Source of the DNA: Dromaius novaehollandiae
Taxonomy: Eukaryota; Chordata; Aves; Casuariiformes; Dromaiidae
NCBI RefSeq assembly: GCF_036370855.1
Contig: NC_088099.1
Coordinates: 18,691,501 to 18,755,500, forward strand
Direction: 5' to 3'
Length of the DNA: 64,000 nucleotides
Shown in pieces: positions 1 through 64,000 of this stretch. The translations under genes and the position numbers were made by a program. The notes below the pieces were generated by a model. That model made no database searches, was not told the origin of the DNA, and was given only the letters and a program-made list of their open reading frames with translations. How positions within the stretch are numbered: position 1 is the stretch's first letter; each line of letters begins with the position of its first letter.

Positions 1-984
1 CAGAATGGGGGGCACTGCCCTTTTTCTCCCTGCCTTGAAAATCAAAGCCTGCCTACTGCTGTGAACTTGGCAGACTGTCTTCTCAGCCCCGGTGGCTGTG
101 GAGAGCACAGTGCTGCAGTATGGCACCACACGGCATGACCCACAGCGGGGTCTGCCGAAACGTGGCGCTGCTCTCCCTTCCCAGCCCTGGAGAAGAGGTG
201 GGTTAAGCACAGGGCCTCTCACAGCAATCCACCCTGTGCACGCACACAACATGGATTTGTCAACCCAGGGAAGCACTTGCACGCAGGAGACACTGTTGCT
301 GAGAACTGGCTCTTGAACCCGAAACTCCCTGCTCAAGGGAATAAGGAAGTTCTGTGCCTTTAGAGTAAAAGCAAAGCCTACTTCCTTTTCCTACTCTTCC
401 ACAGAAATACTATTAGCACACTTGCAAATGAAGAGAAAGCAAAACATGACGCACACCCTGACGCTGCTGACTGGAAAAGGGATGCTTTCTCCAGTTCCCT
501 CTTTCCCCCTGAGCGCGGCCCTGCCCCACACGTGGCAGCACGCAGTCACTGCAGCTCCGCAGTGCAGGCCCTGGCACACGGCGCTGACCGACGGGCTTCA
601 CGTATACGCGTTTGCTCCTTGGCAGTACTTCTTTAGATTGTCGTGTCCATGAAATGTAGCTGAAGTATTTCGCATATACTGCAAAATTTGCGGAAGAAAT
701 GAAATTATTCAGGAGACAGGGCTAAGTGATGGGACAATTACTGGCAGTAGCCATTATTTTTGGTTTTCAGTTCTGTTCCATGAAAGTACCCCGAGCTGTT
801 CAACAAGTTCTATAGTAACACTCAGATGTTCTGCACCTGTTATTTCTCTTTATTTGGAGAAGGTAGTAATAGAATTTATGTCAAGCACAAAGCCAATTTT
901 TATTTAGCCTTTGTATTTTTGCAGCTGCAGCCCCAGCCTTGGAAAATACAGAAATAGTGATGAAAGAGTCTTTGAGAGTTCAAG

Positions 985-1165
985 AGTCAGTACTTTTCAA
1001 CAGCAGGTAGGAGCGTGCCATCTTTTCGGATACAAAATAAAAGTCCTTTGCTCTGCAAGAACATAAAGCTCCCAGGTAATAAAGTTTCACCTTTCTAATA
1101 ACAGGCAACATAACAAAACGAACAATTGTTGAATGCCAGCAGCACAGGTTGGATAGCACCATCTG
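985..1165 (-). pseudogene. PKS pseudogene: DH C-terminal fragment
   Basis: Short similarities to the intact DH end: IQPVLLA against HPVLLDC, and about 80 nt later LQSKG...DGTLLPAVEK against FQSRAG...GSLVVLRPLEE. The catalytic aspartate is replaced and the frame shifts between the two pieces. This part is the least certain of the pseudogene. Confidence 0.45.
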
Positions 1166-1196
1166 TAGTGACTGAAAAGTCTAGGAATGATTCCTA

Positions 1197-1445
1197 GAAC
1201 CACAGATTAATTTAGATTGGAGGAGACCTCTGGTAGCCACCTACTCCAACCTCCTGCTCAGAGCATGGCCAGCTTAAATCAGGTTGCTTGGGGTCTAGTC
1301 CGGTCAAGTTTTGAATATCTCCAAGGATGGCGGTTTCACAACCTCCCTGAGCATCCTGTTCCAGTTTTTGACCACCCTTATTGCGAAACATTTTTTCCTT
1401 TTACCTTTATTGGAATTTCCCTTGTGATTTGTGCATCGTTAACAA
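1197..1445 (-). mobile_element. CR1 LINE 3'-end fragment (antisense)
   Basis: Reads on the plus strand as the reverse complement of a CR1 3' region: AGATTGGAGGAGACCTCTGG, TACTCCAACCTCCTGCTCAG, CAAGTTTTGAATATCTCCAA, CCTGTTCCAGTTTTTGACCA. The copy is 5'-truncated, as usual for CR1. It sits within the PKS pseudogene. The following 1446-1930 is unrelated to the PKS and unidentified. Confidence 0.85.
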
Positions 1446-1984
1446 AAACACCCATGCTATTTCTGTCGCTTCTCTGTGCTTGCCGTTCTCTTGCCATGGC
1501 AAGTTGTAACCCTATGCCTCTGAAGTAGGTGCTTCAAAAGCTGAGTGATATTGGAAGAACCAGAGCCTGGCTGCTTGACGCAGTGCTGCCAGCCCACACC
1601 GGGCACACCGGTCTGGCAGCTGCAGCCCCCAGAGGCTTCAGGCCCCTTGGAGGATCCCAGGAAGAGAGAGATGCTCTGCCCTGTCTCGCTTGCTTGCCCG
1701 GGAACGCGTCTCACTTGGCACATGTCTTCTTAGGAGGCATCACACTAGGTCCTGCAGAAGGGCACTGTCAGGTTAAGACAGCAGAAGGACTTAAACAGAT
1801 GTACCTGAGACAAGAGAAAAATTTGTGGTGGCTGGAAAACTTTGGTGAGTGCTTGCATAGGGTTTCGATCTTAAAAAAGAATTCACAAGACTAATCATCT
1901 TTCTTTTAAACATCTGTTGTATGATCTGTCTTCCCAATAAAGCATTTTCTTGCCTTGGACATTAGGTAGGGAATTACTGGGTAA

Positions 1985-2740
1985 GAAAGGGTAAGAGAGT
2001 AAGAAGTAACCTTCCTTGAATCTCCTGAAAACTTTGGGGATGGGCAGTCTCTCTCCACTGGTTACCTGCTTCAGGTGATTTTTGCAAATACCGGTGTTGG
2101 AGATAGCAGTGCCAGGATAAACACCTCTTTGGTTTGCTTCTCCATGAATGCGCAGACAGGCCGCGAGTTTTAGAAATCAGACTGATGCAGTGCAACAGCC
2201 CCTGGGGGACACTGATAAATGATTCAGGTAAAGAGAAGACGATGCACAGAAATGCTGCCGGTCAGGATTGCATCCCAATTCGAACAGACTTCTGGTGCTT
2301 GGTGGTAGTGTGCAAGGAGGAGAAATCCTCCTTTTTCCTAGAGCTTCTGTTATACTTCACTTACTCACTCTTTGAGAACATGTTTCTACAAACCTTCTGT
2401 GTTTCCCTTATTTATGTGCTATTGCTTGTGTAAAAGTGACAGACCATCAAGCACTCCGTACCCATGGATTGCTTGATGAGCTTGTCTGTGGCAGCAGCCA
2501 TCCAGTCAGCGTTGAATACACTTCTGTTTTTTTTTTTTAAATTGGTAATTTTTCTTTGATGGTTTTCAGTACTGGATTCAGGCTGTGGAACACAGCTAGA
2601 ATATTTAAAAGATGAAGAAAGATGTTTCTTCAGCTGAATGGTAAAGCTAATTATTTCTGAAAAGCACTAGCAAACTTGACATTTCTATAGGCAAATAATT
2701 TGGCACATCCAGAGAGAGTGATTGATTTCTTGCATTTAGC
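1985..2740 (-). pseudogene. PKS pseudogene: AT end, linker and DH start
   Basis: Co-linear with intact exon 7 from about 24960 to 24320. Clear anchors on the plus strand are the shared AGATGAAGAAAGATGTTTCT-type block (2611-2632 vs 24860-24883), GCAGCCATCC (about 2494), TTTTCCTAGAGCTTCTGTTA (2334 vs 24565), GGATT-TATCCCA-TTC-AACA (2266 vs 24465) and CTCTTTGGTTTGCTTC (2125 vs 24350). Multiple frameshifts, stops and small insertions are present; the DH HxxxGxxxxP motif is not preserved. Confidence 0.85.
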
Positions 2741-3084
2741 TGCTCTGCTATTTTTCCTATTGTCAACTTGAGGTACTAACTTGAAGTGCAAATAGGAGAA
2801 ATAATTCCAGTGGGCAGGATGGCCTGTATTTGCATAAGCCATCTGAGACAGCGTTTCCCGTAAACCTCGTGCAGTTCATGCCGACTGCTGTCCCAAACTC
2901 TCCAGATTCTTATGATTTGTGTAGAGACAATGAAAATAGGTTTCACTTCTCTGTAACTCTGCTACTCAGATATTTAATGCAAATGCATTAAATGCAAATA
3001 TTGAACAATCTCTTCGCTGTACATCATTAGAAGCAATTCAATTAACCACAGTTAATTTTTGACTATGGCAGTCTTGAGAGCAGG

Positions 3085-3252
3085 CATTCATGAAAACTGC
3101 TCAACTGATGCATCATTAGATTGATAAATACAGCATAATAAGTTTTCTTGTTTGAACCTGAGCTGGGCTTGCAACCAAAATATGGACCAACTTTTGTGGT
3201 TTACCAGACTGGTCTTTACAACATTGCAGATGTCTTTGTAAAAGTCTTTTGC
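3085..3252 (-). pseudogene. PKS pseudogene: start of the large exon (ketosynthase)
   Basis: After the acceptor CTAAAACAG/GCAAAAG the reading begins AKDFYKDICNVVKTSLVN, matching the intact AKEDYNKIWGVIRISAVN. It continues to CCIYQSNDASVEQF against the intact RSIYQTHVDPSIVQY. The HGTGT catalytic motif that should follow is gone. Intron sequence just upstream (3290-3350) resembles intact intron 6. Confidence 0.85.
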
Positions 3253-5056
3253 CTGTTTTAGGAAAGGACAGAACATAGCTAGAGACTGCGGGCCTTTACA
3301 ATATAAGAAAAAAGCAAGAACAGATAAAATACTCTGTTAATTACAGAAAGCATTGTGTCTTCTTGTGCCGAGCAAAGTTTATCAGTGCTTTAGCCTAAAA
3401 TATTCACATCACTGTAAAAAAGCTGCTATTAGTATATTCATGACTGTTAGAAAAAAATTGTAAAAGTGAATTTGTAAAAGTAAAATTTGTAAAAGAAAAA
3501 CCTGTAGAAGTAAAGCTAGTGTTGGCTTATATGATTGATATTATCATACCTAAAATATATTCATAATAAAGTCATTCAGAAATGTCAAGTAGAATTATGA
3601 AAACTGTTCCTAGCACAGTAGCTTTAACTGTAGTCATCGACAATTTTAGCGTTTTTCACAGATTTTAATTGCTTTTAAATCTCTCATGAGAGGAAAAATA
3701 AGTTTCTAAAGTGCTAAAAAAACCCTCCATCTTTCACTCTAAGACTATTGTCTTTCTGACAAAAAAAAATTGGATCTGTGTGTTCAATTTCCGTATCACA
3801 AATGCCAAACATCTTGCTGGCAAATGTGTGAAAATTATATGACTTCCACAGTATGTACTTACCATTAGAGAGTGCACTGGGGATTGCTGCATATTCGCTT
3901 AGAGCTTAAACACCAGCCATTGACTGCTTCACCATGAAGTTGGAAATCCCTTTCTGAAAAACATAACCATGTGTTTCAAGATCTAGGCAATTTTATTTCA
4001 CTATTCTGCTGCTGCAAAAAATTTGTTGTTGCTAATCACAGGGCAGCTGTTGTGTTTTTGAAACTTAGGAGCCCTCCCAGGGAAATTTTACTCACGTAGT
4101 AAATCCACTAGCTTCAATAAGTCTACTCAGGGCTTCTGTTTGCTGCTGAAGCTTCGATCAACAAATTGAAAACAAATATTTTCTCTAAATGACACTTAAG
4201 GCAACTCAAGTCCTTAGTGGTAACAAATTGTGGTTTTGGCAGAAAACATCTCCCTTAAAAAGAACAGAGAAGATTTCACATATATGTGATACATAAGCCT
4301 GTACATGTGCACACAGGGGTGTGCACACAAACTCCCATCTTTAATCTTTAAAGAAATATTCCATTTCAAAGTACGCTCCGCACTCATCATCAGTTAAGGT
4401 CCAGTCTTACAAACTTCTTCGCACAAATAGATCTTGCTCACGGGAATGCTGACACGGCAAGTATGGCCCTGCTTGGAGATGCATGGCTTCCGCCTTTGGA
4501 AAAAAAGTTGCAGCATCAGCAAATAAGTTAAATGTGTATTTAGGCTGTTTTTAAAGAACCAAATTAATTCTGCTGTATTTGCGCTGTGTGATCCTGGCCA
4601 CAAAGGGGCCTCGCGTTGTCCCCTTAGCCTCCTGTAGCATCAGAGGCCACCAGCGGGGCAAGGGCACAAGCACAGTCACGCTGAGCCCTTCTGCCCTCGC
4701 GACAGACCTTTTACCAATACCAGCTGCGAAGTGCAGAGCAGTTCATCCAGTAATGACAGTGAAAGGGATGGAGAAAGTTACTACAAAATTTCTAAAATTA
4801 CAGAGGTAGACCAAGAGATATGTGCCTGTCATTACCATTGCTGCCTTTGGCCCTTCTGGGATTTAAAGCCAAACAGATTCACCAGACAAACCGTGGGGTT
4901 CATTTCCTGAGAGCCTAACGAACGAATGCCTACCCCCTTCCCCAGCAGGCTTCCAGAGCTCGTTAAAGCCAACGTTATTTACTTCACAGAGAACAGGATT
5001 AACGTCTCCATGCTAAAAATCGGATCTATGGTTTTAGATCACAATAACAGACTTAC

Positions 5057-5188
5057 TCATCAGGAAGATAGGCATATTTTTTCCTGTCTCGTTATTACCT
5101 GGGTCATAATAGTTTGATATTAAATCTTTGAAATGATATTTCCATAGTATGAATTTTGTCTTCTTCCAGAAATTGTCGTTCCTACCAC
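5057..5188 (-). pseudogene. PKS pseudogene exon 3
   Basis: Aligns along its whole length with intact exon 3 (30707-30554). Shared features include the acceptor CAG/GTG, the GACAA-TTCTGGAA start, the GATTTAATA block, TAATAACGAGACAGGAAAAA, and the donor ATGA/GTAAGT. It is 132 nt against 154, and a 22-nt net loss breaks the frame. Flanking intron at 5190-5265 also resembles intron 2 at 30710-30780. Confidence 0.88.
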
Positions 5189-8100
5189 CTGTTGCCTTAA
5201 TTACTTAAAAAATAGATTATCTCATTATTTTCCCCTCAGTTCACATACTGAAATAAAGGTATTCATTTATAAGTCTGGTATGTCAGTGTGAAACATTGAA
5301 TTACTTGGATTTTTTAAATGGTTTGGCAATAAATTGAATCGGTGACAAGAAATGACAACTCTGTGCAGGATTATGTTCTTCATATTTTGAGTACTAAAAA
5401 AAACCATAACACCTGGATGAAACCCTCCTTTACTTTTATTTGAGAAATGTAGGGGTGTTTCTTGAAACGATTACCCTGGCTCAGGTGCTTTCACCAGTTG
5501 TCATACGTCACAGGCAAATGAAGCTACCCTTCCACTGAGGGCTAATACATGCAGAACTGACATGAGTAACATGGGGCTCTAACAGGAGGTGACCTGTGCA
5601 GCAGAAAGATCTTTGTGGCCAAATAATAGTCTGAGGCTAGACCCCAGGTACTCGACCATCTTCTCTGAGGCTCAGGCTGGGACTTATCATGCTTAAGTTA
5701 AGCTGTTGACATTGCAGGTGCCACCAGGTGAGCTAACTGGGCACTGGGTGCCTCTTACTGTCCTTGGGAAAAGCAGGTATTTCAGGGAAGGAGTCATCAC
5801 ACCTAGTGCAGAAGTGAACTTCTGGATCAGATAATTATGCCTTAAAGTGCCTTTTAATCATGATGGACTATAAAGGGAGATGAGGGCGATTAGCTTAGAT
5901 GAAGACGTCAGCTTTGGAGCATCTGCATTTGCTCAGATTACTCCCTCCTTCCCTTGCTCTGTCAGAATGGCCCCAAGAGTCAGTAGAGGTGATTGCTCCT
6001 CCAGTGTCTTTTATAGTGCGAGTATGGGGCATATTCCACCACATAAAGAGAATTTACAGATCTCAGGAGTCTCTCTGGAGTTCTACATATTCTTCTTGAT
6101 CACTGAAAAGCCATTTTATTGTAGATCCAGGTGCAGCCAGTGTCTGACTGCAGTGGCCCTATTAAATCCTCCATTCCCAGTTTCCTTTCACATGACACTG
6201 TATCTGTATGTTCCACCTCCAAACCCTTCTTTACCGGAAGAATAGACCCTTCCCGCTCCCAGTGTCTCCCAGCCGTCTGTTTTCCTGGGGTTTGTACTAC
6301 CTGTGACTGAGGCAAGATCCTTTCCATAACTACAGCCCCTGTGCCTACGAACCATCATTCTGCACATGAAACGTGTCCCATCTGCAAAGCTCGGAGCACC
6401 TGTCATATAAAACTCATATAACTTTGGTGTCTTTATTGAATTGACTTACATATATTCAGATCAGCAGTTATCTTCCCCTGTAGTTTGTACTAAATCAGGA
6501 AGTTTGCCTCTCAGGATCCTGCTAGATTAAATGGCAATTGGTAACAGTCCATGTTTTAAACACGCTGCTTGCAGGGTTAGTCCAATAAAGTACGGCTGTT
6601 CCAGATTGTGCATCTGTTTTGAAAGGTCTCTTAACCATACTAGCTTTATTTTCCAGACACCGCTGGTGTGGGGTCATCTGCTACAGGGTGCTACATGCTG
6701 AAATCCACGATCCTTTCCATGTCTTCTAAACCCTGTCTGCCAAACTGCAGTCTGTTATCAGGTGGAGTAATTTGGGGGATTCCATGTCTGGGAAATACAC
6801 AATTAATGTGCGCTGCAAATGATGTTATGGGACATTACTGCCTCCAAAGACTTCTTACAGTATGGCTTTTCAAATTTATTTACTATTTTTTCCGGGTTTG
6901 GATTACTCTTTTTTTGTGTTATACGATGTCACACACTGATAAATTTGCCCTTGAAAATGATACGAGAACAGGTCACCTTATTTCTTAGAGTCACACGCTG
7001 TTGTCAAAACTAACAGTTGCAGCTGAAAAAAGCAGCCTGTCTATTCTGTGAGGTGTGTCAGCTAATCTCGTCTCTGCTATGGGTCTAAGTGCTTTGTCTG
7101 TAATCAGATTCTTTCATAACCAGAATTGAACATATGAAACTCCTTTCATGTTTGCACAAAAGGTGAAGAGAAATGCAAGCATTTTATCTCACTTTATCAT
7201 GGAAAAAGGAAATAGCAGCAAGTATTTGCTGTCTTTCCCCAAATATAGCATAAGCAAGAAACACTTCTGCTAAGGGCTTAAATCCTGACTATGTTGTCCA
7301 TCCAGATGGTCATATAGGGAGTGCCAGTTCCTGAAGAGCCTCCAGTTTTTAGCAAGTAAAGCATATTTATATGCAAACATAAGCTCTTTTTAGGACAGTC
7401 TTCAGTGTTCAGAACTGGTTTAGCCTGTCCATACAGATGTTGTCCACAGGCACTGAAATCAGAACATAGGTTTTCAGGAGTTCAGTCATGGTTTTTAGGA
7501 GCATCTAATAATGCTCATTAAAATTCTTCGAAAATTTCCACCCACTTTGGGGAATGGAAATGTAAAAAGATAGTTAAATTGGTTATTAAATTAAGTTATT
7601 ATTTATTTATTTAATTTATTTTTTAATATTTTATTATGATAATTTTTATAATTTTATAATCATTTAATTTTAATTTTAATTTATTGTTTTGTTTTGTTAA
7701 TTTAGTGTTATATATTAATTTATTTATTCTTTATATAATTATATTAAATTAACACTCTATGATTAGTAAGCACCCAATAGAAGAATATGAGTATTCCAAT
7801 TAAAGAGGAAGTATTTTGCCATTTACATAGTACGCTATTCTTATGTTGTTTCATTCCTTTCGGATATACATCCTAGTGATGTTAGTGCTGATTCTCTGGA
7901 AGTATATAATTTATGTATAATTTTTTTAGAAGTTTTAATACTCAATTCATCTTGCACTATAGGAAGGGAAGGAGGGAGAGAAGTAAGGGGAAAGAGGAGG
8001 GCCAGATATGGATTTCTGAATTGCTTTGATCAGGTTTTTGATGCGGCTTCAGTTAATGTGGAGCTTAAGGAAAAAACACATCATAGAACAGAAAGTCTGT

Positions 8101-10100
8101 ACCAGCTCAGCAAACTGAACTTCCTTTTTATGTTCAAAATACACACCTGCACGCAGGAGAGCAGGGCAATTGCTGAAGCAAAGCAAACAAAATAGTATGA
8201 GGCCATATTACTTTCCTAATACTTCACGAAAGGCTCCTTTCAGATAAGCCCACGTGCTGCAGACACTGTCCTAGCAAACCCTGCCATGATATGGCCAAAA
8301 CAGCTCCACCCAGGACAAAGCTGCACCAGACTGAGGTCCGTTGCACAGTACGTGTGATGAGGTGCCCAGGAAGGATCCCTAGCGAGAGCAGCCTGGCTTG
8401 GGGAGTGTCTGCCCCCTGCACTCCTGTGGTCTTATCCCGGCTTTGCATGTGCCTCCCAGCTGAATGGCTCTAAAAGCCTATCAATAAAATGATCATTTTT
8501 CAAGGTTACATTAACAAAGTTTTATGATGTTATCTTCAGAAGGCTATGACGAGGGAAGCCAAGCAGGCACTAAGAAATGCGTAAATGAAGCAGCCCAATT
8601 GGGTAAGAAAGCCTAAGGGGCCAGGGGAAGGATGCGACCCAGTTTCCCTGTGTTGCTGTCCTGCGTTCCAGCCCTAAACCACAACAAGTGGTCAGGGAGA
8701 AGACACAGGTGACAGGAAGCCAGAGGGTCCAGTTTGGAGGTGTAGCGCTTTGTCTCCTCTGTTCTGCACGTACATGTCTGGGAAAAGATGAGCGACCAAC
8801 AGATTTCACAGTTGATCTCCTAGGGACTCTGGGAGGATGCTGTCCTGAGAGAAAGGCAGAGGAATGGCAGCGTCACAGCAAGTCAACATGTTGGAGAGGC
8901 TGCCTGACCACACATGCAGTGTGTTTTTCTTCTGTAACACTTCTATTACTGCAAACTGGCATGCTTTAACACTGACCTTGGCCGGATGGAGTAAATTTAT
9001 TCTTTTATTCTTAAATCCTGTGCAATAGTAATGCCGAATCAGAGTAAGTGGATCTTTTTCCCCTGGGGACTCACAAATAACATCTGAGTGTCTTGATTAT
9101 TGTGTGTTTTATATCCTACCCTGGCTTATGAAAGCCCAAGTCTAAGGACTCACTAGTCTGCAAAGGTTGGACTGTAGGCTGGTTGGATACTAGGCTTGTG
9201 GGGTAAAGTCTCTCGGAAATGATAGCAAGGAAGCAGTGAGAAAATGGGGAGAAAGCCTGAGACTTGTGAGTTTCAGCATGTCTTAGGCACTGTGTAAGTT
9301 TTTTGACTAGCCATCCTAGTCTATCCAGAAAAACAAAGTGAAATGCTGTGTTACCCTTTGGTGTTTTCTCTTTACAGACTGCCATTGTTAGCACGTCTGA
9401 AAGAGGACATGTCTCACGGGATGTTCTGTGCATATGAGAGTGACTCTTCCTTGTATGCCTGTGAGATGAATCCACCCAAAGGGAATCAGCTGCGCGGTTA
9501 GTTGGATGCATCCTATCTTGTTTTCACTGATTTGTACATGCACTGTCACCAGTTTCTGGGGAACCAAGACATGGAGGATCACACAGAAGGGAAAGCAAGT
9601 CTGTCTTTAGTGGCAATGACATATCAGCCATTCCCCAAGATTTGATCTAATCGAGATGACTCTTCTCCCTGAAGCCTCAGGTGTCTGAAGAACTTTGCTG
9701 CAGCCCTCCAGGGATGCTCGATAGTGCAATATGCACACCTTGCTTCAGTTAGTTATTAATTCATAATTAGTAATGCTTCATTAGTTCATTAGTAGTTCTC
9801 TGAGGTCACAGCTGCAAATGCTAAGTAGCAGCCAGGCCTGCATTCCTCTAGCATCATAGAAACAGGCTGGAAAGTAAGCTGGGTTTTAATCCATTAAGCA
9901 CATTGATTAAAACATTTACATAGATCCATTTAGGATATGACATTTTTATTTTACGGTATTAATCGATATTTTGTGCAATAACAAGGTAAATGACTGAGAA
10001 AAGTCCTTTTCAGCAACACTGCCATTATCAACCAAATCTCAACCAGTCTTCTGAGATATTATCTTGAGTAGAGATGGCAAGTGAGCTTCATAGGACCAGT
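5189..10100. other. Intergenic DNA without recognisable genes
   Basis: Short open frames only, none with family motifs or splice context. The first part may be decayed intron 2 and upstream sequence of the PKS pseudogene. It includes the AT-rich tract at 7574-7752. Confidence 0.6.
7574..7752. repeat. AT-rich low-complexity tract
   Basis: About 180 bp composed almost wholly of A and T, built from TTTA/TTAA-like motifs. No coding or structural role is visible. Confidence 0.8.
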
Positions 10101-10560
10101 CTCATCCCAGTGTCCGAGTCCTGAATGCATCCTCCCCCTCCTGCGGGACCAGTTGCCGGGGCTCAGGGCCGAGGTAGTTGAGCTGGTGAACGTGGGGAGA
10201 AGTTCCCCAACATGCTGTGGGGAGGCCAAGTCCAGGCTGGCCCCCAGGCCCAGGGGAGCTGCTTTTAAGCCCAGGCAATAGCAGTGGGCACAATAGTGCC
10301 TGGCCCCAATCTGAGCTACAACCCCCACTGCACCACAGCCCTGCCTGCGCCTCGCCATGGCCCACTGATGTGGGTCCAGACCTGACATGCAGATGGACCT
10401 CCTGGCCTGGCCTTAGGCCTGCTTCGTCACCACAAACTTGCCCGATGCGCAGGGCTGGGGCTGCCCCACTGCTCCCCGCTGCCCATCTGCCTTGGAGTGG
10501 TGGGACAGGCCCCGGCAGCGAGGCCCAGCCCGGCCCCACGGGAAGCCCCTTCTACCGACA
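10100..10560 (-). repeat. GC-rich dispersed repeat, copy 1
   Basis: A GC-rich island in AT-rich surroundings. Its reverse complement aligns in order with 55530-55950. Shared blocks include CCGGGCTGGGC, GGGGCAGCCCCAGC, a central GGGCCATGGC-AGGC-GGGCTG, and GTAGCTCAG/CGCAGCTCAG. Long open frames on both strands here reflect lack of AT-rich stops and not genes. The family is not identified. Confidence 0.6.
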
Positions 10561-13500
10561 CCGGCCCACGGACTCAGGGAGCTGGCGGCCCATGCAGCAC
10601 CCTGACGCAGGTATCATCCGCCATTCTTTTACAGCTAATCTAATTTCCTCCCTGAACCAGACTCAAGTCACACCTGGCTGCCAGTGTTGGCTCATAGCTG
10701 CTTTTTGGTGCCAAGGCCTGTCCCTGAGTCGCACAGTATAGATATGCTCAGAAGGAGCGCCCCGGTCAGCTCATTGCTTGGCCTGGAGCCCACCTAAGTT
10801 AACCGTGTATAGCCCTCTCCAGGCCCTCACGCCTCTCGCAGCCCCTGCTGCTCCCTCACCTGCTCCTGCCCCATGTCCCAGCAGAACAGCCATGAAGGCA
10901 CATATGTGTCCCTCTGTCGGCAGGCACGAAGGGGGCCTGCCATCCTCTGCTGCGGGCACAGGGCACCCGCCTCTTGCTTCCCCACTTACGTCTGTGGTGG
11001 CATCTGGACAAGCAACTTCTATCAGAAGAAGCTGGTCTCTGGTGGAGTTTCCCTCCCAAAACTGTGTCCAGAATGTTTAGGGATATAGTGTGACGTACCG
11101 CCTCATAATCTGGGGGTTGATCTCCTTCATGAGCTTCAGTCACAGGAGGAAGGCATGATCAGTAACTTTCCTGGATTTGCAGCTTAGGGATAGTCACATA
11201 GCAATCATCCACACACTCCTCCCCCACCCTGCACTTAAGGCCAAGGTGCCCTTGTCCTGCTCCCAGGCCCGACTCAAACCTGGCACTCCCCTGTCCTGTT
11301 GCTGCCTCTGGAGCCATTGCTCTGCCTTTCCTGGGAGGTGACTTCGGAAATCCCAAAAATGGAGCTGTATATCCCCCTTCTGCTGCTGTCCTCCTGTCAA
11401 GGTACAACATGCAGTCTGGTTATGTGGATGTCCCATGAGGGCCAATACAAAGACAGCATAGAATCTGTACACTTTTGCCCTGCACCTTATCACAAGAAGG
11501 TGGTGTCCCACCTTCTGGAGAAGACACAAGACTCCAGGAAAAGGGCCAAGGGCCCCTTAGATAAATGTACATACGCATGTCTATAGGGAGGTGTCTTTGA
11601 TGTTATTCAAGAGAGCCTTTTGAGGGAAGGCAAAGGATTAAAGGGGTGAGACTTAGCTGCTTTGGAGCTAATCCACAGCTTACAGGACTCCTCAACCTGG
11701 AGCTGAGTGTTGGTATCTGTGCAGCATCATAGGTGCTGGCCACAAATGCCTGGTGCTCTCGCAAGAGTGCTGAGCTTTGAAGACCTTAAGGTGAGTCTAC
11801 ACAAGAGCAAGCTCTTTGCCTGTAGTTTTCAGAAGGATACTCCATGGTTTTCATGCATGAGATCCACACTGATCCAATCACTAATCCATCTGGCAGCTGA
11901 AGTGGAAGGACTGGTGTATTTTAGCAGCTCTGCTGTGGCCTTTGGAACTGACTGCAGCTACATGTTTAGTAATGGACCCCCATCTATGAGGCCACTATGG
12001 CATCCTCTGGCTTTCATCCAGCCCTTGCCATGCACCACTCCTGCTGTCTCTGGTAGCTCCTCTCATGCTTTGGCAGCCTGGACTGGACAACTGACCCTTC
12101 AGGAACAGTTTGCTTGAAGCTCTGTGCTTCATGTGGCTCCTGCAAGACCTGGACAGCCGGGGACATGCAGAAGTACACATTTCTCTTAGCATGTATCTAA
12201 TGGGAGGCACAAGTCCTGCTCAACTGCAGTGACTGCAAGAGCTAGGCTAGCCATTGGAGACTGCCACCAAAAGACAGCTGAAAGAGCCAGCGCCGTGCAC
12301 ACCACGGGGCTGAGCACCCGCAGGGTGGCTGCTCCTCTGCGCCAGCAGGCGCTGCAGCCTGTGCAAAGCCAGGGCAAAGTCTGGGAGGCCAGCTCTGTGC
12401 AGCTCTGCCTCTCCCTGTCTGTGGGCCTGAATAACGAATATCCCCTCTTCGAGATATTGTGTGACATACAATGATCACCTACTTTGTCTTTTGTTGCGCT
12501 AAGATGTGTTTTCAAGAGTTGCTCTCTGCAAACTGTTGTGCTCAGTAACATCACCACTGGGTGACTGTCTGAGCACACACACCGAAGCAGCCCAGGGAAT
12601 GAACACGGCAATGCATTGCGCTCTCTGCCCAGTGTCTTACATAATCAGTTCCTATGAAGTTTCTTTGATTTTAAATCTTTCATGAATGTATTAAATGCAA
12701 CTGTTTGCTCAACAGCTACCATAGTTAAAAAATACCTACTCCTAACCATGTACTGAAAACTCTCTTTGGGTTATACTTGTAGGTTGGTGCGATTTAGTTA
12801 CTTTCTCTTTAAGTAATGGACCTATACTTTGCCTACTGGCAACTTTTCTTATTGTCTTTCATGCCCTTTGCCAGTTTTATTTTTTGACTTAATCTGTCTG
12901 ATTTTGCTCTTTTATTGATAGACCTTTCATTGCTTAATAATGTGTCCTTTTCAGCATTTTTATGATTCCTTCGTGATTCTGAGGTCTTTAAAAAGCTCTT
13001 GAAATAACCATGTTTGTAAATACCATCCTTCCTTCCTAGAGGGAATTCTAGCCTGCAACCCAAAGTTTTTAACAGTTTCCTTGTGATCATGGGTAGATGG
13101 TGCACCGATCGCACACATATCAAATGAAAGAGTGCATGTTATCAGCCATTACATGATCCAGGCAAAACAAGAAACAGATATTGATTAACTTACATGAAAA
13201 TGAAGGTCTTGGTTCAGCCTGAAAGCTCCAGGCTTTCAACAAAGGAGATGTTTTGATGAATTGCCTGGGGCAGAAAGCAAAATGTGCATCCATGAGCACA
13301 CAAAGAAATGTTAGGGCCCTTTCCAGTAATTGTATCTTTGTGTCACTGTTATATGAAGCATATCTGACTAATTGTATTTATGGGTGTACTCAGATAAGGC
13401 AAGGTACACATCTTCGTTGTTTGGATAAATATTATATCACCTCGGGCTCTAATTTGAAAAATTAATATTTTTCCAAGTACTGTGCCAGAGTCATGATTAT

Positions 13501-14690
13501 CTTATTACTGAATATGCATCCTGCTAATGGGATCCTTCCTCTGAAAAAGCGATTAGGAGCTTGGACTGTATTTTTTAAAGATTTGACGTTTCCGTGTGCT
13601 TAACTCCATGTGAGATTAATTGCAGAGACTAAACAAGGTTGTCATTAAAGACTTCTGCTAAATATAGATACTTTTTTTTTTTTATGAGTAATTTATCTAA
13701 CTACAATTAAGATTTTGAGCATAACATTTTTTTCCAGCAGGAAATGGCTCTTTTTTGTTCAAACAACCACCGGTTCCCTGGCAGCTGATGGGGGGGAAAA
13801 AATCCTTTTAAAATAATTGAGATGCATAGCAAGAACTTCAAGGTCCTGATTATTCATCACCGTCACTGTATTTTGGTAGTACAGAACAGTGGAGGTTGTC
13901 ACTGCTCCAAGAGCAATGCCAGTTGTTTCGTTGTTTTTTCCCAGTCCAGTCTGTTACTTGTGGGTAACTTTTGCATCTCTTATAGTTGGGGTTACTTGTT
14001 TCAGGACATCAAACGTATCTCTGACCACATATGTCATCTGTATGGATTTTCCAGTCAATTTTTCTGGTCATATATCCTACGTATTTACCAAACACCAATG
14101 AAAGGGTAGCCAGTGCTCTGCCATTGTTGGATTACCCTGTGTTATAAACTGCTGCTGCCAAGATAGCCAAATCCTAAATGTCCTGGCTGCAGCTGGAACT
14201 CACACCTTCAGAACAGTTTTCAAGCTCAGGTTTCTTATTCCGCTTTTGTGGGAGGGCAATGGTCTTATTTTCATTCACACATTCTAGCCTAGACCTGTGC
14301 TTATCATCTACAACTGAGCTACTGTTGATTCAGTTACAACCATACAATCTGGAGACATATAAGAGATTCCAGCATATACTTCACGCACCTTCCCTGTCTA
14401 CGTTCCTCAGCGTATGCACCAGCCTCTGGTGCCGGGGATACAAGCTCTGGAGTCATCCTATTCTGCATTACACTGTCAAGCTCTGGCCTTTCTTCTCTCT
14501 TCCCCATCTCCCCTATAGTTGCACAAAATCATCTCCATTTCTGTTTCCATCAGCACAGTGCAACAGTGGTCTATGAAAGAGAGGGTGGACATCTTTGTTT
14601 TGAAGCTAAACAGATTGCCCACGAATATTTTTATTCTTTTATAGGTTTTGCATCTGCTAACAACAAAGTGTTCAACATCTTAAAACAATA
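10561..14690. other. Intergenic DNA without recognisable genes
   Basis: Moderately GC-rich at 10.7-12.6 kb, AT-richer afterwards. Open frames up to about 140 codons occur (for example 11707-12117 plus and 12186-12611 minus), but none shows a domain, signal peptide or splice context. I see no CR1 or LTR that I can define. Confidence 0.55.
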
Positions 14691-14699
14691 GTGTGATGA

Positions 14700-15330
14700 C
14701 AGGTTATGTGATAAAACACTCATCTGCACACAAGGAGCACAGAGGCACAGTGATGGAGGGGGACCCAAATTACATACTCAAAGGAATAGACATCTGGGCT
14801 CCTCCCAGGGCTGTCCCAGGTGAGCATCAGCCCCGGGATGAAACCCATCACAACAAGTGAAGGGGAGCAGCTCTCCAGACTGAGGGGGACACTGCTTGGG
14901 GATATGGGACACATTATGGGAGGTAGAGGAAGAGCATTTGGGAACTGCACAAGACTTATTAGGTGATGCGTAGGGGTGGAACCAAAGGCCGGAGGCAAAG
15001 GGAGGGATCTAGGTGATTAAGGGAGGAACAAACTTGGGAAAATAGAAGGATAAGGGGATAAAAAGTGCAAGTTATGTGTAAACAGATTGCTTGTCAGTAT
15101 GCTTGTCTAGCCATGCCCTGTGCCTCATCAGCGCTGTCTCTCCTATTAAATTCCTTTTCTAACTATCTCCTTGGTGAGAGACTGTCTATTCTGTGTGTAT
15201 ATGTGTGTCCGGAGGTCTGAGCGCCAGAAACTGCAGTCAGACCACGGGTGATAGGGCGCCTGTGTCTGTGGTGGCAGCTACTGGAGTGAGTGAGGATATG
15301 AAAGTGAGCGTGTGATCACTATCAAATATC
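14700..15330 (+). mobile_element. Possible LTR-like element
   Basis: A GATAAAAAG box at 15057-15065 is followed about 80 bp later by ATTAAA at 15145-15150. A GT-rich stretch and a GC-richer tail come next. This TATA-to-polyA spacing and composition resemble an LTR. No target-site duplication or defined ends were found, so boundaries are guesses. Confidence 0.3.
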
Positions 15331-15339
15331 AAGCCGCAC

Positions 15340-16814
15340 TAGCTCAGGTGTCATATTGAGTTCCCAGCACCTCAGTGACCTTGGGCATCACCTCAGTGGC
15401 AAGCATGGCATGTTGACCTTCCTACAGTCCACATGAAACCTTTTATTTCGCCTTTATTTTTGTGGACTGACTCCAGAAGCTCAGGGACTCTGTTTTCCCC
15501 TTCTCCATAACCCTAGCCACATTCTTGTGGACTTGATCCCATGCTTTTTCTGTTGACTGGCAGGCCTGGTCTGGCACAGGTTGGCTTTTTGGAATTGATT
15601 TTAGGAGCCATGCTTGTAGATAGGCCTGATTTGTTGGAAACTGAAAAAATACTTATTAAGACTTTATAGCATGTCCATAATTTGTGATTTCTCAGTGACA
15701 CTTGGCCCTGCAGTACTTGCTTCCATGGAAGATGTATTATGAGACTGAAAGATGACTGCAGAGCCATCTTTAAATATATATATATATATTTAGTAAAGGG
15801 GCTATATATTTCATACATGTAGACATATACAGAGACATAGGAAACATAGTAAGTTCTATGTAATGTGATACTTTACACTGGTGATATAATACACCCCACT
15901 CATTGAATCAGCTGGACCAGAACTTGCTACTGGTTGGGATATGTCTTCTTCAGCAGGAGAGGCTGGTAGCCTGTTCTGCCTCTCTCTCTCTCTTTTCCAG
16001 TAGAGATTTTTATAGCCCAAGAGTCTTGGAATATATGACTGATTACAGCCTTGGAGTCTTTGTTTTTCATACTGCTCAGCTGTAAAGTTTGCTGTTTGGA
16101 GGTGGGATGCAATAGTCACTGACACAAACATTAGTTCAGATACTCATGATGACACATAACAATGTTTGTGGTAATGCTCCATGTGACGAGTTGGGCAATA
16201 TAGCGTCCAGCATGGTAAAATAGTCCTCTGAAGCAATGGGAGTTTCTGCTTCCTTCTGTTACAACATTATACCAGTATGTAAATTTATAGCAAATGCTGT
16301 TCACTCTGATTACTTTTCTTTTCCACATATTGTGGATGGTCAACATGATTGATGTGATCAATGATCAGTGTGTGCTCAGTGGCTGCGCTTGAATTAATAG
16401 CAACAGGCCTTAGCATCATGCTTTCTCAGGCGAGTCCCTCAAGCCATCAGTCCATCAGAGGCTGATGTCCTGAAGCATCCTCCAGTCTCTATATCACAGT
16501 TACAGATACATCTTTAATTTAGGCCTTTTGTGTGAAGCTGCACCATTACATTACTGCTTTGAGCTGACCATCAGTGCAGTATGTTTCTTGTGCTTTTGTG
16601 CAGGGAACAGCACAAGCAACAAGTACATGGATAACTGTGTGTTTCTCTGCTTTGTGACTTGCTTGGCTCTTGGTCAGGTTCTGCTATATCAGAACCACCA
16701 TGGAATTAAGTTCTTCCCTGGGCCTTCCCATATGTATACGTATTTGGTTACTTGCTCCCCGCTTTATTACTATGCTTCCCTCTGTAAAGTCTGGACAAGG
16801 TCATGGGGATGGAA
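15340..16814. other. Intergenic DNA, nothing identified
   Basis: No gene, RNA or named repeat recognised apart from the short TA repeat. Confidence 0.55.
15774..15789. repeat. TA dinucleotide repeat
   Basis: Eight TA units in an AT-rich context; ordinary microsatellite. Confidence 0.85.
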
Positions 16815-17798
16815 GAGGCATGAATGATGTGGCACATGAAGGACAAGAAGGTGGTTGGGAACAACCAGCATGGATTTTGAAAGGGTAATTCGTGCCTGAC
16901 CGACCTGATCACCTTTTACAATAAGAAGTCTGGCTCTGTGGATGGGGGGAGAGCAGAGAATGTTCTTTACTTTGATTTCAGCAAGACCTTCAACGCAGTC
17001 TCCCAGAGTAACCTTGTAACCAAATCGGTGAGAGATGGGTTGGATAAGTGGACTATAAGCTGGGTGGAGAATTGGCTGGACCACCAGGCCCAGACAGTGG
17101 TGATCAGTAGTACAAAGTCCGACTGGCAACCAGTTACTAGCAGCGTCCCTCAGGGATCGATACTAGGCCAATACCGTTTAAATTCTTTAGCAACAGCCTA
17201 GACAACAGGACACAGTACACACTTGGCAAGTTCATGGAGGACCTCAGGTTGGATGGGAGCAGTTGACACAAATAAGGGAAGGGCTGCTATTCAGAGAGAG
17301 AAATGGGTTAATAGAAATCTCATAAATTTCAACAAAGCGAAACACAAGGCCTTGCACCGAGGCATGGAATAGTCCCATGCATCAGTATAGGCTGGGGATT
17401 GGCTGGCTAGAAAGGTTTGCAGAAAAGGGTCTGGGATTCCTGGTGGACAGTAAGTTGAATATGAGTCAGTAGTATGTCCTTTGGCAATAAAGACCAACTG
17501 CGTACTAGGCTATATAAGCAAGACTGTAGCCAGCAGGTCCATGGAAGTGATCACTCCCCTCTATTAAGCACATATGAGGTTGCATTGGCAGTACTGTGTC
17601 CAAGTCTGGGCTCCCCAGTACGAGACAGACATCAACATACAGGAGTGAGTACAGTGAAGGGCCACCATGACAGTTGGGGGCTGGAGCATGTGACATACCA
17701 AGAACAGTCAAGGCAGCTGGGCTTCTTCAGTCTAAGTAAAGACTAAGGGGAACTCTTTCTGCTGTCTACAACTACCTGCTGGGAGGAAGTAGAGAAGA

Positions 17799-17804
17799 TA
17801 GAGC
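17799..17804 (+). repeat. Target-site duplication (left) of the solo LTR
   Basis: TAGAGC, identical to 18189-18194 on the other side of the LTR. Confidence 0.9.
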
Positions 17805-18188
17805 TGTTGGGGACCAAGATAGAATGATGCTGTGTAAGACAGCAGAGAATCTCTAAAGCAGAAAGTAATGATGTGGTAACTATGATTTGTGGCCAGAATG
17901 TGTGCACGTGAGTTGCTAGTGATCATGTGCCTTCTTGCCTATGTGCCAGCAGTCACGGTGTGCCCCCCTGCCTACATGCCAGCAGCTGCGGTGGGCCTGT
18001 CCTGCTGGACTGTCCTGCCCACCTGCCAGGCATCAGAAGACGTCTTCCTACCTATCACAAGATGCCACAATGCCTAGGAGATACTTGGAGGAGTGGCTGA
18101 GCTTGATTGCTATATAACCAGCCATTGTGTTTTCAATAAAGGATCTTTTGCACTACCCTACCTCAGGTCTGCGTCGTCATGTGCCACA
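17805..18188 (+). mobile_element. Solo LTR of an endogenous retrovirus
   Basis: 384 bp beginning TGTTGGGG and ending GCCACA, flanked by a perfect 6-bp target duplication TAGAGC (17799-17804 and 18189-18194). It has a TATATAA box at 18111-18117 and AATAAA at 18135-18140. CR1 sequence continues smoothly across the two flanks, which fixes the insertion precisely. A 6-bp duplication fits alpha/beta-like (class II) avian elements. No internal viral genes are present. Confidence 0.93.
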
Positions 18189-18194
18189 TAGAGC
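18189..18194 (+). repeat. Target-site duplication (right) of the solo LTR
   Basis: TAGAGC, identical to 17799-17804. Confidence 0.9.
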
Positions 18195-18929
18195 CACAGG
18201 TGTACAGTGATAAGACAAAACGCAGAGACCAAGGCTGCCTCAAGAGAAATTATGATTAGATACATAGAAAAATTTGTTCACAATGAGAGTGGTCAGTCAG
18301 TGGGACAGATTATTCATGCTGTGGAATCTCCATCCTTGGAATTATTCAAAACTCAACAGGACCAGGCCCTGAACAACCCAGCCTAAGTTAGCCCTGCTAA
18401 CTGAGCAGTAGGCTGAACTAGATGACTGCCAGACATCCTTTCCAATCTAAATTGTTCTGTGAATCTATGACCTTTGGAGGTCATTTAGTTCAACTCTCTA
18501 CTCAAAGCAAAGATAAAAGATCAAATACTACCCTAGATATACCATAGATAATATGTAATTGCAGTCACCTGACTTCTTATCAACATATATCTATTGCTGC
18601 ACTTTGATGATCCTGATGAATCATCCTAATGAATGAATCGACTAGACAATTTCTGAGAAATAGGGAGTGAGTTTCAAAGAAAAGCCACTTGTTAAATATA
18701 GAGAAGAGTTTTAGCAGCACCAGCCCACACACTGGAGGGAATGAATCTCTTTTGGTGTCTAATGGCAAAAGGGGAAGTCACTCACCACAGAGGAGGAGGA
18801 GAGGCATGCCTGAAGGTCCTAGGAGCACCGGACGTCCCTTGAGCTCAAATGTGCTAAGTCTTTTAAAACATTTCCAGGAACCAAAGGTGGCTGGAACTGT
18901 CACTGCCAGCCATGGAGGAACCACCAGCA

Positions 18930-19617
18930 GGCAGTTATCTGCCAAGCCATTCTGGGGGTCCTGGTGGGCAGTGGGCTAAGTGCAAGTCCACAGTGCACAC
19001 TGGCAGCAAGGAAGGCTAACAGCATTCTAGGAGGCATCAACAACAGTGCAGCTGGTAGATCCAAGGTGATTTTTCCCCTTCACTTGGCATTCATTACACC
19101 AAATCTGGACCACTAAATCCAGCTTTGCTTCTCTCTTTCCCCCAGTATAAGAAAGATACTGATAAACTTGAGTAAGTTCAGGCGAAGGCCACCAAGATGG
19201 TTGGGTGCTGCAGTACCAGAACTGCAAGGAGAGGGTGATGGAACAGGGCTTGTTCAGCCTGGCTTGAGGAGGTCCTACTAGCAGCCTTCCAATACACAAG
19301 AGGATGTTACCAAGAAGAGGAAGCCAGGCTCTTTGCAGAGGTGCATGGTGGGAGAACAAAAGACAAGGGTCATATATTGCAACAACAAGCTTCCAACTGA
19401 ATATAAGGGAAAAAAATTACTATGAGAAAAATTAAGCACTGGAATAAGTTGCTCAAAGAGGTTGTGGAATCTTCATCCTTGGAGGTTTTCAAGACCTGGC
19501 TGGACAAAGCCATCAGGCAACTGCTCTGAATCTGATGCTGATCCTGCTTTGAGCAAGAGGTTGGACTTGACCTCTTGAGGTCTCTTCCAGCCTGAACTAT
19601 TCTCTGATTCTATGAAT
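18930..19617 (+). mobile_element. CR1 LINE 3'-end fragment (sense)
   Basis: Shows the CR1 ORF2 end (GGGGGTCCTGGTGGGCAGTG, AAGGCTAACAGCATTCTAGG) and the 3' UTR (GTTGTGGAATCTTCATCCTT, GAGGTTTTCAAGACCTGGCT). The tail is TTCCAGCCTGAACTATTCT followed by GATTCTATGAA. It is 5'-truncated and not coding. It lies about 400 bp beyond the PKS 3' end. Confidence 0.88.
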
Positions 19618-20034
19618 AAAGCCTATCTCTCCCCATCCATTTGATCCTGATATGTTGTCCTTATGACTTAAGTCTTCGCTCTATAATGAAGCAAGCAAGT
19701 CTTGTCTTGTTTCATTAACTGGTACCCTTCCCTCCCAGCCAATTTCTGTGCTATCCTGTATTAGTGTAGGACTGGACAGTCCAGGCACTGGAGAATACAG
19801 CCAGAGTTGCAGCAGACATCTGGGAGTGAATGGTGTAATTAGGTATAAAATGGAGTAACACTACAAGGGCCTGTTCGCATTTTAATAGACTACAGACAGT
19901 TTCCTTCAGTATCTTTGGTAGAAAGTCTGTATTTTCTCACTTGAGTAAAATAAGGGCAGTTGTTAAAATCAGGAAAATTTAAACTTGGAAAGTGGAAGAG
20001 GGACACAAAATTAAAATAAGACAAAGGTTTAGGT
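19618..20034. other. Short intergenic stretch between CR1 and the PKS 3' end
   Basis: Nothing recognised; its upper end holds the probable downstream polyadenylation element of the PKS gene. Confidence 0.5.
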
Positions 20035-20054
20035 TTTGTTTTTGAAATTTCTCG

Positions 20055-20060
20055 TTTATT
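20055..20060 (-). terminator. Likely polyadenylation signal of the PKS gene
   Basis: AATAAA on the minus strand, about 630 nt after the PKS stop codon, followed by a T/GT-rich stretch at about 20000-20045 typical of the downstream element. The predicted 3' UTR (about 20035-20689) is AT-rich and holds no reading frame of note. ATTAAA variants a little closer to the stop are alternatives. Confidence 0.45.
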
Positions 20061-20689
20061 CGGTCTTTAGTAAAAGAAGGTTAATTAAACACAAAGTTGT
20101 TTTACTGCTTGCTTTTCCACTGAGTAATTTTTAATATTTTTGCAGACATAACATATAGAAAAATTAAGTTTTAATTTTTGAGAAGAAACCTCTAAAATTC
20201 ACAGCATATAGAAAAGTCTTTCAAAAGATGTCTATATTTATACACATAAGACAATAGACAAAAAAGTTATATTAAGAATATAACAACAAAAAATTGTTAT
20301 ATCATGCTGCTTCACACATACACTCGTCATGTAGAACTGCAATCACATCATTTTCATCAACACTTTAAAATGGTAAAAAATACAATGTACATTTAACATA
20401 CAAATATACAAAATTAAAATGTATATGTATTAGTCTACTTATTTTGAGTTAAAAAATATTGAAAAATGAAAGTAAAAAATAATGAAAGTAACATGTCAAA
20501 CAGTTCACTGAAAGTAACAAACTTGCTGCAATAGCAGAAGAACCTAGTATGGGCTTTTCTGGGGTAACAGAGAGGAGCACATCTAGCATCACCAGATATT
20601 CTACCCAGACTTTGCAATGAGATATTCTGAGATACCAGAAAAGGTCTAGTTATCTGAAGAGTTACATAATTCCTGAGTGAGGAAGACTC

Positions 20690-23600
20690 CTATAACCAGC
20701 TCCCATGTTCTGCACTTTTGATTGCATAATTTTCTTTTTCAGATATTCCATTTGCATTGGCTGTTTCTTCTAAAACTACTACTAAACTTGACAGAGTTGT
20801 GTGAGGCTCAAGCAGTTTCAAAAGAGGTATGTCCACCTTTCTTTCTTCAAAGATACGGTTCTGAATTGTCATAGCTAACATAGAGTCTATGCCCAATGAC
20901 AAAAGTGTTGTATTCATGGTTAATTCATTTGGGTTTGTTCTGGTGAGGTCACTCACCAGTGAGGTGATATACTTTTCAGGTTTCATTAAAGAAGCATCCC
21001 GGGCTTGAGAGTCCTCAGATACTTCAAGCTTGGTACTGAATTCTTCTGACATAAGTGATATGAAGCGACTTTTGAGTGACATAATCCGAGAAAGAACATG
21101 ATGAAGTAAAGTTTGAAAATTTAATTTGATGATAGCTTGCTGAGGGTTATTCATAAGTAAGCTCTTTCTGAGATACTCATGAATTTCATGCACTTGCAGA
21201 ATATCTATGCCCCTGGATCCCAGAATGTTCTGAATCCTGTTTTGATTGAGCAGAATGCCAATGTTCAAAGCACCCCAGTTAATGGATTGGCCTGAAAGCC
21301 CACAGTTCCTTCTGTAGTGGCAGAAGACATCCAGGAAAGAGTTTGCAGCTGCATAGTTTGCTTGTGTGGAATTTCCCAGAAAAGAAGTAACAGAGGAGTA
21401 GCACACAAAGTAGTCAAGCTCTTGGCCTCTGGTAACCTGGTGAAGATTTATGACCCCCGCCACTTTTGGGCTTAGCACTTTCTGAAAGTCAGCCAAGTTC
21501 AGAACTTCAAGACGGCCGTCGTGTAAAGCTACAGCACTTTGAAATACACCTTTGATTGGACTCCCTGAAAAGATTTGCACTATAGACTGGAAAGCTTTCT
21601 CAACCTCCTTGGTTGAAGTAACATCACACTGCACAAACACTACTCTGCTCCCTTTATACTGCTGCTGCAAAGCCTTGAGCTCTTCTTGCTTCTCATTGCT
21701 TGGAATTTTCCTGGACAGTATTGCAATACACCCACCTCCATTCTGGGCTATGAATTTCACAGTTTCAAAGCCAAGTCCAGTAAGGCCCCCTACTACTATG
21801 TAAACAGCATTCTGTTTAAACATTTTCTTCTTGGGTTCATACAACGGTATTTCTGAAACCATGGTGATGTCCCTCCTCTGCCTTCTCAGTACAGCCAGTG
21901 GGATAGATTTGCAGGCAAAATAAGACATCTCAGAGTTCACCCTTTCAAAGTTTTCAGTGTGCTGAAAAACAAAACCTGACAGACTTTTAAACCGTTTCAT
22001 ATCCATTGAACTGATCCATGCATGCACAGTCTTTTGCGATTCCTTTAGAGATGCTTTCTGGAAAATGCTGCTGAGGGTAAGGATATGAAAGCAGATATTT
22101 TCATGATCAGTTCCAATGGCATTTTGGATACATTCAGACTGATTGCCACGTACTATCACCACATCTCTAAGAAAGTACATGTGGGCCAGATCTTCCTGAG
22201 AAAGTCCATGTACTGGAGGAAGAACAACAAGGGCATTGCATAAGTTTATATATTGGAACTTATCAGGAGTGGGCCTTGCAAGTACTGTTCTCCAACCCAT
22301 CTCTGCTGCTGCCACAGAAAGAATGTGGCACAAAACCGATGATGGCTCTGTAGAAATAATACCTAATGTTCTTCCATTTTTCCTCTTGGGTAACCTCTGA
22401 TTTAATATTTCCCATGCAATTATAAAGTATGACAAGCAAGGGACATTTTGAAAGCATGGAAATTTTTTTACATTGAAACAAACTGTCTGTGGAATCCGAA
22501 TTTCAGATGATGCAGCAGCTGGATAACAGGAAACCACATGGTCTCCCACTTTAACTTTCTTCACATCAGTACCTATTGCTGTTACTGTGCCACTGAAATC
22601 AAGGGCTAAAAGTCCATATTTGTCTACTGTTTGTGAATTCCAGTACAGTGCATTACCAAAGTTACGACTAGAAACACTAATAGGAAAATAATCTTCTGAG
22701 TGAAGACATATTTTATCCACTTGAATTTCAATGCTCTGTTTTTCAAGCTCAGTAACAGCTCTGGTGGATACTTCAGCAGATAAGTCTTTTGCTGTGTATG
22801 GATCAGAAGTGTACAAAGTGAATGTTTTTGATTTCTGGAGAGATCTTATGGGTTGACTAGAATCTGCATCAATAAAAGGTGTGCGTCTGATTTCAGACAT
22901 GTAAATTCTTCCCTGGCTGATCCAGACTTCTGGATAGTCCATACCTTTGTATTTGACAAGAACATCTGCTAATGCTGAGATGTCCAGGGAACTGGAAGAG
23001 CTAAGGTCAATCATCTGAAATGTGACTTCGGGAACTTCAAGGACACAAGTCCTGGTCATGCCACACAAAGCAAACCCACTGTTAATGTGGTCTACATTTC
23101 TTCCTGTTGTTCTGTAGGTGATCACTGTGATTGAACAGTGAGATGTTTTCTCTCTTACTGCCACAATAACTTGACGATAGGCCTCACAACACTTTGCCAG
23201 CTGGTCCACCATTTTGCTTGGGAACTCTTCATTTAATTTTTGAATTCCCCACAGGAACAGAATTTCATCATAATCCTCAACCTCTGTTTTCATTTTATTC
23301 TCTGTGTGGACTTCCAAGCAGGTTTCCCAGTCTTCGTACATAACATACTTGGACTCATGATGCAAATATTTTTTGAGCTGCTCAGCTATACCAAATTTGT
23401 CAGCAAACACTAGGACTCTGGGCATTGCCGCCAGGTGTCCAATTGTCTGTGAAGGAGAGATTTCTTTCCACTTGTTCTCAAACATGAACTCATTTTCTCT
23501 GGAAGATGCTTGCTTCATGAAAGTGATGGCAACACGCTTAAGTTCAGCCAAAATGGAGCCACGTTTGTCCATAAAGCATCCACAGACCTCTAAGCAGTTC

Positions 23601-26248
23601 CCAATGGATTTGCTTGTTCTCATATAGATCATCATTTCTTCCTCCAGTGGTCGGAGTACTACCAGGCTGCCTATCCCTGATGGAAAGCCTGCTCTGGACT
23701 GAAAGGTCTTCGAAGTCATGACAGCTGTCATCTGCAGAAAACAGTCTAGCAGCACTGGATGGATATAGTAGTTGTACATCTCTCCAACAGTCTGTTTGTT
23801 CACCTTTATGCTTGTTATAGCTTCCTTTAGTTCCTGGCAATAATGCACATCACTGAGCTGCCTGAATATGGAGCCATACTGAAAGCCAATCTGAGACAGT
23901 GCTTCATAAACCTCCTCTGTGCTAACCACTGACCTGCACCTTTGATAGATGTCTTGGAAGGAGATGGTGCTTTCTTCCACTACAGCTTCGGGCACCTTTG
24001 TAACTTGGCCTGCAGCAAAAAGTGCATTGGAGGGAGAGAGTATTTCAAAGGCTGTCATTGTTTTTTGTGGACTCAGTTTGATATGCAAAACTTGGGAACT
24101 CTGGTTGAGAACACATGGTGCAGAAAAACTGATACTCATCTGGCAAATGCCCAGCGGAACTTTAGGCCTTGAACTGCTCATCACAGAGGCCAGACCGAGC
24201 TCCACGTAAAAAGCACCAGGGACTAAAGCCAGACCATTGTTCTTGTGTTCGTATAAGTAGGGTGTTGTATCCTGAGATAGCAGGCAGCTAAACTGCATGC
24301 TGTCACTGTTCGTACTGTAAACCAAAGGATGGCTGGAGCCGACATCTCTTTGGTTTGCTTGTTGATGAATGCCCAGAAAGTTCATCAGTTTTTTGCGATC
24401 AAATTGATACCGTGGAATAGCCACTGGAATACTTTGATATCCATTATAAAAGTGTTGCCAGTTGGGATTATATCCCAGTTCAAACAAATTTCCTAACAGG
24501 GTAAGGAGTGTCTGATACTCTGCACCGGTCTGCAAAGATGAGAACACCTTTGTGCCCTTTCCTAGAATTTCTATTATGTTTCTTTGCAATGCCCGGTGAG
24601 GACCAATTTCCACAAACACCACATTTTCCTTGTTTCTAGCTGCTGTTTCTATGGCTTGAGTGAAAGCAACAGGCTCACGAGTATGCCGGGCCCAGAATTT
24701 GCCCTGAGTGAAGTCATTTTCAGACGCAGCCATCCCAGTTAGTGTTGAAATCACTTCGATTTCCCCCTTCTGTTTTTCTAAATGCTGTATGTTCTCTTCC
24801 AATTCCCTGAGTATCTCATCCATGCTGGGGCTGTGGTACGCAGCTGGGACATTTAAAACATGAAGAAAGATGTTTCTGCTACTGAAATTCTGAGCTAAAT
24901 CTTTGTGGACAGCATCCACAGAGTCTGAATCTCCAGACAAGGTGCAGGAAACAGGGCTGTTGAAAGCGGCAATGCACACCTTTCCCGAGTACGGATGCAG
25001 ACTTTCAGCAATCTCTTTAACGGGAATGTTTCCAACCACCAGCATTCTCCCCCCGACAACCTTTGCCTGCAGCCTGCTCCGGTGATAAATCACTTTGACT
25101 GCATCTGCCAGGGAAAGGTACCCAGCAAAGTGGGCAGCAGCAACTTCCCCTACTGAGTGGCCAACAACAGTGACTGGTTTAATGCCCCAGTATTTCAGAA
25201 GAGAAGCTAGGGCAACCTGCAGGGTGAAAAGCAAGGGCTGGGTGAGCTCTGGACTGGAGAAGTCCTTTGGGCTGCAGTCTTTTGCTGGCAGGAGACTGAT
25301 GGGAGTGTGTCTCTGAAAGAGCGCCTCTATTTCCTTACACTTCTCTCTGAACACTGGCTCTGAGCTCAGCAGTGTCTCGCAGAACTCCTTCAGCTTTACA
25401 CCGTTGCCACAGAACACATACACCAGCTCTGGTGCCACCTTCGACAGGGCATGTTCAGTGTTCACGGCTGACATAATCTCTTGCTGCAAGTGCTGGAGAG
25501 AGTTTGTGACAAATGCTTTTCGGTATTTGTAGTTGGCATTGCTTCTTCTGCAGGCAGATGTATAAGCCAGACTTGGGAGGGTCACAGAGTTGCTTGTGCT
25601 CAGCTGCTCAGCTGTATCTGCCATTGTCATCTGGAGGGACTTACTTGATGCTGCAGCCAGCAGAATTAATTCAATGGGCCTCTTAAAGGCAGGAAGAGGC
25701 TCTGATTGCTTAACCTGCCTGACGACAACGTGGGCATTGGTTCCTCCAAATCCAAAGCAGTTGACGCCAGCTACTCTTCCATACTCGCCCAGCTCTTCCC
25801 AGGGTTCTACAGTTGTGGGAATTGCAAGGTTTAATTTCTCTGCATCAATGCTACTCATCTCCTTTGAGTAGTGCAAAGATGGAACAATCTTTCCATGATG
25901 CATCATCAGAAGCACTTTGATTAACCCTGCTGCCCCAGCAGCTGATTCAGCATGGCCAATATTTCCTTTCACTGAACCAATTTTCAGAACGGAAACTTGT
26001 GAAGACCTCTTTTTACAAACAACACTACTTAGGCTTTCAGCTTCTGTGGGATCTCCGGCAACAGTTCCTGTACCATGTGCTTCAATGTACTGCACAATTG
26101 ATGGATCAACATGAGTTTGATAAATGCTGCGTAGCAACTTCTCTTGCTCTATTTGAGATGGTCTTGTGATCGGAGTTATGGACCTACCATTCTGATTTAC
26201 TGCACTGATTCTTATAACACCCCAGATTTTGTTGTAGTCTTCCTTTGC
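20690..26248 (-). CDS. PKS: PKS coding exon 7: rest of KS plus AT, DH, ER-like, KR and ACP
   Basis: This single 5559-nt terminal exon encodes 1852 residues and carries most of the enzyme. The acceptor is ATATGAAACAG/GCAAAG; the apparent ATG just upstream belongs to the intron. In order it shows EAHGTGT and GNIGHAE (KS histidines), GFGGTNAHVVV, GHSVGE (AT serine), H-x3-G-x4-P and HPVLLDCFLQ (DH), GDHVVSCYP (ER substrate lobe), VGGLTGLG and QANYAAANSF (KR), and LGIDSML (ACP). The reading frame is open throughout, with no frameshift or premature stop, so the gene appears functional. A huge intronless 3' exon after a multi-exon KS start is unusual next to vertebrate FAS genes, which are heavily split. 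Confidence 0.97.
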   Translation of the reverse strand, partial: AKEDYNKIWGVIRISAVNQNGRSITPITRPSQIEQEKLLRSIYQTHVDPSIVQYIEAHGTGTVAGDPTEAESLSSVVCKKRSSQVSVLKIGSVKGNIGHAESAAGAAGLIKVLLMMHHGKIVPSLHYSKEMSSIDAEKLNLAIPTTVEPWEELGEYGRVAGVNCFGFGGTNAHVVVRQVKQSEPLPAFKRPIELILLAAASSKSLQMTMADTAEQLSTSNSVTLPSLAYTSACRRSNANYKYRKAFVTNSLQHLQQEIMSAVNTEHALSKVAPELVYVFCGNGVKLKEFCETLLSSEPVFREKCKEIEALFQRHTPISLLPAKDCSPKDFSSPELTQPLLFTLQVALASLLKYWGIKPVTVVGHSVGEVAAAHFAGYLSLADAVKVIYHRSRLQAKVVGGRMLVVGNIPVKEIAESLHPYSGKVCIAAFNSPVSCTLSGDSDSVDAVHKDLAQNFSSRNIFLHVLNVPAAYHSPSMDEILRELEENIQHLEKQKGEIEVISTLTGMAASENDFTQGKFWARHTREPVAFTQAIETAARNKENVVFVEIGPHRALQRNIIEILGKGTKVFSSLQTGAEYQTLLTLLGNLFELGYNPNWQHFYNGYQSIPVAIPRYQFDRKKLMNFLGIHQQANQRDVGSSHPLVYSTNSDSMQFSCLLSQDTTPYLYEHKNNGLALVPGAFYVELGLASVMSSSRPKVPLGICQMSISFSAPCVLNQSSQVLHIKLSPQKTMTAFEILSPSNALFAAGQVTKVPEAVVEESTISFQDIYQRCRSVVSTEEVYEALSQIGFQYGSIFRQLSDVHYCQELKEAITSIKVNKQTVGEMYNYYIHPVLLDCFLQMTAVMTSKTFQSRAGFPSGIGSLVVLRPLEEEMMIYMRTSKSIGNCLEVCGCFMDKRGSILAELKRVAITFMKQASSRENEFMFENKWKEISPSQTIGHLAAMPRVLVFADKFGIAEQLKKYLHHESKYVMYEDWETCLEVHTENKMKTEVEDYDEILFLWGIQKLNEEFPSKMVDQLAKCCEAYRQVIVAVREKTSHCSITVITYRTTGRNVDHINSGFALCGMTRTCVLEVPEVTFQMIDLSSSSSLDISALADVLVKYKGMDYPEVWISQGRIYMSEIRRTPFIDADSSQPIRSLQKSKTFTLYTSDPYTAKDLSAEVSTRAVTELEKQSIEIQVDKICLHSEDYFPISVSSRNFGNALYWNSQTVDKYGLLALDFSGTVTAIGTDVKKVKVGDHVVSCYPAAASSEIRIPQTVCFNVKKFPCFQNVPCLSYFIIAWEILNQRLPKRKNGRTLGIISTEPSSVLCHILSVAAAEMGWRTVLARPTPDKFQYINLCNALVVLPPVHGLSQEDLAHMYFLRDVVIVRGNQSECIQNAIGTDHENICFHILTLSSIFQKASLKESQKTVHAWISSMDMKRFKSLSGFVFQHTENFERVNSEMSYFACKSIPLAVLRRQRRDITMVSEIPLYEPKKKMFKQNAVYIVVGGLTGLGFETVKFIAQNGGGCIAILSRKIPSNEKQEELKALQQQYKGSRVVFVQCDVTSTKEVEKAFQSIVQIFSGSPIKGVFQSAVALHDGRLEVLNLADFQKVLSPKVAGVINLHQVTRGQELDYFVCYSSVTSFLGNSTQANYAAANSFLDVFCHYRRNCGLSGQSINWGALNIGILLNQNRIQNILGSRGIDILQVHEIHEYLRKSLLMNNPQQAIIKLNFQTLLHHVLSRIMSLKSRFISLMSEEFSTKLEVSEDSQARDASLMKPEKYITSLVSDLTRTNPNELTMNTTLLSLGIDSMLAMTIQNRIFEERKVDIPLLKLLEPHTTLSSLVVVLEETANANGISEKENYAIKSAEHGSWL

Positions 26249-29200
26249 CTGTTTCATATAAAGAAAGCAATATCTTTAATAATCCTGTGCTTTTTCTATA
26301 TAAGGAAAAAAAAACAAAACCAAGAACAGACAGAGTATAATATTAACTTTTAAATGCATGATTCCCATATTAGGAGAAGTGCATAAATGCCTTATTAATA
26401 CTAGGCTTGAATTAGAAGAGTTTTATTCTAGAGGAATTTACTAGAATTGAACATACAAAACCTAGATAAAGGTTTTAAGCTACTTCACAAACAATCTTAC
26501 CTTTTTCAGTGGTTTCAGGAAAACAACACCACAGCCTTCTCCCCTTCCATAGCCATCTGCCCTTTTGGAGAATGGTTTGCTTATTCCCTCTGGAGAGATC
26601 ATTTTTGCTTTACTGAGAGACACAAAGATGCGGGGATCTATTATGCAGTTCACACCACCACAAATGGCTGCCTCACAATCTCCTGCAGTAAAATAGAAAC
26701 ATACTCATATTGAGATGTCCAAGACATGATAGACAGAAATATTTTAATTATATATAACAGTTGATTGAAAATGCAGATATTTCAGAGAGATTGTATTAAT
26801 GATATTGAAAATTATTTGAGATATTCATATTTTCAAGATTGGAACCAATTACTGAAACAGGTCTTTGAAAGAGCATCCAACGCAGCTCTCTCGAACTACA
26901 TCAGGATGTGATTGAGGAAGTAACATTATTCCTTATAACGAAAGGTTTCTTTCTTCTGTAGAAATGGTGGGTATTTCTGACACATTGGAACTTATCAGTT
27001 CCCTATGGTGAAGCTGAGGGTACAAAAAGCTTTATTTAATTCACTTCAGTAATGCTGAAGTATAAAGTTAAAGTATAGGTCTTGCTAGCTGTGATATGAA
27101 TCAAACCCTAGAAAAACACTGAAATCTTAATATGCTAGCTACCTCTCACAGTATCAATCCTAATTTCTTTGCCTAGCATCTCTTCAGTCCCATTACCTGC
27201 TTTAATTGCTCGCAAGGCATAGTGCAAAGCAAAAAGAAATGACGAACATGCAGTGTCAATAGCCAGCGATGGTCCAGTCAGATTAAATGTGAATGAGACC
27301 CTGTTAGCAGCTATGCTCATTGCTGTTCCAGTGCCATCATAATGGTTTATTTGACTCACTGCTCTGCTTGTTATGATTTCATAATCTCGATTCATAAGAC
27401 CTGTAAAAACATCAAACATGTCACATTAACCTGAGAGAACAAAAGGGATTTACAGCTCTAAACCTGATAGAGTGCTTTGTTTTTCTGTTTTAATACTGAA
27501 CTACACATCATCAGTGCTCCTATGGTGAAACTTTGTTTCTACTCAAGTCAAAGGTGAAACTCCCAGCAATTTCCACCAGACCCAACTTAAACAAACATTC
27601 CCGACACTTGAAATTTGCCCCTGGTCAGTAAATGACAAGCCTTATCTGCTGGCTTAGCTAGTTGTGTGATGCAGTTAAGCTATGTATAGACTATTTAGAC
27701 AGTTGTATCTCAGGAGTGAGTTGATTTTGTTTAGCTAAGGTAATACACATTAAGAAGTTACAACAAGGGTAGCTGAGATATAAATGCACAGGACGAGCTC
27801 TAATTCCTCAGACGTTCCAAGTAGAATGTCACAGTGTAGGCTACATCAAACACTTTTTATTATCTTTGCTTTGCTTGCTGTGATCCAGTGAGCAAGACAG
27901 AAATCGAAAAGAAGAATGGGGCCTGTCAGAAGAGTTGTCCCCTCTCTGTGAGAACACATGTGCTTGAAATTCAGCAGATCTCCGATTCCACAGGCAGGTA
28001 TGGAAAATGCAGTACATCCATTCAGAGAGCAAGGAGTAATCTCCTTTGCGTAACATGAGCACGTCTCAGACTAAAAGGTAATCTAAACGGTTTGCCATTA
28101 TCATTATCTCAATCAAACTAACCCAGTAAACTCCTCTTAAAGTAAACACATATTGTACTAGAAAAATGTACTGTTTTTCTAGCTCCTTAACAAAATAAGC
28201 AAATGGACAAATGCTTATTTGGACTGGACTTAGGTAGCATATTGATATCTACATGAGGATTTCTGCTGGTTTAAAAGGGACTTAAAAGCCCACACTAACT
28301 GAACCAATACTATTATACTGGGAATTATCTAAGCGTAGATCTGGCTTGAGAGTATCATTTCTGGACAGTGTTGGGTAGACAGTTTGATTGTTTTGTGCTT
28401 CAGCTTCAGTGCCTGGAGACACTAAAAAGAGCAACCAGGAGAGGACAGGTTAATAGCATAATGAACTTCTAGAATAACCTACTAATCTTTACCTAAAATA
28501 ACCAACACTGTCATAGCACAGTAGCCTTAAGTTCTCTAATGCTAGAAACATGTGAAGTTTATGAAGGAGTGTTCCATTCTTGGTGAGGTTAAAATGGACA
28601 TTAAAATGGACAAAATTGCTATCTTACCAATGAAAACACCTGTTTTGGTGCCATTGATGGCTTCCACAGGGACTCCTGCATCCTCCAGTGCTTTGTAGGT
28701 GCATTCTACCAGCAACTTCTGTTGCGGATCCATGCGTTCAGCTTCCAGATCATTAATTCCAAAGAGGTAGTTGTCAAATGAATTGAATCTAAAATACACC
28801 AACCAGAAAATAGTTCAATATATATATATATAATATGCACTTACTTCTAGACTCAAAGTCCACATTTTTTGCAATTTCATGACAAGCAAAGCAATAACTG
28901 GTATTTAGGCCACAGTTCCCATTTGTGAAGTTCAGAAGCAAATGTTTATAGGCCAAGGATGTTCTATTTCCCCCACAAGATGAGCACTTTTACTAGCTAT
29001 TTGGTATTGCAGAGTTACAAGCCCAATCCTAGAAATTGTTATTCACATGATTAGCCCATGAATTTCAACTAGACTTCTCACATTATGAAAATTTGCACAA
29101 TGAGACTCCCTCTACTGTAATGTGGTTTTAGTCAAAATGTTTTAAACAAATATTGTCTTCTAAATAAATTTAAGGCAATACTGACCAATGCCTTTGCAAT

Positions 29201-32200
29201 GTAAAATCAATAAGTAGGGGATCAGCTCAGATGCTTCCAAGAGAATAATAAATTTAAAATATTTGTGTGTGAATGTGTATGTATACTTATAAAAAAATCT
29301 CAAAAATAGGTCTACACTTAGAAATGATCAAGCCCAGACTTAATCATGTATCCCAAGCTCAGATCTGTATGGCCTTGTGTCATTTCTTGGTTTTAATGGG
29401 AAACTAGACATCTAACATGGGATTAATTACTTTAGTAATTTTGGGTCTTACGATTCAAACCTGTAAAGTGTTATTCTTATGAGGCAATAAGATGATTACT
29501 TCCGTGCATGTTAACTTTTCACTTGAATAAAGGTTTACAGCATGAGGATTTAAAATAAATGTGAATTTAAAATCAAATACATTTACGTTGATTTTGTAGT
29601 GTTGATTTGCTACTCTTAGCATTAATAATAGCCCCTGTACAACTATAACCATATTTCCGAGCTAATTTGACATGACATATCAGGACACAGGTGAAGGGAT
29701 ACATATTTTGCATCTCCACAGTTTCTCTTTACATTAGTATCTTTACCCAATGTTTACACATACATAATCCCCCATTATTATAAAGAAATACTCAAATAAA
29801 GAGCAAGAATAAGGGAAAAGTTAGTTAGTTTTTAACAAATGACAGTATGAGCCCAGAGAAAAGCAGGATTACTAGTGTATTATTACTAGTTCAGGCTTAC
29901 AGGCAAGTATAGCACTGAAAAAAAGTGTAAGATCCCCTTCTTGACCATCTAGCAAACACAGACTTTCTTACTTTGTCTCTAAATTGTCACAGCCTCATTT
30001 GAATCACAGCTATTCAGCCCCACAAGCACAGGATTGGGTCCTGAGATCCAACAAAGCAGATCAACCTTCAAGCTGAAACTGGAGGAAGCTTACCAGGCAG
30101 TTCTTATGGCTCCGAGTCCATACTCCGCCACCTTCTTCTGCTGTCCATAAGTGGGCAGTATGAATTGTTTGGCAGGCTGTAACCCACCTCAGTCTGTCAT
30201 ATACCTGCATATATAACACATGCACCTATGCACACCCCAAGTGCAGACATCCCTATCATGTGGCAGGTGAACATCTCAACACATGATGAGTATGTATATA
30301 CATCCTGGATTATGTAATCAAAGATCAGATATGTTCCTAGCCATGTACATATGTGCCTAATGTAGCTGGCAACTGAATGTGCTAACCGATGTCATGTAAA
30401 AGGAATTCCTGCAATTTGATGCATGTTCAGTCATGTGAGATAAAAGAAACCCTGTTCAGTATAAAGTCTCCATTTGGCTTGGTGTCTGTGAAAGGCTGGA
30501 CACATTACTGTAAAAACAAAAAAAATCTATGGCACAGCACTGTACACACTTACTCATTGAGAAGAGCAGCTCGTGTCGTACATATTTTTCCTGGCTTGTT
30601 ATCATCTGGATCATACCACTCTTTGGTATTAAATCTCTCTGGCGGTATTTCTACTGTGCAGTTTTTGCCTTCTTCCAGGATTTTCCAGAAGTTGTCAATT
30701 CCTTCACCTGTTGCATGAATATTTTAAAGATTAAATTATGTGTTCCCTCCCATGCATATTCGGAAATGCACGTTCATTTATAAGGAACTTTCACATATAA
30801 ATCTAGTTTGCTAAAGGAGAATCACCAGAGATGAAGAAATAATAATTCTTCAGTGAGAGGGAAATCGAAATGAATGATTGCTCCTTTCACTTCATGTTTA
30901 AAAGCAAAAGGAACCCCACAAAATCCTGAATCTTTGTAAACTCTTGAGAAGTTCTAAGATGATTTTCCAAACAAATAAAATAACTCTAGCAAATTGGCCA
31001 TCAAAGGCATTCCTATCTGCAGTACAAACAAATGTAAAAGCTTAGTCACCCCACCTTATCACCATTCCAGAGGCTATCTACAGCAAAGGGCATACTGTGC
31101 TGTCCCCATTTCCCTACCATGTCACTGCACAGTGTGGTCAGGTCCCTCTGTATCTGTGCAGCACCACTCCTCAGGAAGCTCCACTGGCAGCAAAGGAGCA
31201 TCTCTGGACATTAACTCTTTGAAGACAGACTGAGCTTACAAATACCAGGAAAATAGCAGAGACATTATCCCTTGGCCCTAACACAGCTCAGCGCTAGATG
31301 GGGATCTCAACTCGAACATAAAAGTATGTGGATACTCAACACTGACAAAGCCCAACATACTCCTGGGCTGTAAGAAAGCCTGCCCTTACCGCTTGAGATG
31401 CAGGCACTGAGGGTATGTCTACACTAATACATAAAACAGGCCTGGGCCCACTCCTTGGCCCTAAGGCCAAACACAGCATCCACACAGTGGCCCACATTTC
31501 TCCTCCCCCCAGCTTCCACTTCCCCCAAAATACACAGTGGCCTCACCCACTCTCACTCTGGGAACAGTCCCTTGCAGGTATGCACCTGTGGTGTGCCTGA
31601 GCACTGTCTGGGAGCGCTCAAACGGAGCTGGGCCAAAGTTGGGCTGAGGGACGTGCTAACGGTCAGTAACAGTGGTCACAGGAGAGCATTCCCACCTAAG
31701 CCCTTGCCACATTTAGTCCATCATCGTAGGCATAGCCACAGACACTAGCTAGACATTGGTAGTTAACAGATCCCGTCACTCAACAATACCAGAGATTCTT
31801 TTAAGGCCAGGTAAGAAATGCAGTTCTGAGGACGCACAGTGACAGATGAGAACACATGTGTTCACGTGTGTTACTTCGTGAATAGATAATTAAGAACAAT
31901 GTAACTGAAGAGATTCTCTGTTAATGTGATGTATGGACCAACAGAGTTTGCACCAAATTAGCATTTAATGCTGGGGTAAGAGATTCTACATATTTTATAG
32001 CACTTTATTAGATTTCAGAACCATTAATTTGTACTCATAATTAATTTACGGTCCACGTAGTTACTGGTGTATATATATAAACCTATTGAATCTGGGACAA
32101 AGTGAAGCCAGGAGCTGAAATGTGGTGAGGGCAAGGAAGAAAACAAGGAAGGATGAGACTAGCACTGCGGCCTTTAGGGCAGGGACAGAACTGTATTCTA

Positions 32201-33078
32201 CTGCCTGAATTATTTCTGGATTTTTTTTAACCAGTCTCTATCTAATGTAAAGTGTATTGAAGGTTTGTGAGCAGGAGCCAGCACCTAGAACTCCCTCCAC
32301 CTATCTAAACATCTCCATCCATCTAATCTCAGAAGATAAAATCTACTGTCACTTTTTATAGGGCCTAATTGTAAGTAAGATCATAAATATGGGACTAGTG
32401 TAATAGGAACTGTTGCCTTTTATTATAATACACGGTATCAGGGTTTTTTTGAGATCAACTTCCCATCTCATATAAAAGGCAGTATTGAAGTGTATATTTA
32501 TAAAAGGCAAAATCTGACTTTAATCATTCTAGAGAGACAGCTGTTTTTATCTAGCTCTGCTCTCTTCTAGGACCTTTTGAAGGGACTACTATAATAAATC
32601 AGGAAGCTTCCTACCAGTAAAAGCCAACCTATTTATATTAGAGGTAGAGCTGGTGCTATTGACAGGCCCTCTGTGTGTCCAGTCTCTATGGATGCATGGT
32701 CCTGCAGCTGTGCATGATCAGCTGGCCAGTGTGCATGCAGCAAGCTCAAATCATCCCAGACACATTTGGTTCATTTGTGTGAGCTGCATGTGTGGAGTTC
32801 AATGCCCTGTGCATAGCCAGCAAAATTTGTCAGCTGACAAATTTAAACCACCATAGGGTGACCTTTTTAGAAATATTCTAGAAGTAGGAAAGCAAGGGCT
32901 TCTACAATAGCAAGGGAGAAAGGCATTGTTTTACTTCACATCCAAATTAATAAGTAACTGTGCTTTTCATTATTTACTCAGTATTCTGCTTTGCATTTAC
33001 CCAAAACTTACCTCCAGGAAAGTTGCATCCTATTCCAACAATAGCAATTTCATCTCCAGTCTCCATCTCCATTTTCAT
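20690..33078 (-). CDS. PKS: Animal FAS-like type I polyketide synthase, spliced from six coding exons
   Basis: Spliced CDS: 33078-33012, 30707-30554, 28788-28628, 27400-27197, 26682-26501, 26248-20690, giving 2108 residues (about 230 kDa) and ending in TAG. Every junction is GT-AG and phases agree. Domains by rough residue: KS 10-430 (Cys179 in TACSS, His314 in HGTGT, His355 in GNIGHAE); AT 530-840 (Ser621 in GHSVGE, His728); DH 895-1170 (His924 in HxxxGxxxxP, Asp1091 in HPVLLDCFLQ); a non-catalytic linker 1180-1400; ER-like 1430-1650; KR 1735-1925 (VGGLTGLG, Lys1851, Ser1875, Tyr1888); ACP 2015-2085 (Ser2045 in GIDS). Known family: cytosolic iterative synthases that extend acyl chains with malonyl-CoA. 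The ER has lost its NADPH loop and no thioesterase follows the ACP, so I infer an unreduced polyene product released by another enzyme. The closest known relative by architecture is the budgerigar feather-pigment PKS; the actual product here is unknown. Confidence 0.95.
26501..26682 (-). CDS. PKS: PKS coding exon 6: ketosynthase core
   Basis: This 182-nt exon lies between acceptor TTTTACTGCAG/GAGATTG and donor AAAAAG/GTAAG. It encodes 60 codons after two bases finishing the split Gly codon. Visible ketosynthase landmarks are CEAAICGGVN, the FSKRADGYGRGEGC segment and VVFLKPL. It ends in phase 0, matching the phase-0 start of the large terminal exon. Confidence 0.94.
27197..27400 (-). CDS. PKS: PKS coding exon 5: ketosynthase catalytic cysteine
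   Basis: This 204-nt exon lies between acceptor TTTTTACAG/GTCTTATG and donor AAAGCAG/GTAATG. It encodes 67 whole codons plus split codons at both ends. It opens LMNRDYE and holds the active site DTACSSF with Cys179. This is the nucleophile that receives the acyl chain in the condensing reaction. The long in-frame extension beyond the donor is intron and is not coding. Confidence 0.95.
28628..28788 (-). CDS. PKS: PKS coding exon 4: ketosynthase segment with the MDPQQK motif
   Basis: This 161-nt exon lies between acceptor TATTTTAG/ATTC and donor TTCATTG/GTAAG. One base completes the exon 3 Glu codon, 53 codons follow, and a G starts the next Gly codon. The encoded stretch includes FDNYLFGINDLEAERMDPQQK and ends KTGVFI. 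It matches the ketosynthase region where the dimer-interface MDPQQ motif sits, about 80 residues before the catalytic cysteine. Confidence 0.94.
30554..30707 (-). CDS. PKS: PKS coding exon 3: ketosynthase N-terminal region
   Basis: This 154-nt exon has no long open reading frame around it and is easily missed. The acceptor is CAACAG/GTGAAGG and the donor is AATGA/GTAAGT. It begins with two bases completing the Gly codon from exon 2, then 50 codons, then GA of a Glu codon finished in exon 4. The protein begins EGIDNFWKILEEGKNC and contains IPPERFN and WYDPDDNKPGK, the standard animal PKS/FAS ketosynthase segment between FPGG and the MDPQQ motif. Without it the phases of exons 2 and 4 do not match, which independently supports it. 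Confidence 0.93.
33012..33078 (-). CDS. PKS: PKS coding exon 2 (first coding exon): N-terminus of the ketosynthase
   Basis: The exon runs from 33120 (acceptor TTTCAG) to 33012 (donor GGAG/GTAAGT); translation starts at ATG 33078. It encodes 22 residues plus one base, ending in the typical ketosynthase opening EIAIVGIGCNFPG. The upstream 42 nt of the exon have no in-frame stop and no other ATG. The first ATG has A at -3. The third codon is also ATG, with A at -3 and G at +4, so either could initiate. A CAGCAG sequence at the acceptor (33123-33118) allows 3-nt NAGNAG variation in the 5' UTR only. Confidence 0.88.
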
Positions 33079-34919
33079 GTTTTTCTTGAGCTTCACAATA
33101 CAGGTATAAATGTCCGCCTGCTGAAACAATTATGCATTTATCGTTAGATAAATATTAGTTTAAAAACTGAACTTCCGACAAACACACATACTTATACAAA
33201 GTTTCATTAATCTTGAATGATCTATCGGTTGTGATGAGAAATGACACTCCCCAAAGGTAAGCAGAGCTGCAAGCTCTTTTTCTCTTTGTCTCTACTTTTA
33301 GAGGAAAAATCCCCAACTAATCCCCTAAACTCCCTTATTGACAGGCACTACCTTTTTACTGTTTCACTTCTCCTAATCCTGTCACCAGTTGATCTGCTCT
33401 TGAGCCTTTCCCTTAGATCCCCGTTTTCAGGGGTCTAAGAGATTCCAGGGATCTAAGATCCCCTCAGATCAGTCCTGCTTCACTGTTTGGGTGCAGCAGT
33501 GAACTGTGTGTGGGTCACAGAGGCACACTTTCAACTCTATCACCTCTAGCCTCTCCATGAAACAGAGCTCCCAAACAGTCTCCCCAAATTACCGGCTAAA
33601 CAGGCAACCGACAATCAAATACTGGAAGGAACAGAAGTTGCTTCTTCTCCACCCTGGAAAAGTGAAAGCAAATATTGTTCAGGGCTCTCCTTGGCTGGAT
33701 CCCAAGGCTGCATAGCTTTTGTCTAAATCAGCTACTTTTATAGTCAGAGGTCAACCCCTATCGACCTCAATCAAAGCCACCAACAGTTACAAGGTGTCTG
33801 TCAAGAGGACAGCACACAGCCTCCAAATAGCACCAAGACAGCCGTATGAATAACTGACCATTCAGCTCATTTGCAGTTTCAAAGGGGAAAACTTTAAGTT
33901 TTGAAGCAACTCAAAATGCAAATGTGTGAAATTTTTTAGCAAATGAAAGAGCAAAGAAAAATTTGTTTTGGATCCAGTGAAATATCTCAGCATAGATTCA
34001 GAGATTTTAAAGCTCATGGTTTTTTTAATTCTGTAAAGGGAAGCTGTGAGATAAAAATCAGTTCAATTCAATTAATAGGAATTCACTAAGAGGCCCACCT
34101 CAGAGCCCTTCAGTCCTCCCGGACTTACATCAGCCCACAAAGAGAAGGAGACTCATGTTGGAAGGGATTCTTTGGGACGCTTGGCAATGAGGGCAGATTC
34201 TCATCTAAGTTCTACCACAGGAGGTCCCAAAGAGCCCTCTTGAGTTACTCACTGACCACAGTGAAGTAACTCCACGCTGAGCCTGGTATTGCAGAGATGA
34301 AGCTGTTTTACAACCCCAGAAATCCTACAGGGTTATGATTTCTAGGGGGTTATTTCTGAAATATGAAATGAAAAAACACCATTCAGATTCATATGCTGAA
34401 AATTTTACTTCACAGTTCCATTAACTAATACGGAGAAAGTTACTGGGCCACCTGGCAAAAATAAGGAGACCAGAATCTGGCTTTCTGGGAGTAAATTCTG
34501 TTTTCACCAGTAGTAATAAATAACGCTGTAATTATTTTCTTTTATTTCTTTCAAAATTGCCTCCAATTTGAAGACTGAAAATCCATTTGAAGAAGTCAGA
34601 AAGAAAAAACTTCATAAAAATCTGTAAATATGTTTGTGTTCTGGGATTTTCTCTTCCCAAAATGGCCTCAGATTTTAATTTCTATTTCTACTGATTTCTA
34701 CTCTAATTTCTATTTAATTTCGCTTTCAGAATTTAATTTCATTGCTAACCTAATGTTGCAAACGTCAACATAGATACTCTATCACAAAGGTACTTTCAAA
34801 CATTGTTCTGAAGTTATCTCTTAAATAGCATATAATAGAAAAATAAGAGTGTTACAAATTTAACATCAAATATGTCTACAGCATCTACAGAATTATGAAG
34901 TCAGATAAGTAACTCTTAC

Positions 34920-34954
34920 CTTATATCATCCCCAGTAGGGTGTAGTAGTATGCT
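34920..34954 (-). other. PKS: PKS exon 1, non-coding (predicted 5' UTR)
   Basis: A near-perfect donor (ATAAG/GTAAGAG) ends this predicted exon at 34920. An initiator-like TCA at 34956-34954 lies about 28 nt downstream of a TATA box, giving an exon of about 35 nt. It contains a two-codon upstream reading frame, ATG-ATA-TAA (34929-34921). No coding continuation into exon 2 is possible in that frame. The exon is inferred from signals alone; transcript data would be decisive. Confidence 0.55.
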
Positions 34955-34973
34955 GAGTCTTTCTTTGGGAGTC

Positions 34974-34982
34974 CTTTATATA
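34974..34982 (-). promoter_or_regulatory. TATA box of the PKS promoter
   Basis: On the minus strand this reads TATATAAAG. It is correctly spaced (about 28 nt) from an initiator-like TCA and about 55 nt before a strong splice donor. TATA-driven vertebrate genes are often tissue-restricted and strongly inducible, which would suit a pigment or epithelial synthase; that last point is inference. Confidence 0.6.
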
Positions 34983-35064
34983 GTGTTCTGTGAGGTTTCG
35001 TATTCAAATACTCATGCTAAAACAGGCTGCAAATGTTAACGCCTTTCAAAGAAGAAAAAGCAAA

Positions 35065-35071
35065 TGAGTCA
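35065..35071. promoter_or_regulatory. Possible AP-1 site upstream of the PKS promoter
   Basis: The palindromic heptamer TGAGTCA lies about 110 bp upstream of the predicted start site. It matches the consensus AP-1 element, but a 7-bp match is expected by chance every few kilobases. Confidence 0.2.
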
Positions 35072-35099
35072 TTTAATTCATCAGTGGCCCTGACTAAAG

Positions 35100-38000
35100 T
35101 TCAAAACTGCTTCCCTGAAGTGGTAAATTCTTGGTGAAATCAAGCTTTACACCAGGATGAAAATAAAATCCCTGTCTTATCTAACTTCTTACAGATAGGC
35201 AAATAATAAATTGGAGATACTATGCTTGCCCTGAAATAGCCCATAAGAATCTTAGGATCTTAAGAATCCAATTAAGAAGAATTTTTTTTTAAAGTAACAA
35301 GTCACATTCGTTTGTTTTTTATATCAAGAAATCTAAAGTAACGTTTAAAGCCCCATGTATTTGCTGTAGGCATGATTTGTGACACCTAAGCATAAACTGT
35401 GTATAAAATTAAACTTTGTTTCAGGTTTGATTATACAGCCTCAGTGCTTTACACTGCAGTAGCATTTGTTAAAATATGCAAGTACAAAAGCCTTGTAAAA
35501 GACAAATAGTCTGAGAATATTTGAGCCCACCATGAAATTAAAAGCAATACTGTCCATCCTTTGTTTAAACTGCAATCCTAAAAGGAAAACAAATATTAGA
35601 ATATCCAGAAGTAAACTCAGAAGGGACCAAGTCCACTCCTCTCCTTTTAACCCTTCCTCATCTTTTTTCACTCCAACTACTAAAACTCATCTTTTGCCTC
35701 TTTTTACTTTGTAATGGAAATACAATGTTGGATGTAGCCAGGAGAGTTCATATATTCTTAATGTTGGCCCTGGTATGTAATGTTGACCCAAATATTGCTA
35801 AAAAGAGGGGAAAAAAATAGCGTTGTCCTGCAGAGAAATAATTTATACTGCCACTGAATAGCTTTGAAATCTGCTCTGCAAAGCTCAAATTCTGCTCTCC
35901 ATTTCATAGCTCAGTCAATCACTTTTCTGAATTATGAAGTTATTGTGACTTATTTATTTATTTATTTATTTAAAAAATAAAATAAATTAAATTAAATTAA
36001 AATCTAATTAAAGACCTACGCTGCTTCCATTATCTCATTACTAGGCTGATACGCAAGCTGCCTTATCTGAAGGTAACTTGAGTATTTCTGTATCTTACAT
36101 GTATGTAGAGAGCAATCATGTCAATGGTAGTAACATTAACATCCCCTGACAGAGCAGAAAGTTGGTTTATCAGGTTAACTGCTAATGCACTTTAGAATTT
36201 CCATTAAATTTTCACAATTACCATTTGAAAGCAACAGACACTAAGCCATATTTCCAGGGTTAGGTGTTGGAAGGAATATTGAAATTAATCCTGCACTAGC
36301 ATGGCCATTCATTTCAAGGCACATTTAACCCATCTAAACACTAGTAACCTGAACACAATACAAACAGTATGAACCCTAGTGCAATAGTAACCAAGAAAGT
36401 GCTGTTACTGTCATGATTCAAAGCCTAATACTGATTTACACTGTTATCAGTGTGTTGCATGGGTGCTGATGACTTGCACCAGTCTCATCACAGTTGGAGT
36501 ATATTTTTAAACACAGCTAAAGCAATAATTGCTCAATCCTTCTGAGCAATGCCAGTAACAGAAGTATAAACTAAGTACATAAGCATAAATAGCAACAAAG
36601 GATCGTGTCTGTTATTACTGACATAGGATGCCTATTTACAACTGAATCATCAGAAATTGGAATTGATTTAGGAATTCATCAAGTTTGTTACACATTTTAC
36701 CTGGAAGTTCAAAATTACAACAATGAAGTTCTGTCATATCAAGGGTACTACATTTAACTTATCTCCCATGTAATTACAGTGCCCTCCTCTGAACAGCTCT
36801 TGTTCTAACCAAATCTGTGTCTGATAAATCCAAAGGGACAAATAAAATATGTAAGTCTTTTCCCAGCAGGTTTACAAACGAAGCTGGGAAACCATCCTAC
36901 CAAGACTTATATGTAGGAGTATAGTTATTCGCTTGCCTAGTCGTGATGCTTTTCAATCATTTTCCTGTCCTCCAGTGGAAGAACATGCATGTGTGAAGTG
37001 CCTGTGGGGCTGGGTTTATTTCAGGGACAATGAAGAATGGGCTGGGGGATCTAACAACACTGTAAGAACAAGCGAAAAAGGTAGTCTTTTTTTTTAAGTT
37101 CTAAGTAGACAGTAGGACAGCAATACCTGCGGACTCCCCACTTCTATCAGGACGCAACGAGGATTCACTGTACAAATCACTGGAGCTTGTTGCTCTGTTG
37201 AAGCACTGCTCTGACCAGCTAGGAGCTGGGGACATAAATATCTCATTCTGTATTATCATGAAAACCTAGTAAGAAAAGGCACTGAGAAAAGTCAAACAGC
37301 TCTTGGATAAATCATTTTTTTAAATAAATCACATACCAAAAATTAATTTATTATATACTAATCATTAAAAAATATTTTGAAAGCTGTGTCAGTGCATGTG
37401 GGGGCAGTATTTACCTTTCTCATGCTACATCTACGGCGTTTTCCAGCACATTATTATTTTCACTGCTGTTGTTATAGCAATGGTAGTGATCCCACGCATA
37501 CAGCAGGGACCTACTATGCCAGGAGCTATTCTAACCTGTAATGAGAAGATGGTCCTCACCACAAAAGTAATCTGTATGGCCCCTCTAGTTCTTCCTTTTA
37601 TTAGTTTGCAGTGCTGTGCTCTGTGGTGCTAGTCAGGAGTAGAAGGAAGAGGAAAAGCAGCTCCTGGCCTCTAAATTATCTGGTGTGCATCTTGTTCTTT
37701 TTAAATCTCTACTAGGATTGCAAAAGGAATCCTTCCACGTGACAGCAAACGGTGCAAAGCCCTCTGCCTGAACTTGCTGAGAGCCTGAAACAAGAAGGTC
37801 TCTCAATAGGCTCTTAAATACCATCTCTCCTTTTTGTTCTAACTATGAGGACTCAGGTGGCATGGTTGATAGTTTAAGTGCAAACAAAAGCAACTATTTT
37901 CCTTATGATCAACAGGTAGAAGAGAAGACACAAGATCAAAGTATGAAGACATTTACCAGCATTATCCTGACATGTGGATGGTAAGGACAGGCAGGATCAT

Positions 38001-39910
38001 GGGCAGATTTGTATTCATTTCCTCAAGATGAAGTCTGACCTAAAAAAATTGAGAGACTGTCCTAGAGGTTATCGCATCAACTTTTGGGTTCTTCGACTTT
38101 TGCACTGTAGAAAAGAAAAGCCTTCAGTAGATTGGGGATGCAGTATTTTTACTTCTGAGACCTACTGGACACAATGAGCAGAATGTATTGAGCACAACGT
38201 GTCTAGCACATTCAGAAACCATCACCTAGATTTGAAGGCAGAGCAAATCTGACACTTATGCACATAAAAAGAAGACGCACACAGAAAAATGCAGAAATAT
38301 AGTAGTCCTACAGTGGCTAATGCTTCCAGAAAACAAAAACGAAAAAGTTCTTGTCTTTGGCTGATTACAGCTCCTCCTCCTCCTGATTCCCTTCAGCTAT
38401 ATGCAATAGATAAACTCTGAAATCTGAAGGTCACAGGGTTGCATTAATAGAAATAGCCATATTAGAGTAAAAACGGTCCTTCAGATTGCATGGGTTTTGT
38501 TCATTAAAGAGCTCTGTTGCTCCAGGTCACAGCAGCAGTTCCATTATGTAGCTTCCCCAACCATATGAAATTAATATAGCTAATAACAGTGCAATATGAC
38601 AGCACTGAGCTAATCATGGGGAATGGGAATATGAAGCATTAGAAACTGAGCAGCAGAGAAAAACTTAGGAAAGGATCTTTGCCTTATGTCTTATACATCT
38701 ATTGTTTCCCAATTCTTGAAAGAATGGGATCAGCATCCTCCCTGAGCTAAGGATACTGAAACTGAAGACATTATTCCAAGACTGCACAAGGAATAGGATC
38801 TATCTCATTTAACTTGAGCTATCTAAATGTTAGGCATGTCGCCTATGCTAGCTGTCTAGGCTTCATCTTCTAGGAAAAGAGACAAAAAGCATGCAGAGGG
38901 AAATTCAGACCAGTTTATATGACTAAAATGAGGTCAGATTAATCCACTTTCACTGATAAACATAGTAGTACAATAATTTCCTTACACATTCTCATTTATA
39001 CATGGAAGGATGTTCTTTGTACCACAGAAATGTTCTGAGGTCCCCAAAAAGCTGATTATCTAACAAGATCACCAGGTTCCTCTTCAGAATCACGGCTTCT
39101 CAGAAGGAAGTACCACATCCTGTCAAAATCCCCAGTTTTCTCTATTCTTGGCACACAACTTTGCATTTAGCTATATTAAAATGTATCCCTGAAATTCTAC
39201 TATTGAGTAATAGCATCTGGAACTCAGGCTTACACAGACATTTTTAAACAGTTAATTTTTTCAAAAATAGAATGTAATTTTGCATAAATAGTTAAACTTT
39301 AAAAAAAAATAAGTAAGGCTAGCCTTGAACCATTGGGAAGAGCCATGTGTAGCCTTTACTGTAAATGCAAAGAGGCATTTTCCTTAATATTCAACACCAG
39401 ATAGTTTATATGTTTTTCCCAGTATTAAATCATTGCATAACTGAAGTTTTTAATGCAAAAAATGAATTGCATAAATTCAAATCTGACCTGTAATCTGCAA
39501 AGTAAAACATTCACAGTGAAAGTACAGCAGAAGCTCTCTATTTGACAGTTAACAAATTGTAACCTGAACTAACAGCTCAGATTAAAACTGTTTCTTTGGG
39601 AAATGCTTTTTTTCTTCCTGGTTCCTATACACCTGTCAGCAACCCTCACCTCAAAATCCTGTGTCAGGCTTTGCAGCCTGGAGGGCTGTTACAGGATTAC
39701 AGCCAGCAAACAAGCGCTCACAGCAATTGCTGTGTCCTGTCAATTCATACAGATCTTATGCATGTGGTGAGACAATCGTCTCTTTTTGCTTAAATACACA
39801 TATTAACTACTATAGGGAGTTGCTAAGTGGCCAAATGTACAGATTGCTTTACCAATCAATAAAATACTTTACTAGTTTAGGAAACTTCACCTACATTCAC
39901 ACGAAGACAT

Positions 39911-39914
<4 letters not shown>
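35100..39914. other. Intergenic DNA upstream of the PKS gene
   Basis: No gene recognised on either strand; composition is AT-rich with short open frames only. It contains the TTTA-rich tract at 35950-36010. Distal regulatory elements of the PKS could lie here but nothing in the sequence singles one out. Confidence 0.55.
35950..36010. repeat. TTTA repeat followed by A/T-rich complement
   Basis: Five TTTA/TTAT units pass directly into AATAAA/TTAAA-like units, giving an imperfect inverted repeat of low complexity. Confidence 0.75.

Positions 39915-39962
<48 letters not shown>
39915..39962. repeat. AC microsatellite, 24 units
   Basis: An uninterrupted run of 24 AC dinucleotides (48 bp). Long and pure, hence probably polymorphic. 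Confidence 0.98.
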
Positions 39963-39966
<4 letters not shown>

Positions 39967-42900
39967 CAAACATACGCCAGCTCATGACATGGAGATGACT
40001 ACTCTCAGGCAACAGAGAGATAAATACATGTCAAGAAATTAAAAAAGCCACTTGAAGGAACTCATATACACTATCAACACATGTTCACATTTACTGTTTC
40101 AAGGAGTATTCAGTGAATACATAACTAGACATGAAGACAGACACTCCTCTGTAGAGATACCTCTGAGACTAAGGTACAGGGACACTGAGAGACAGACAGA
40201 GCTTCTGGCTGATAAAAGATTTCCTAAGATGTTATAATTATTTTAGGCTCCCAGCAAAGTAAACTAAGCAAGATCTACCTCATACTTTTGTAGTTCAAGG
40301 TACATTTCCTGCATTTCTTTAGAATTCTTAACAGCCCTATGTCCAACACGAGGAACAAACAGATGAAAAATAGCCCAGGAGAAAGATGATTGATGGCCAT
40401 TCTGCTCACCCGTGGCTTGCCTGTGGTTTCTAACTTCCCCAGAAACATAACTAAGTGGCAGGTCAACAAAAGATGCAGGAAATAGAAATTTTATGAAAGT
40501 CTCAGCTTATCCAAAATCAGTGCAGGTAGTATCCTTTATTTTTGCATAGTAACCAAAAACATGGCAGAGAAAGAGAGAGGAGAAAACGTGTCCACATGCA
40601 AAAGAGACTTCTGGACTATTCCAGCAGCATTTTTTTAACCAAATGGATGAATGCAGCTAACCCTGTATGGCCTACCCAAGGCTGGTCAACTATCATGTGT
40701 CACATTCTTAATCCACAAAAAAAATTCACTTGCAAAGGCACAAAAAGAATTGCAAGCACCCTCCAAAACTGTGAGTTGAGGGAAGTGAGGGGGGGATACC
40801 AGGCTGGGGAGGCAGCAAGGCCACCTAACAGTCATATTCATTGACCATGTCCAACAACAAGCTCATAGGCCTTCATCACAGGACGCTGAAGCTGATGTGG
40901 TATGTGTAGGAGATAAGTACCACTAATAACTCTGTCCCTGAGGTTGGAGAAGAACCAGGAGACACATTACACCCAAATCCTGCTTTATCTTTGTAGCTCT
41001 TATAACATATTATCTTTCTCAAATCTATCACTGATGGAAAATAGCACAGTGAAATATAAGCCAAAAAGCCAAAACCCTTTCTGCTTCACAACAAACTTTA
41101 GGTAGGAATTTCAAACAACTAAACAAAATTGTTAGATAATAAATGGAAGACAGGAAACAAGCCGGCAGCAAAATAAACTAGTAATTAAGAAATGCAAAGA
41201 AAATCAAGATAGAGAGGAAAAATCCATAGCTGGCTGGTTTAAAATTCTAAGAGTAAGTTTTTAAAATACATAAGAAGACCTATGTATGGCATTGGCCTGT
41301 TATTAGTGGAGTGTATCTATTATAATGAGAGAAGTTAAAAAAAAAGAAGGGGAAAAAAAAAAAACTCTAACTAGCAGGATTATATTGAAGAAGTGGGCAC
41401 CTCTTCATCTTGTTGCTATTTACTTCTTTTTGATCCTAAGTAGACAAAAGTATCCATGTGCACACTGAAGTTAGGTGTGCAAGGCATGAGATTACAGGTG
41501 CCTCCCATGGTTAATATTTCCTCTTTTTTACTGGTAGGTGTGACTTCCTCCCACCCCTTAATCTCTGCATTTGCTCTTCAGCCTTCTGAGGCACCTGTCT
41601 CCTCTTTCTATTGGGGGACTATAGCCATCTAGCTTTAGCTTCTCGATTCAGTACTAAAGGCCATAATCCTGAATTAGGTGTTATTACCAAGGTCTTAAAG
41701 TGAATCTATGACAATTTATCCCCCATTCTGCTATGTTCTTGCTTATAAATCCACAGGTCTCTTCAGCAAGCATGTCAAAATGAGATCTGTCTGAGCAAAA
41801 ATGACACAGCTTCCAAATGGTTTTGATCTACCCATTCCTTCTCCCAGTAGAGTCAGTCGGGATCTGCCAGCAGAGTTCAGCCAGTGTTGGGAATATTTGG
41901 AAATCTCTACTGTGCCAGAAAGGAACAATAGAAAAGGAAAACTGCAATATATCACAGTTCTAGAAAAGCAAATCATCCCCTTTCTGATTCCACTCACCAG
42001 CCTAAGATGACTGACAGTGTCGCTCAGTCATTTGTTTCCTCCTGCAGGGCCTCTATGGCCCAAAGTGGAGGGCATGGTTATGTTTTTCTGCCCCATATAT
42101 AGGGAAGCTGTATGCAAATGGACAGAGGATGCTGAGCATGTACAGTTATGGACAATTCCTCCAAGAATTTCCAGTTTATCCAAGACAGAAACTGAAAGAG
42201 AAGTACCCATCTGCCTCACAGAAGCTTTTTAAAAGGAAAATGCTGGTAGAACTTTTTTTTCAGAAAGGATACAGGCACAGTTCACCCTACTGCATGATGG
42301 AAGAACAGACTCTCCAAGTCTCTTCTGATGCTATGACTATATGACAGAGGTCTCTGTGCCTCTGAGAAGAAACTCCACACTTTCCAAGAGAGGACCATGA
42401 TAAAGAAATACCTCTCTGTGCTAGAGTTCCAGGGTGGGCAGCAGAGCAGAACTGGCTAAGCTCTGCCCTCACAGTCTGAAACTACAAAGCTCCATTCCTG
42501 CTGTAAGGGCACAGCCAGACAGTTGTTTTTCATTTTAACTCAGTACAGCCTGACAGCTATATGTGGAGTGCACCAGGGCAGCACAGGGATCTGCCACAGA
42601 GCATAAAGACTTCTGGACAGAAGAAACAGAGGTGAGCAATACACTGCATACAACCTTGCATACATACTATAGGGGAAGACCCAGGGGCCTCAGTGTTTCT
42701 ATATGTAGCCCAGCAAGCGGATGGTCAAAGGGTCTCAGGCAAAAGATGCAACAGTTCTGCCAGTTCTACCTCAGATGCTGCTCGTAACCATGAATCTTCT
42801 TAAGGCTCAGATCTCAGCCAATACCAATGTTTTTCCACAGATCCACTTACCATAGCATACTGTATAAAAGGAAAGAGTCTAGGGTTTCCCACATTGCCAA

Positions 42901-43357
42901 AAATTCACTTTCAGTTTTCTCTCCCAGTCTGTTGAGGTTGTTTGCTGGACAAAGGCACAATTCTGGGTGTGACAGAAGCTGGACTGAGGACAATGACTCT
43001 GCCTGCTGCATTCAGAAAACAGTAAGAAATCACAATTTGCCCCTTTGAAGACCTGGATCTGCTCTAAGTAAAAAGTTTCTCCTTAAAGATAAAACAAAGT
43101 CATAGCATATTTTTGTTTACAATTTCATGTGGCATACTTTTCCATGATATTTATAACATTCAGCATTGATACAGTTAGTTTTAATGTGTAAAATGCCATG
43201 AATTTACAATTGCCCATGACCTTAATTGCAGACTTGACACTGAAGTTGCATAAAAAAAAACAGTTTCCTATAAAGATAGTTAATAATTTTTTCCATTGTT
43301 ATACCAAAGTATTGATCAAAGTGCAAACAATTTATGATTTCTCCTGAAAGCGGTAGA

Positions 43358-43440
43358 ATAAATTCAAAGTGTCAAGTGAAATGGTATTTCCCAACACATC
43401 ATGTCATAGAAAATTAGCGTAAAAAGAATCATAATCTAAT
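43358..43440 (+). repeat. Local duplication block A, copy 1
   Basis: Aligns with 47798-47880 at roughly two-thirds identity; the best block is AAAGTGTCAAGTGAAATGGT against AAAGTGTCACGTGAAATGGT. Weaker similarity continues about 100 bp to the left. Confidence 0.65.
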
Positions 43441-45838
43441 CTTCAGCATGCACACAGCCTGCATATGAAAGAAGAAAAAAAGAGGAGGACCAAAAAAGCT
43501 TCTTTGAACCTCCAAAATCACAGAGAAGATCCCGTTCCAAGACAGATACCATGATTTTGCTCCAAATGAAAGCACAAGGAAGATGATATGCACTTGCCCT
43601 TGTATTCTGCTAAGGGAGAATTACCTTACTTACTCCTCAACAGGGTACTCCACCACGGTTAGGCTGTCTTGCATGGCAGAAGCTCTCTGAGAAGGCAATC
43701 ACAAAGCTGAGAAAGGAAAACAGATAATTACAGATATTCAAGGAGGCTTTGGGAGGGGAACAATAAGGGGCTGCTGTGTTAAGAGTAACCGCTCCTTCAC
43801 CATAGAGTTTCTTCACCAGCTTGCTGAGGCTCTTTTCCAGACCAATATAGAGTTCTCCTTACTAAAAGAGAATGAACTGGTTTGTTGTTCTTGTTTCTTG
43901 CTTTTTAACTCAGTCTACTCACAATAACGCTTAAGAGACCTCAAAGTGATTTGAAATGTTTCCTGGCAATTTGGTTCTTCCTAAAAGTTTGTTTCTGTAG
44001 TCTCATAATCTTACAATGAGCTAGAATAATCTGGACAGCCTAACTTTTGCTTAACTCTCAGGCTAGTCCTCAATAAGAAATTACTCTTGTAAACTGACTT
44101 TATGGAATTGGCGGACAGGCACATGGACTGTAAGGGCAGGAGTCAGCTCCAGATTTAAATAACTGAACATAGTGCACGCAAATTGAAGTGTCTTTACCTA
44201 GAATTGTATCCCATCCTAGATACTGACAATATAAGCATGTACGTACACTGGAGACAGGTGTCTAAGCTCCCTTTACAATCTGTGGAGGTCTGGTCGACAA
44301 AATTAGTGGAGGGTTACAGAGAGTAGGCCATTTGACCACTGCAGGTGTCACTTATGACTCCATTCACAACATTTAAGTCTCTAAGAATATAATAGGAACT
44401 TAGACAGCTCACTCAAAGATAACTATTCTTTAGACATCTAAAGTTAGGTGATATGAATGTCACTAATCCCATTCCAAGTGGAGGCAATAAGCACTTGAGC
44501 AATTGGCTGGAAAGAGAAGGAAAAAGGCCCTTGTAGTTAAAGGATAATTCCCATCCAAGAACAGGGGAAATAAGATGGCCAGGATCACATTTTCAGCTTA
44601 AAATTCGTAATCTGAAAAGATTTCTAACTGAACAGGAGTGATGTCCCTGAGCAACCTTCCAGTAGGTGACTAGTGAGAAAAAAGAAAATGGTGAAGATGA
44701 AGGTATCAGAAGAAAATTAAAGTGGTCTCAGGATGCAGAATGGTTCATTTATGAGAAGTAATATCTAATATAGCTGCCACCACTCAAGGACCAAACAGAT
44801 CCTTTCCCAACAAAATACAGCCTCTGTGTGACATGTCAGCGTTCTAGTGAATGCAGTCTCACATAAAAAATATCCTTTGCAGTGAGTGACTGTTTACCAG
44901 TGTTAGAAATAAAATGTTAAATCATCAAGTCTTTAAAAAGTTCTGAAATGCTGAAAACATCATATAGTGGCCTTTATTCAGAAAGAGCAGGATTCATGTC
45001 ACCTAATTTGAAACAAGTACAAAGCAAAGCTCCTTATCAACAAATCACCCTACACACCTTGCCTAGTCAATGGACAGAAATACGAATTTCTGAATGTCTC
45101 CCTTAGGATGAGACAAACTGCACAGTAGACACCACTGACAATATCTACTCAGTCTCTACTGACTTCTAAAAGGAGCACAGGCTGACTCACATAGATAGAC
45201 ATCTATCAGGGTTACAGACATCTAGATGTTGACCTTAAATTTCAAAATTTCAACTGAAAAAAAGCCATCCCTTGCTCAGAGCGAAACTATCCCTAACAGA
45301 TTAAAGTGGAAAAAAAACAAAAAGCTCTTTTTCAAAACTGAAACTGCTCACCTGTGATTGCAGTTCTGTGCAGTCTGGGACTGCTCCCTTTTATTAGCTC
45401 TGACCCCTGAACCCTGCAAGTTCCAGGAATAAAAAGAGTAAGATGTTGGGGGCCCATCCAGAATGCAAACCACTCTGGCCCTCTAGGCTAATCTGAGCTA
45501 ACTCTTTAAAAATATGACTGTTTTCAAGTTACCTATGTAGTTCTTACTTAGTAGTAGAGCAATTAAGACACTTTTTTTCAGGAAATGGGGAACTTGGACT
45601 CCTCAACCAACTAGGTGTCACCCTCAATATATTAACTGTCATGCTGTAAACCTGCCATGACAGGCACTATATCAGCCCAGAAGGGAAAGCTTTAGGTTTC
45701 AGTTGCTGCTCCAGAGTTCATGTCTGGATTTTAATTAATTACATTTTAATATGAAATGCATAAAAAGCAAAGAATTTAGCACAAATGAATGATAAGGGAT
45801 TTTTACATTCACAAGTTCTATACCTACAGAAGCAGAAA

Positions 45839-46060
45839 AACTCCCAAAAGTCTTAACGAAATCAAACAGCAAACAGTGAAATTTTACTAGAAAATGTTTT
45901 CCTGAATGAAAATGCTATCACTTTTCAAATATAATCTCAAAATGCTGAACAAGATGACAAAATATGTATACTTTCTCATTTTGAAAGCATCAATTGAAAC
46001 AATATTCACAGGCCTAACTTTTTGTAAGAAATGAATCCAGAAAGAGACTTCAGGTCCTAG
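45839..46060 (+). repeat. Local duplication block B, copy 1
   Basis: Aligns with 52836-53065 over more than 200 bp at about 70-75 percent in the best part: TCAAACAGC-ACAGTGAA, TCCTGAAT-AAATGCT, AATCTC, GACTTCAG. On the minus strand, the frame that is open in copy 2 carries stops here. Confidence 0.75.
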
Positions 46061-47797
46061 ATAGTCACATACGTATATAAATTGAGGCTGAAAAGGAGCA
46101 GTGGGCACAAGAGATCCAGGAAGACCTCAGGTGTTGAAATCACATGTAGCCTAGGGATTTTCCTTCACCTGGGTTTAAAAAGGAATACTCCAGAGGGTGA
46201 GTTCAAAGAGAGGTTTGACTCATAAGGACTCTCATAAGTGCTCTCCAAGCTTACAGGAATTCAAGAAGCTGGAGTTTTGCCAGGTCTCTATTTCACTGCA
46301 TGGAAAGCAGGGTACCTGAGAACTGTCATTTCTGCATGCCACCTGGTTCCCCCAGGAAGTTTAGATCCACATGTAGATAAATGTATACAAACCCAGACAG
46401 ATCCAGACAGGCACACTTCATGCATGTGTGTGTGTATTAGCAATAGAAGAACACACTGCTCTGACAGGCACACTCACAATTAAAAAAAGCCAGGAGAGCC
46501 TGGATGGACCTGAGCAGAAAGATATTACTTCTCAAACGCCCTGTTGGCACACAAACAATGGCACAGAATGCGAATGATTACTCCGCAGTGTTTAGCAGAA
46601 ATTTTCCATCACAAGGAAGTATGAAATTCTGAAATCAGCTCGCCATTGTTCTATGACTGAAAGGAGGGAGAAAGGCAATGGGTTGAAAGATGAGACTCCA
46701 TTTTATTTACACAAGGCAAAGCTTCATCACCATGAAATGCCCAGGGACACTTCTGCATTCCAAACAGAAGTTCCAGTGAGTTACCATTCTGGAAGATTGC
46801 CACTTGTGTAAATATTCACAAAACCATATTTCTTTGTGTTCCTAATATTAATAAAATGATGACAAGTAAATGTGCCTAAAACAGAACAGAGAGGAATACT
46901 CAGTGCTCCCGAGTTGAGCAGCTTGTTCCTGCCTCTCAGCATAATCTGTGGGGATCAAGAAATAACGTCAGTTAGTTTCTAATATCCTGAATGGCCTCAT
47001 CTGTAGATGGTGTCAGAACGTGCCTAGCATACATATATCACCAACTTGAGGTCCACGTAAGGCAGCCAGAGCAGCGTTAAGAAACAAGCAAACAAACAAA
47101 AAAGCAGGACCCATTCAGGTGGCTGAGATGCCTTCCTGCTACACAAGACCCACAGTCACAGCATTTGCCCAGAGAACAGGTGATCTGGGTTGAAATCCAC
47201 CCTCAAACAAAGGTGCAGAAACCTTACCTCTTTCACAGTGGGGCCCACCAACGAGCACTGAGGCATCTGTACCTTGCAAGAAGCAAGGAGAAAGGATAAA
47301 GAGACTTCAGCCGAGAACTCCCTGATGCATAGCCCAGGAAGACTCTCAGATGCACACAGGGCTTTGGCCATGGCTCAAACATCACGGTGGTTCCAGGGCT
47401 GAATTAGCTTCTAGCTGGAGAGACAGCAGGGTAGGGAGAGCAAATGCAGTCCCTAATGTGGAATTCTCTGCATAGTGCTTTGAAACTAAGGAAACATATG
47501 TGTCTGGCTGGCAAAACTCCCCACTTTGCAAACAGCTGGAAATTGTCCCCATAAGGTCTTTTGAAGAGGACCATCATTGGACAGCTTCTGTGTAGGGTGC
47601 AGCATCCCTCTCCTGAGGAGCATCCACCCCAGCCAGCTGTAGCTCTACTGTGGAACAACACACAAACTTGCCTAGGGTGAAGGTTAGACTGGATGTCAGA
47701 AAGATCAGAAATAGACAACAAAGTAACTCCTTAGAAAGATGATGAATAATTTCCAATAACAGTGGGAAGATAAAGGGAAATGCTTTGTGTTTCTTTT

Positions 47798-47880
47798 GTG
47801 AATTGAAAGTGTCACGTGAAATGGTACTTCATGCCATGTTATCTTTTGGAAGATGAGCCCAAAAGGAACTAAATCTTACA
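47798..47880 (+). repeat. Local duplication block A, copy 2
   Basis: Partner of 43358-43440. The sequence that follows (to about 48010) also resembles the block at 53436-53578, around CATGGAGTTGAGA and CCAATGCCTTATTTCA. Confidence 0.65.
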
Positions 47881-49681
47881 GAAAGACCAAGAAAAAGCCT
47901 TCAGTATCTGAGAAAAGAGAAAGGAGGCTTTTCATGCGTGTCTACTGAGAATAAATCCTCATGGAGTTGAGATAATGGAATCTGTCAGCTCAGATCTTCC
48001 AATGCCTTATTTCAGAGGAATTTAACAAGATGGTGTCCTGTTTATGTTTGTATTATAAACACTGGACAGCAGTTTACTCCATAAAATGGTTAGTGCGATT
48101 TGATTCTCCGGAAAAAAATCCAGCAAACCTAATACTGATCTCAAGGTCATCCTCGTAAGTAATCCACACCAGCTTGCTTTCGCAATGCTTTAGCACTGCT
48201 GAATGTTACCCATTTGTCAACGCAAAAACTTCCCCCTACCTTTGTCAGAAATACAGGGAACCACAGGCATGAGAAGTGAGCAATCCTTTTTCCATCAAAG
48301 GCAATGGAGTGTAAGGAGCTGGTATGGAGGAACAGAAAGAGAAATTTCTGAGTTAATGAACAACATTGTTATCAGAAAACAAGACATACAAATATTTGCC
48401 AGAATTAAATTTCAGCCAGTAGAGGAAAATTTTTGATCAAAAGAGGTGTTTCATTCCAGAATGAAGTACAAAGTTTTCCTGGAAAGCAGGAGAGCAGAGG
48501 AAAGCTCTATTTTTAAATAGAACTTGAGCCATCAATGAAAGGCAAATACTGGTGTGACTGTCACTATGCAACAGATAGAGATCTACTCCCTAGACAGCAT
48601 GTCAGTGAACTGTTCTTTGGCATAGAGTTCAGCTTTACCACTTACACCTCCTCTCAAAAAGAATACATTTGACAGGGGAGGTTTAACTTCTGTTTTTTAC
48701 CTAAAGTTAGTTTAACATAAAAGGATAGGCAGTTCTGGGACTAAGGACCTGAACCCAGGGATACCCTTCCTGCTGAAGTGCCCTCAGGAAGTCAAAAGTC
48801 AAATTAATTTTTTCCTGGTTCTTTCTGACCCTGTGAATCTTTTGCTCTTTAGCAGACTTGCCCATGTTTAATAGCGGGCATGGAGGGTGCCCACTCACAA
48901 GCAAGCAACCCCCTCACCTGATAGAAAGGGCAGACTCCTAGGAGTTGTCTGGTTGAATTCTGGCTGTTCACGAAGGGAATGCAATTGTAATCATATAGGT
49001 GTAAGACAAGTGCACTAGTCTCTAAATTAATACAAAAATCAGCACCTGTTCCTCTGGCTGCTTTTCAAAAGGCTGACAGCGGGATAGATAGAGCCCATTC
49101 TCTTGAAGAATCATTGTAGGTTTCTAGACTGTGGGAGAGGCCAAGTTCACAGCTGGACAGAGAAACATACCTGAATCTTAATCAGATATAAAAGTGCCAG
49201 AAAAAGTCCAAATTACAGGAACAGTCTAATCTGCATTATCCAAAGGTTACTTCTGTTTGTAAGAGGCACAGAAACTCCAGTTGCTGCAATTACAGAATAG
49301 GCAGAAATACTCATTCAAGTCAGCAAAAATAGTTCTTTCAGAGTTCATCCACTTAACCGACTCCTTTAACAGCCTGTTTTACCAGAACTTACAAAGCTGG
49401 GATTCTGTTCATATTCGCATGCATGAAGACATATCAGCAAGTGTTCTGATCAATTTAAATGAGTGGATGCAATATAATCTGCCTAAAATTTGAAGAAAGA
49501 AAAATAAACTGACTTGGGATTATAAGGAACTAAACAGACTTGTTTTTAAATTAAAGCCCATCACCCATAAATGAGTAATTCTACATTGCCTAAGTGGAAA
49601 AGAACGCAGAACAGGGTAGCAAACTGCTTATGATTTGTCACGTAGGCTGTTGAATAAGACAAAAATATGAGAAAATCACTG

Positions 49682-49925
49682 AAGAATTTAGATTGGAAGG
49701 GATCTCTTGTGATTATCTAGTCCAACCCCATCTACCAAAGAAGGGCTAGCTAGATCAGGTTGCTCAGGGCCTTGCTCAGCCGAGTTTTGAATATCTTCAA
49801 GGGTGGAGATTACTCCACCTCTCTAGACAAGCCATTCCAGTATGTGACAACTCTCATGATGAAAGAGGTTTTCCTCATGCCTAATGAGAATTTATTGCCT
49901 CACGTTCATTGCCTGTTCATTTTGA
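49682..49925 (-). mobile_element. CR1 LINE 3'-end fragment (antisense)
   Basis: Same arrangement as the copy at 1197: ATTTAGATTGGAAGGGATCT, TCTAGTCCAACCCCATCTAC, GATCAGGTTGCTCAGGGCCT, GAGTTTTGAATATCTTCAAG, CATTGCCTGTT. It is 5'-truncated and non-coding. Confidence 0.87.
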
Positions 49926-52835
49926 ATTCAATCCAGAAACATATAAGATGAAGTGGGCATCTGCAGTCATGTGTTTGAATATCCAAGAGTTTAATATTCT
50001 CTTTGTGTTTCTGTTGCACTACATGTAAAACAAGTTACCTATTGGCTGTAATTTCTGAATACATGTTGGTTCTATCAGGGTTTAAATCTATATATAAATA
50101 ATCAGAGGCAGAGAGATCTAAGCACATTCACTTAACATGTTCATGTGTTCATCACTAACAACAGAAAGATTGCATTGTACCACCAGACAGACGCTGCCAT
50201 AGTGAGAGACAAAGGTAACAGAAGTACAAACACTTGACTGGGAAGCATGAATGCTAGTTTTCTGACAATAGTTGTGGTGAATAGGTGCAGCCTTCTGATA
50301 GAGATTCCCCAGAAACTGAAAAAGACAATAAACAACATAATTAGTTTGCAGATAATGTTTAACGTCATTTCTGAAAGCTAATTCCTGATATGACTGTTAG
50401 GGTAGAATAAACGGTAATAACCTGTATGAGGATTTATGATCCGTATCGCAGTTCCAGTAAAATACAGCTGCATGTATTGATCAATATTGCTGCACTTTAA
50501 ACATTCATAGTTAAAAAAATACTCTGTTTCCTGGAACGACCAAGATGATGACAAACACCCAGATCCAAAATAAACCTGAAGTGCCAAAACCAAAAGCAAA
50601 GAGGCTGCTAGGCAACAAAATGGAAAACACCGACTCACTCCCAAACTCTTGCTGAGCAGTCACCTAAGCCTGGAAACAGTAAAACCTGACAGAGGACCTC
50701 CACACTTGCTCTGAAAAATCCTTGGCTCCTTTTAGTGCTGGACAAAGCATACACTTATGAATGCTGATGTGTGTGAGCTATAAATAGCCTCAAAATACAC
50801 CTAGCACAATCAAACAGCTGCAGCCCATACCAAAAGGCAACTGGAACTGTTTTCTCCTAGGAACATGGTTTTCCTGTTGGTCAGTCAGGCTACCTTTAAT
50901 AAAACAGTGCAGTGTTTAGAGGAGACTTAGTCCAGATGTCCGATTCTCTAAGTTCCATCTTCAGCCAGAGGAATCGCTCCTCCATCTCCCACAAGAGCTG
51001 CCTAACTATCCTGCAGAGGGTTATTGGGAGTGAAAAGTCCTTCTCAATGAAGCAAGGAAGAACAACTCTCAGATGGAAAAAGCAAATCTGTGGCTGCCCT
51101 CCTTGGCCAAGAAGGCTTCCTGGGTTTCATTCACATAGTTCAATGTAAAACCATAAGCAGCTCTGAGCAAGGAACCCAAGAACTGCTGCTCCTGTCTGCA
51201 CACCCTACTCAGTAGCCCATGTATTTACATAGTTTTCTGTTTGTTCTCTCTCGGCTTCATGAATCTTTCGTTCTCGCCTACTGGCCCATCTTAACAAGTG
51301 AACATGGAGGATCCTAACAGACAGCCCGCAGTGTGAGGCTCAGGTTTTCATAGGACATGTATGCTTGAATCTTAGCTATTAAAGGAATTTCATTCTAGTC
51401 ACAGAAGGTGCCCTTCCACAGAGCTCGAGTGGAACAGATGAACACCTCTTCCTTCACCTACTTCCGAAGGTAGGACTTTATCCACTCTTCCCCAGAGTCT
51501 TTTCAGGTGCCTGTGCTTCTAGGCAAGGATTGCAGATGAATGAAGGTGACAAGCCACAGCCCAAAGTCTGAAGCCCCAGAGACAACCAAGGTTATTGATA
51601 GAGGTCAAAAATTTAGACTTCCTCACAGCTAATTCTACATACAGCCCTCTTAGTGTGCGCATTTTTTGCTTGCTGTTCTCAGGCCTCTGACTATTCCGAG
51701 TAGAGACTAACTGCCCAGCACTGAGTTTTGCCTTCTAATCTGGTCGTTGGGGACCTGAAATTCAGGTGAACAGCATCTAACTTGCAGGTTCACCGCTTGT
51801 TCTAGACTTTCTTATGGCTTTGCAGACAGTTTCCAGCACGTGATGTTAAAATTGGCAGATTTCTCCATAAGAACAGAAAGTCGAGGTGCCAGAATTTTCT
51901 CAGTGGTGGACTAGTGTTTCTTGGGGAGAGAGAATAAGGTTCACCATTCACTCTGACACAGCAGAGCTATGCCAGTGCTGAGAATATCAGGAAATCTGTA
52001 GACTTACAAGAAGAGAGTGGGGATTGTAGGACATCCTGGGGTGTATTGCTGTCAAAGAGCAACCACATTCTCTCAACAAATCCTCCCCTCGGCAGTTAAT
52101 CTAATTCTGGACTCTTGGACTACTGACGCAGCTTACAGGAGACTACCCAAAGGCTCTGAGTGGATCTAGCCTCCAAGGAATCATTTCACTCCCATTTCTT
52201 AGTTTTAGATTTTTGTATTGGTGTACAAGTATACTTTAGAGCATGATATTAGAATGAACAGATGTCTTCAAAAAGCAGCAAGGCCACAACCTCCAATGCT
52301 GTCGGATTTAGCTGAACAATTCTCACCTGCAGCAGGAGCCTCAACATGCACTTGGGTACAGCAGTGTGAGGCCATTATTGAGGGCATACAGAAAATCCCA
52401 TTTGCAAAGGAATAAAAAAATACAAAAGGATTACATAGCAACAGCTGCCTCCAGACAGGAACAATCCCACACAGACTCTACTCTCCATCCAGTCAAAGCA
52501 CTCTGTCATAGACCATGACTGCCACTGAACACAAGGACCTAGTGTACTAGACAGCTCTGCTGGCTGGTGAACAAATGCCAGGCATTCTGTTAGGAAGGCC
52601 TTGTTGTCCATGATGGCAAGCCATAAGAATCTCACCATGTGTCAATAGAGAAAAAGAGGCTAAAGTATCTAAAAAGATTCTCCTTAAAAGCAAAAAAATC
52701 TGATACTAAATTTTCCATTAATGAGATCAGCCCAACTATATACACTGTATCAAGCAGTATTTATTAACATATATACACCAAACTACATATTACTGTGCCC
52801 AGTTTTAGTCTACAAAAATTCCATGAAGTTAAGGT
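49926..52835. other. Intergenic DNA with a weak two-exon candidate
   Basis: Nothing nameable. On the minus strand, 50644-50422 (hydrophobic stretch followed by cysteines) could splice through donor ACAG/GTTATT to 50315-50254 after acceptor CTTTTTCAG. There is no ATG and no family match, so I do not call it a gene. Confidence 0.35.
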
Positions 52836-53065
52836 TTCTCCAAATCCTAATGAAGTCAAACAGCTGACAGTGAACTTCCTCATAAGACAAAATGTCTTCC
52901 TGAATAGAAATGCTGTCACTTTTTACATGTAATCTCCAAGTAGCAAAATATTTATAATTTGTCATGTCAGCTGCGAAAAATGTCAAAGGCATTGACTGAA
53001 ACAGCATTTAAAAACTTATTTTTTAAAAGAAATCCATCTAGGAAGGGACTTCAGCACCTGTATTA
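52836..53065 (+). repeat. Local duplication block B, copy 2
   Basis: Partner of 45839-46060, about 7 kb away in the same orientation. On the minus strand it holds a possible exon after acceptor ATGCTGTTTCAG, with an open frame of about 60 codons ending in TAG at about 52810. The frame has no family resemblance I can name. Confidence 0.75.
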
Positions 53066-53435
53066 GAAAGTTGGCATGAATCCCAGCTATGAAGCTCAGA
53101 CTCAGCAATAAAATTTCACAAGAATCACTGTTTTCACTCTACAGTATTTTCTAGACTTGGCCTTAAACAAAGAATCCAGGAGCTGTGGGATGTTACCCTA
53201 AGTTTAATGCCCAGGAGATAACACAAGGGAAGCACTGGCTGAAAGAAGCAAATGTGTCAGAGCAGTAATTGTGTGGGGATGGGATCAGTGCTGGAGAGTC
53301 CAGAAAGTTTGTGCAGGGGTGGAGAAGACGAGATTTGGAAAGAAAATGCAAGAGAGCAAACCAACAAGGCAGATTTCTAAAAGCTTTCAGAACTTAAAAC
53401 AAAACCATGGCTACTGTATGGAGCTGATGTCAAAT

Positions 53436-53578
53436 GAACAGAAAGCACAGAAGTATCTTCTGCCTGTGAAACACACAGTCCATAGACATTTTCATTAGTA
53501 CAAGCTTGGAAACAAATAGTCATGGAGCTGAGAAAATAGAGTGCTGCCTTCGCTGACACCTCCAACACCTTATTTCAT
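53436..53578 (+). repeat. Local duplication block C, copy 1
   Basis: Aligns with 55969-56089 at about 80 percent: CACAGAAGTATCTTCTGCCT, GAAACACA, TTCATTAGTACAAGCTTGG, GAGCTGAGAAAATAGAGTGC, ACACCTTATTTCA. Two gaps of about 11-12 nt separate the copies. Confidence 0.85.
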
Positions 53579-55529
53579 AATAAGCTTCATAGTATATACA
53601 ACTCATATTTCTGCAGCTCCAAGGCATGAAAATCTTACCCTAGAAAAAGGAAAAATGAATCAATGCAGAGATCATGAATCTGCACTCTGAACTGAATGAG
53701 AAGTGAAGAGTACATTAAGACGTATATTCAATGATCAAACACTAGATTTAGTAATTACAAATAAAAAATCTTCTAAAAGTGATGAACTAAATAACATAGA
53801 GCAACTTTCAAATCAAAACAAATACTAAACCTCATGAAGTCAAGTGCTATTTTTTATCTAAAACAGAAACCCTCCCGTTTCTGAAACGTGAAATTTCCCT
53901 TGAATTTTCCCTTGAAATAAAGTTTCTCAATACACAATAATGATTGCTACATCATGCAACATTGCTCCATGTTTCTGAATTTGGACTCTAGCACCTTTCA
54001 CAAGAAATTCAGCTAGTCAGCAGAAACAATTGCTTTTTTTTTTTCACCCGGTTTTTCACGTTACATAAGTGAAAGAAACAGCTGTGAATTCTGAATAGGC
54101 AGCTAAATGCAAATATCATGAGTCACAATCTCTTTTCTAATCCCCAGAATATTTGTGTCTTTTGTCATCTCAGCTATGCTCTGCATTTATGAAAAAAAGG
54201 GAAAGCTTTTGCCTAATAATGTCAGGCAAGGTATTAGCTTTTTCTGCATAAAACAACTGAATTCTGAGGCAGTTTTTGAGCCATCCCGCTACCATACGAA
54301 TCGCAGGAACTAGGGACTGAACTCCTTCCCAAGTGCTCCCTGGGAAAAATGTCTCTGTTTCTTTTGTGGTTTGTTGATTTGATCAGACTTTTTAACATCC
54401 ATCAAAACTTCTGTGAGCTTCATAGCCATTTTGACAGACAATAAAAGAGGCAGGAAATGCCAACACCTGCAGCGCACGTCGAGATCAGCCCTGTTAAAAA
54501 ATAGCTGACTCCATTACTGAAACCAGTCCCCCGGGAACCAGCGCGCTGCAGCTCCCAGGGAGGCGTGCTATTCTCAGAACGACAAGGCAGGAGTTTGGAA
54601 ATTCAGAACTTCTTACAGGGAACTCCTCAGGAATCTGTCTTAAGGAGTAGATAGGCCGACACTAAAATAATATGAGAAGGTAAAACACTATCTTTCTAAG
54701 ATACGAAGCCGACTGAGGGCATGCCCTGCAATGGGAGGCCGCTGTTTGCTCTCTTCTGGTGCTCTGAGTGGGTTTCAACGTTGGAACTAGCTTCGTGCTT
54801 CTTCGCTTTTGGGAAAGGTTCAGCTGCGTGCTGTGCCAGCCAAGATGCCAAGGCCATAACATTAGCCTTTGGCTTCTCATATTTTTCAATCATGAGTAAA
54901 TCACGAACACTGCTAATGCTCCTCCAGAGGCGAGAGCTTTCTCTTTCTTTCCGGAGGGGCCAAACAAAGCGATGTGGCCAATGCCAGAGAACTGGAGAAA
55001 ATGCTCAGGAATTGAGCCGACTGAGAAATGCAATTTCTCTTGCATAGAAAGTGGGTTTTGAGAGTTTTCAACTGGCCATCAGGTAAGAATTACAGGTCTT
55101 AAAAAAATGAAAGAAAAAAGAATTAAAAGAAATTTTAAAACAGAAGCATGGGTATTTTGCTTACTACATGTTTTGTCAAGTTCATTTTCTCCAGCAGGGT
55201 GACACTGGCAAGAGCCTTCCAGGCAGGTCACTGGGAATTTGCTAGTTAAACCCATGTTGCAAAGCACGTGGTGACTGAAGAAAATACGGAACTAAATTTT
55301 GCTCTAACCCATTCTGCACGTATGAAAGTAGCTCAGTTCTTAGTAAATTATTATTTTTACTTCTCATCTGAGGATTTTTTTTTTCCAGGATCATGCAACC
55401 CTTCTGCTGTTTACCAGTAGGGCACGTTCAAGAGTTCTCTTGTGCATCCCTACGCCTACTTCCAGCTTGGTATTTCAAACCTGGTAATTAAAGCAAGTGG
55501 GAAAACAAAACCTTGGAGCAAGTGTCATG
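53579..55529. other. Intergenic DNA, nothing identified
   Basis: No gene or named repeat recognised in this AT-rich stretch. Confidence 0.5.
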
Positions 55530-55950
55530 GTGCCGCACTGTCAGGGCCTTCCCCTGCCGGCCGGGCTGGGCTGGGCCACAGGGCCCTTCCCACTGCCCAT
55601 GAGGGAGCGGGGCCACCGGGGGCAGCCCCAGCATCGGACACCACCACAGGGGCAGGGATGGGCCATGGCCAGGCACTGTCAGGGCTGCGACGCAGCGGGA
55701 GCCGCAGCTCAGACAAGCGCTAAAGCCTCGGCTTTAAAGCACTTCCAACAGGCGGGGGTTACGGGGTCGGCCCCTGCAGCCACTGGCGGAGGGTGCCCTC
55801 GGGGCCCACAGCCTCCTTCCCCTCCTCCCCATCACACTGAAACCCCGCGCAAGGGCTCAGGCCTGCCGCTACGGGGGCCCTGGGGAAAGTTCCCGGCCCT
55901 GCTCTCTGCTGGGCTTGTGCAGCAGGCAACGTGCAAACCACCACTTCAGG
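55530..55950 (+). repeat. GC-rich dispersed repeat, copy 2
   Basis: GC-rich block aligning with the reverse complement of 10100-10560. Shared landmarks are CCGGGCTGGGC, GGGGCAGCCCCAGC, GGGATGGGCCATGGCCAGGC and the GCAGCTCAG block. Both strands carry long stop-free frames because of composition. Family unknown; the orientation is opposite to copy 1. Confidence 0.6.
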
Positions 55951-55968
55951 CCACAAGATTTTCTGAAA

Positions 55969-56089
55969 GGACAGAAATCACAGAGATATCTTCTGCCTAT
56001 GAAACACATTATTCATTAGTGCAAGCTTGGAAACAGAGCTGAGAAAAGAGAGTGCTGAGTTTGCTGATATCCCTAGCACCTTATTTCAC
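55969..56089 (+). repeat. Local duplication block C, copy 2
   Basis: Partner of 53436-53578, about 2.5 kb away in the same orientation. It lies between the GC-rich repeat and a CR1 fragment. Confidence 0.85.
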
Positions 56090-56167
56090 AAGAATGTATA
56101 TGTCAGTTTTATTTTCTATCTGCGCTGGTTTCCCAGACAACTGAACATGAGTCCTCTGAGTTTGAAC

Positions 56168-56796
56168 ATGATTCAGCAGTACAACCCGGCGGTGGAGAAG
56201 GCCAACCACACAGTGGGCTGTGTTAGCAATAGCATGGCCAGCATGTCATAGGAAGTGACTGTTCCTCTCCACTCAGTGCATGTGAGACGTCTTCAACAGT
56301 ACTGTGTCCAAGGTTGGGCTGCCCAGCAGGGGACAGAAAATCAACATATTGGAATGAGATGAGCAAAGGGCCACCACAGTGGTTGGGGCCTGGAGCACAC
56401 GACATACCACGAGCAGCTGAGAGAGCTGGTTCCAGCCTGGAGAAGAAACGGCTGAGGGGGAAACTCCTTGCTGTCCTCAGCTACATTAGTGGGAAGGTGT
56501 AGGGAAGACGAAGCCAAACACTTCTCAGAGGTGTACGGGAAAGGACAAGGGCCAACAGTTGCAAGTTGCATCACAGGAAATTCCAACACGATACACAGAA
56601 AAAAAAATCACAGTGAAGGTAGTCAGACACTGGAACCAGCTACACAGACAGTCTGGAAGGAGATACTCAGAACTTGCCTGGACAAAGTCCTGAGCAACCT
56701 GATCTAATGTCAAAGCTAGCCCTTATGTAAACAGGGGTTTAACGAGATGACTGGCAGAGGTCCTTTCCAACCAAAACTATTCAGTGATTCTGTAAA
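56168..56796 (+). mobile_element. CR1 LINE 3'-end fragment (sense)
   Basis: Begins in the CR1 ORF2 end (GAGAAGGCCAACCACACAGT) and runs through GAGGTGTACGGGAAAGGACA, AGACACTGGAACCAGCTACA and GATGACTGGCAGAGGTCCTT. It ends CCAACCAAAACTATTCAGTG and GATTCTGT. Non-coding. Confidence 0.88.
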
Positions 56797-59700
56797 GTTG
56801 TTTGACTCAGGTCTACTCTTATTAAATGTTCAGAAGACACAGAAATGCACTGATACAGAGAGAGATCAGAACATGTTTGTTTTTGCATTATTGAGTACAG
56901 CCTATCCTTCAAAGAAAATAATTATTCTACACTGAGTCTCTGAGCAAAAAAGATAGGCAGACATAGATACAGCAGAAGGTGGATCCTATTCTAAGTAAAG
57001 GGAAATCAAGGGTGAAGAGAAAAGCGTAAGAAGAACTTTCAAATACAAAAGTTAATTTCAAACCAAATCAGAAGATAAAAAATGGCAGGATTCTATTTAG
57101 GACCCAAATTTGAGACGTACCATACCTTTTCTAGGCAAAGAAAAAGGATGCCCTAGAGGATCCTCCCCAAAACTGGTTAGATGGCACTACTGGGAGATAT
57201 ATATCTCAAGATATGTCTTCTAGTTTTATGGGGGGCAGGGCCTTTGAACCTCATACGAAAGGCAGTATTAGCTGTGGTCACAGAGACTTAGTGTTTAAGA
57301 ACATTTCTCTTTATCTTGCTATATTATGGCACAGTCCCCATGAAGTGTATTCATTGTGTATTCATCAGCTATGCAAATTCACAGAAAAAACATGTTTGCC
57401 TATGTTTTCTACTGTTAATAAAGGCGGTAAAGAACCAAATCAAAAAAGATCTTTGATATCCAACATACAACTTATATCAGTTTAAATACTGAAGTTCAAA
57501 GGCAGGGGCCTAAATAGGAAGTCAAAATTCCTTTATTTCCTATCTTTTAAATCTCTAGATCCAAATACCACAGTTCTGCACACACGGAACTGACTTCACA
57601 TCCGGCCTCCAAATCCCCTCTAAGCCCCAATGGTAAACAGGGGCTGTGCAAAGGGTCAACCTCAGCATTAATCACAGTGCATATCCAACATGGATTATCT
57701 GTATCAAGAAAGGGAGAAAACAATAGTTACTTTCTTTGCAAAGCCTGGCAGCAAGAGCTGGCAATGTCACTGTTTTTTATATACTAGCTTAGCAGAAAGA
57801 ACATTTGCCTATTTGAGGGGAGATCTGTGCTCAGTTTCCTCTTCAGGTCAAGTGCTCTTAGATCCAGCAAATGCAACATAACCATCAGGAGTGAGGTTTT
57901 GCCTTCATCCACAAAGGTAGAAAAAGCATGACTTGCTGGCAGTGGAAAATCCAGTTTCTTGTCTTGCCCCAAGGAATATGTCAGATTTTATCTATTAGAA
58001 GTTAATGTAAAATGCATGAATACTCCAGGGAATGAAGAAAAGAACCCGGATTCCTACAGAGAGGAGTCACAAGTACCTTCTGTTTGAAGTTTACTCTGAA
58101 TTGAGAGTTGGCGAAGGCATCTAGCCACAGCCACAAGTCAGGCCCCTGAGCCTCAAAAAGAGTGAAATTATGGACACCTACGTATGTCCAATATACTGGG
58201 TACCATGAGTGGGTTAGCCATGTAGTCAGACCGTTTCCTACCTCCTGATCATTATCAGAGGTTGTCTCCAGCTCCTGAGGAGGCAGAAACAAACTTCAGC
58301 ACTGCCTCGGGAACCCATGAACTCCTAGAGTCATGACAAGGGATTGGGAAACAAGATAACAGCAGGGCTGTTCAAGCCCTGTTAGCCCTTCTCCTCAGCC
58401 AAAGTGTGCTTTATCAGAGCAGGACAAGTTGCACCCCTGCCTGCTCAGCACTGAAAGGCTTGAGCCCAATTCTCCATAGCAGCAGAAGCAGGGAATAACA
58501 TTTTCCCAAGAGATATCTGTGGAAGGCAATATCAAAGAGCTGGAGCCAGCCATAAACTCTGCATCGTGCATTGCAAAACACAGTCCACAAAAGAGTCAGG
58601 GTGTATAGGAGGCTTTTTGCACAGCTCAGACACTGGGCTGGCAGAGAGGCTGAAACAACATCCAGAGTAAAATCTACAAATCCACGAGCGCTGCAGGTTA
58701 TATCTGCTTAGATACTTTGCGACCAGAATTCCCTACACTGCTGAGTAAAGATATATCATTTCAAGACATTTTAAAGGCAAAGAGAAAACAAAGGGACTGG
58801 GGGGTGGTAACTTGAGGAAGAGTGAAATTCAGGAGAAATTCAAATATGTACAGTAATTACTTGGTCATTGACACCATCTTTGAGAATGAGAAATGTATGA
58901 CACAGCACACAGAGAGTCTTTATGTGAAATAAAAATATACAAATTATTTCCTTTTGTATTATGCAGGTTTGCTTAGCACAAGTAATGGATCCATTCTGTA
59001 TGCCGAAATATTTGTTTGTATTTTTACCTGTCGAAATGTCTATAAAAAAGAAAAAAAAGTAAAACATTAAAAATTAATTCAGCAGTGCTGCTGGCTTGTG
59101 AAAAAATAAGTTTATGTTCCAGGGACCCAGAATATAAATAAAGACTATAAATAAAGAATATACAAACAAATAGTGTTTTTATTTATTTAGATAAACTCAT
59201 AGAAATATGTATATAAATATATTGACACAGAAGAAGCCTATATTTCTAAAGGAAAAGCTCATAAAATAAACATGAAAACCCTAGGAATATTCAATAGAAA
59301 ATATTTAACCCAGCACATTATTAAAGACCAGCAGTAAATTTGGCTTACAGTATGTCAGAAATATATTTGCCTTGTAGTGGAAATTTGGAGAAAAACCTTT
59401 GAATAGTGTCACAGAATATTCTGAGGGAGTGAATTGCTGCAGAAACAGCGCCAACTCTGAAAAAGATTGTGCTGTTCATTTGATGAGAAAACAATTCTTC
59501 TCAAAATTTCTTTTTAATTTTCCCCAAGTTCTCTTTTTTTTTTTTTTTTGACTCAGGCTTTAGAAGAGAAAAAAAAGGAAAAAATTTCTTGGGCCTTTTT
59601 CAGACCCTCTCTTTTCTGATCTAAAGGTCTAAGGTTACATGTATTTTTCTCGAAAACTCCTCTCTAAAGTGGGAATTCAGGACAGCATAAGACTGTTTAT

Positions 59701-62700
59701 ACTGCCAATAAATTGCTCCTCCACTGAGGATTTTTTATGAGCTTTTGTACCCATACTTTCAGTGATGAAACCTCATATTGTATTTAAACATTTCAGATTT
59801 CATTCATCTGGTTTTGCTGTATATACTGGTGTATAGCTAATATTTCACAATTTTTTTCCAAAATTAGATGAATGACTATGAATTTAACCCGAAACTGTGT
59901 AAAACAGAAACACTTCCTGGAATCTTCCCTATTGCATCTGTGGCCTCATAGTGTTGAATGTGAAAGAGGATATTCACATTTCTTCCTAAATGTAATGGAA
60001 ACAACTAAAACAAAATGCCAGGCTATAAATAGTGTCATGTATTCTGAAAGGTCAGAGCACAAATAATGTATTATAGCGCACAGTCATGCAGTCTTGGCTG
60101 CAGACGCTTTTTCTCTCTCACACCCACTCAGCCACGTATCTCACAAGCCCCCATATAAGCAACTGTGGATTGTGTCCCAATTATTCTTTAAGCAACTTAT
60201 TAGACTTTAGGAGAGATCTGGTAAGGTTTAGCTTGTAAATCAAGTTGGAAAAGATGTTAATCACACCAGTGGGACAGCACTAAGATACAATATAATTTTA
60301 ATAAGAACTTTCTCTATAGACCAAAGCAGCACCAAAATAACACAGTTATGATCTGGGCACTTATTGCACTGGGTCTCTTAGTAAAGCCAGGTTTACAAAA
60401 TAGAGGGTTGTAGCTTGAAAATCAATGACTCTGGAACTAGCTCCAGCGGTCATAATGGACAGACAACAGAGCAGGGGCTAATAGTTCCTGCATCCCTGGA
60501 ATTTCACAGGATTTATCCCTCTGTTCTGCATTCAAAACCCACCTGCAGGAACTGGGAACTCGGGAATCAAGTCACACATGCTCATCAGGACACACCTTCC
60601 CCAAGTACCGGGGACAGCCAGACTGCTGTACAAACCTTTACTCAAGGTTGGTTCAAGACTGCTCATTCCTTTCCACCAGCTTTGCCCAGCACCTTGACCT
60701 CTTTTACCTGTTGTTTGCAAAAGGAGAAAAAAAGAGCTTACTCATCTTAGCAAAGGTCAAAGGAGAGCTGACTGCTGAGACACTGAGTGAGGAAAAATGT
60801 TGTCTAAAGGACAATGTTGTCCCAGTTAGTAGTTTAGGGCAGATAAGTGGAGGATAAGTGTTCTTGTGGATACTACAAGAACAGTGGAGTTCTGCAGTAA
60901 CAGGGAAAGGGAGAAACAAACATAGCCGGTTTTAAAGCAGAGTTTTCATTAAAAAAGGAATTATATAAAGTTCTTCTCTACAGAAGCATGAGAGGAGCCA
61001 GTGATACCAGAAACCCTCTCAACTCCAGCAACTCACGTCAGAGTTTCAAGCAAATATTAACCTTGGTAGTATGCAAATGTGCATCAAGGACATTTGTCAC
61101 TACATTTTTCTCACCAACAGCAACAAGACAATGGACACATTCAGGCATATAGGTTGAAAATGCATCATCCATCCTCAGAAAGTGCAGCAGTCACCTCACC
61201 CTGGGAGAGCCCATGCACCTGTGGCCCCCCTCTGTAGTCTGAAACAGCTGCTCCTCAGATTCACAGCAGAGCAAACCTGCCCCTGCCTCAGGATCTAGCA
61301 CCACTTTCTTCCCTCAGCCCCAGAACATGAGCCAGCACAGAGAGAGTTTGGAGCAAGCCTAACATACAGAGAAAGCATCAACCCCTCATCAGAGCACATG
61401 AGGGTTGCCTTTTTTTTCCTTTCAAACACACCTGCCAGCACGGGTGGCTACAATCCTCTTTTCTTCATATGGTAGCAGAGGGACTGGAGCACACATTATG
61501 AAGCGGGAGACTCACGTTTGATCTTTTTTACTGAAGGATCTTCAGATTTCCATCTTCCCACTTTCCACGAGCATGCCCTCAATGGAAAGGTATTAACTAC
61601 TCTGATGTGGTAAAGGAGGTAGAAAATAGACTTCAAGAAGTCAGAACTGTAAATTTACTGCACATGGGACTAGTCCTGTTTTGTTTTCTTCTTTTAATCA
61701 AATAACAAAATGGAGGGTATATAAGAAGCCTTGGGAGCAAGGATCAGAGAACACTAGACTTCATCCTCCTCTTCTTAACTGTTTTCCCTAAATCTGCTGT
61801 ACTTAATACTACAGCACTAAGTATTATTCTTCTGCCTGGGAGCAAAGCATATAAACTGATTACATGCTTACTGATTTGCTCTCTCAGTAAAGTTTACAAA
61901 ACAGGGAACCATGAGCTGAAGAAAAAAAAAGCTTTGAAACAAGGTTTAGAGATCAAAATTGGCAAGCAACACAAGCCCTCCTGTTAAGCTCCAAAAGATA
62001 CCCTGCAGCCTGGTGTTCTTCATGTTATTAAGTGACAGTGATCTGAATACTGTCTGGCTGATGAGAAAATTAAACATAGATGTGAAATTTCCTGGATAAG
62101 TGTCTAGCCAATTAGCTAATATGTAACAGACAGGTACTTCTTCTTCTTGCCATTCTTCAAAAGAAGTGACTCTCTTCTCTCCTACTAGTACTTGCAGAGA
62201 AAAGTTGTAAATCATGTCTTCTCTCTTATCCTGAGGAGACAGTTTCCAACTGCAGACATAAAACAGCCATCCAGCTCTGAGCAGCATTACAGATCTCCCA
62301 CTGTGCACAGCATTTTGCATTGGTTCGCTCCTGGTGATGCCCTTTTCCATGTGCAGATGTCTTGAGGCAGCTAATTGAGTTTGCATTTCTTTCTGGGAGA
62401 CAGGCACTGAAAAGCTATTTGCTGTATTTCCTAACTTCTAAAAATCTAAATCTTTTAATGAATCTCGTTTCCTTAAATTGATGTATATCATGTTAGAATC
62501 AGAGCTCTTCACATTGACAGAATCTGTCCTCAGAAAAAGGGAGAAGTTATGTGATGTCTTGTAAGCACACTATAAATCATTGTCATAAAGTTATTCAGTG
62601 GGAAAAGATAACCTTTCTAATGTGTAGATAAGTCCAGAGAAAAACAGATCTGTACCTGCAAATAAATTTCAAAGGTTCACGTATCTCCATACCCAGACTC

Positions 62701-64000
62701 CAAGAAGACTGCTAGGATAAACTGGCAGAGGACCACGTTGTGGATGATCCATTGACAATCGAGCAGACATGAAGAGAAGGTGTCCAGCTAAACGCTTGCA
62801 CAGTAAAAAGTGGCCATAAAAGGCTATTGAGTTTTCTAAGCTCACCAAGAAAGAAAAGAAAAGTGTTAAGGAAATCTGTCTTCTAAAGCAGCAAATGGAG
62901 GGATGCTAACATTAGGAATAAATCTCAGATGTACAAAAACCATTTTTTAGATCTGGATGGTAAACAGCCAAAGTAGGAGTTTGGCATTGCATATGTAATA
63001 GAAACAATACTTGACTTGAAAAACATAACCATTATTAGATCACCTTTCTGAGAAGGATGCAAAACATGATCCAAAATGAAACCATCTAATTGCATAAAAG
63101 GAAAGAATGAGGAAATTGTCAAAAAAAATGAGCCAGGAGCAGAAGATCACATAGTAGAAGAGCTATTGTTGGTTTAGAATTTATGATTACTGACATTATA
63201 ATCAATGTCAGGAAAGGTGTCTTGCAAGTAGCACTTGTCAAAATCCCTGTCAAAGATGGGATCCAAGAGAGAGAAACAATACATAAAATTGTTTTTTGAG
63301 ATGGCTATGTATAGTAACATGCAGCTTGCTTATTCCTTATAATTAATTGCTTATAATTAATGCTTATAATGGCCTATCAAAAAAGGAAAGCTGCCGTGGT
63401 TGATGTGTTTGGAGAACCAGGGTCTTGGAGAGCTGTTCATCTGCCTAAAGTTTCTGAAATGAGGCTGTGCTGAACAGTGACCTCTCGTGAACTGAGAGAT
63501 CAAGTAGAAACGAAGTGCAGAATGAGAGATCCCTTAGCATCTGTGGGATTTGTTCCACTGCATTGCAAGGTGTGTGGGAAAGAGCAGCAGTAACAGCCTG
63601 TTCTCCCAGTACAAAAATATCCTGCTTGGATTGTATTAGTCCACCAGAACACTGTTCTGGACAATGTTAATCCATTAAGCAGTTATCTCATCTTACGACA
63701 CAAAACTGGTAAGTACCAATTTCCAATGTTCAGCCTGCCTTTTCTTTCTGTCATTAGTGGTCATCTGCTAGAACACGTAGAGGCTTGCAGAGTTTCACTT
63801 GACTCTGCTCTTTTCACTTAAGACTTACTTTTCGTGGCCTACTTTGAGAATTGACTGTATAATATGGATAAGGAAGAACCTCATTGTAGAAGTCCCCAGA
63901 TCATGATTTAGCATTTCCAGAAGTGAGAAAAGCTCTTGAGACTGTGTCTGTATCAGTCTACCCCTGACTGAAAACCTTGTAAGACACTATTGCTGCTAAC
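56797..64000. other. Intergenic DNA without recognisable genes
   Basis: Open frames up to 153 codons, none convincing. A minus-strand frame at 62407-61946 contains a phrase reminiscent of RasGEF N-terminal domains (ILANWLDTYPGNF) but has no complete domain. A TATATAAG box at 61718-61725 has no gene after it that I can define. A poly-T run lies at 59534-59549. Confidence 0.45.

What the first reader, a model, noticed from the sequence alone, without database searches (positions are those of the whole stretch)
20690..34982. Complete, apparently functional animal polyketide synthase gene
All coding exons, promoter signals and a poly(A) signal are present. Phases match through six splice junctions and the 2108-residue frame is open. 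Catalytic residues of KS, AT, DH, KR and ACP are in place. Animal FAS-like PKSs are few, and their products are mostly unknown outside parrots, some fish, echinoderms and molluscs.
Basis: partly seen in the sequence, partly recalled or inferred. Interest (0 to 1): 0.85.

Follow-up and report, generated by a model that had tools for sequence, protein, structure and literature searches.

The report
Intact palaeognath-bird polyketide synthase gene
This is a complete, apparently working copy, in a bird related to kiwis and tinamous, of a polyketide synthase gene already known from birds, reptiles, marsupials, amphibians and fish; it is ordinary as a gene, though what it makes in this bird is untested.

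Summary
On the minus strand, six coding exons join through five in-phase GT-AG introns (six junctions with the 5'UTR) into a 2108-codon open frame. The longest frame, 1861 codons, compares with at most 224 in 20 shuffles. Catalytic residues of KS, AT, DH, KR and ACP are present. The protein is 93% identical to a kiwi protein, groups with kiwi and tinamous and shows no sign of decay. It is the apparently single-copy orthologue of the bird PKS known as MuPKS, GgPKS1 and ApPKS.

'FAS-like PKS' is not supported: its KS scores best with bacterial PKSs, and this genome's own FAS behaves differently; a published survey found no such enzyme in vertebrates.

Likely mechanism: iterative malonyl condensation with KR and DH but no enoyl reduction. 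The ER cofactor motif is absent in 84 of 84 aligned sequences, window included. That predicts C14-C18 polyenes, released in trans because no thioesterase is present. Expression and product are untested. Known gene, low novelty; the modest addition is the breadth of the ER loss and the conserved loop in its place.

The parts
34920..34960 (-). putative non-coding first exon (3' end at +34920, donor GTAAG); its 5' end, the TSS, is assumed. It holds a 2-codon upstream ORF (ATG ATA TAA)
   Evidence: sequence inspection; no transcript support
34976..34982 (-). TATA-like site upstream of the non-coding exon
   Evidence: consensus match only
33012..33117 (-). coding exon 1 (5'UTR plus residues 1-22; first in-frame ATG at +33078)
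30554..30707 (-). coding exon 2
   Evidence: GT-AG, in phase
28628..28788 (-). coding exon 3
   Evidence: GT-AG, in phase
27197..27400 (-). coding exon 4; KS active-site Cys179 codon at 27246-27248
26501..26682 (-). coding exon 5
   Evidence: GT-AG, in phase
20690..26248 (-). coding exon 6 (last), residues 257-2108 plus stop
25727..26248 (-). KS C-terminal half (residues 257-430; His314, His355)
   Evidence: Pfam; residues
24560..25423 (-). AT domain (residues 532-819; Ser621, Arg646 = residue 644 of kakapo and kiwi rows, His728)
   Evidence: Pfam
23528..24331 (-). DH domain (residues 896-1163; His924, Asp1091)
   Evidence: Pfam
22877..23503 (-). structural (pseudo) KR subdomain, residues 1172-1380
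21821..22768 (-). ER-like domain without NADPH-binding motif, residues 1417-1732
   Evidence: ADH_N below cut-off; fold match to enoyl reductases; motif absent in 84 of 84 rows
22319..22369 (-). conserved loop region at the place of the dinucleotide-binding motif (residues 1550-1566, Ser1560 in 84 of 84 rows)
21266..21808 (-). catalytic KR domain (residues 1737-1917; Lys1851, Ser1875, Tyr1888, Asn1892)
   Evidence: Pfam
20744..20977 (-). ACP (residues 2014-2091; Ser2045); no thioesterase follows
   Evidence: Pfam
20055..20060 (-). AATAAA, possible poly(A) signal
   Evidence: only AATAAA in +18501..20690; consensus match only

Best explanation
The gene is the intact, apparently single-copy palaeognath orthologue of the vertebrate iterative type I polyketide synthase (budgerigar MuPKS, chicken GgPKS1, duck ApPKS; more distantly fish pks1). 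Its layout is KS-AT-DH-psiKR-psiER-KR-ACP. Shown here: the intact frame, the catalytic residues, grouping with other bird PKSs, conservation, absence of a canonical ER cofactor motif and absence of a thioesterase. Inferred: the AT loads acetyl and malonyl units, the KS condenses them iteratively, the KR and DH turn each beta-keto group into a double bond, and no enoyl reduction follows. The product would be a linear conjugated polyene of about C14-C18, as reported for MuPKS and for chicken GgPKS1 in yeast, released by a separate enzyme. In a ratite the likely use is not feather colour but whatever older role keeps the gene in many vertebrate groups. The confidence given is for identity and intactness; I put the polyene product at about 0.8.
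For: Gene model. Domains. 93% identity to kiwi over 100% and 79-85% to the other birds with full coverage. Tree: window with kiwi and tinamous (SH-aLRT 100), tree follows species. Catalytic residues; Arg646, residue 644 in the kakapo row, is Arg in 84 of 84. 5 private changes at 792 bird-invariant columns, 22nd (tied) of 35; in a second set of 13 amniotes 10 of 1005, tied second lowest. One intact single-exon KR in the 1.47-Gb own genome; the other two KR hits lie on contig C99 in a split-exon FAS. ER motif absent in 84 of 84, while a comparable pattern for the KR is found in 79 of 84. Literature: PMC6334511 sections 5 and 10; PMC7036892 passages; PMC6171735 passage on R644W.
Against: No transcript or enzyme data. 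The species is inferred, not named. MuPKS, GgPKS1 and ApPKS themselves were not in the alignment; other parrot, galliform and duck rows stood in for them. Copy number rests on one KR-profile search, which could miss a copy without a recognisable KR; the protein search of the genome did not complete. The private-change count favours species with close relatives in the set. PMC6334511 section 10 describes a partly conserved NADPH-binding domain in ApPKS, though it too thinks the ER may be inactive, and does not exclude a trans-acting ER. Model confidence for the ER-like region is low (mean pLDDT 50 and 60).
Confidence: 0.93

Rival explanations
1. [quoted passage not shown]
For: It is an animal type I KS-AT-DH-KR-ACP enzyme; EcPKS1 and FAS are among its significant matches. 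On the KS alone several bacterial PKSs, MAS (258 bits) among them, score no higher than FAS.
Against: KS bits: Pks13, CurL and DEBS 292-302, FAS 250-263, EcPKS1/2 217-218; this genome's own FAS KS gives FAS 541-555, EcPKS 317-324 and other PKSs at most 235, apart from a chain with several KS stretches at 341. The modifying region matches MAS-like PKS (E 1e-14) before insect FAS (2e-7) and EcPKS1 (1.6e-4). Lin 2024 found no AFPK in vertebrates; FEBS J 2018 puts bird PKSs apart from FAS.
Confidence: 0.03
2. It is an intact-looking but non-functional or recently silenced gene (relaxed constraint in ratites).
For: No expression data. The TATA and poly(A) matches are consensus hits only. The KS GHTES motif of kiwi reads GHAES here.
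Against: Private changes at bird-invariant sites (5 of 792) are below the middle of 35 birds; catalytic residues are kept; the end branch (0.034) matches kiwi's (0.032).
Confidence: 0.05
3. It makes a reduced or otherwise different polyketide (for example through a trans-acting ER or a different chain length), unlike psittacofulvin-type polyenes.
For: Chicken GgPKS1 also gave two metabolites of unknown structure (PMC7036892); fish pks1 products are unknown; no thioesterase and unknown partners.
Against: All 84 aligned rows lack the ER motif; DH and KR residues are intact; parrot and chicken enzymes gave polyenes in yeast.
Confidence: 0.2

Closest known systems
Budgerigar MuPKS / chicken GgPKS1 / duck ApPKS (avian type I iterative PKS)
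   Same: Same orthologue group judged by other duck, parrot and grouse rows (80-83% identity); same length and layout; Arg at residue 644/646; ER thought inactive; no thioesterase
   Different: Palaeognath sequence; no known feather polyene use; product and tissue untested; the three named sequences were not themselves aligned
Fish pks1 (medaka olpks, zebrafish wu:fc01d11), needed for otolith formation
   Same: KS-AT-DH-KR-ACP layout and six exons in medaka (PMC4604110 section 17); ER motif also absent in the sturgeon and paddlefish rows
   Different: About 54% identity to sturgeon/paddlefish rows; teleost sequences were not aligned here; ear role not shown in birds
Bacterial mycocerosic acid synthase (MAS)
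   Same: Iterative single module without thioesterase (PMC6334511); DH-psiKR-ER-KR order; best fold match of the region between DH and KR
   Different: MAS has a working ER and builds methyl-branched chains (established knowledge, not tested); KS and AT only distantly similar
Animal fatty acid synthase and FAS-like PKS (EcPKS1/2)
   Same: Type I multifunctional enzyme
   Different: Different KS lineage by score; FAS in this genome is split over many exons and lies on another contig

Membership tests
Vertebrate/avian iterative PKS (MuPKS-ApPKS orthologue group) | KS-AT-DH-(ER-like)-KR-ACP in one ~2100-aa chain, no TE | tested here: met
   the chain ends 63 residues after the ACP serine
Vertebrate/avian iterative PKS (MuPKS-ApPKS orthologue group) | Places among avian orthologues in a tree that follows species | tested here: met
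   with kiwi and tinamous, SH-aLRT 100
Vertebrate/avian iterative PKS (MuPKS-ApPKS orthologue group) | Conserved AT arginine (R644 of MuPKS) | tested here: met
   Arg646; Arg in 84 of 84 rows; residue 644 in the kiwi, kakapo and Aythya rows; MuPKS itself not aligned
Vertebrate/avian iterative PKS (MuPKS-ApPKS orthologue group) | ER-like domain lacking the canonical NADPH motif | tested here: met
Vertebrate/avian iterative PKS (MuPKS-ApPKS orthologue group) | Usually one gene copy per bird genome (two in chicken and quail; two in zebra finch) | tested here: met
   one intact PKS-type KR in 1.47 Gb by Pfam KR; a copy without a KR, or in withheld stretches, is not excluded
Vertebrate/avian iterative PKS (MuPKS-ApPKS orthologue group) | Makes conjugated polyenes | not testable with these tools
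   needs heterologous expression
Animal FAS-like PKS (AFPK, EcPKS1 type) | KS closer to animal FAS than to other PKSs | tested here: not met
   30 non-FAS PKS sequences score above the best FAS
Animal FAS-like PKS (AFPK, EcPKS1 type) | FAS-type modifying region | tested here: inconclusive
   Foldseek: MAS-like first, insect FAS rank 12, EcPKS1 rank 41; low-confidence model
Animal fatty acid synthase | C-terminal thioesterase and working ER | tested here: not met
   no TE after the ACP; no ER motif
Mycocerosic acid synthase | Active ER | tested here: not met
   judged from the absent cofactor motif only

The most novel reading that the evidence does not exclude
All vertebrate PKSs of this family are obligate polyene makers. 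The enoyl-reductase cofactor site was lost before the split of ray-finned fish and tetrapods and replaced by a conserved loop (GIIS-x-EP-x-SVLC, Ser invariant) that has a job of its own, for example as scaffold or docking surface for a releasing enzyme. Ear mineral seeding, parrot colour and the unknown ratite role would then share one chemistry.
Probability: 0.35. Interest if true: 0.6.

Novelty: already known. Interest (0 to 1): 0.2.

Why it matters
The gene itself adds one more clean orthologue. It is useful because palaeognaths are the sister group of all other birds. A polyene product from this enzyme would date the chemistry used by parrots to at least the bird ancestor and support the view that parrots changed mainly where the gene is expressed. 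It also supplies a defined start for asking what vertebrate PKSs do outside parrots and fish ears. The 'FAS-like' label, if kept, would mislead, since vertebrate PKSs form a separate lineage.

Tried and rejected
Second gene in the window: 20 ORFs other than the PKS, chosen by length or codon score, were scanned with Pfam. None reached a cut-off; shorter exons were not scanned. The best was 4HBT_2 'thioesterase-like', E 0.054, at 39586-39984, running into an (AC)n repeat. About one such hit is expected from 20 queries, so the idea of a neighbouring releasing thioesterase is not supported. Rfam gathering search: 0 hits. tRNA scan: 0.

The ER-like region alone gave nothing better than E 0.01 by sequence in the PDB, so that assignment rests on fold and position. 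Two AlphaFold models were weak overall (mean pLDDT 50 and 60), with the Rossmann half better. The loop is conserved but not exceptionally: rank 41 of 300 windows of the ER-like domain, itself the least conserved domain.

Decay test: no sign. A dN/dS test was not possible because no orthologous DNA was held. A KS tree with FAS and EcPKS1 was not built, for want of full sequences; bit scores were used instead. Of the 120 proteins listed, 37 were left out of the alignment used (outside 2030-2180 aa, or with X); no teleost or shark row is in it. Cooke 2017 and Lee 2019 were not held. In print: one search listed 20 of 443 loosely matching papers, none of the 20 with 'polyketide synthase'; one search gave 2 papers, on ferns and cyanobacteria. 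That is all that was searched for PKS in ratites.

Full report
What is there. The gene runs on the minus strand. Six coding exons (33012-33078, 30554-30707, 28628-28788, 27197-27400, 26501-26682, 20690-26248) join in phase through five GT-AG introns into 2108 codons plus TAG. A sixth junction lies in the 5' leader, whose first exon ends at +34920 and follows a TATA-like site at +34976. One AATAAA lies at +20055. These last signals are consensus matches only. The longest open frame is 1861 codons, almost all of it the last exon, against a maximum of 224 in 20 shuffles. Kiwi P0001 starts two codons further in, so the true start is uncertain by two codons.

What it is. Pfam gives KS, AT, DH, KR and ACP. 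The best relative is a kiwi (Apteryx mantelli) protein, 93% identical over its full length. Other birds with full coverage stand at 79-85%, turtles at 70-73%, a gharial at 70%, lizards at about 56-62%, marsupials at 55-58% and sturgeons and paddlefish at 54% (7984 hits among the 7988 candidates scored, best 120 listed). In a 26-row tree the window falls with kiwi and two tinamous (SH-aLRT 100) and outside kiwi plus tinamou (83); the tree follows the species. It lies in a 170-Mb contig of a 1.47-Gb assembly. In that assembly the KR family hits three places: this gene and two pieces on contig C99. C99 carries an animal fatty acid synthase in many exons: tblastn finds eight ordered pieces, and the joined KS pieces score 541-555 bits with solved FAS. 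So this is apparently the only PKS, which fits the report of mainly one copy in birds (PMC6334511 section 5).

Is it working? In an alignment of the window with 83 of the 120 listed proteins, the window has the catalytic residues Cys179, His314, His355; Ser621, His728; His924, Asp1091; Lys1851, Ser1875, Tyr1888, Asn1892; Ser2045. The other rows keep each of these in 77 to 83 of 83. Arg646 is residue 644 in the kiwi, kakapo and Aythya rows and is Arg in 84 of 84 rows; R644W in MuPKS is the basis of blue budgerigars (PMC6171735 passage). Among 35 birds the window has 5 private changes at 792 columns invariant in the rest, 22nd (tied), with a range of 0 to 20; in a set of 13 amniotes it has 10 of 1005 against 9 to 75 in the others. 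The measure favours rows with close kin in the set, but it gives no sign of decay. One difference from kiwi is GHTES to GHAES beside a KS histidine.

Against 'FAS-like'. The window's KS scores highest with bacterial PKSs (a chain with two KS matches 527, Pks13 302, CurL 300, DEBS 292-293), then FAS (250-263, best rank 31 of 151), then EcPKS1/2 (217-218). MAS itself scores 258 on the KS, level with FAS, so the KS alone does not tie the gene to MAS. The FAS KS from the same genome scores FAS 541-555, EcPKS 317-324, and other PKSs at most 235, apart from that same bacterial chain at 341. With the whole last exon as query, MAS scores 349, EcPKS1 250 and pig FAS 242. Lin 2024 (passages) reports no AFPK in vertebrates; Hojo 2015 (section 17 part 1 and passages) and FEBS J 2018 (section 5) separate vertebrate PKSs from FAS.

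Verdict. A true observation of a known gene. The window sequence is a clean palaeognath orthologue. Its interest is in what the product does outside parrots, which sequence cannot settle. The original Cooke paper was not available to me; statements on it come from reviews and PMC6334511.

Noticed in passing
window 22319-22369 (-): The ER-like domain's cofactor loop is replaced by a conserved GIIS-x-EP-x-SVLC-like sequence in the 84 aligned vertebrate rows, with Ser1560 invariant.
   Followed up: partly
P0069 (Sceloporus), P0075 (Anolis), P0079 (Pogona): These three lizard copies carry His or Ser in place of the KS active-site Cys, so squamates seem to keep condensation-dead paralogues beside intact ones; PMC4604110 Table 2 marks a similar Anolis copy (KS*).
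   Followed up: no
window 39586-39984 (+): 133-aa open frame with a weak thioesterase-like (4HBT_2) match, E 0.054, running into an (AC)n repeat; probably chance.
   Followed up: partly
window 10001-11000: G+C-rich kilobase (61%) with several overlapping open frames; CpG observed/expected about 0.34 over 10001-11200; no known protein domain in the three frames scanned there.
   Followed up: partly
window 34920-34935 (-): Two-codon upstream ORF (ATG ATA TAA) at the end of the putative non-coding exon, which might restrain translation.
   Followed up: no
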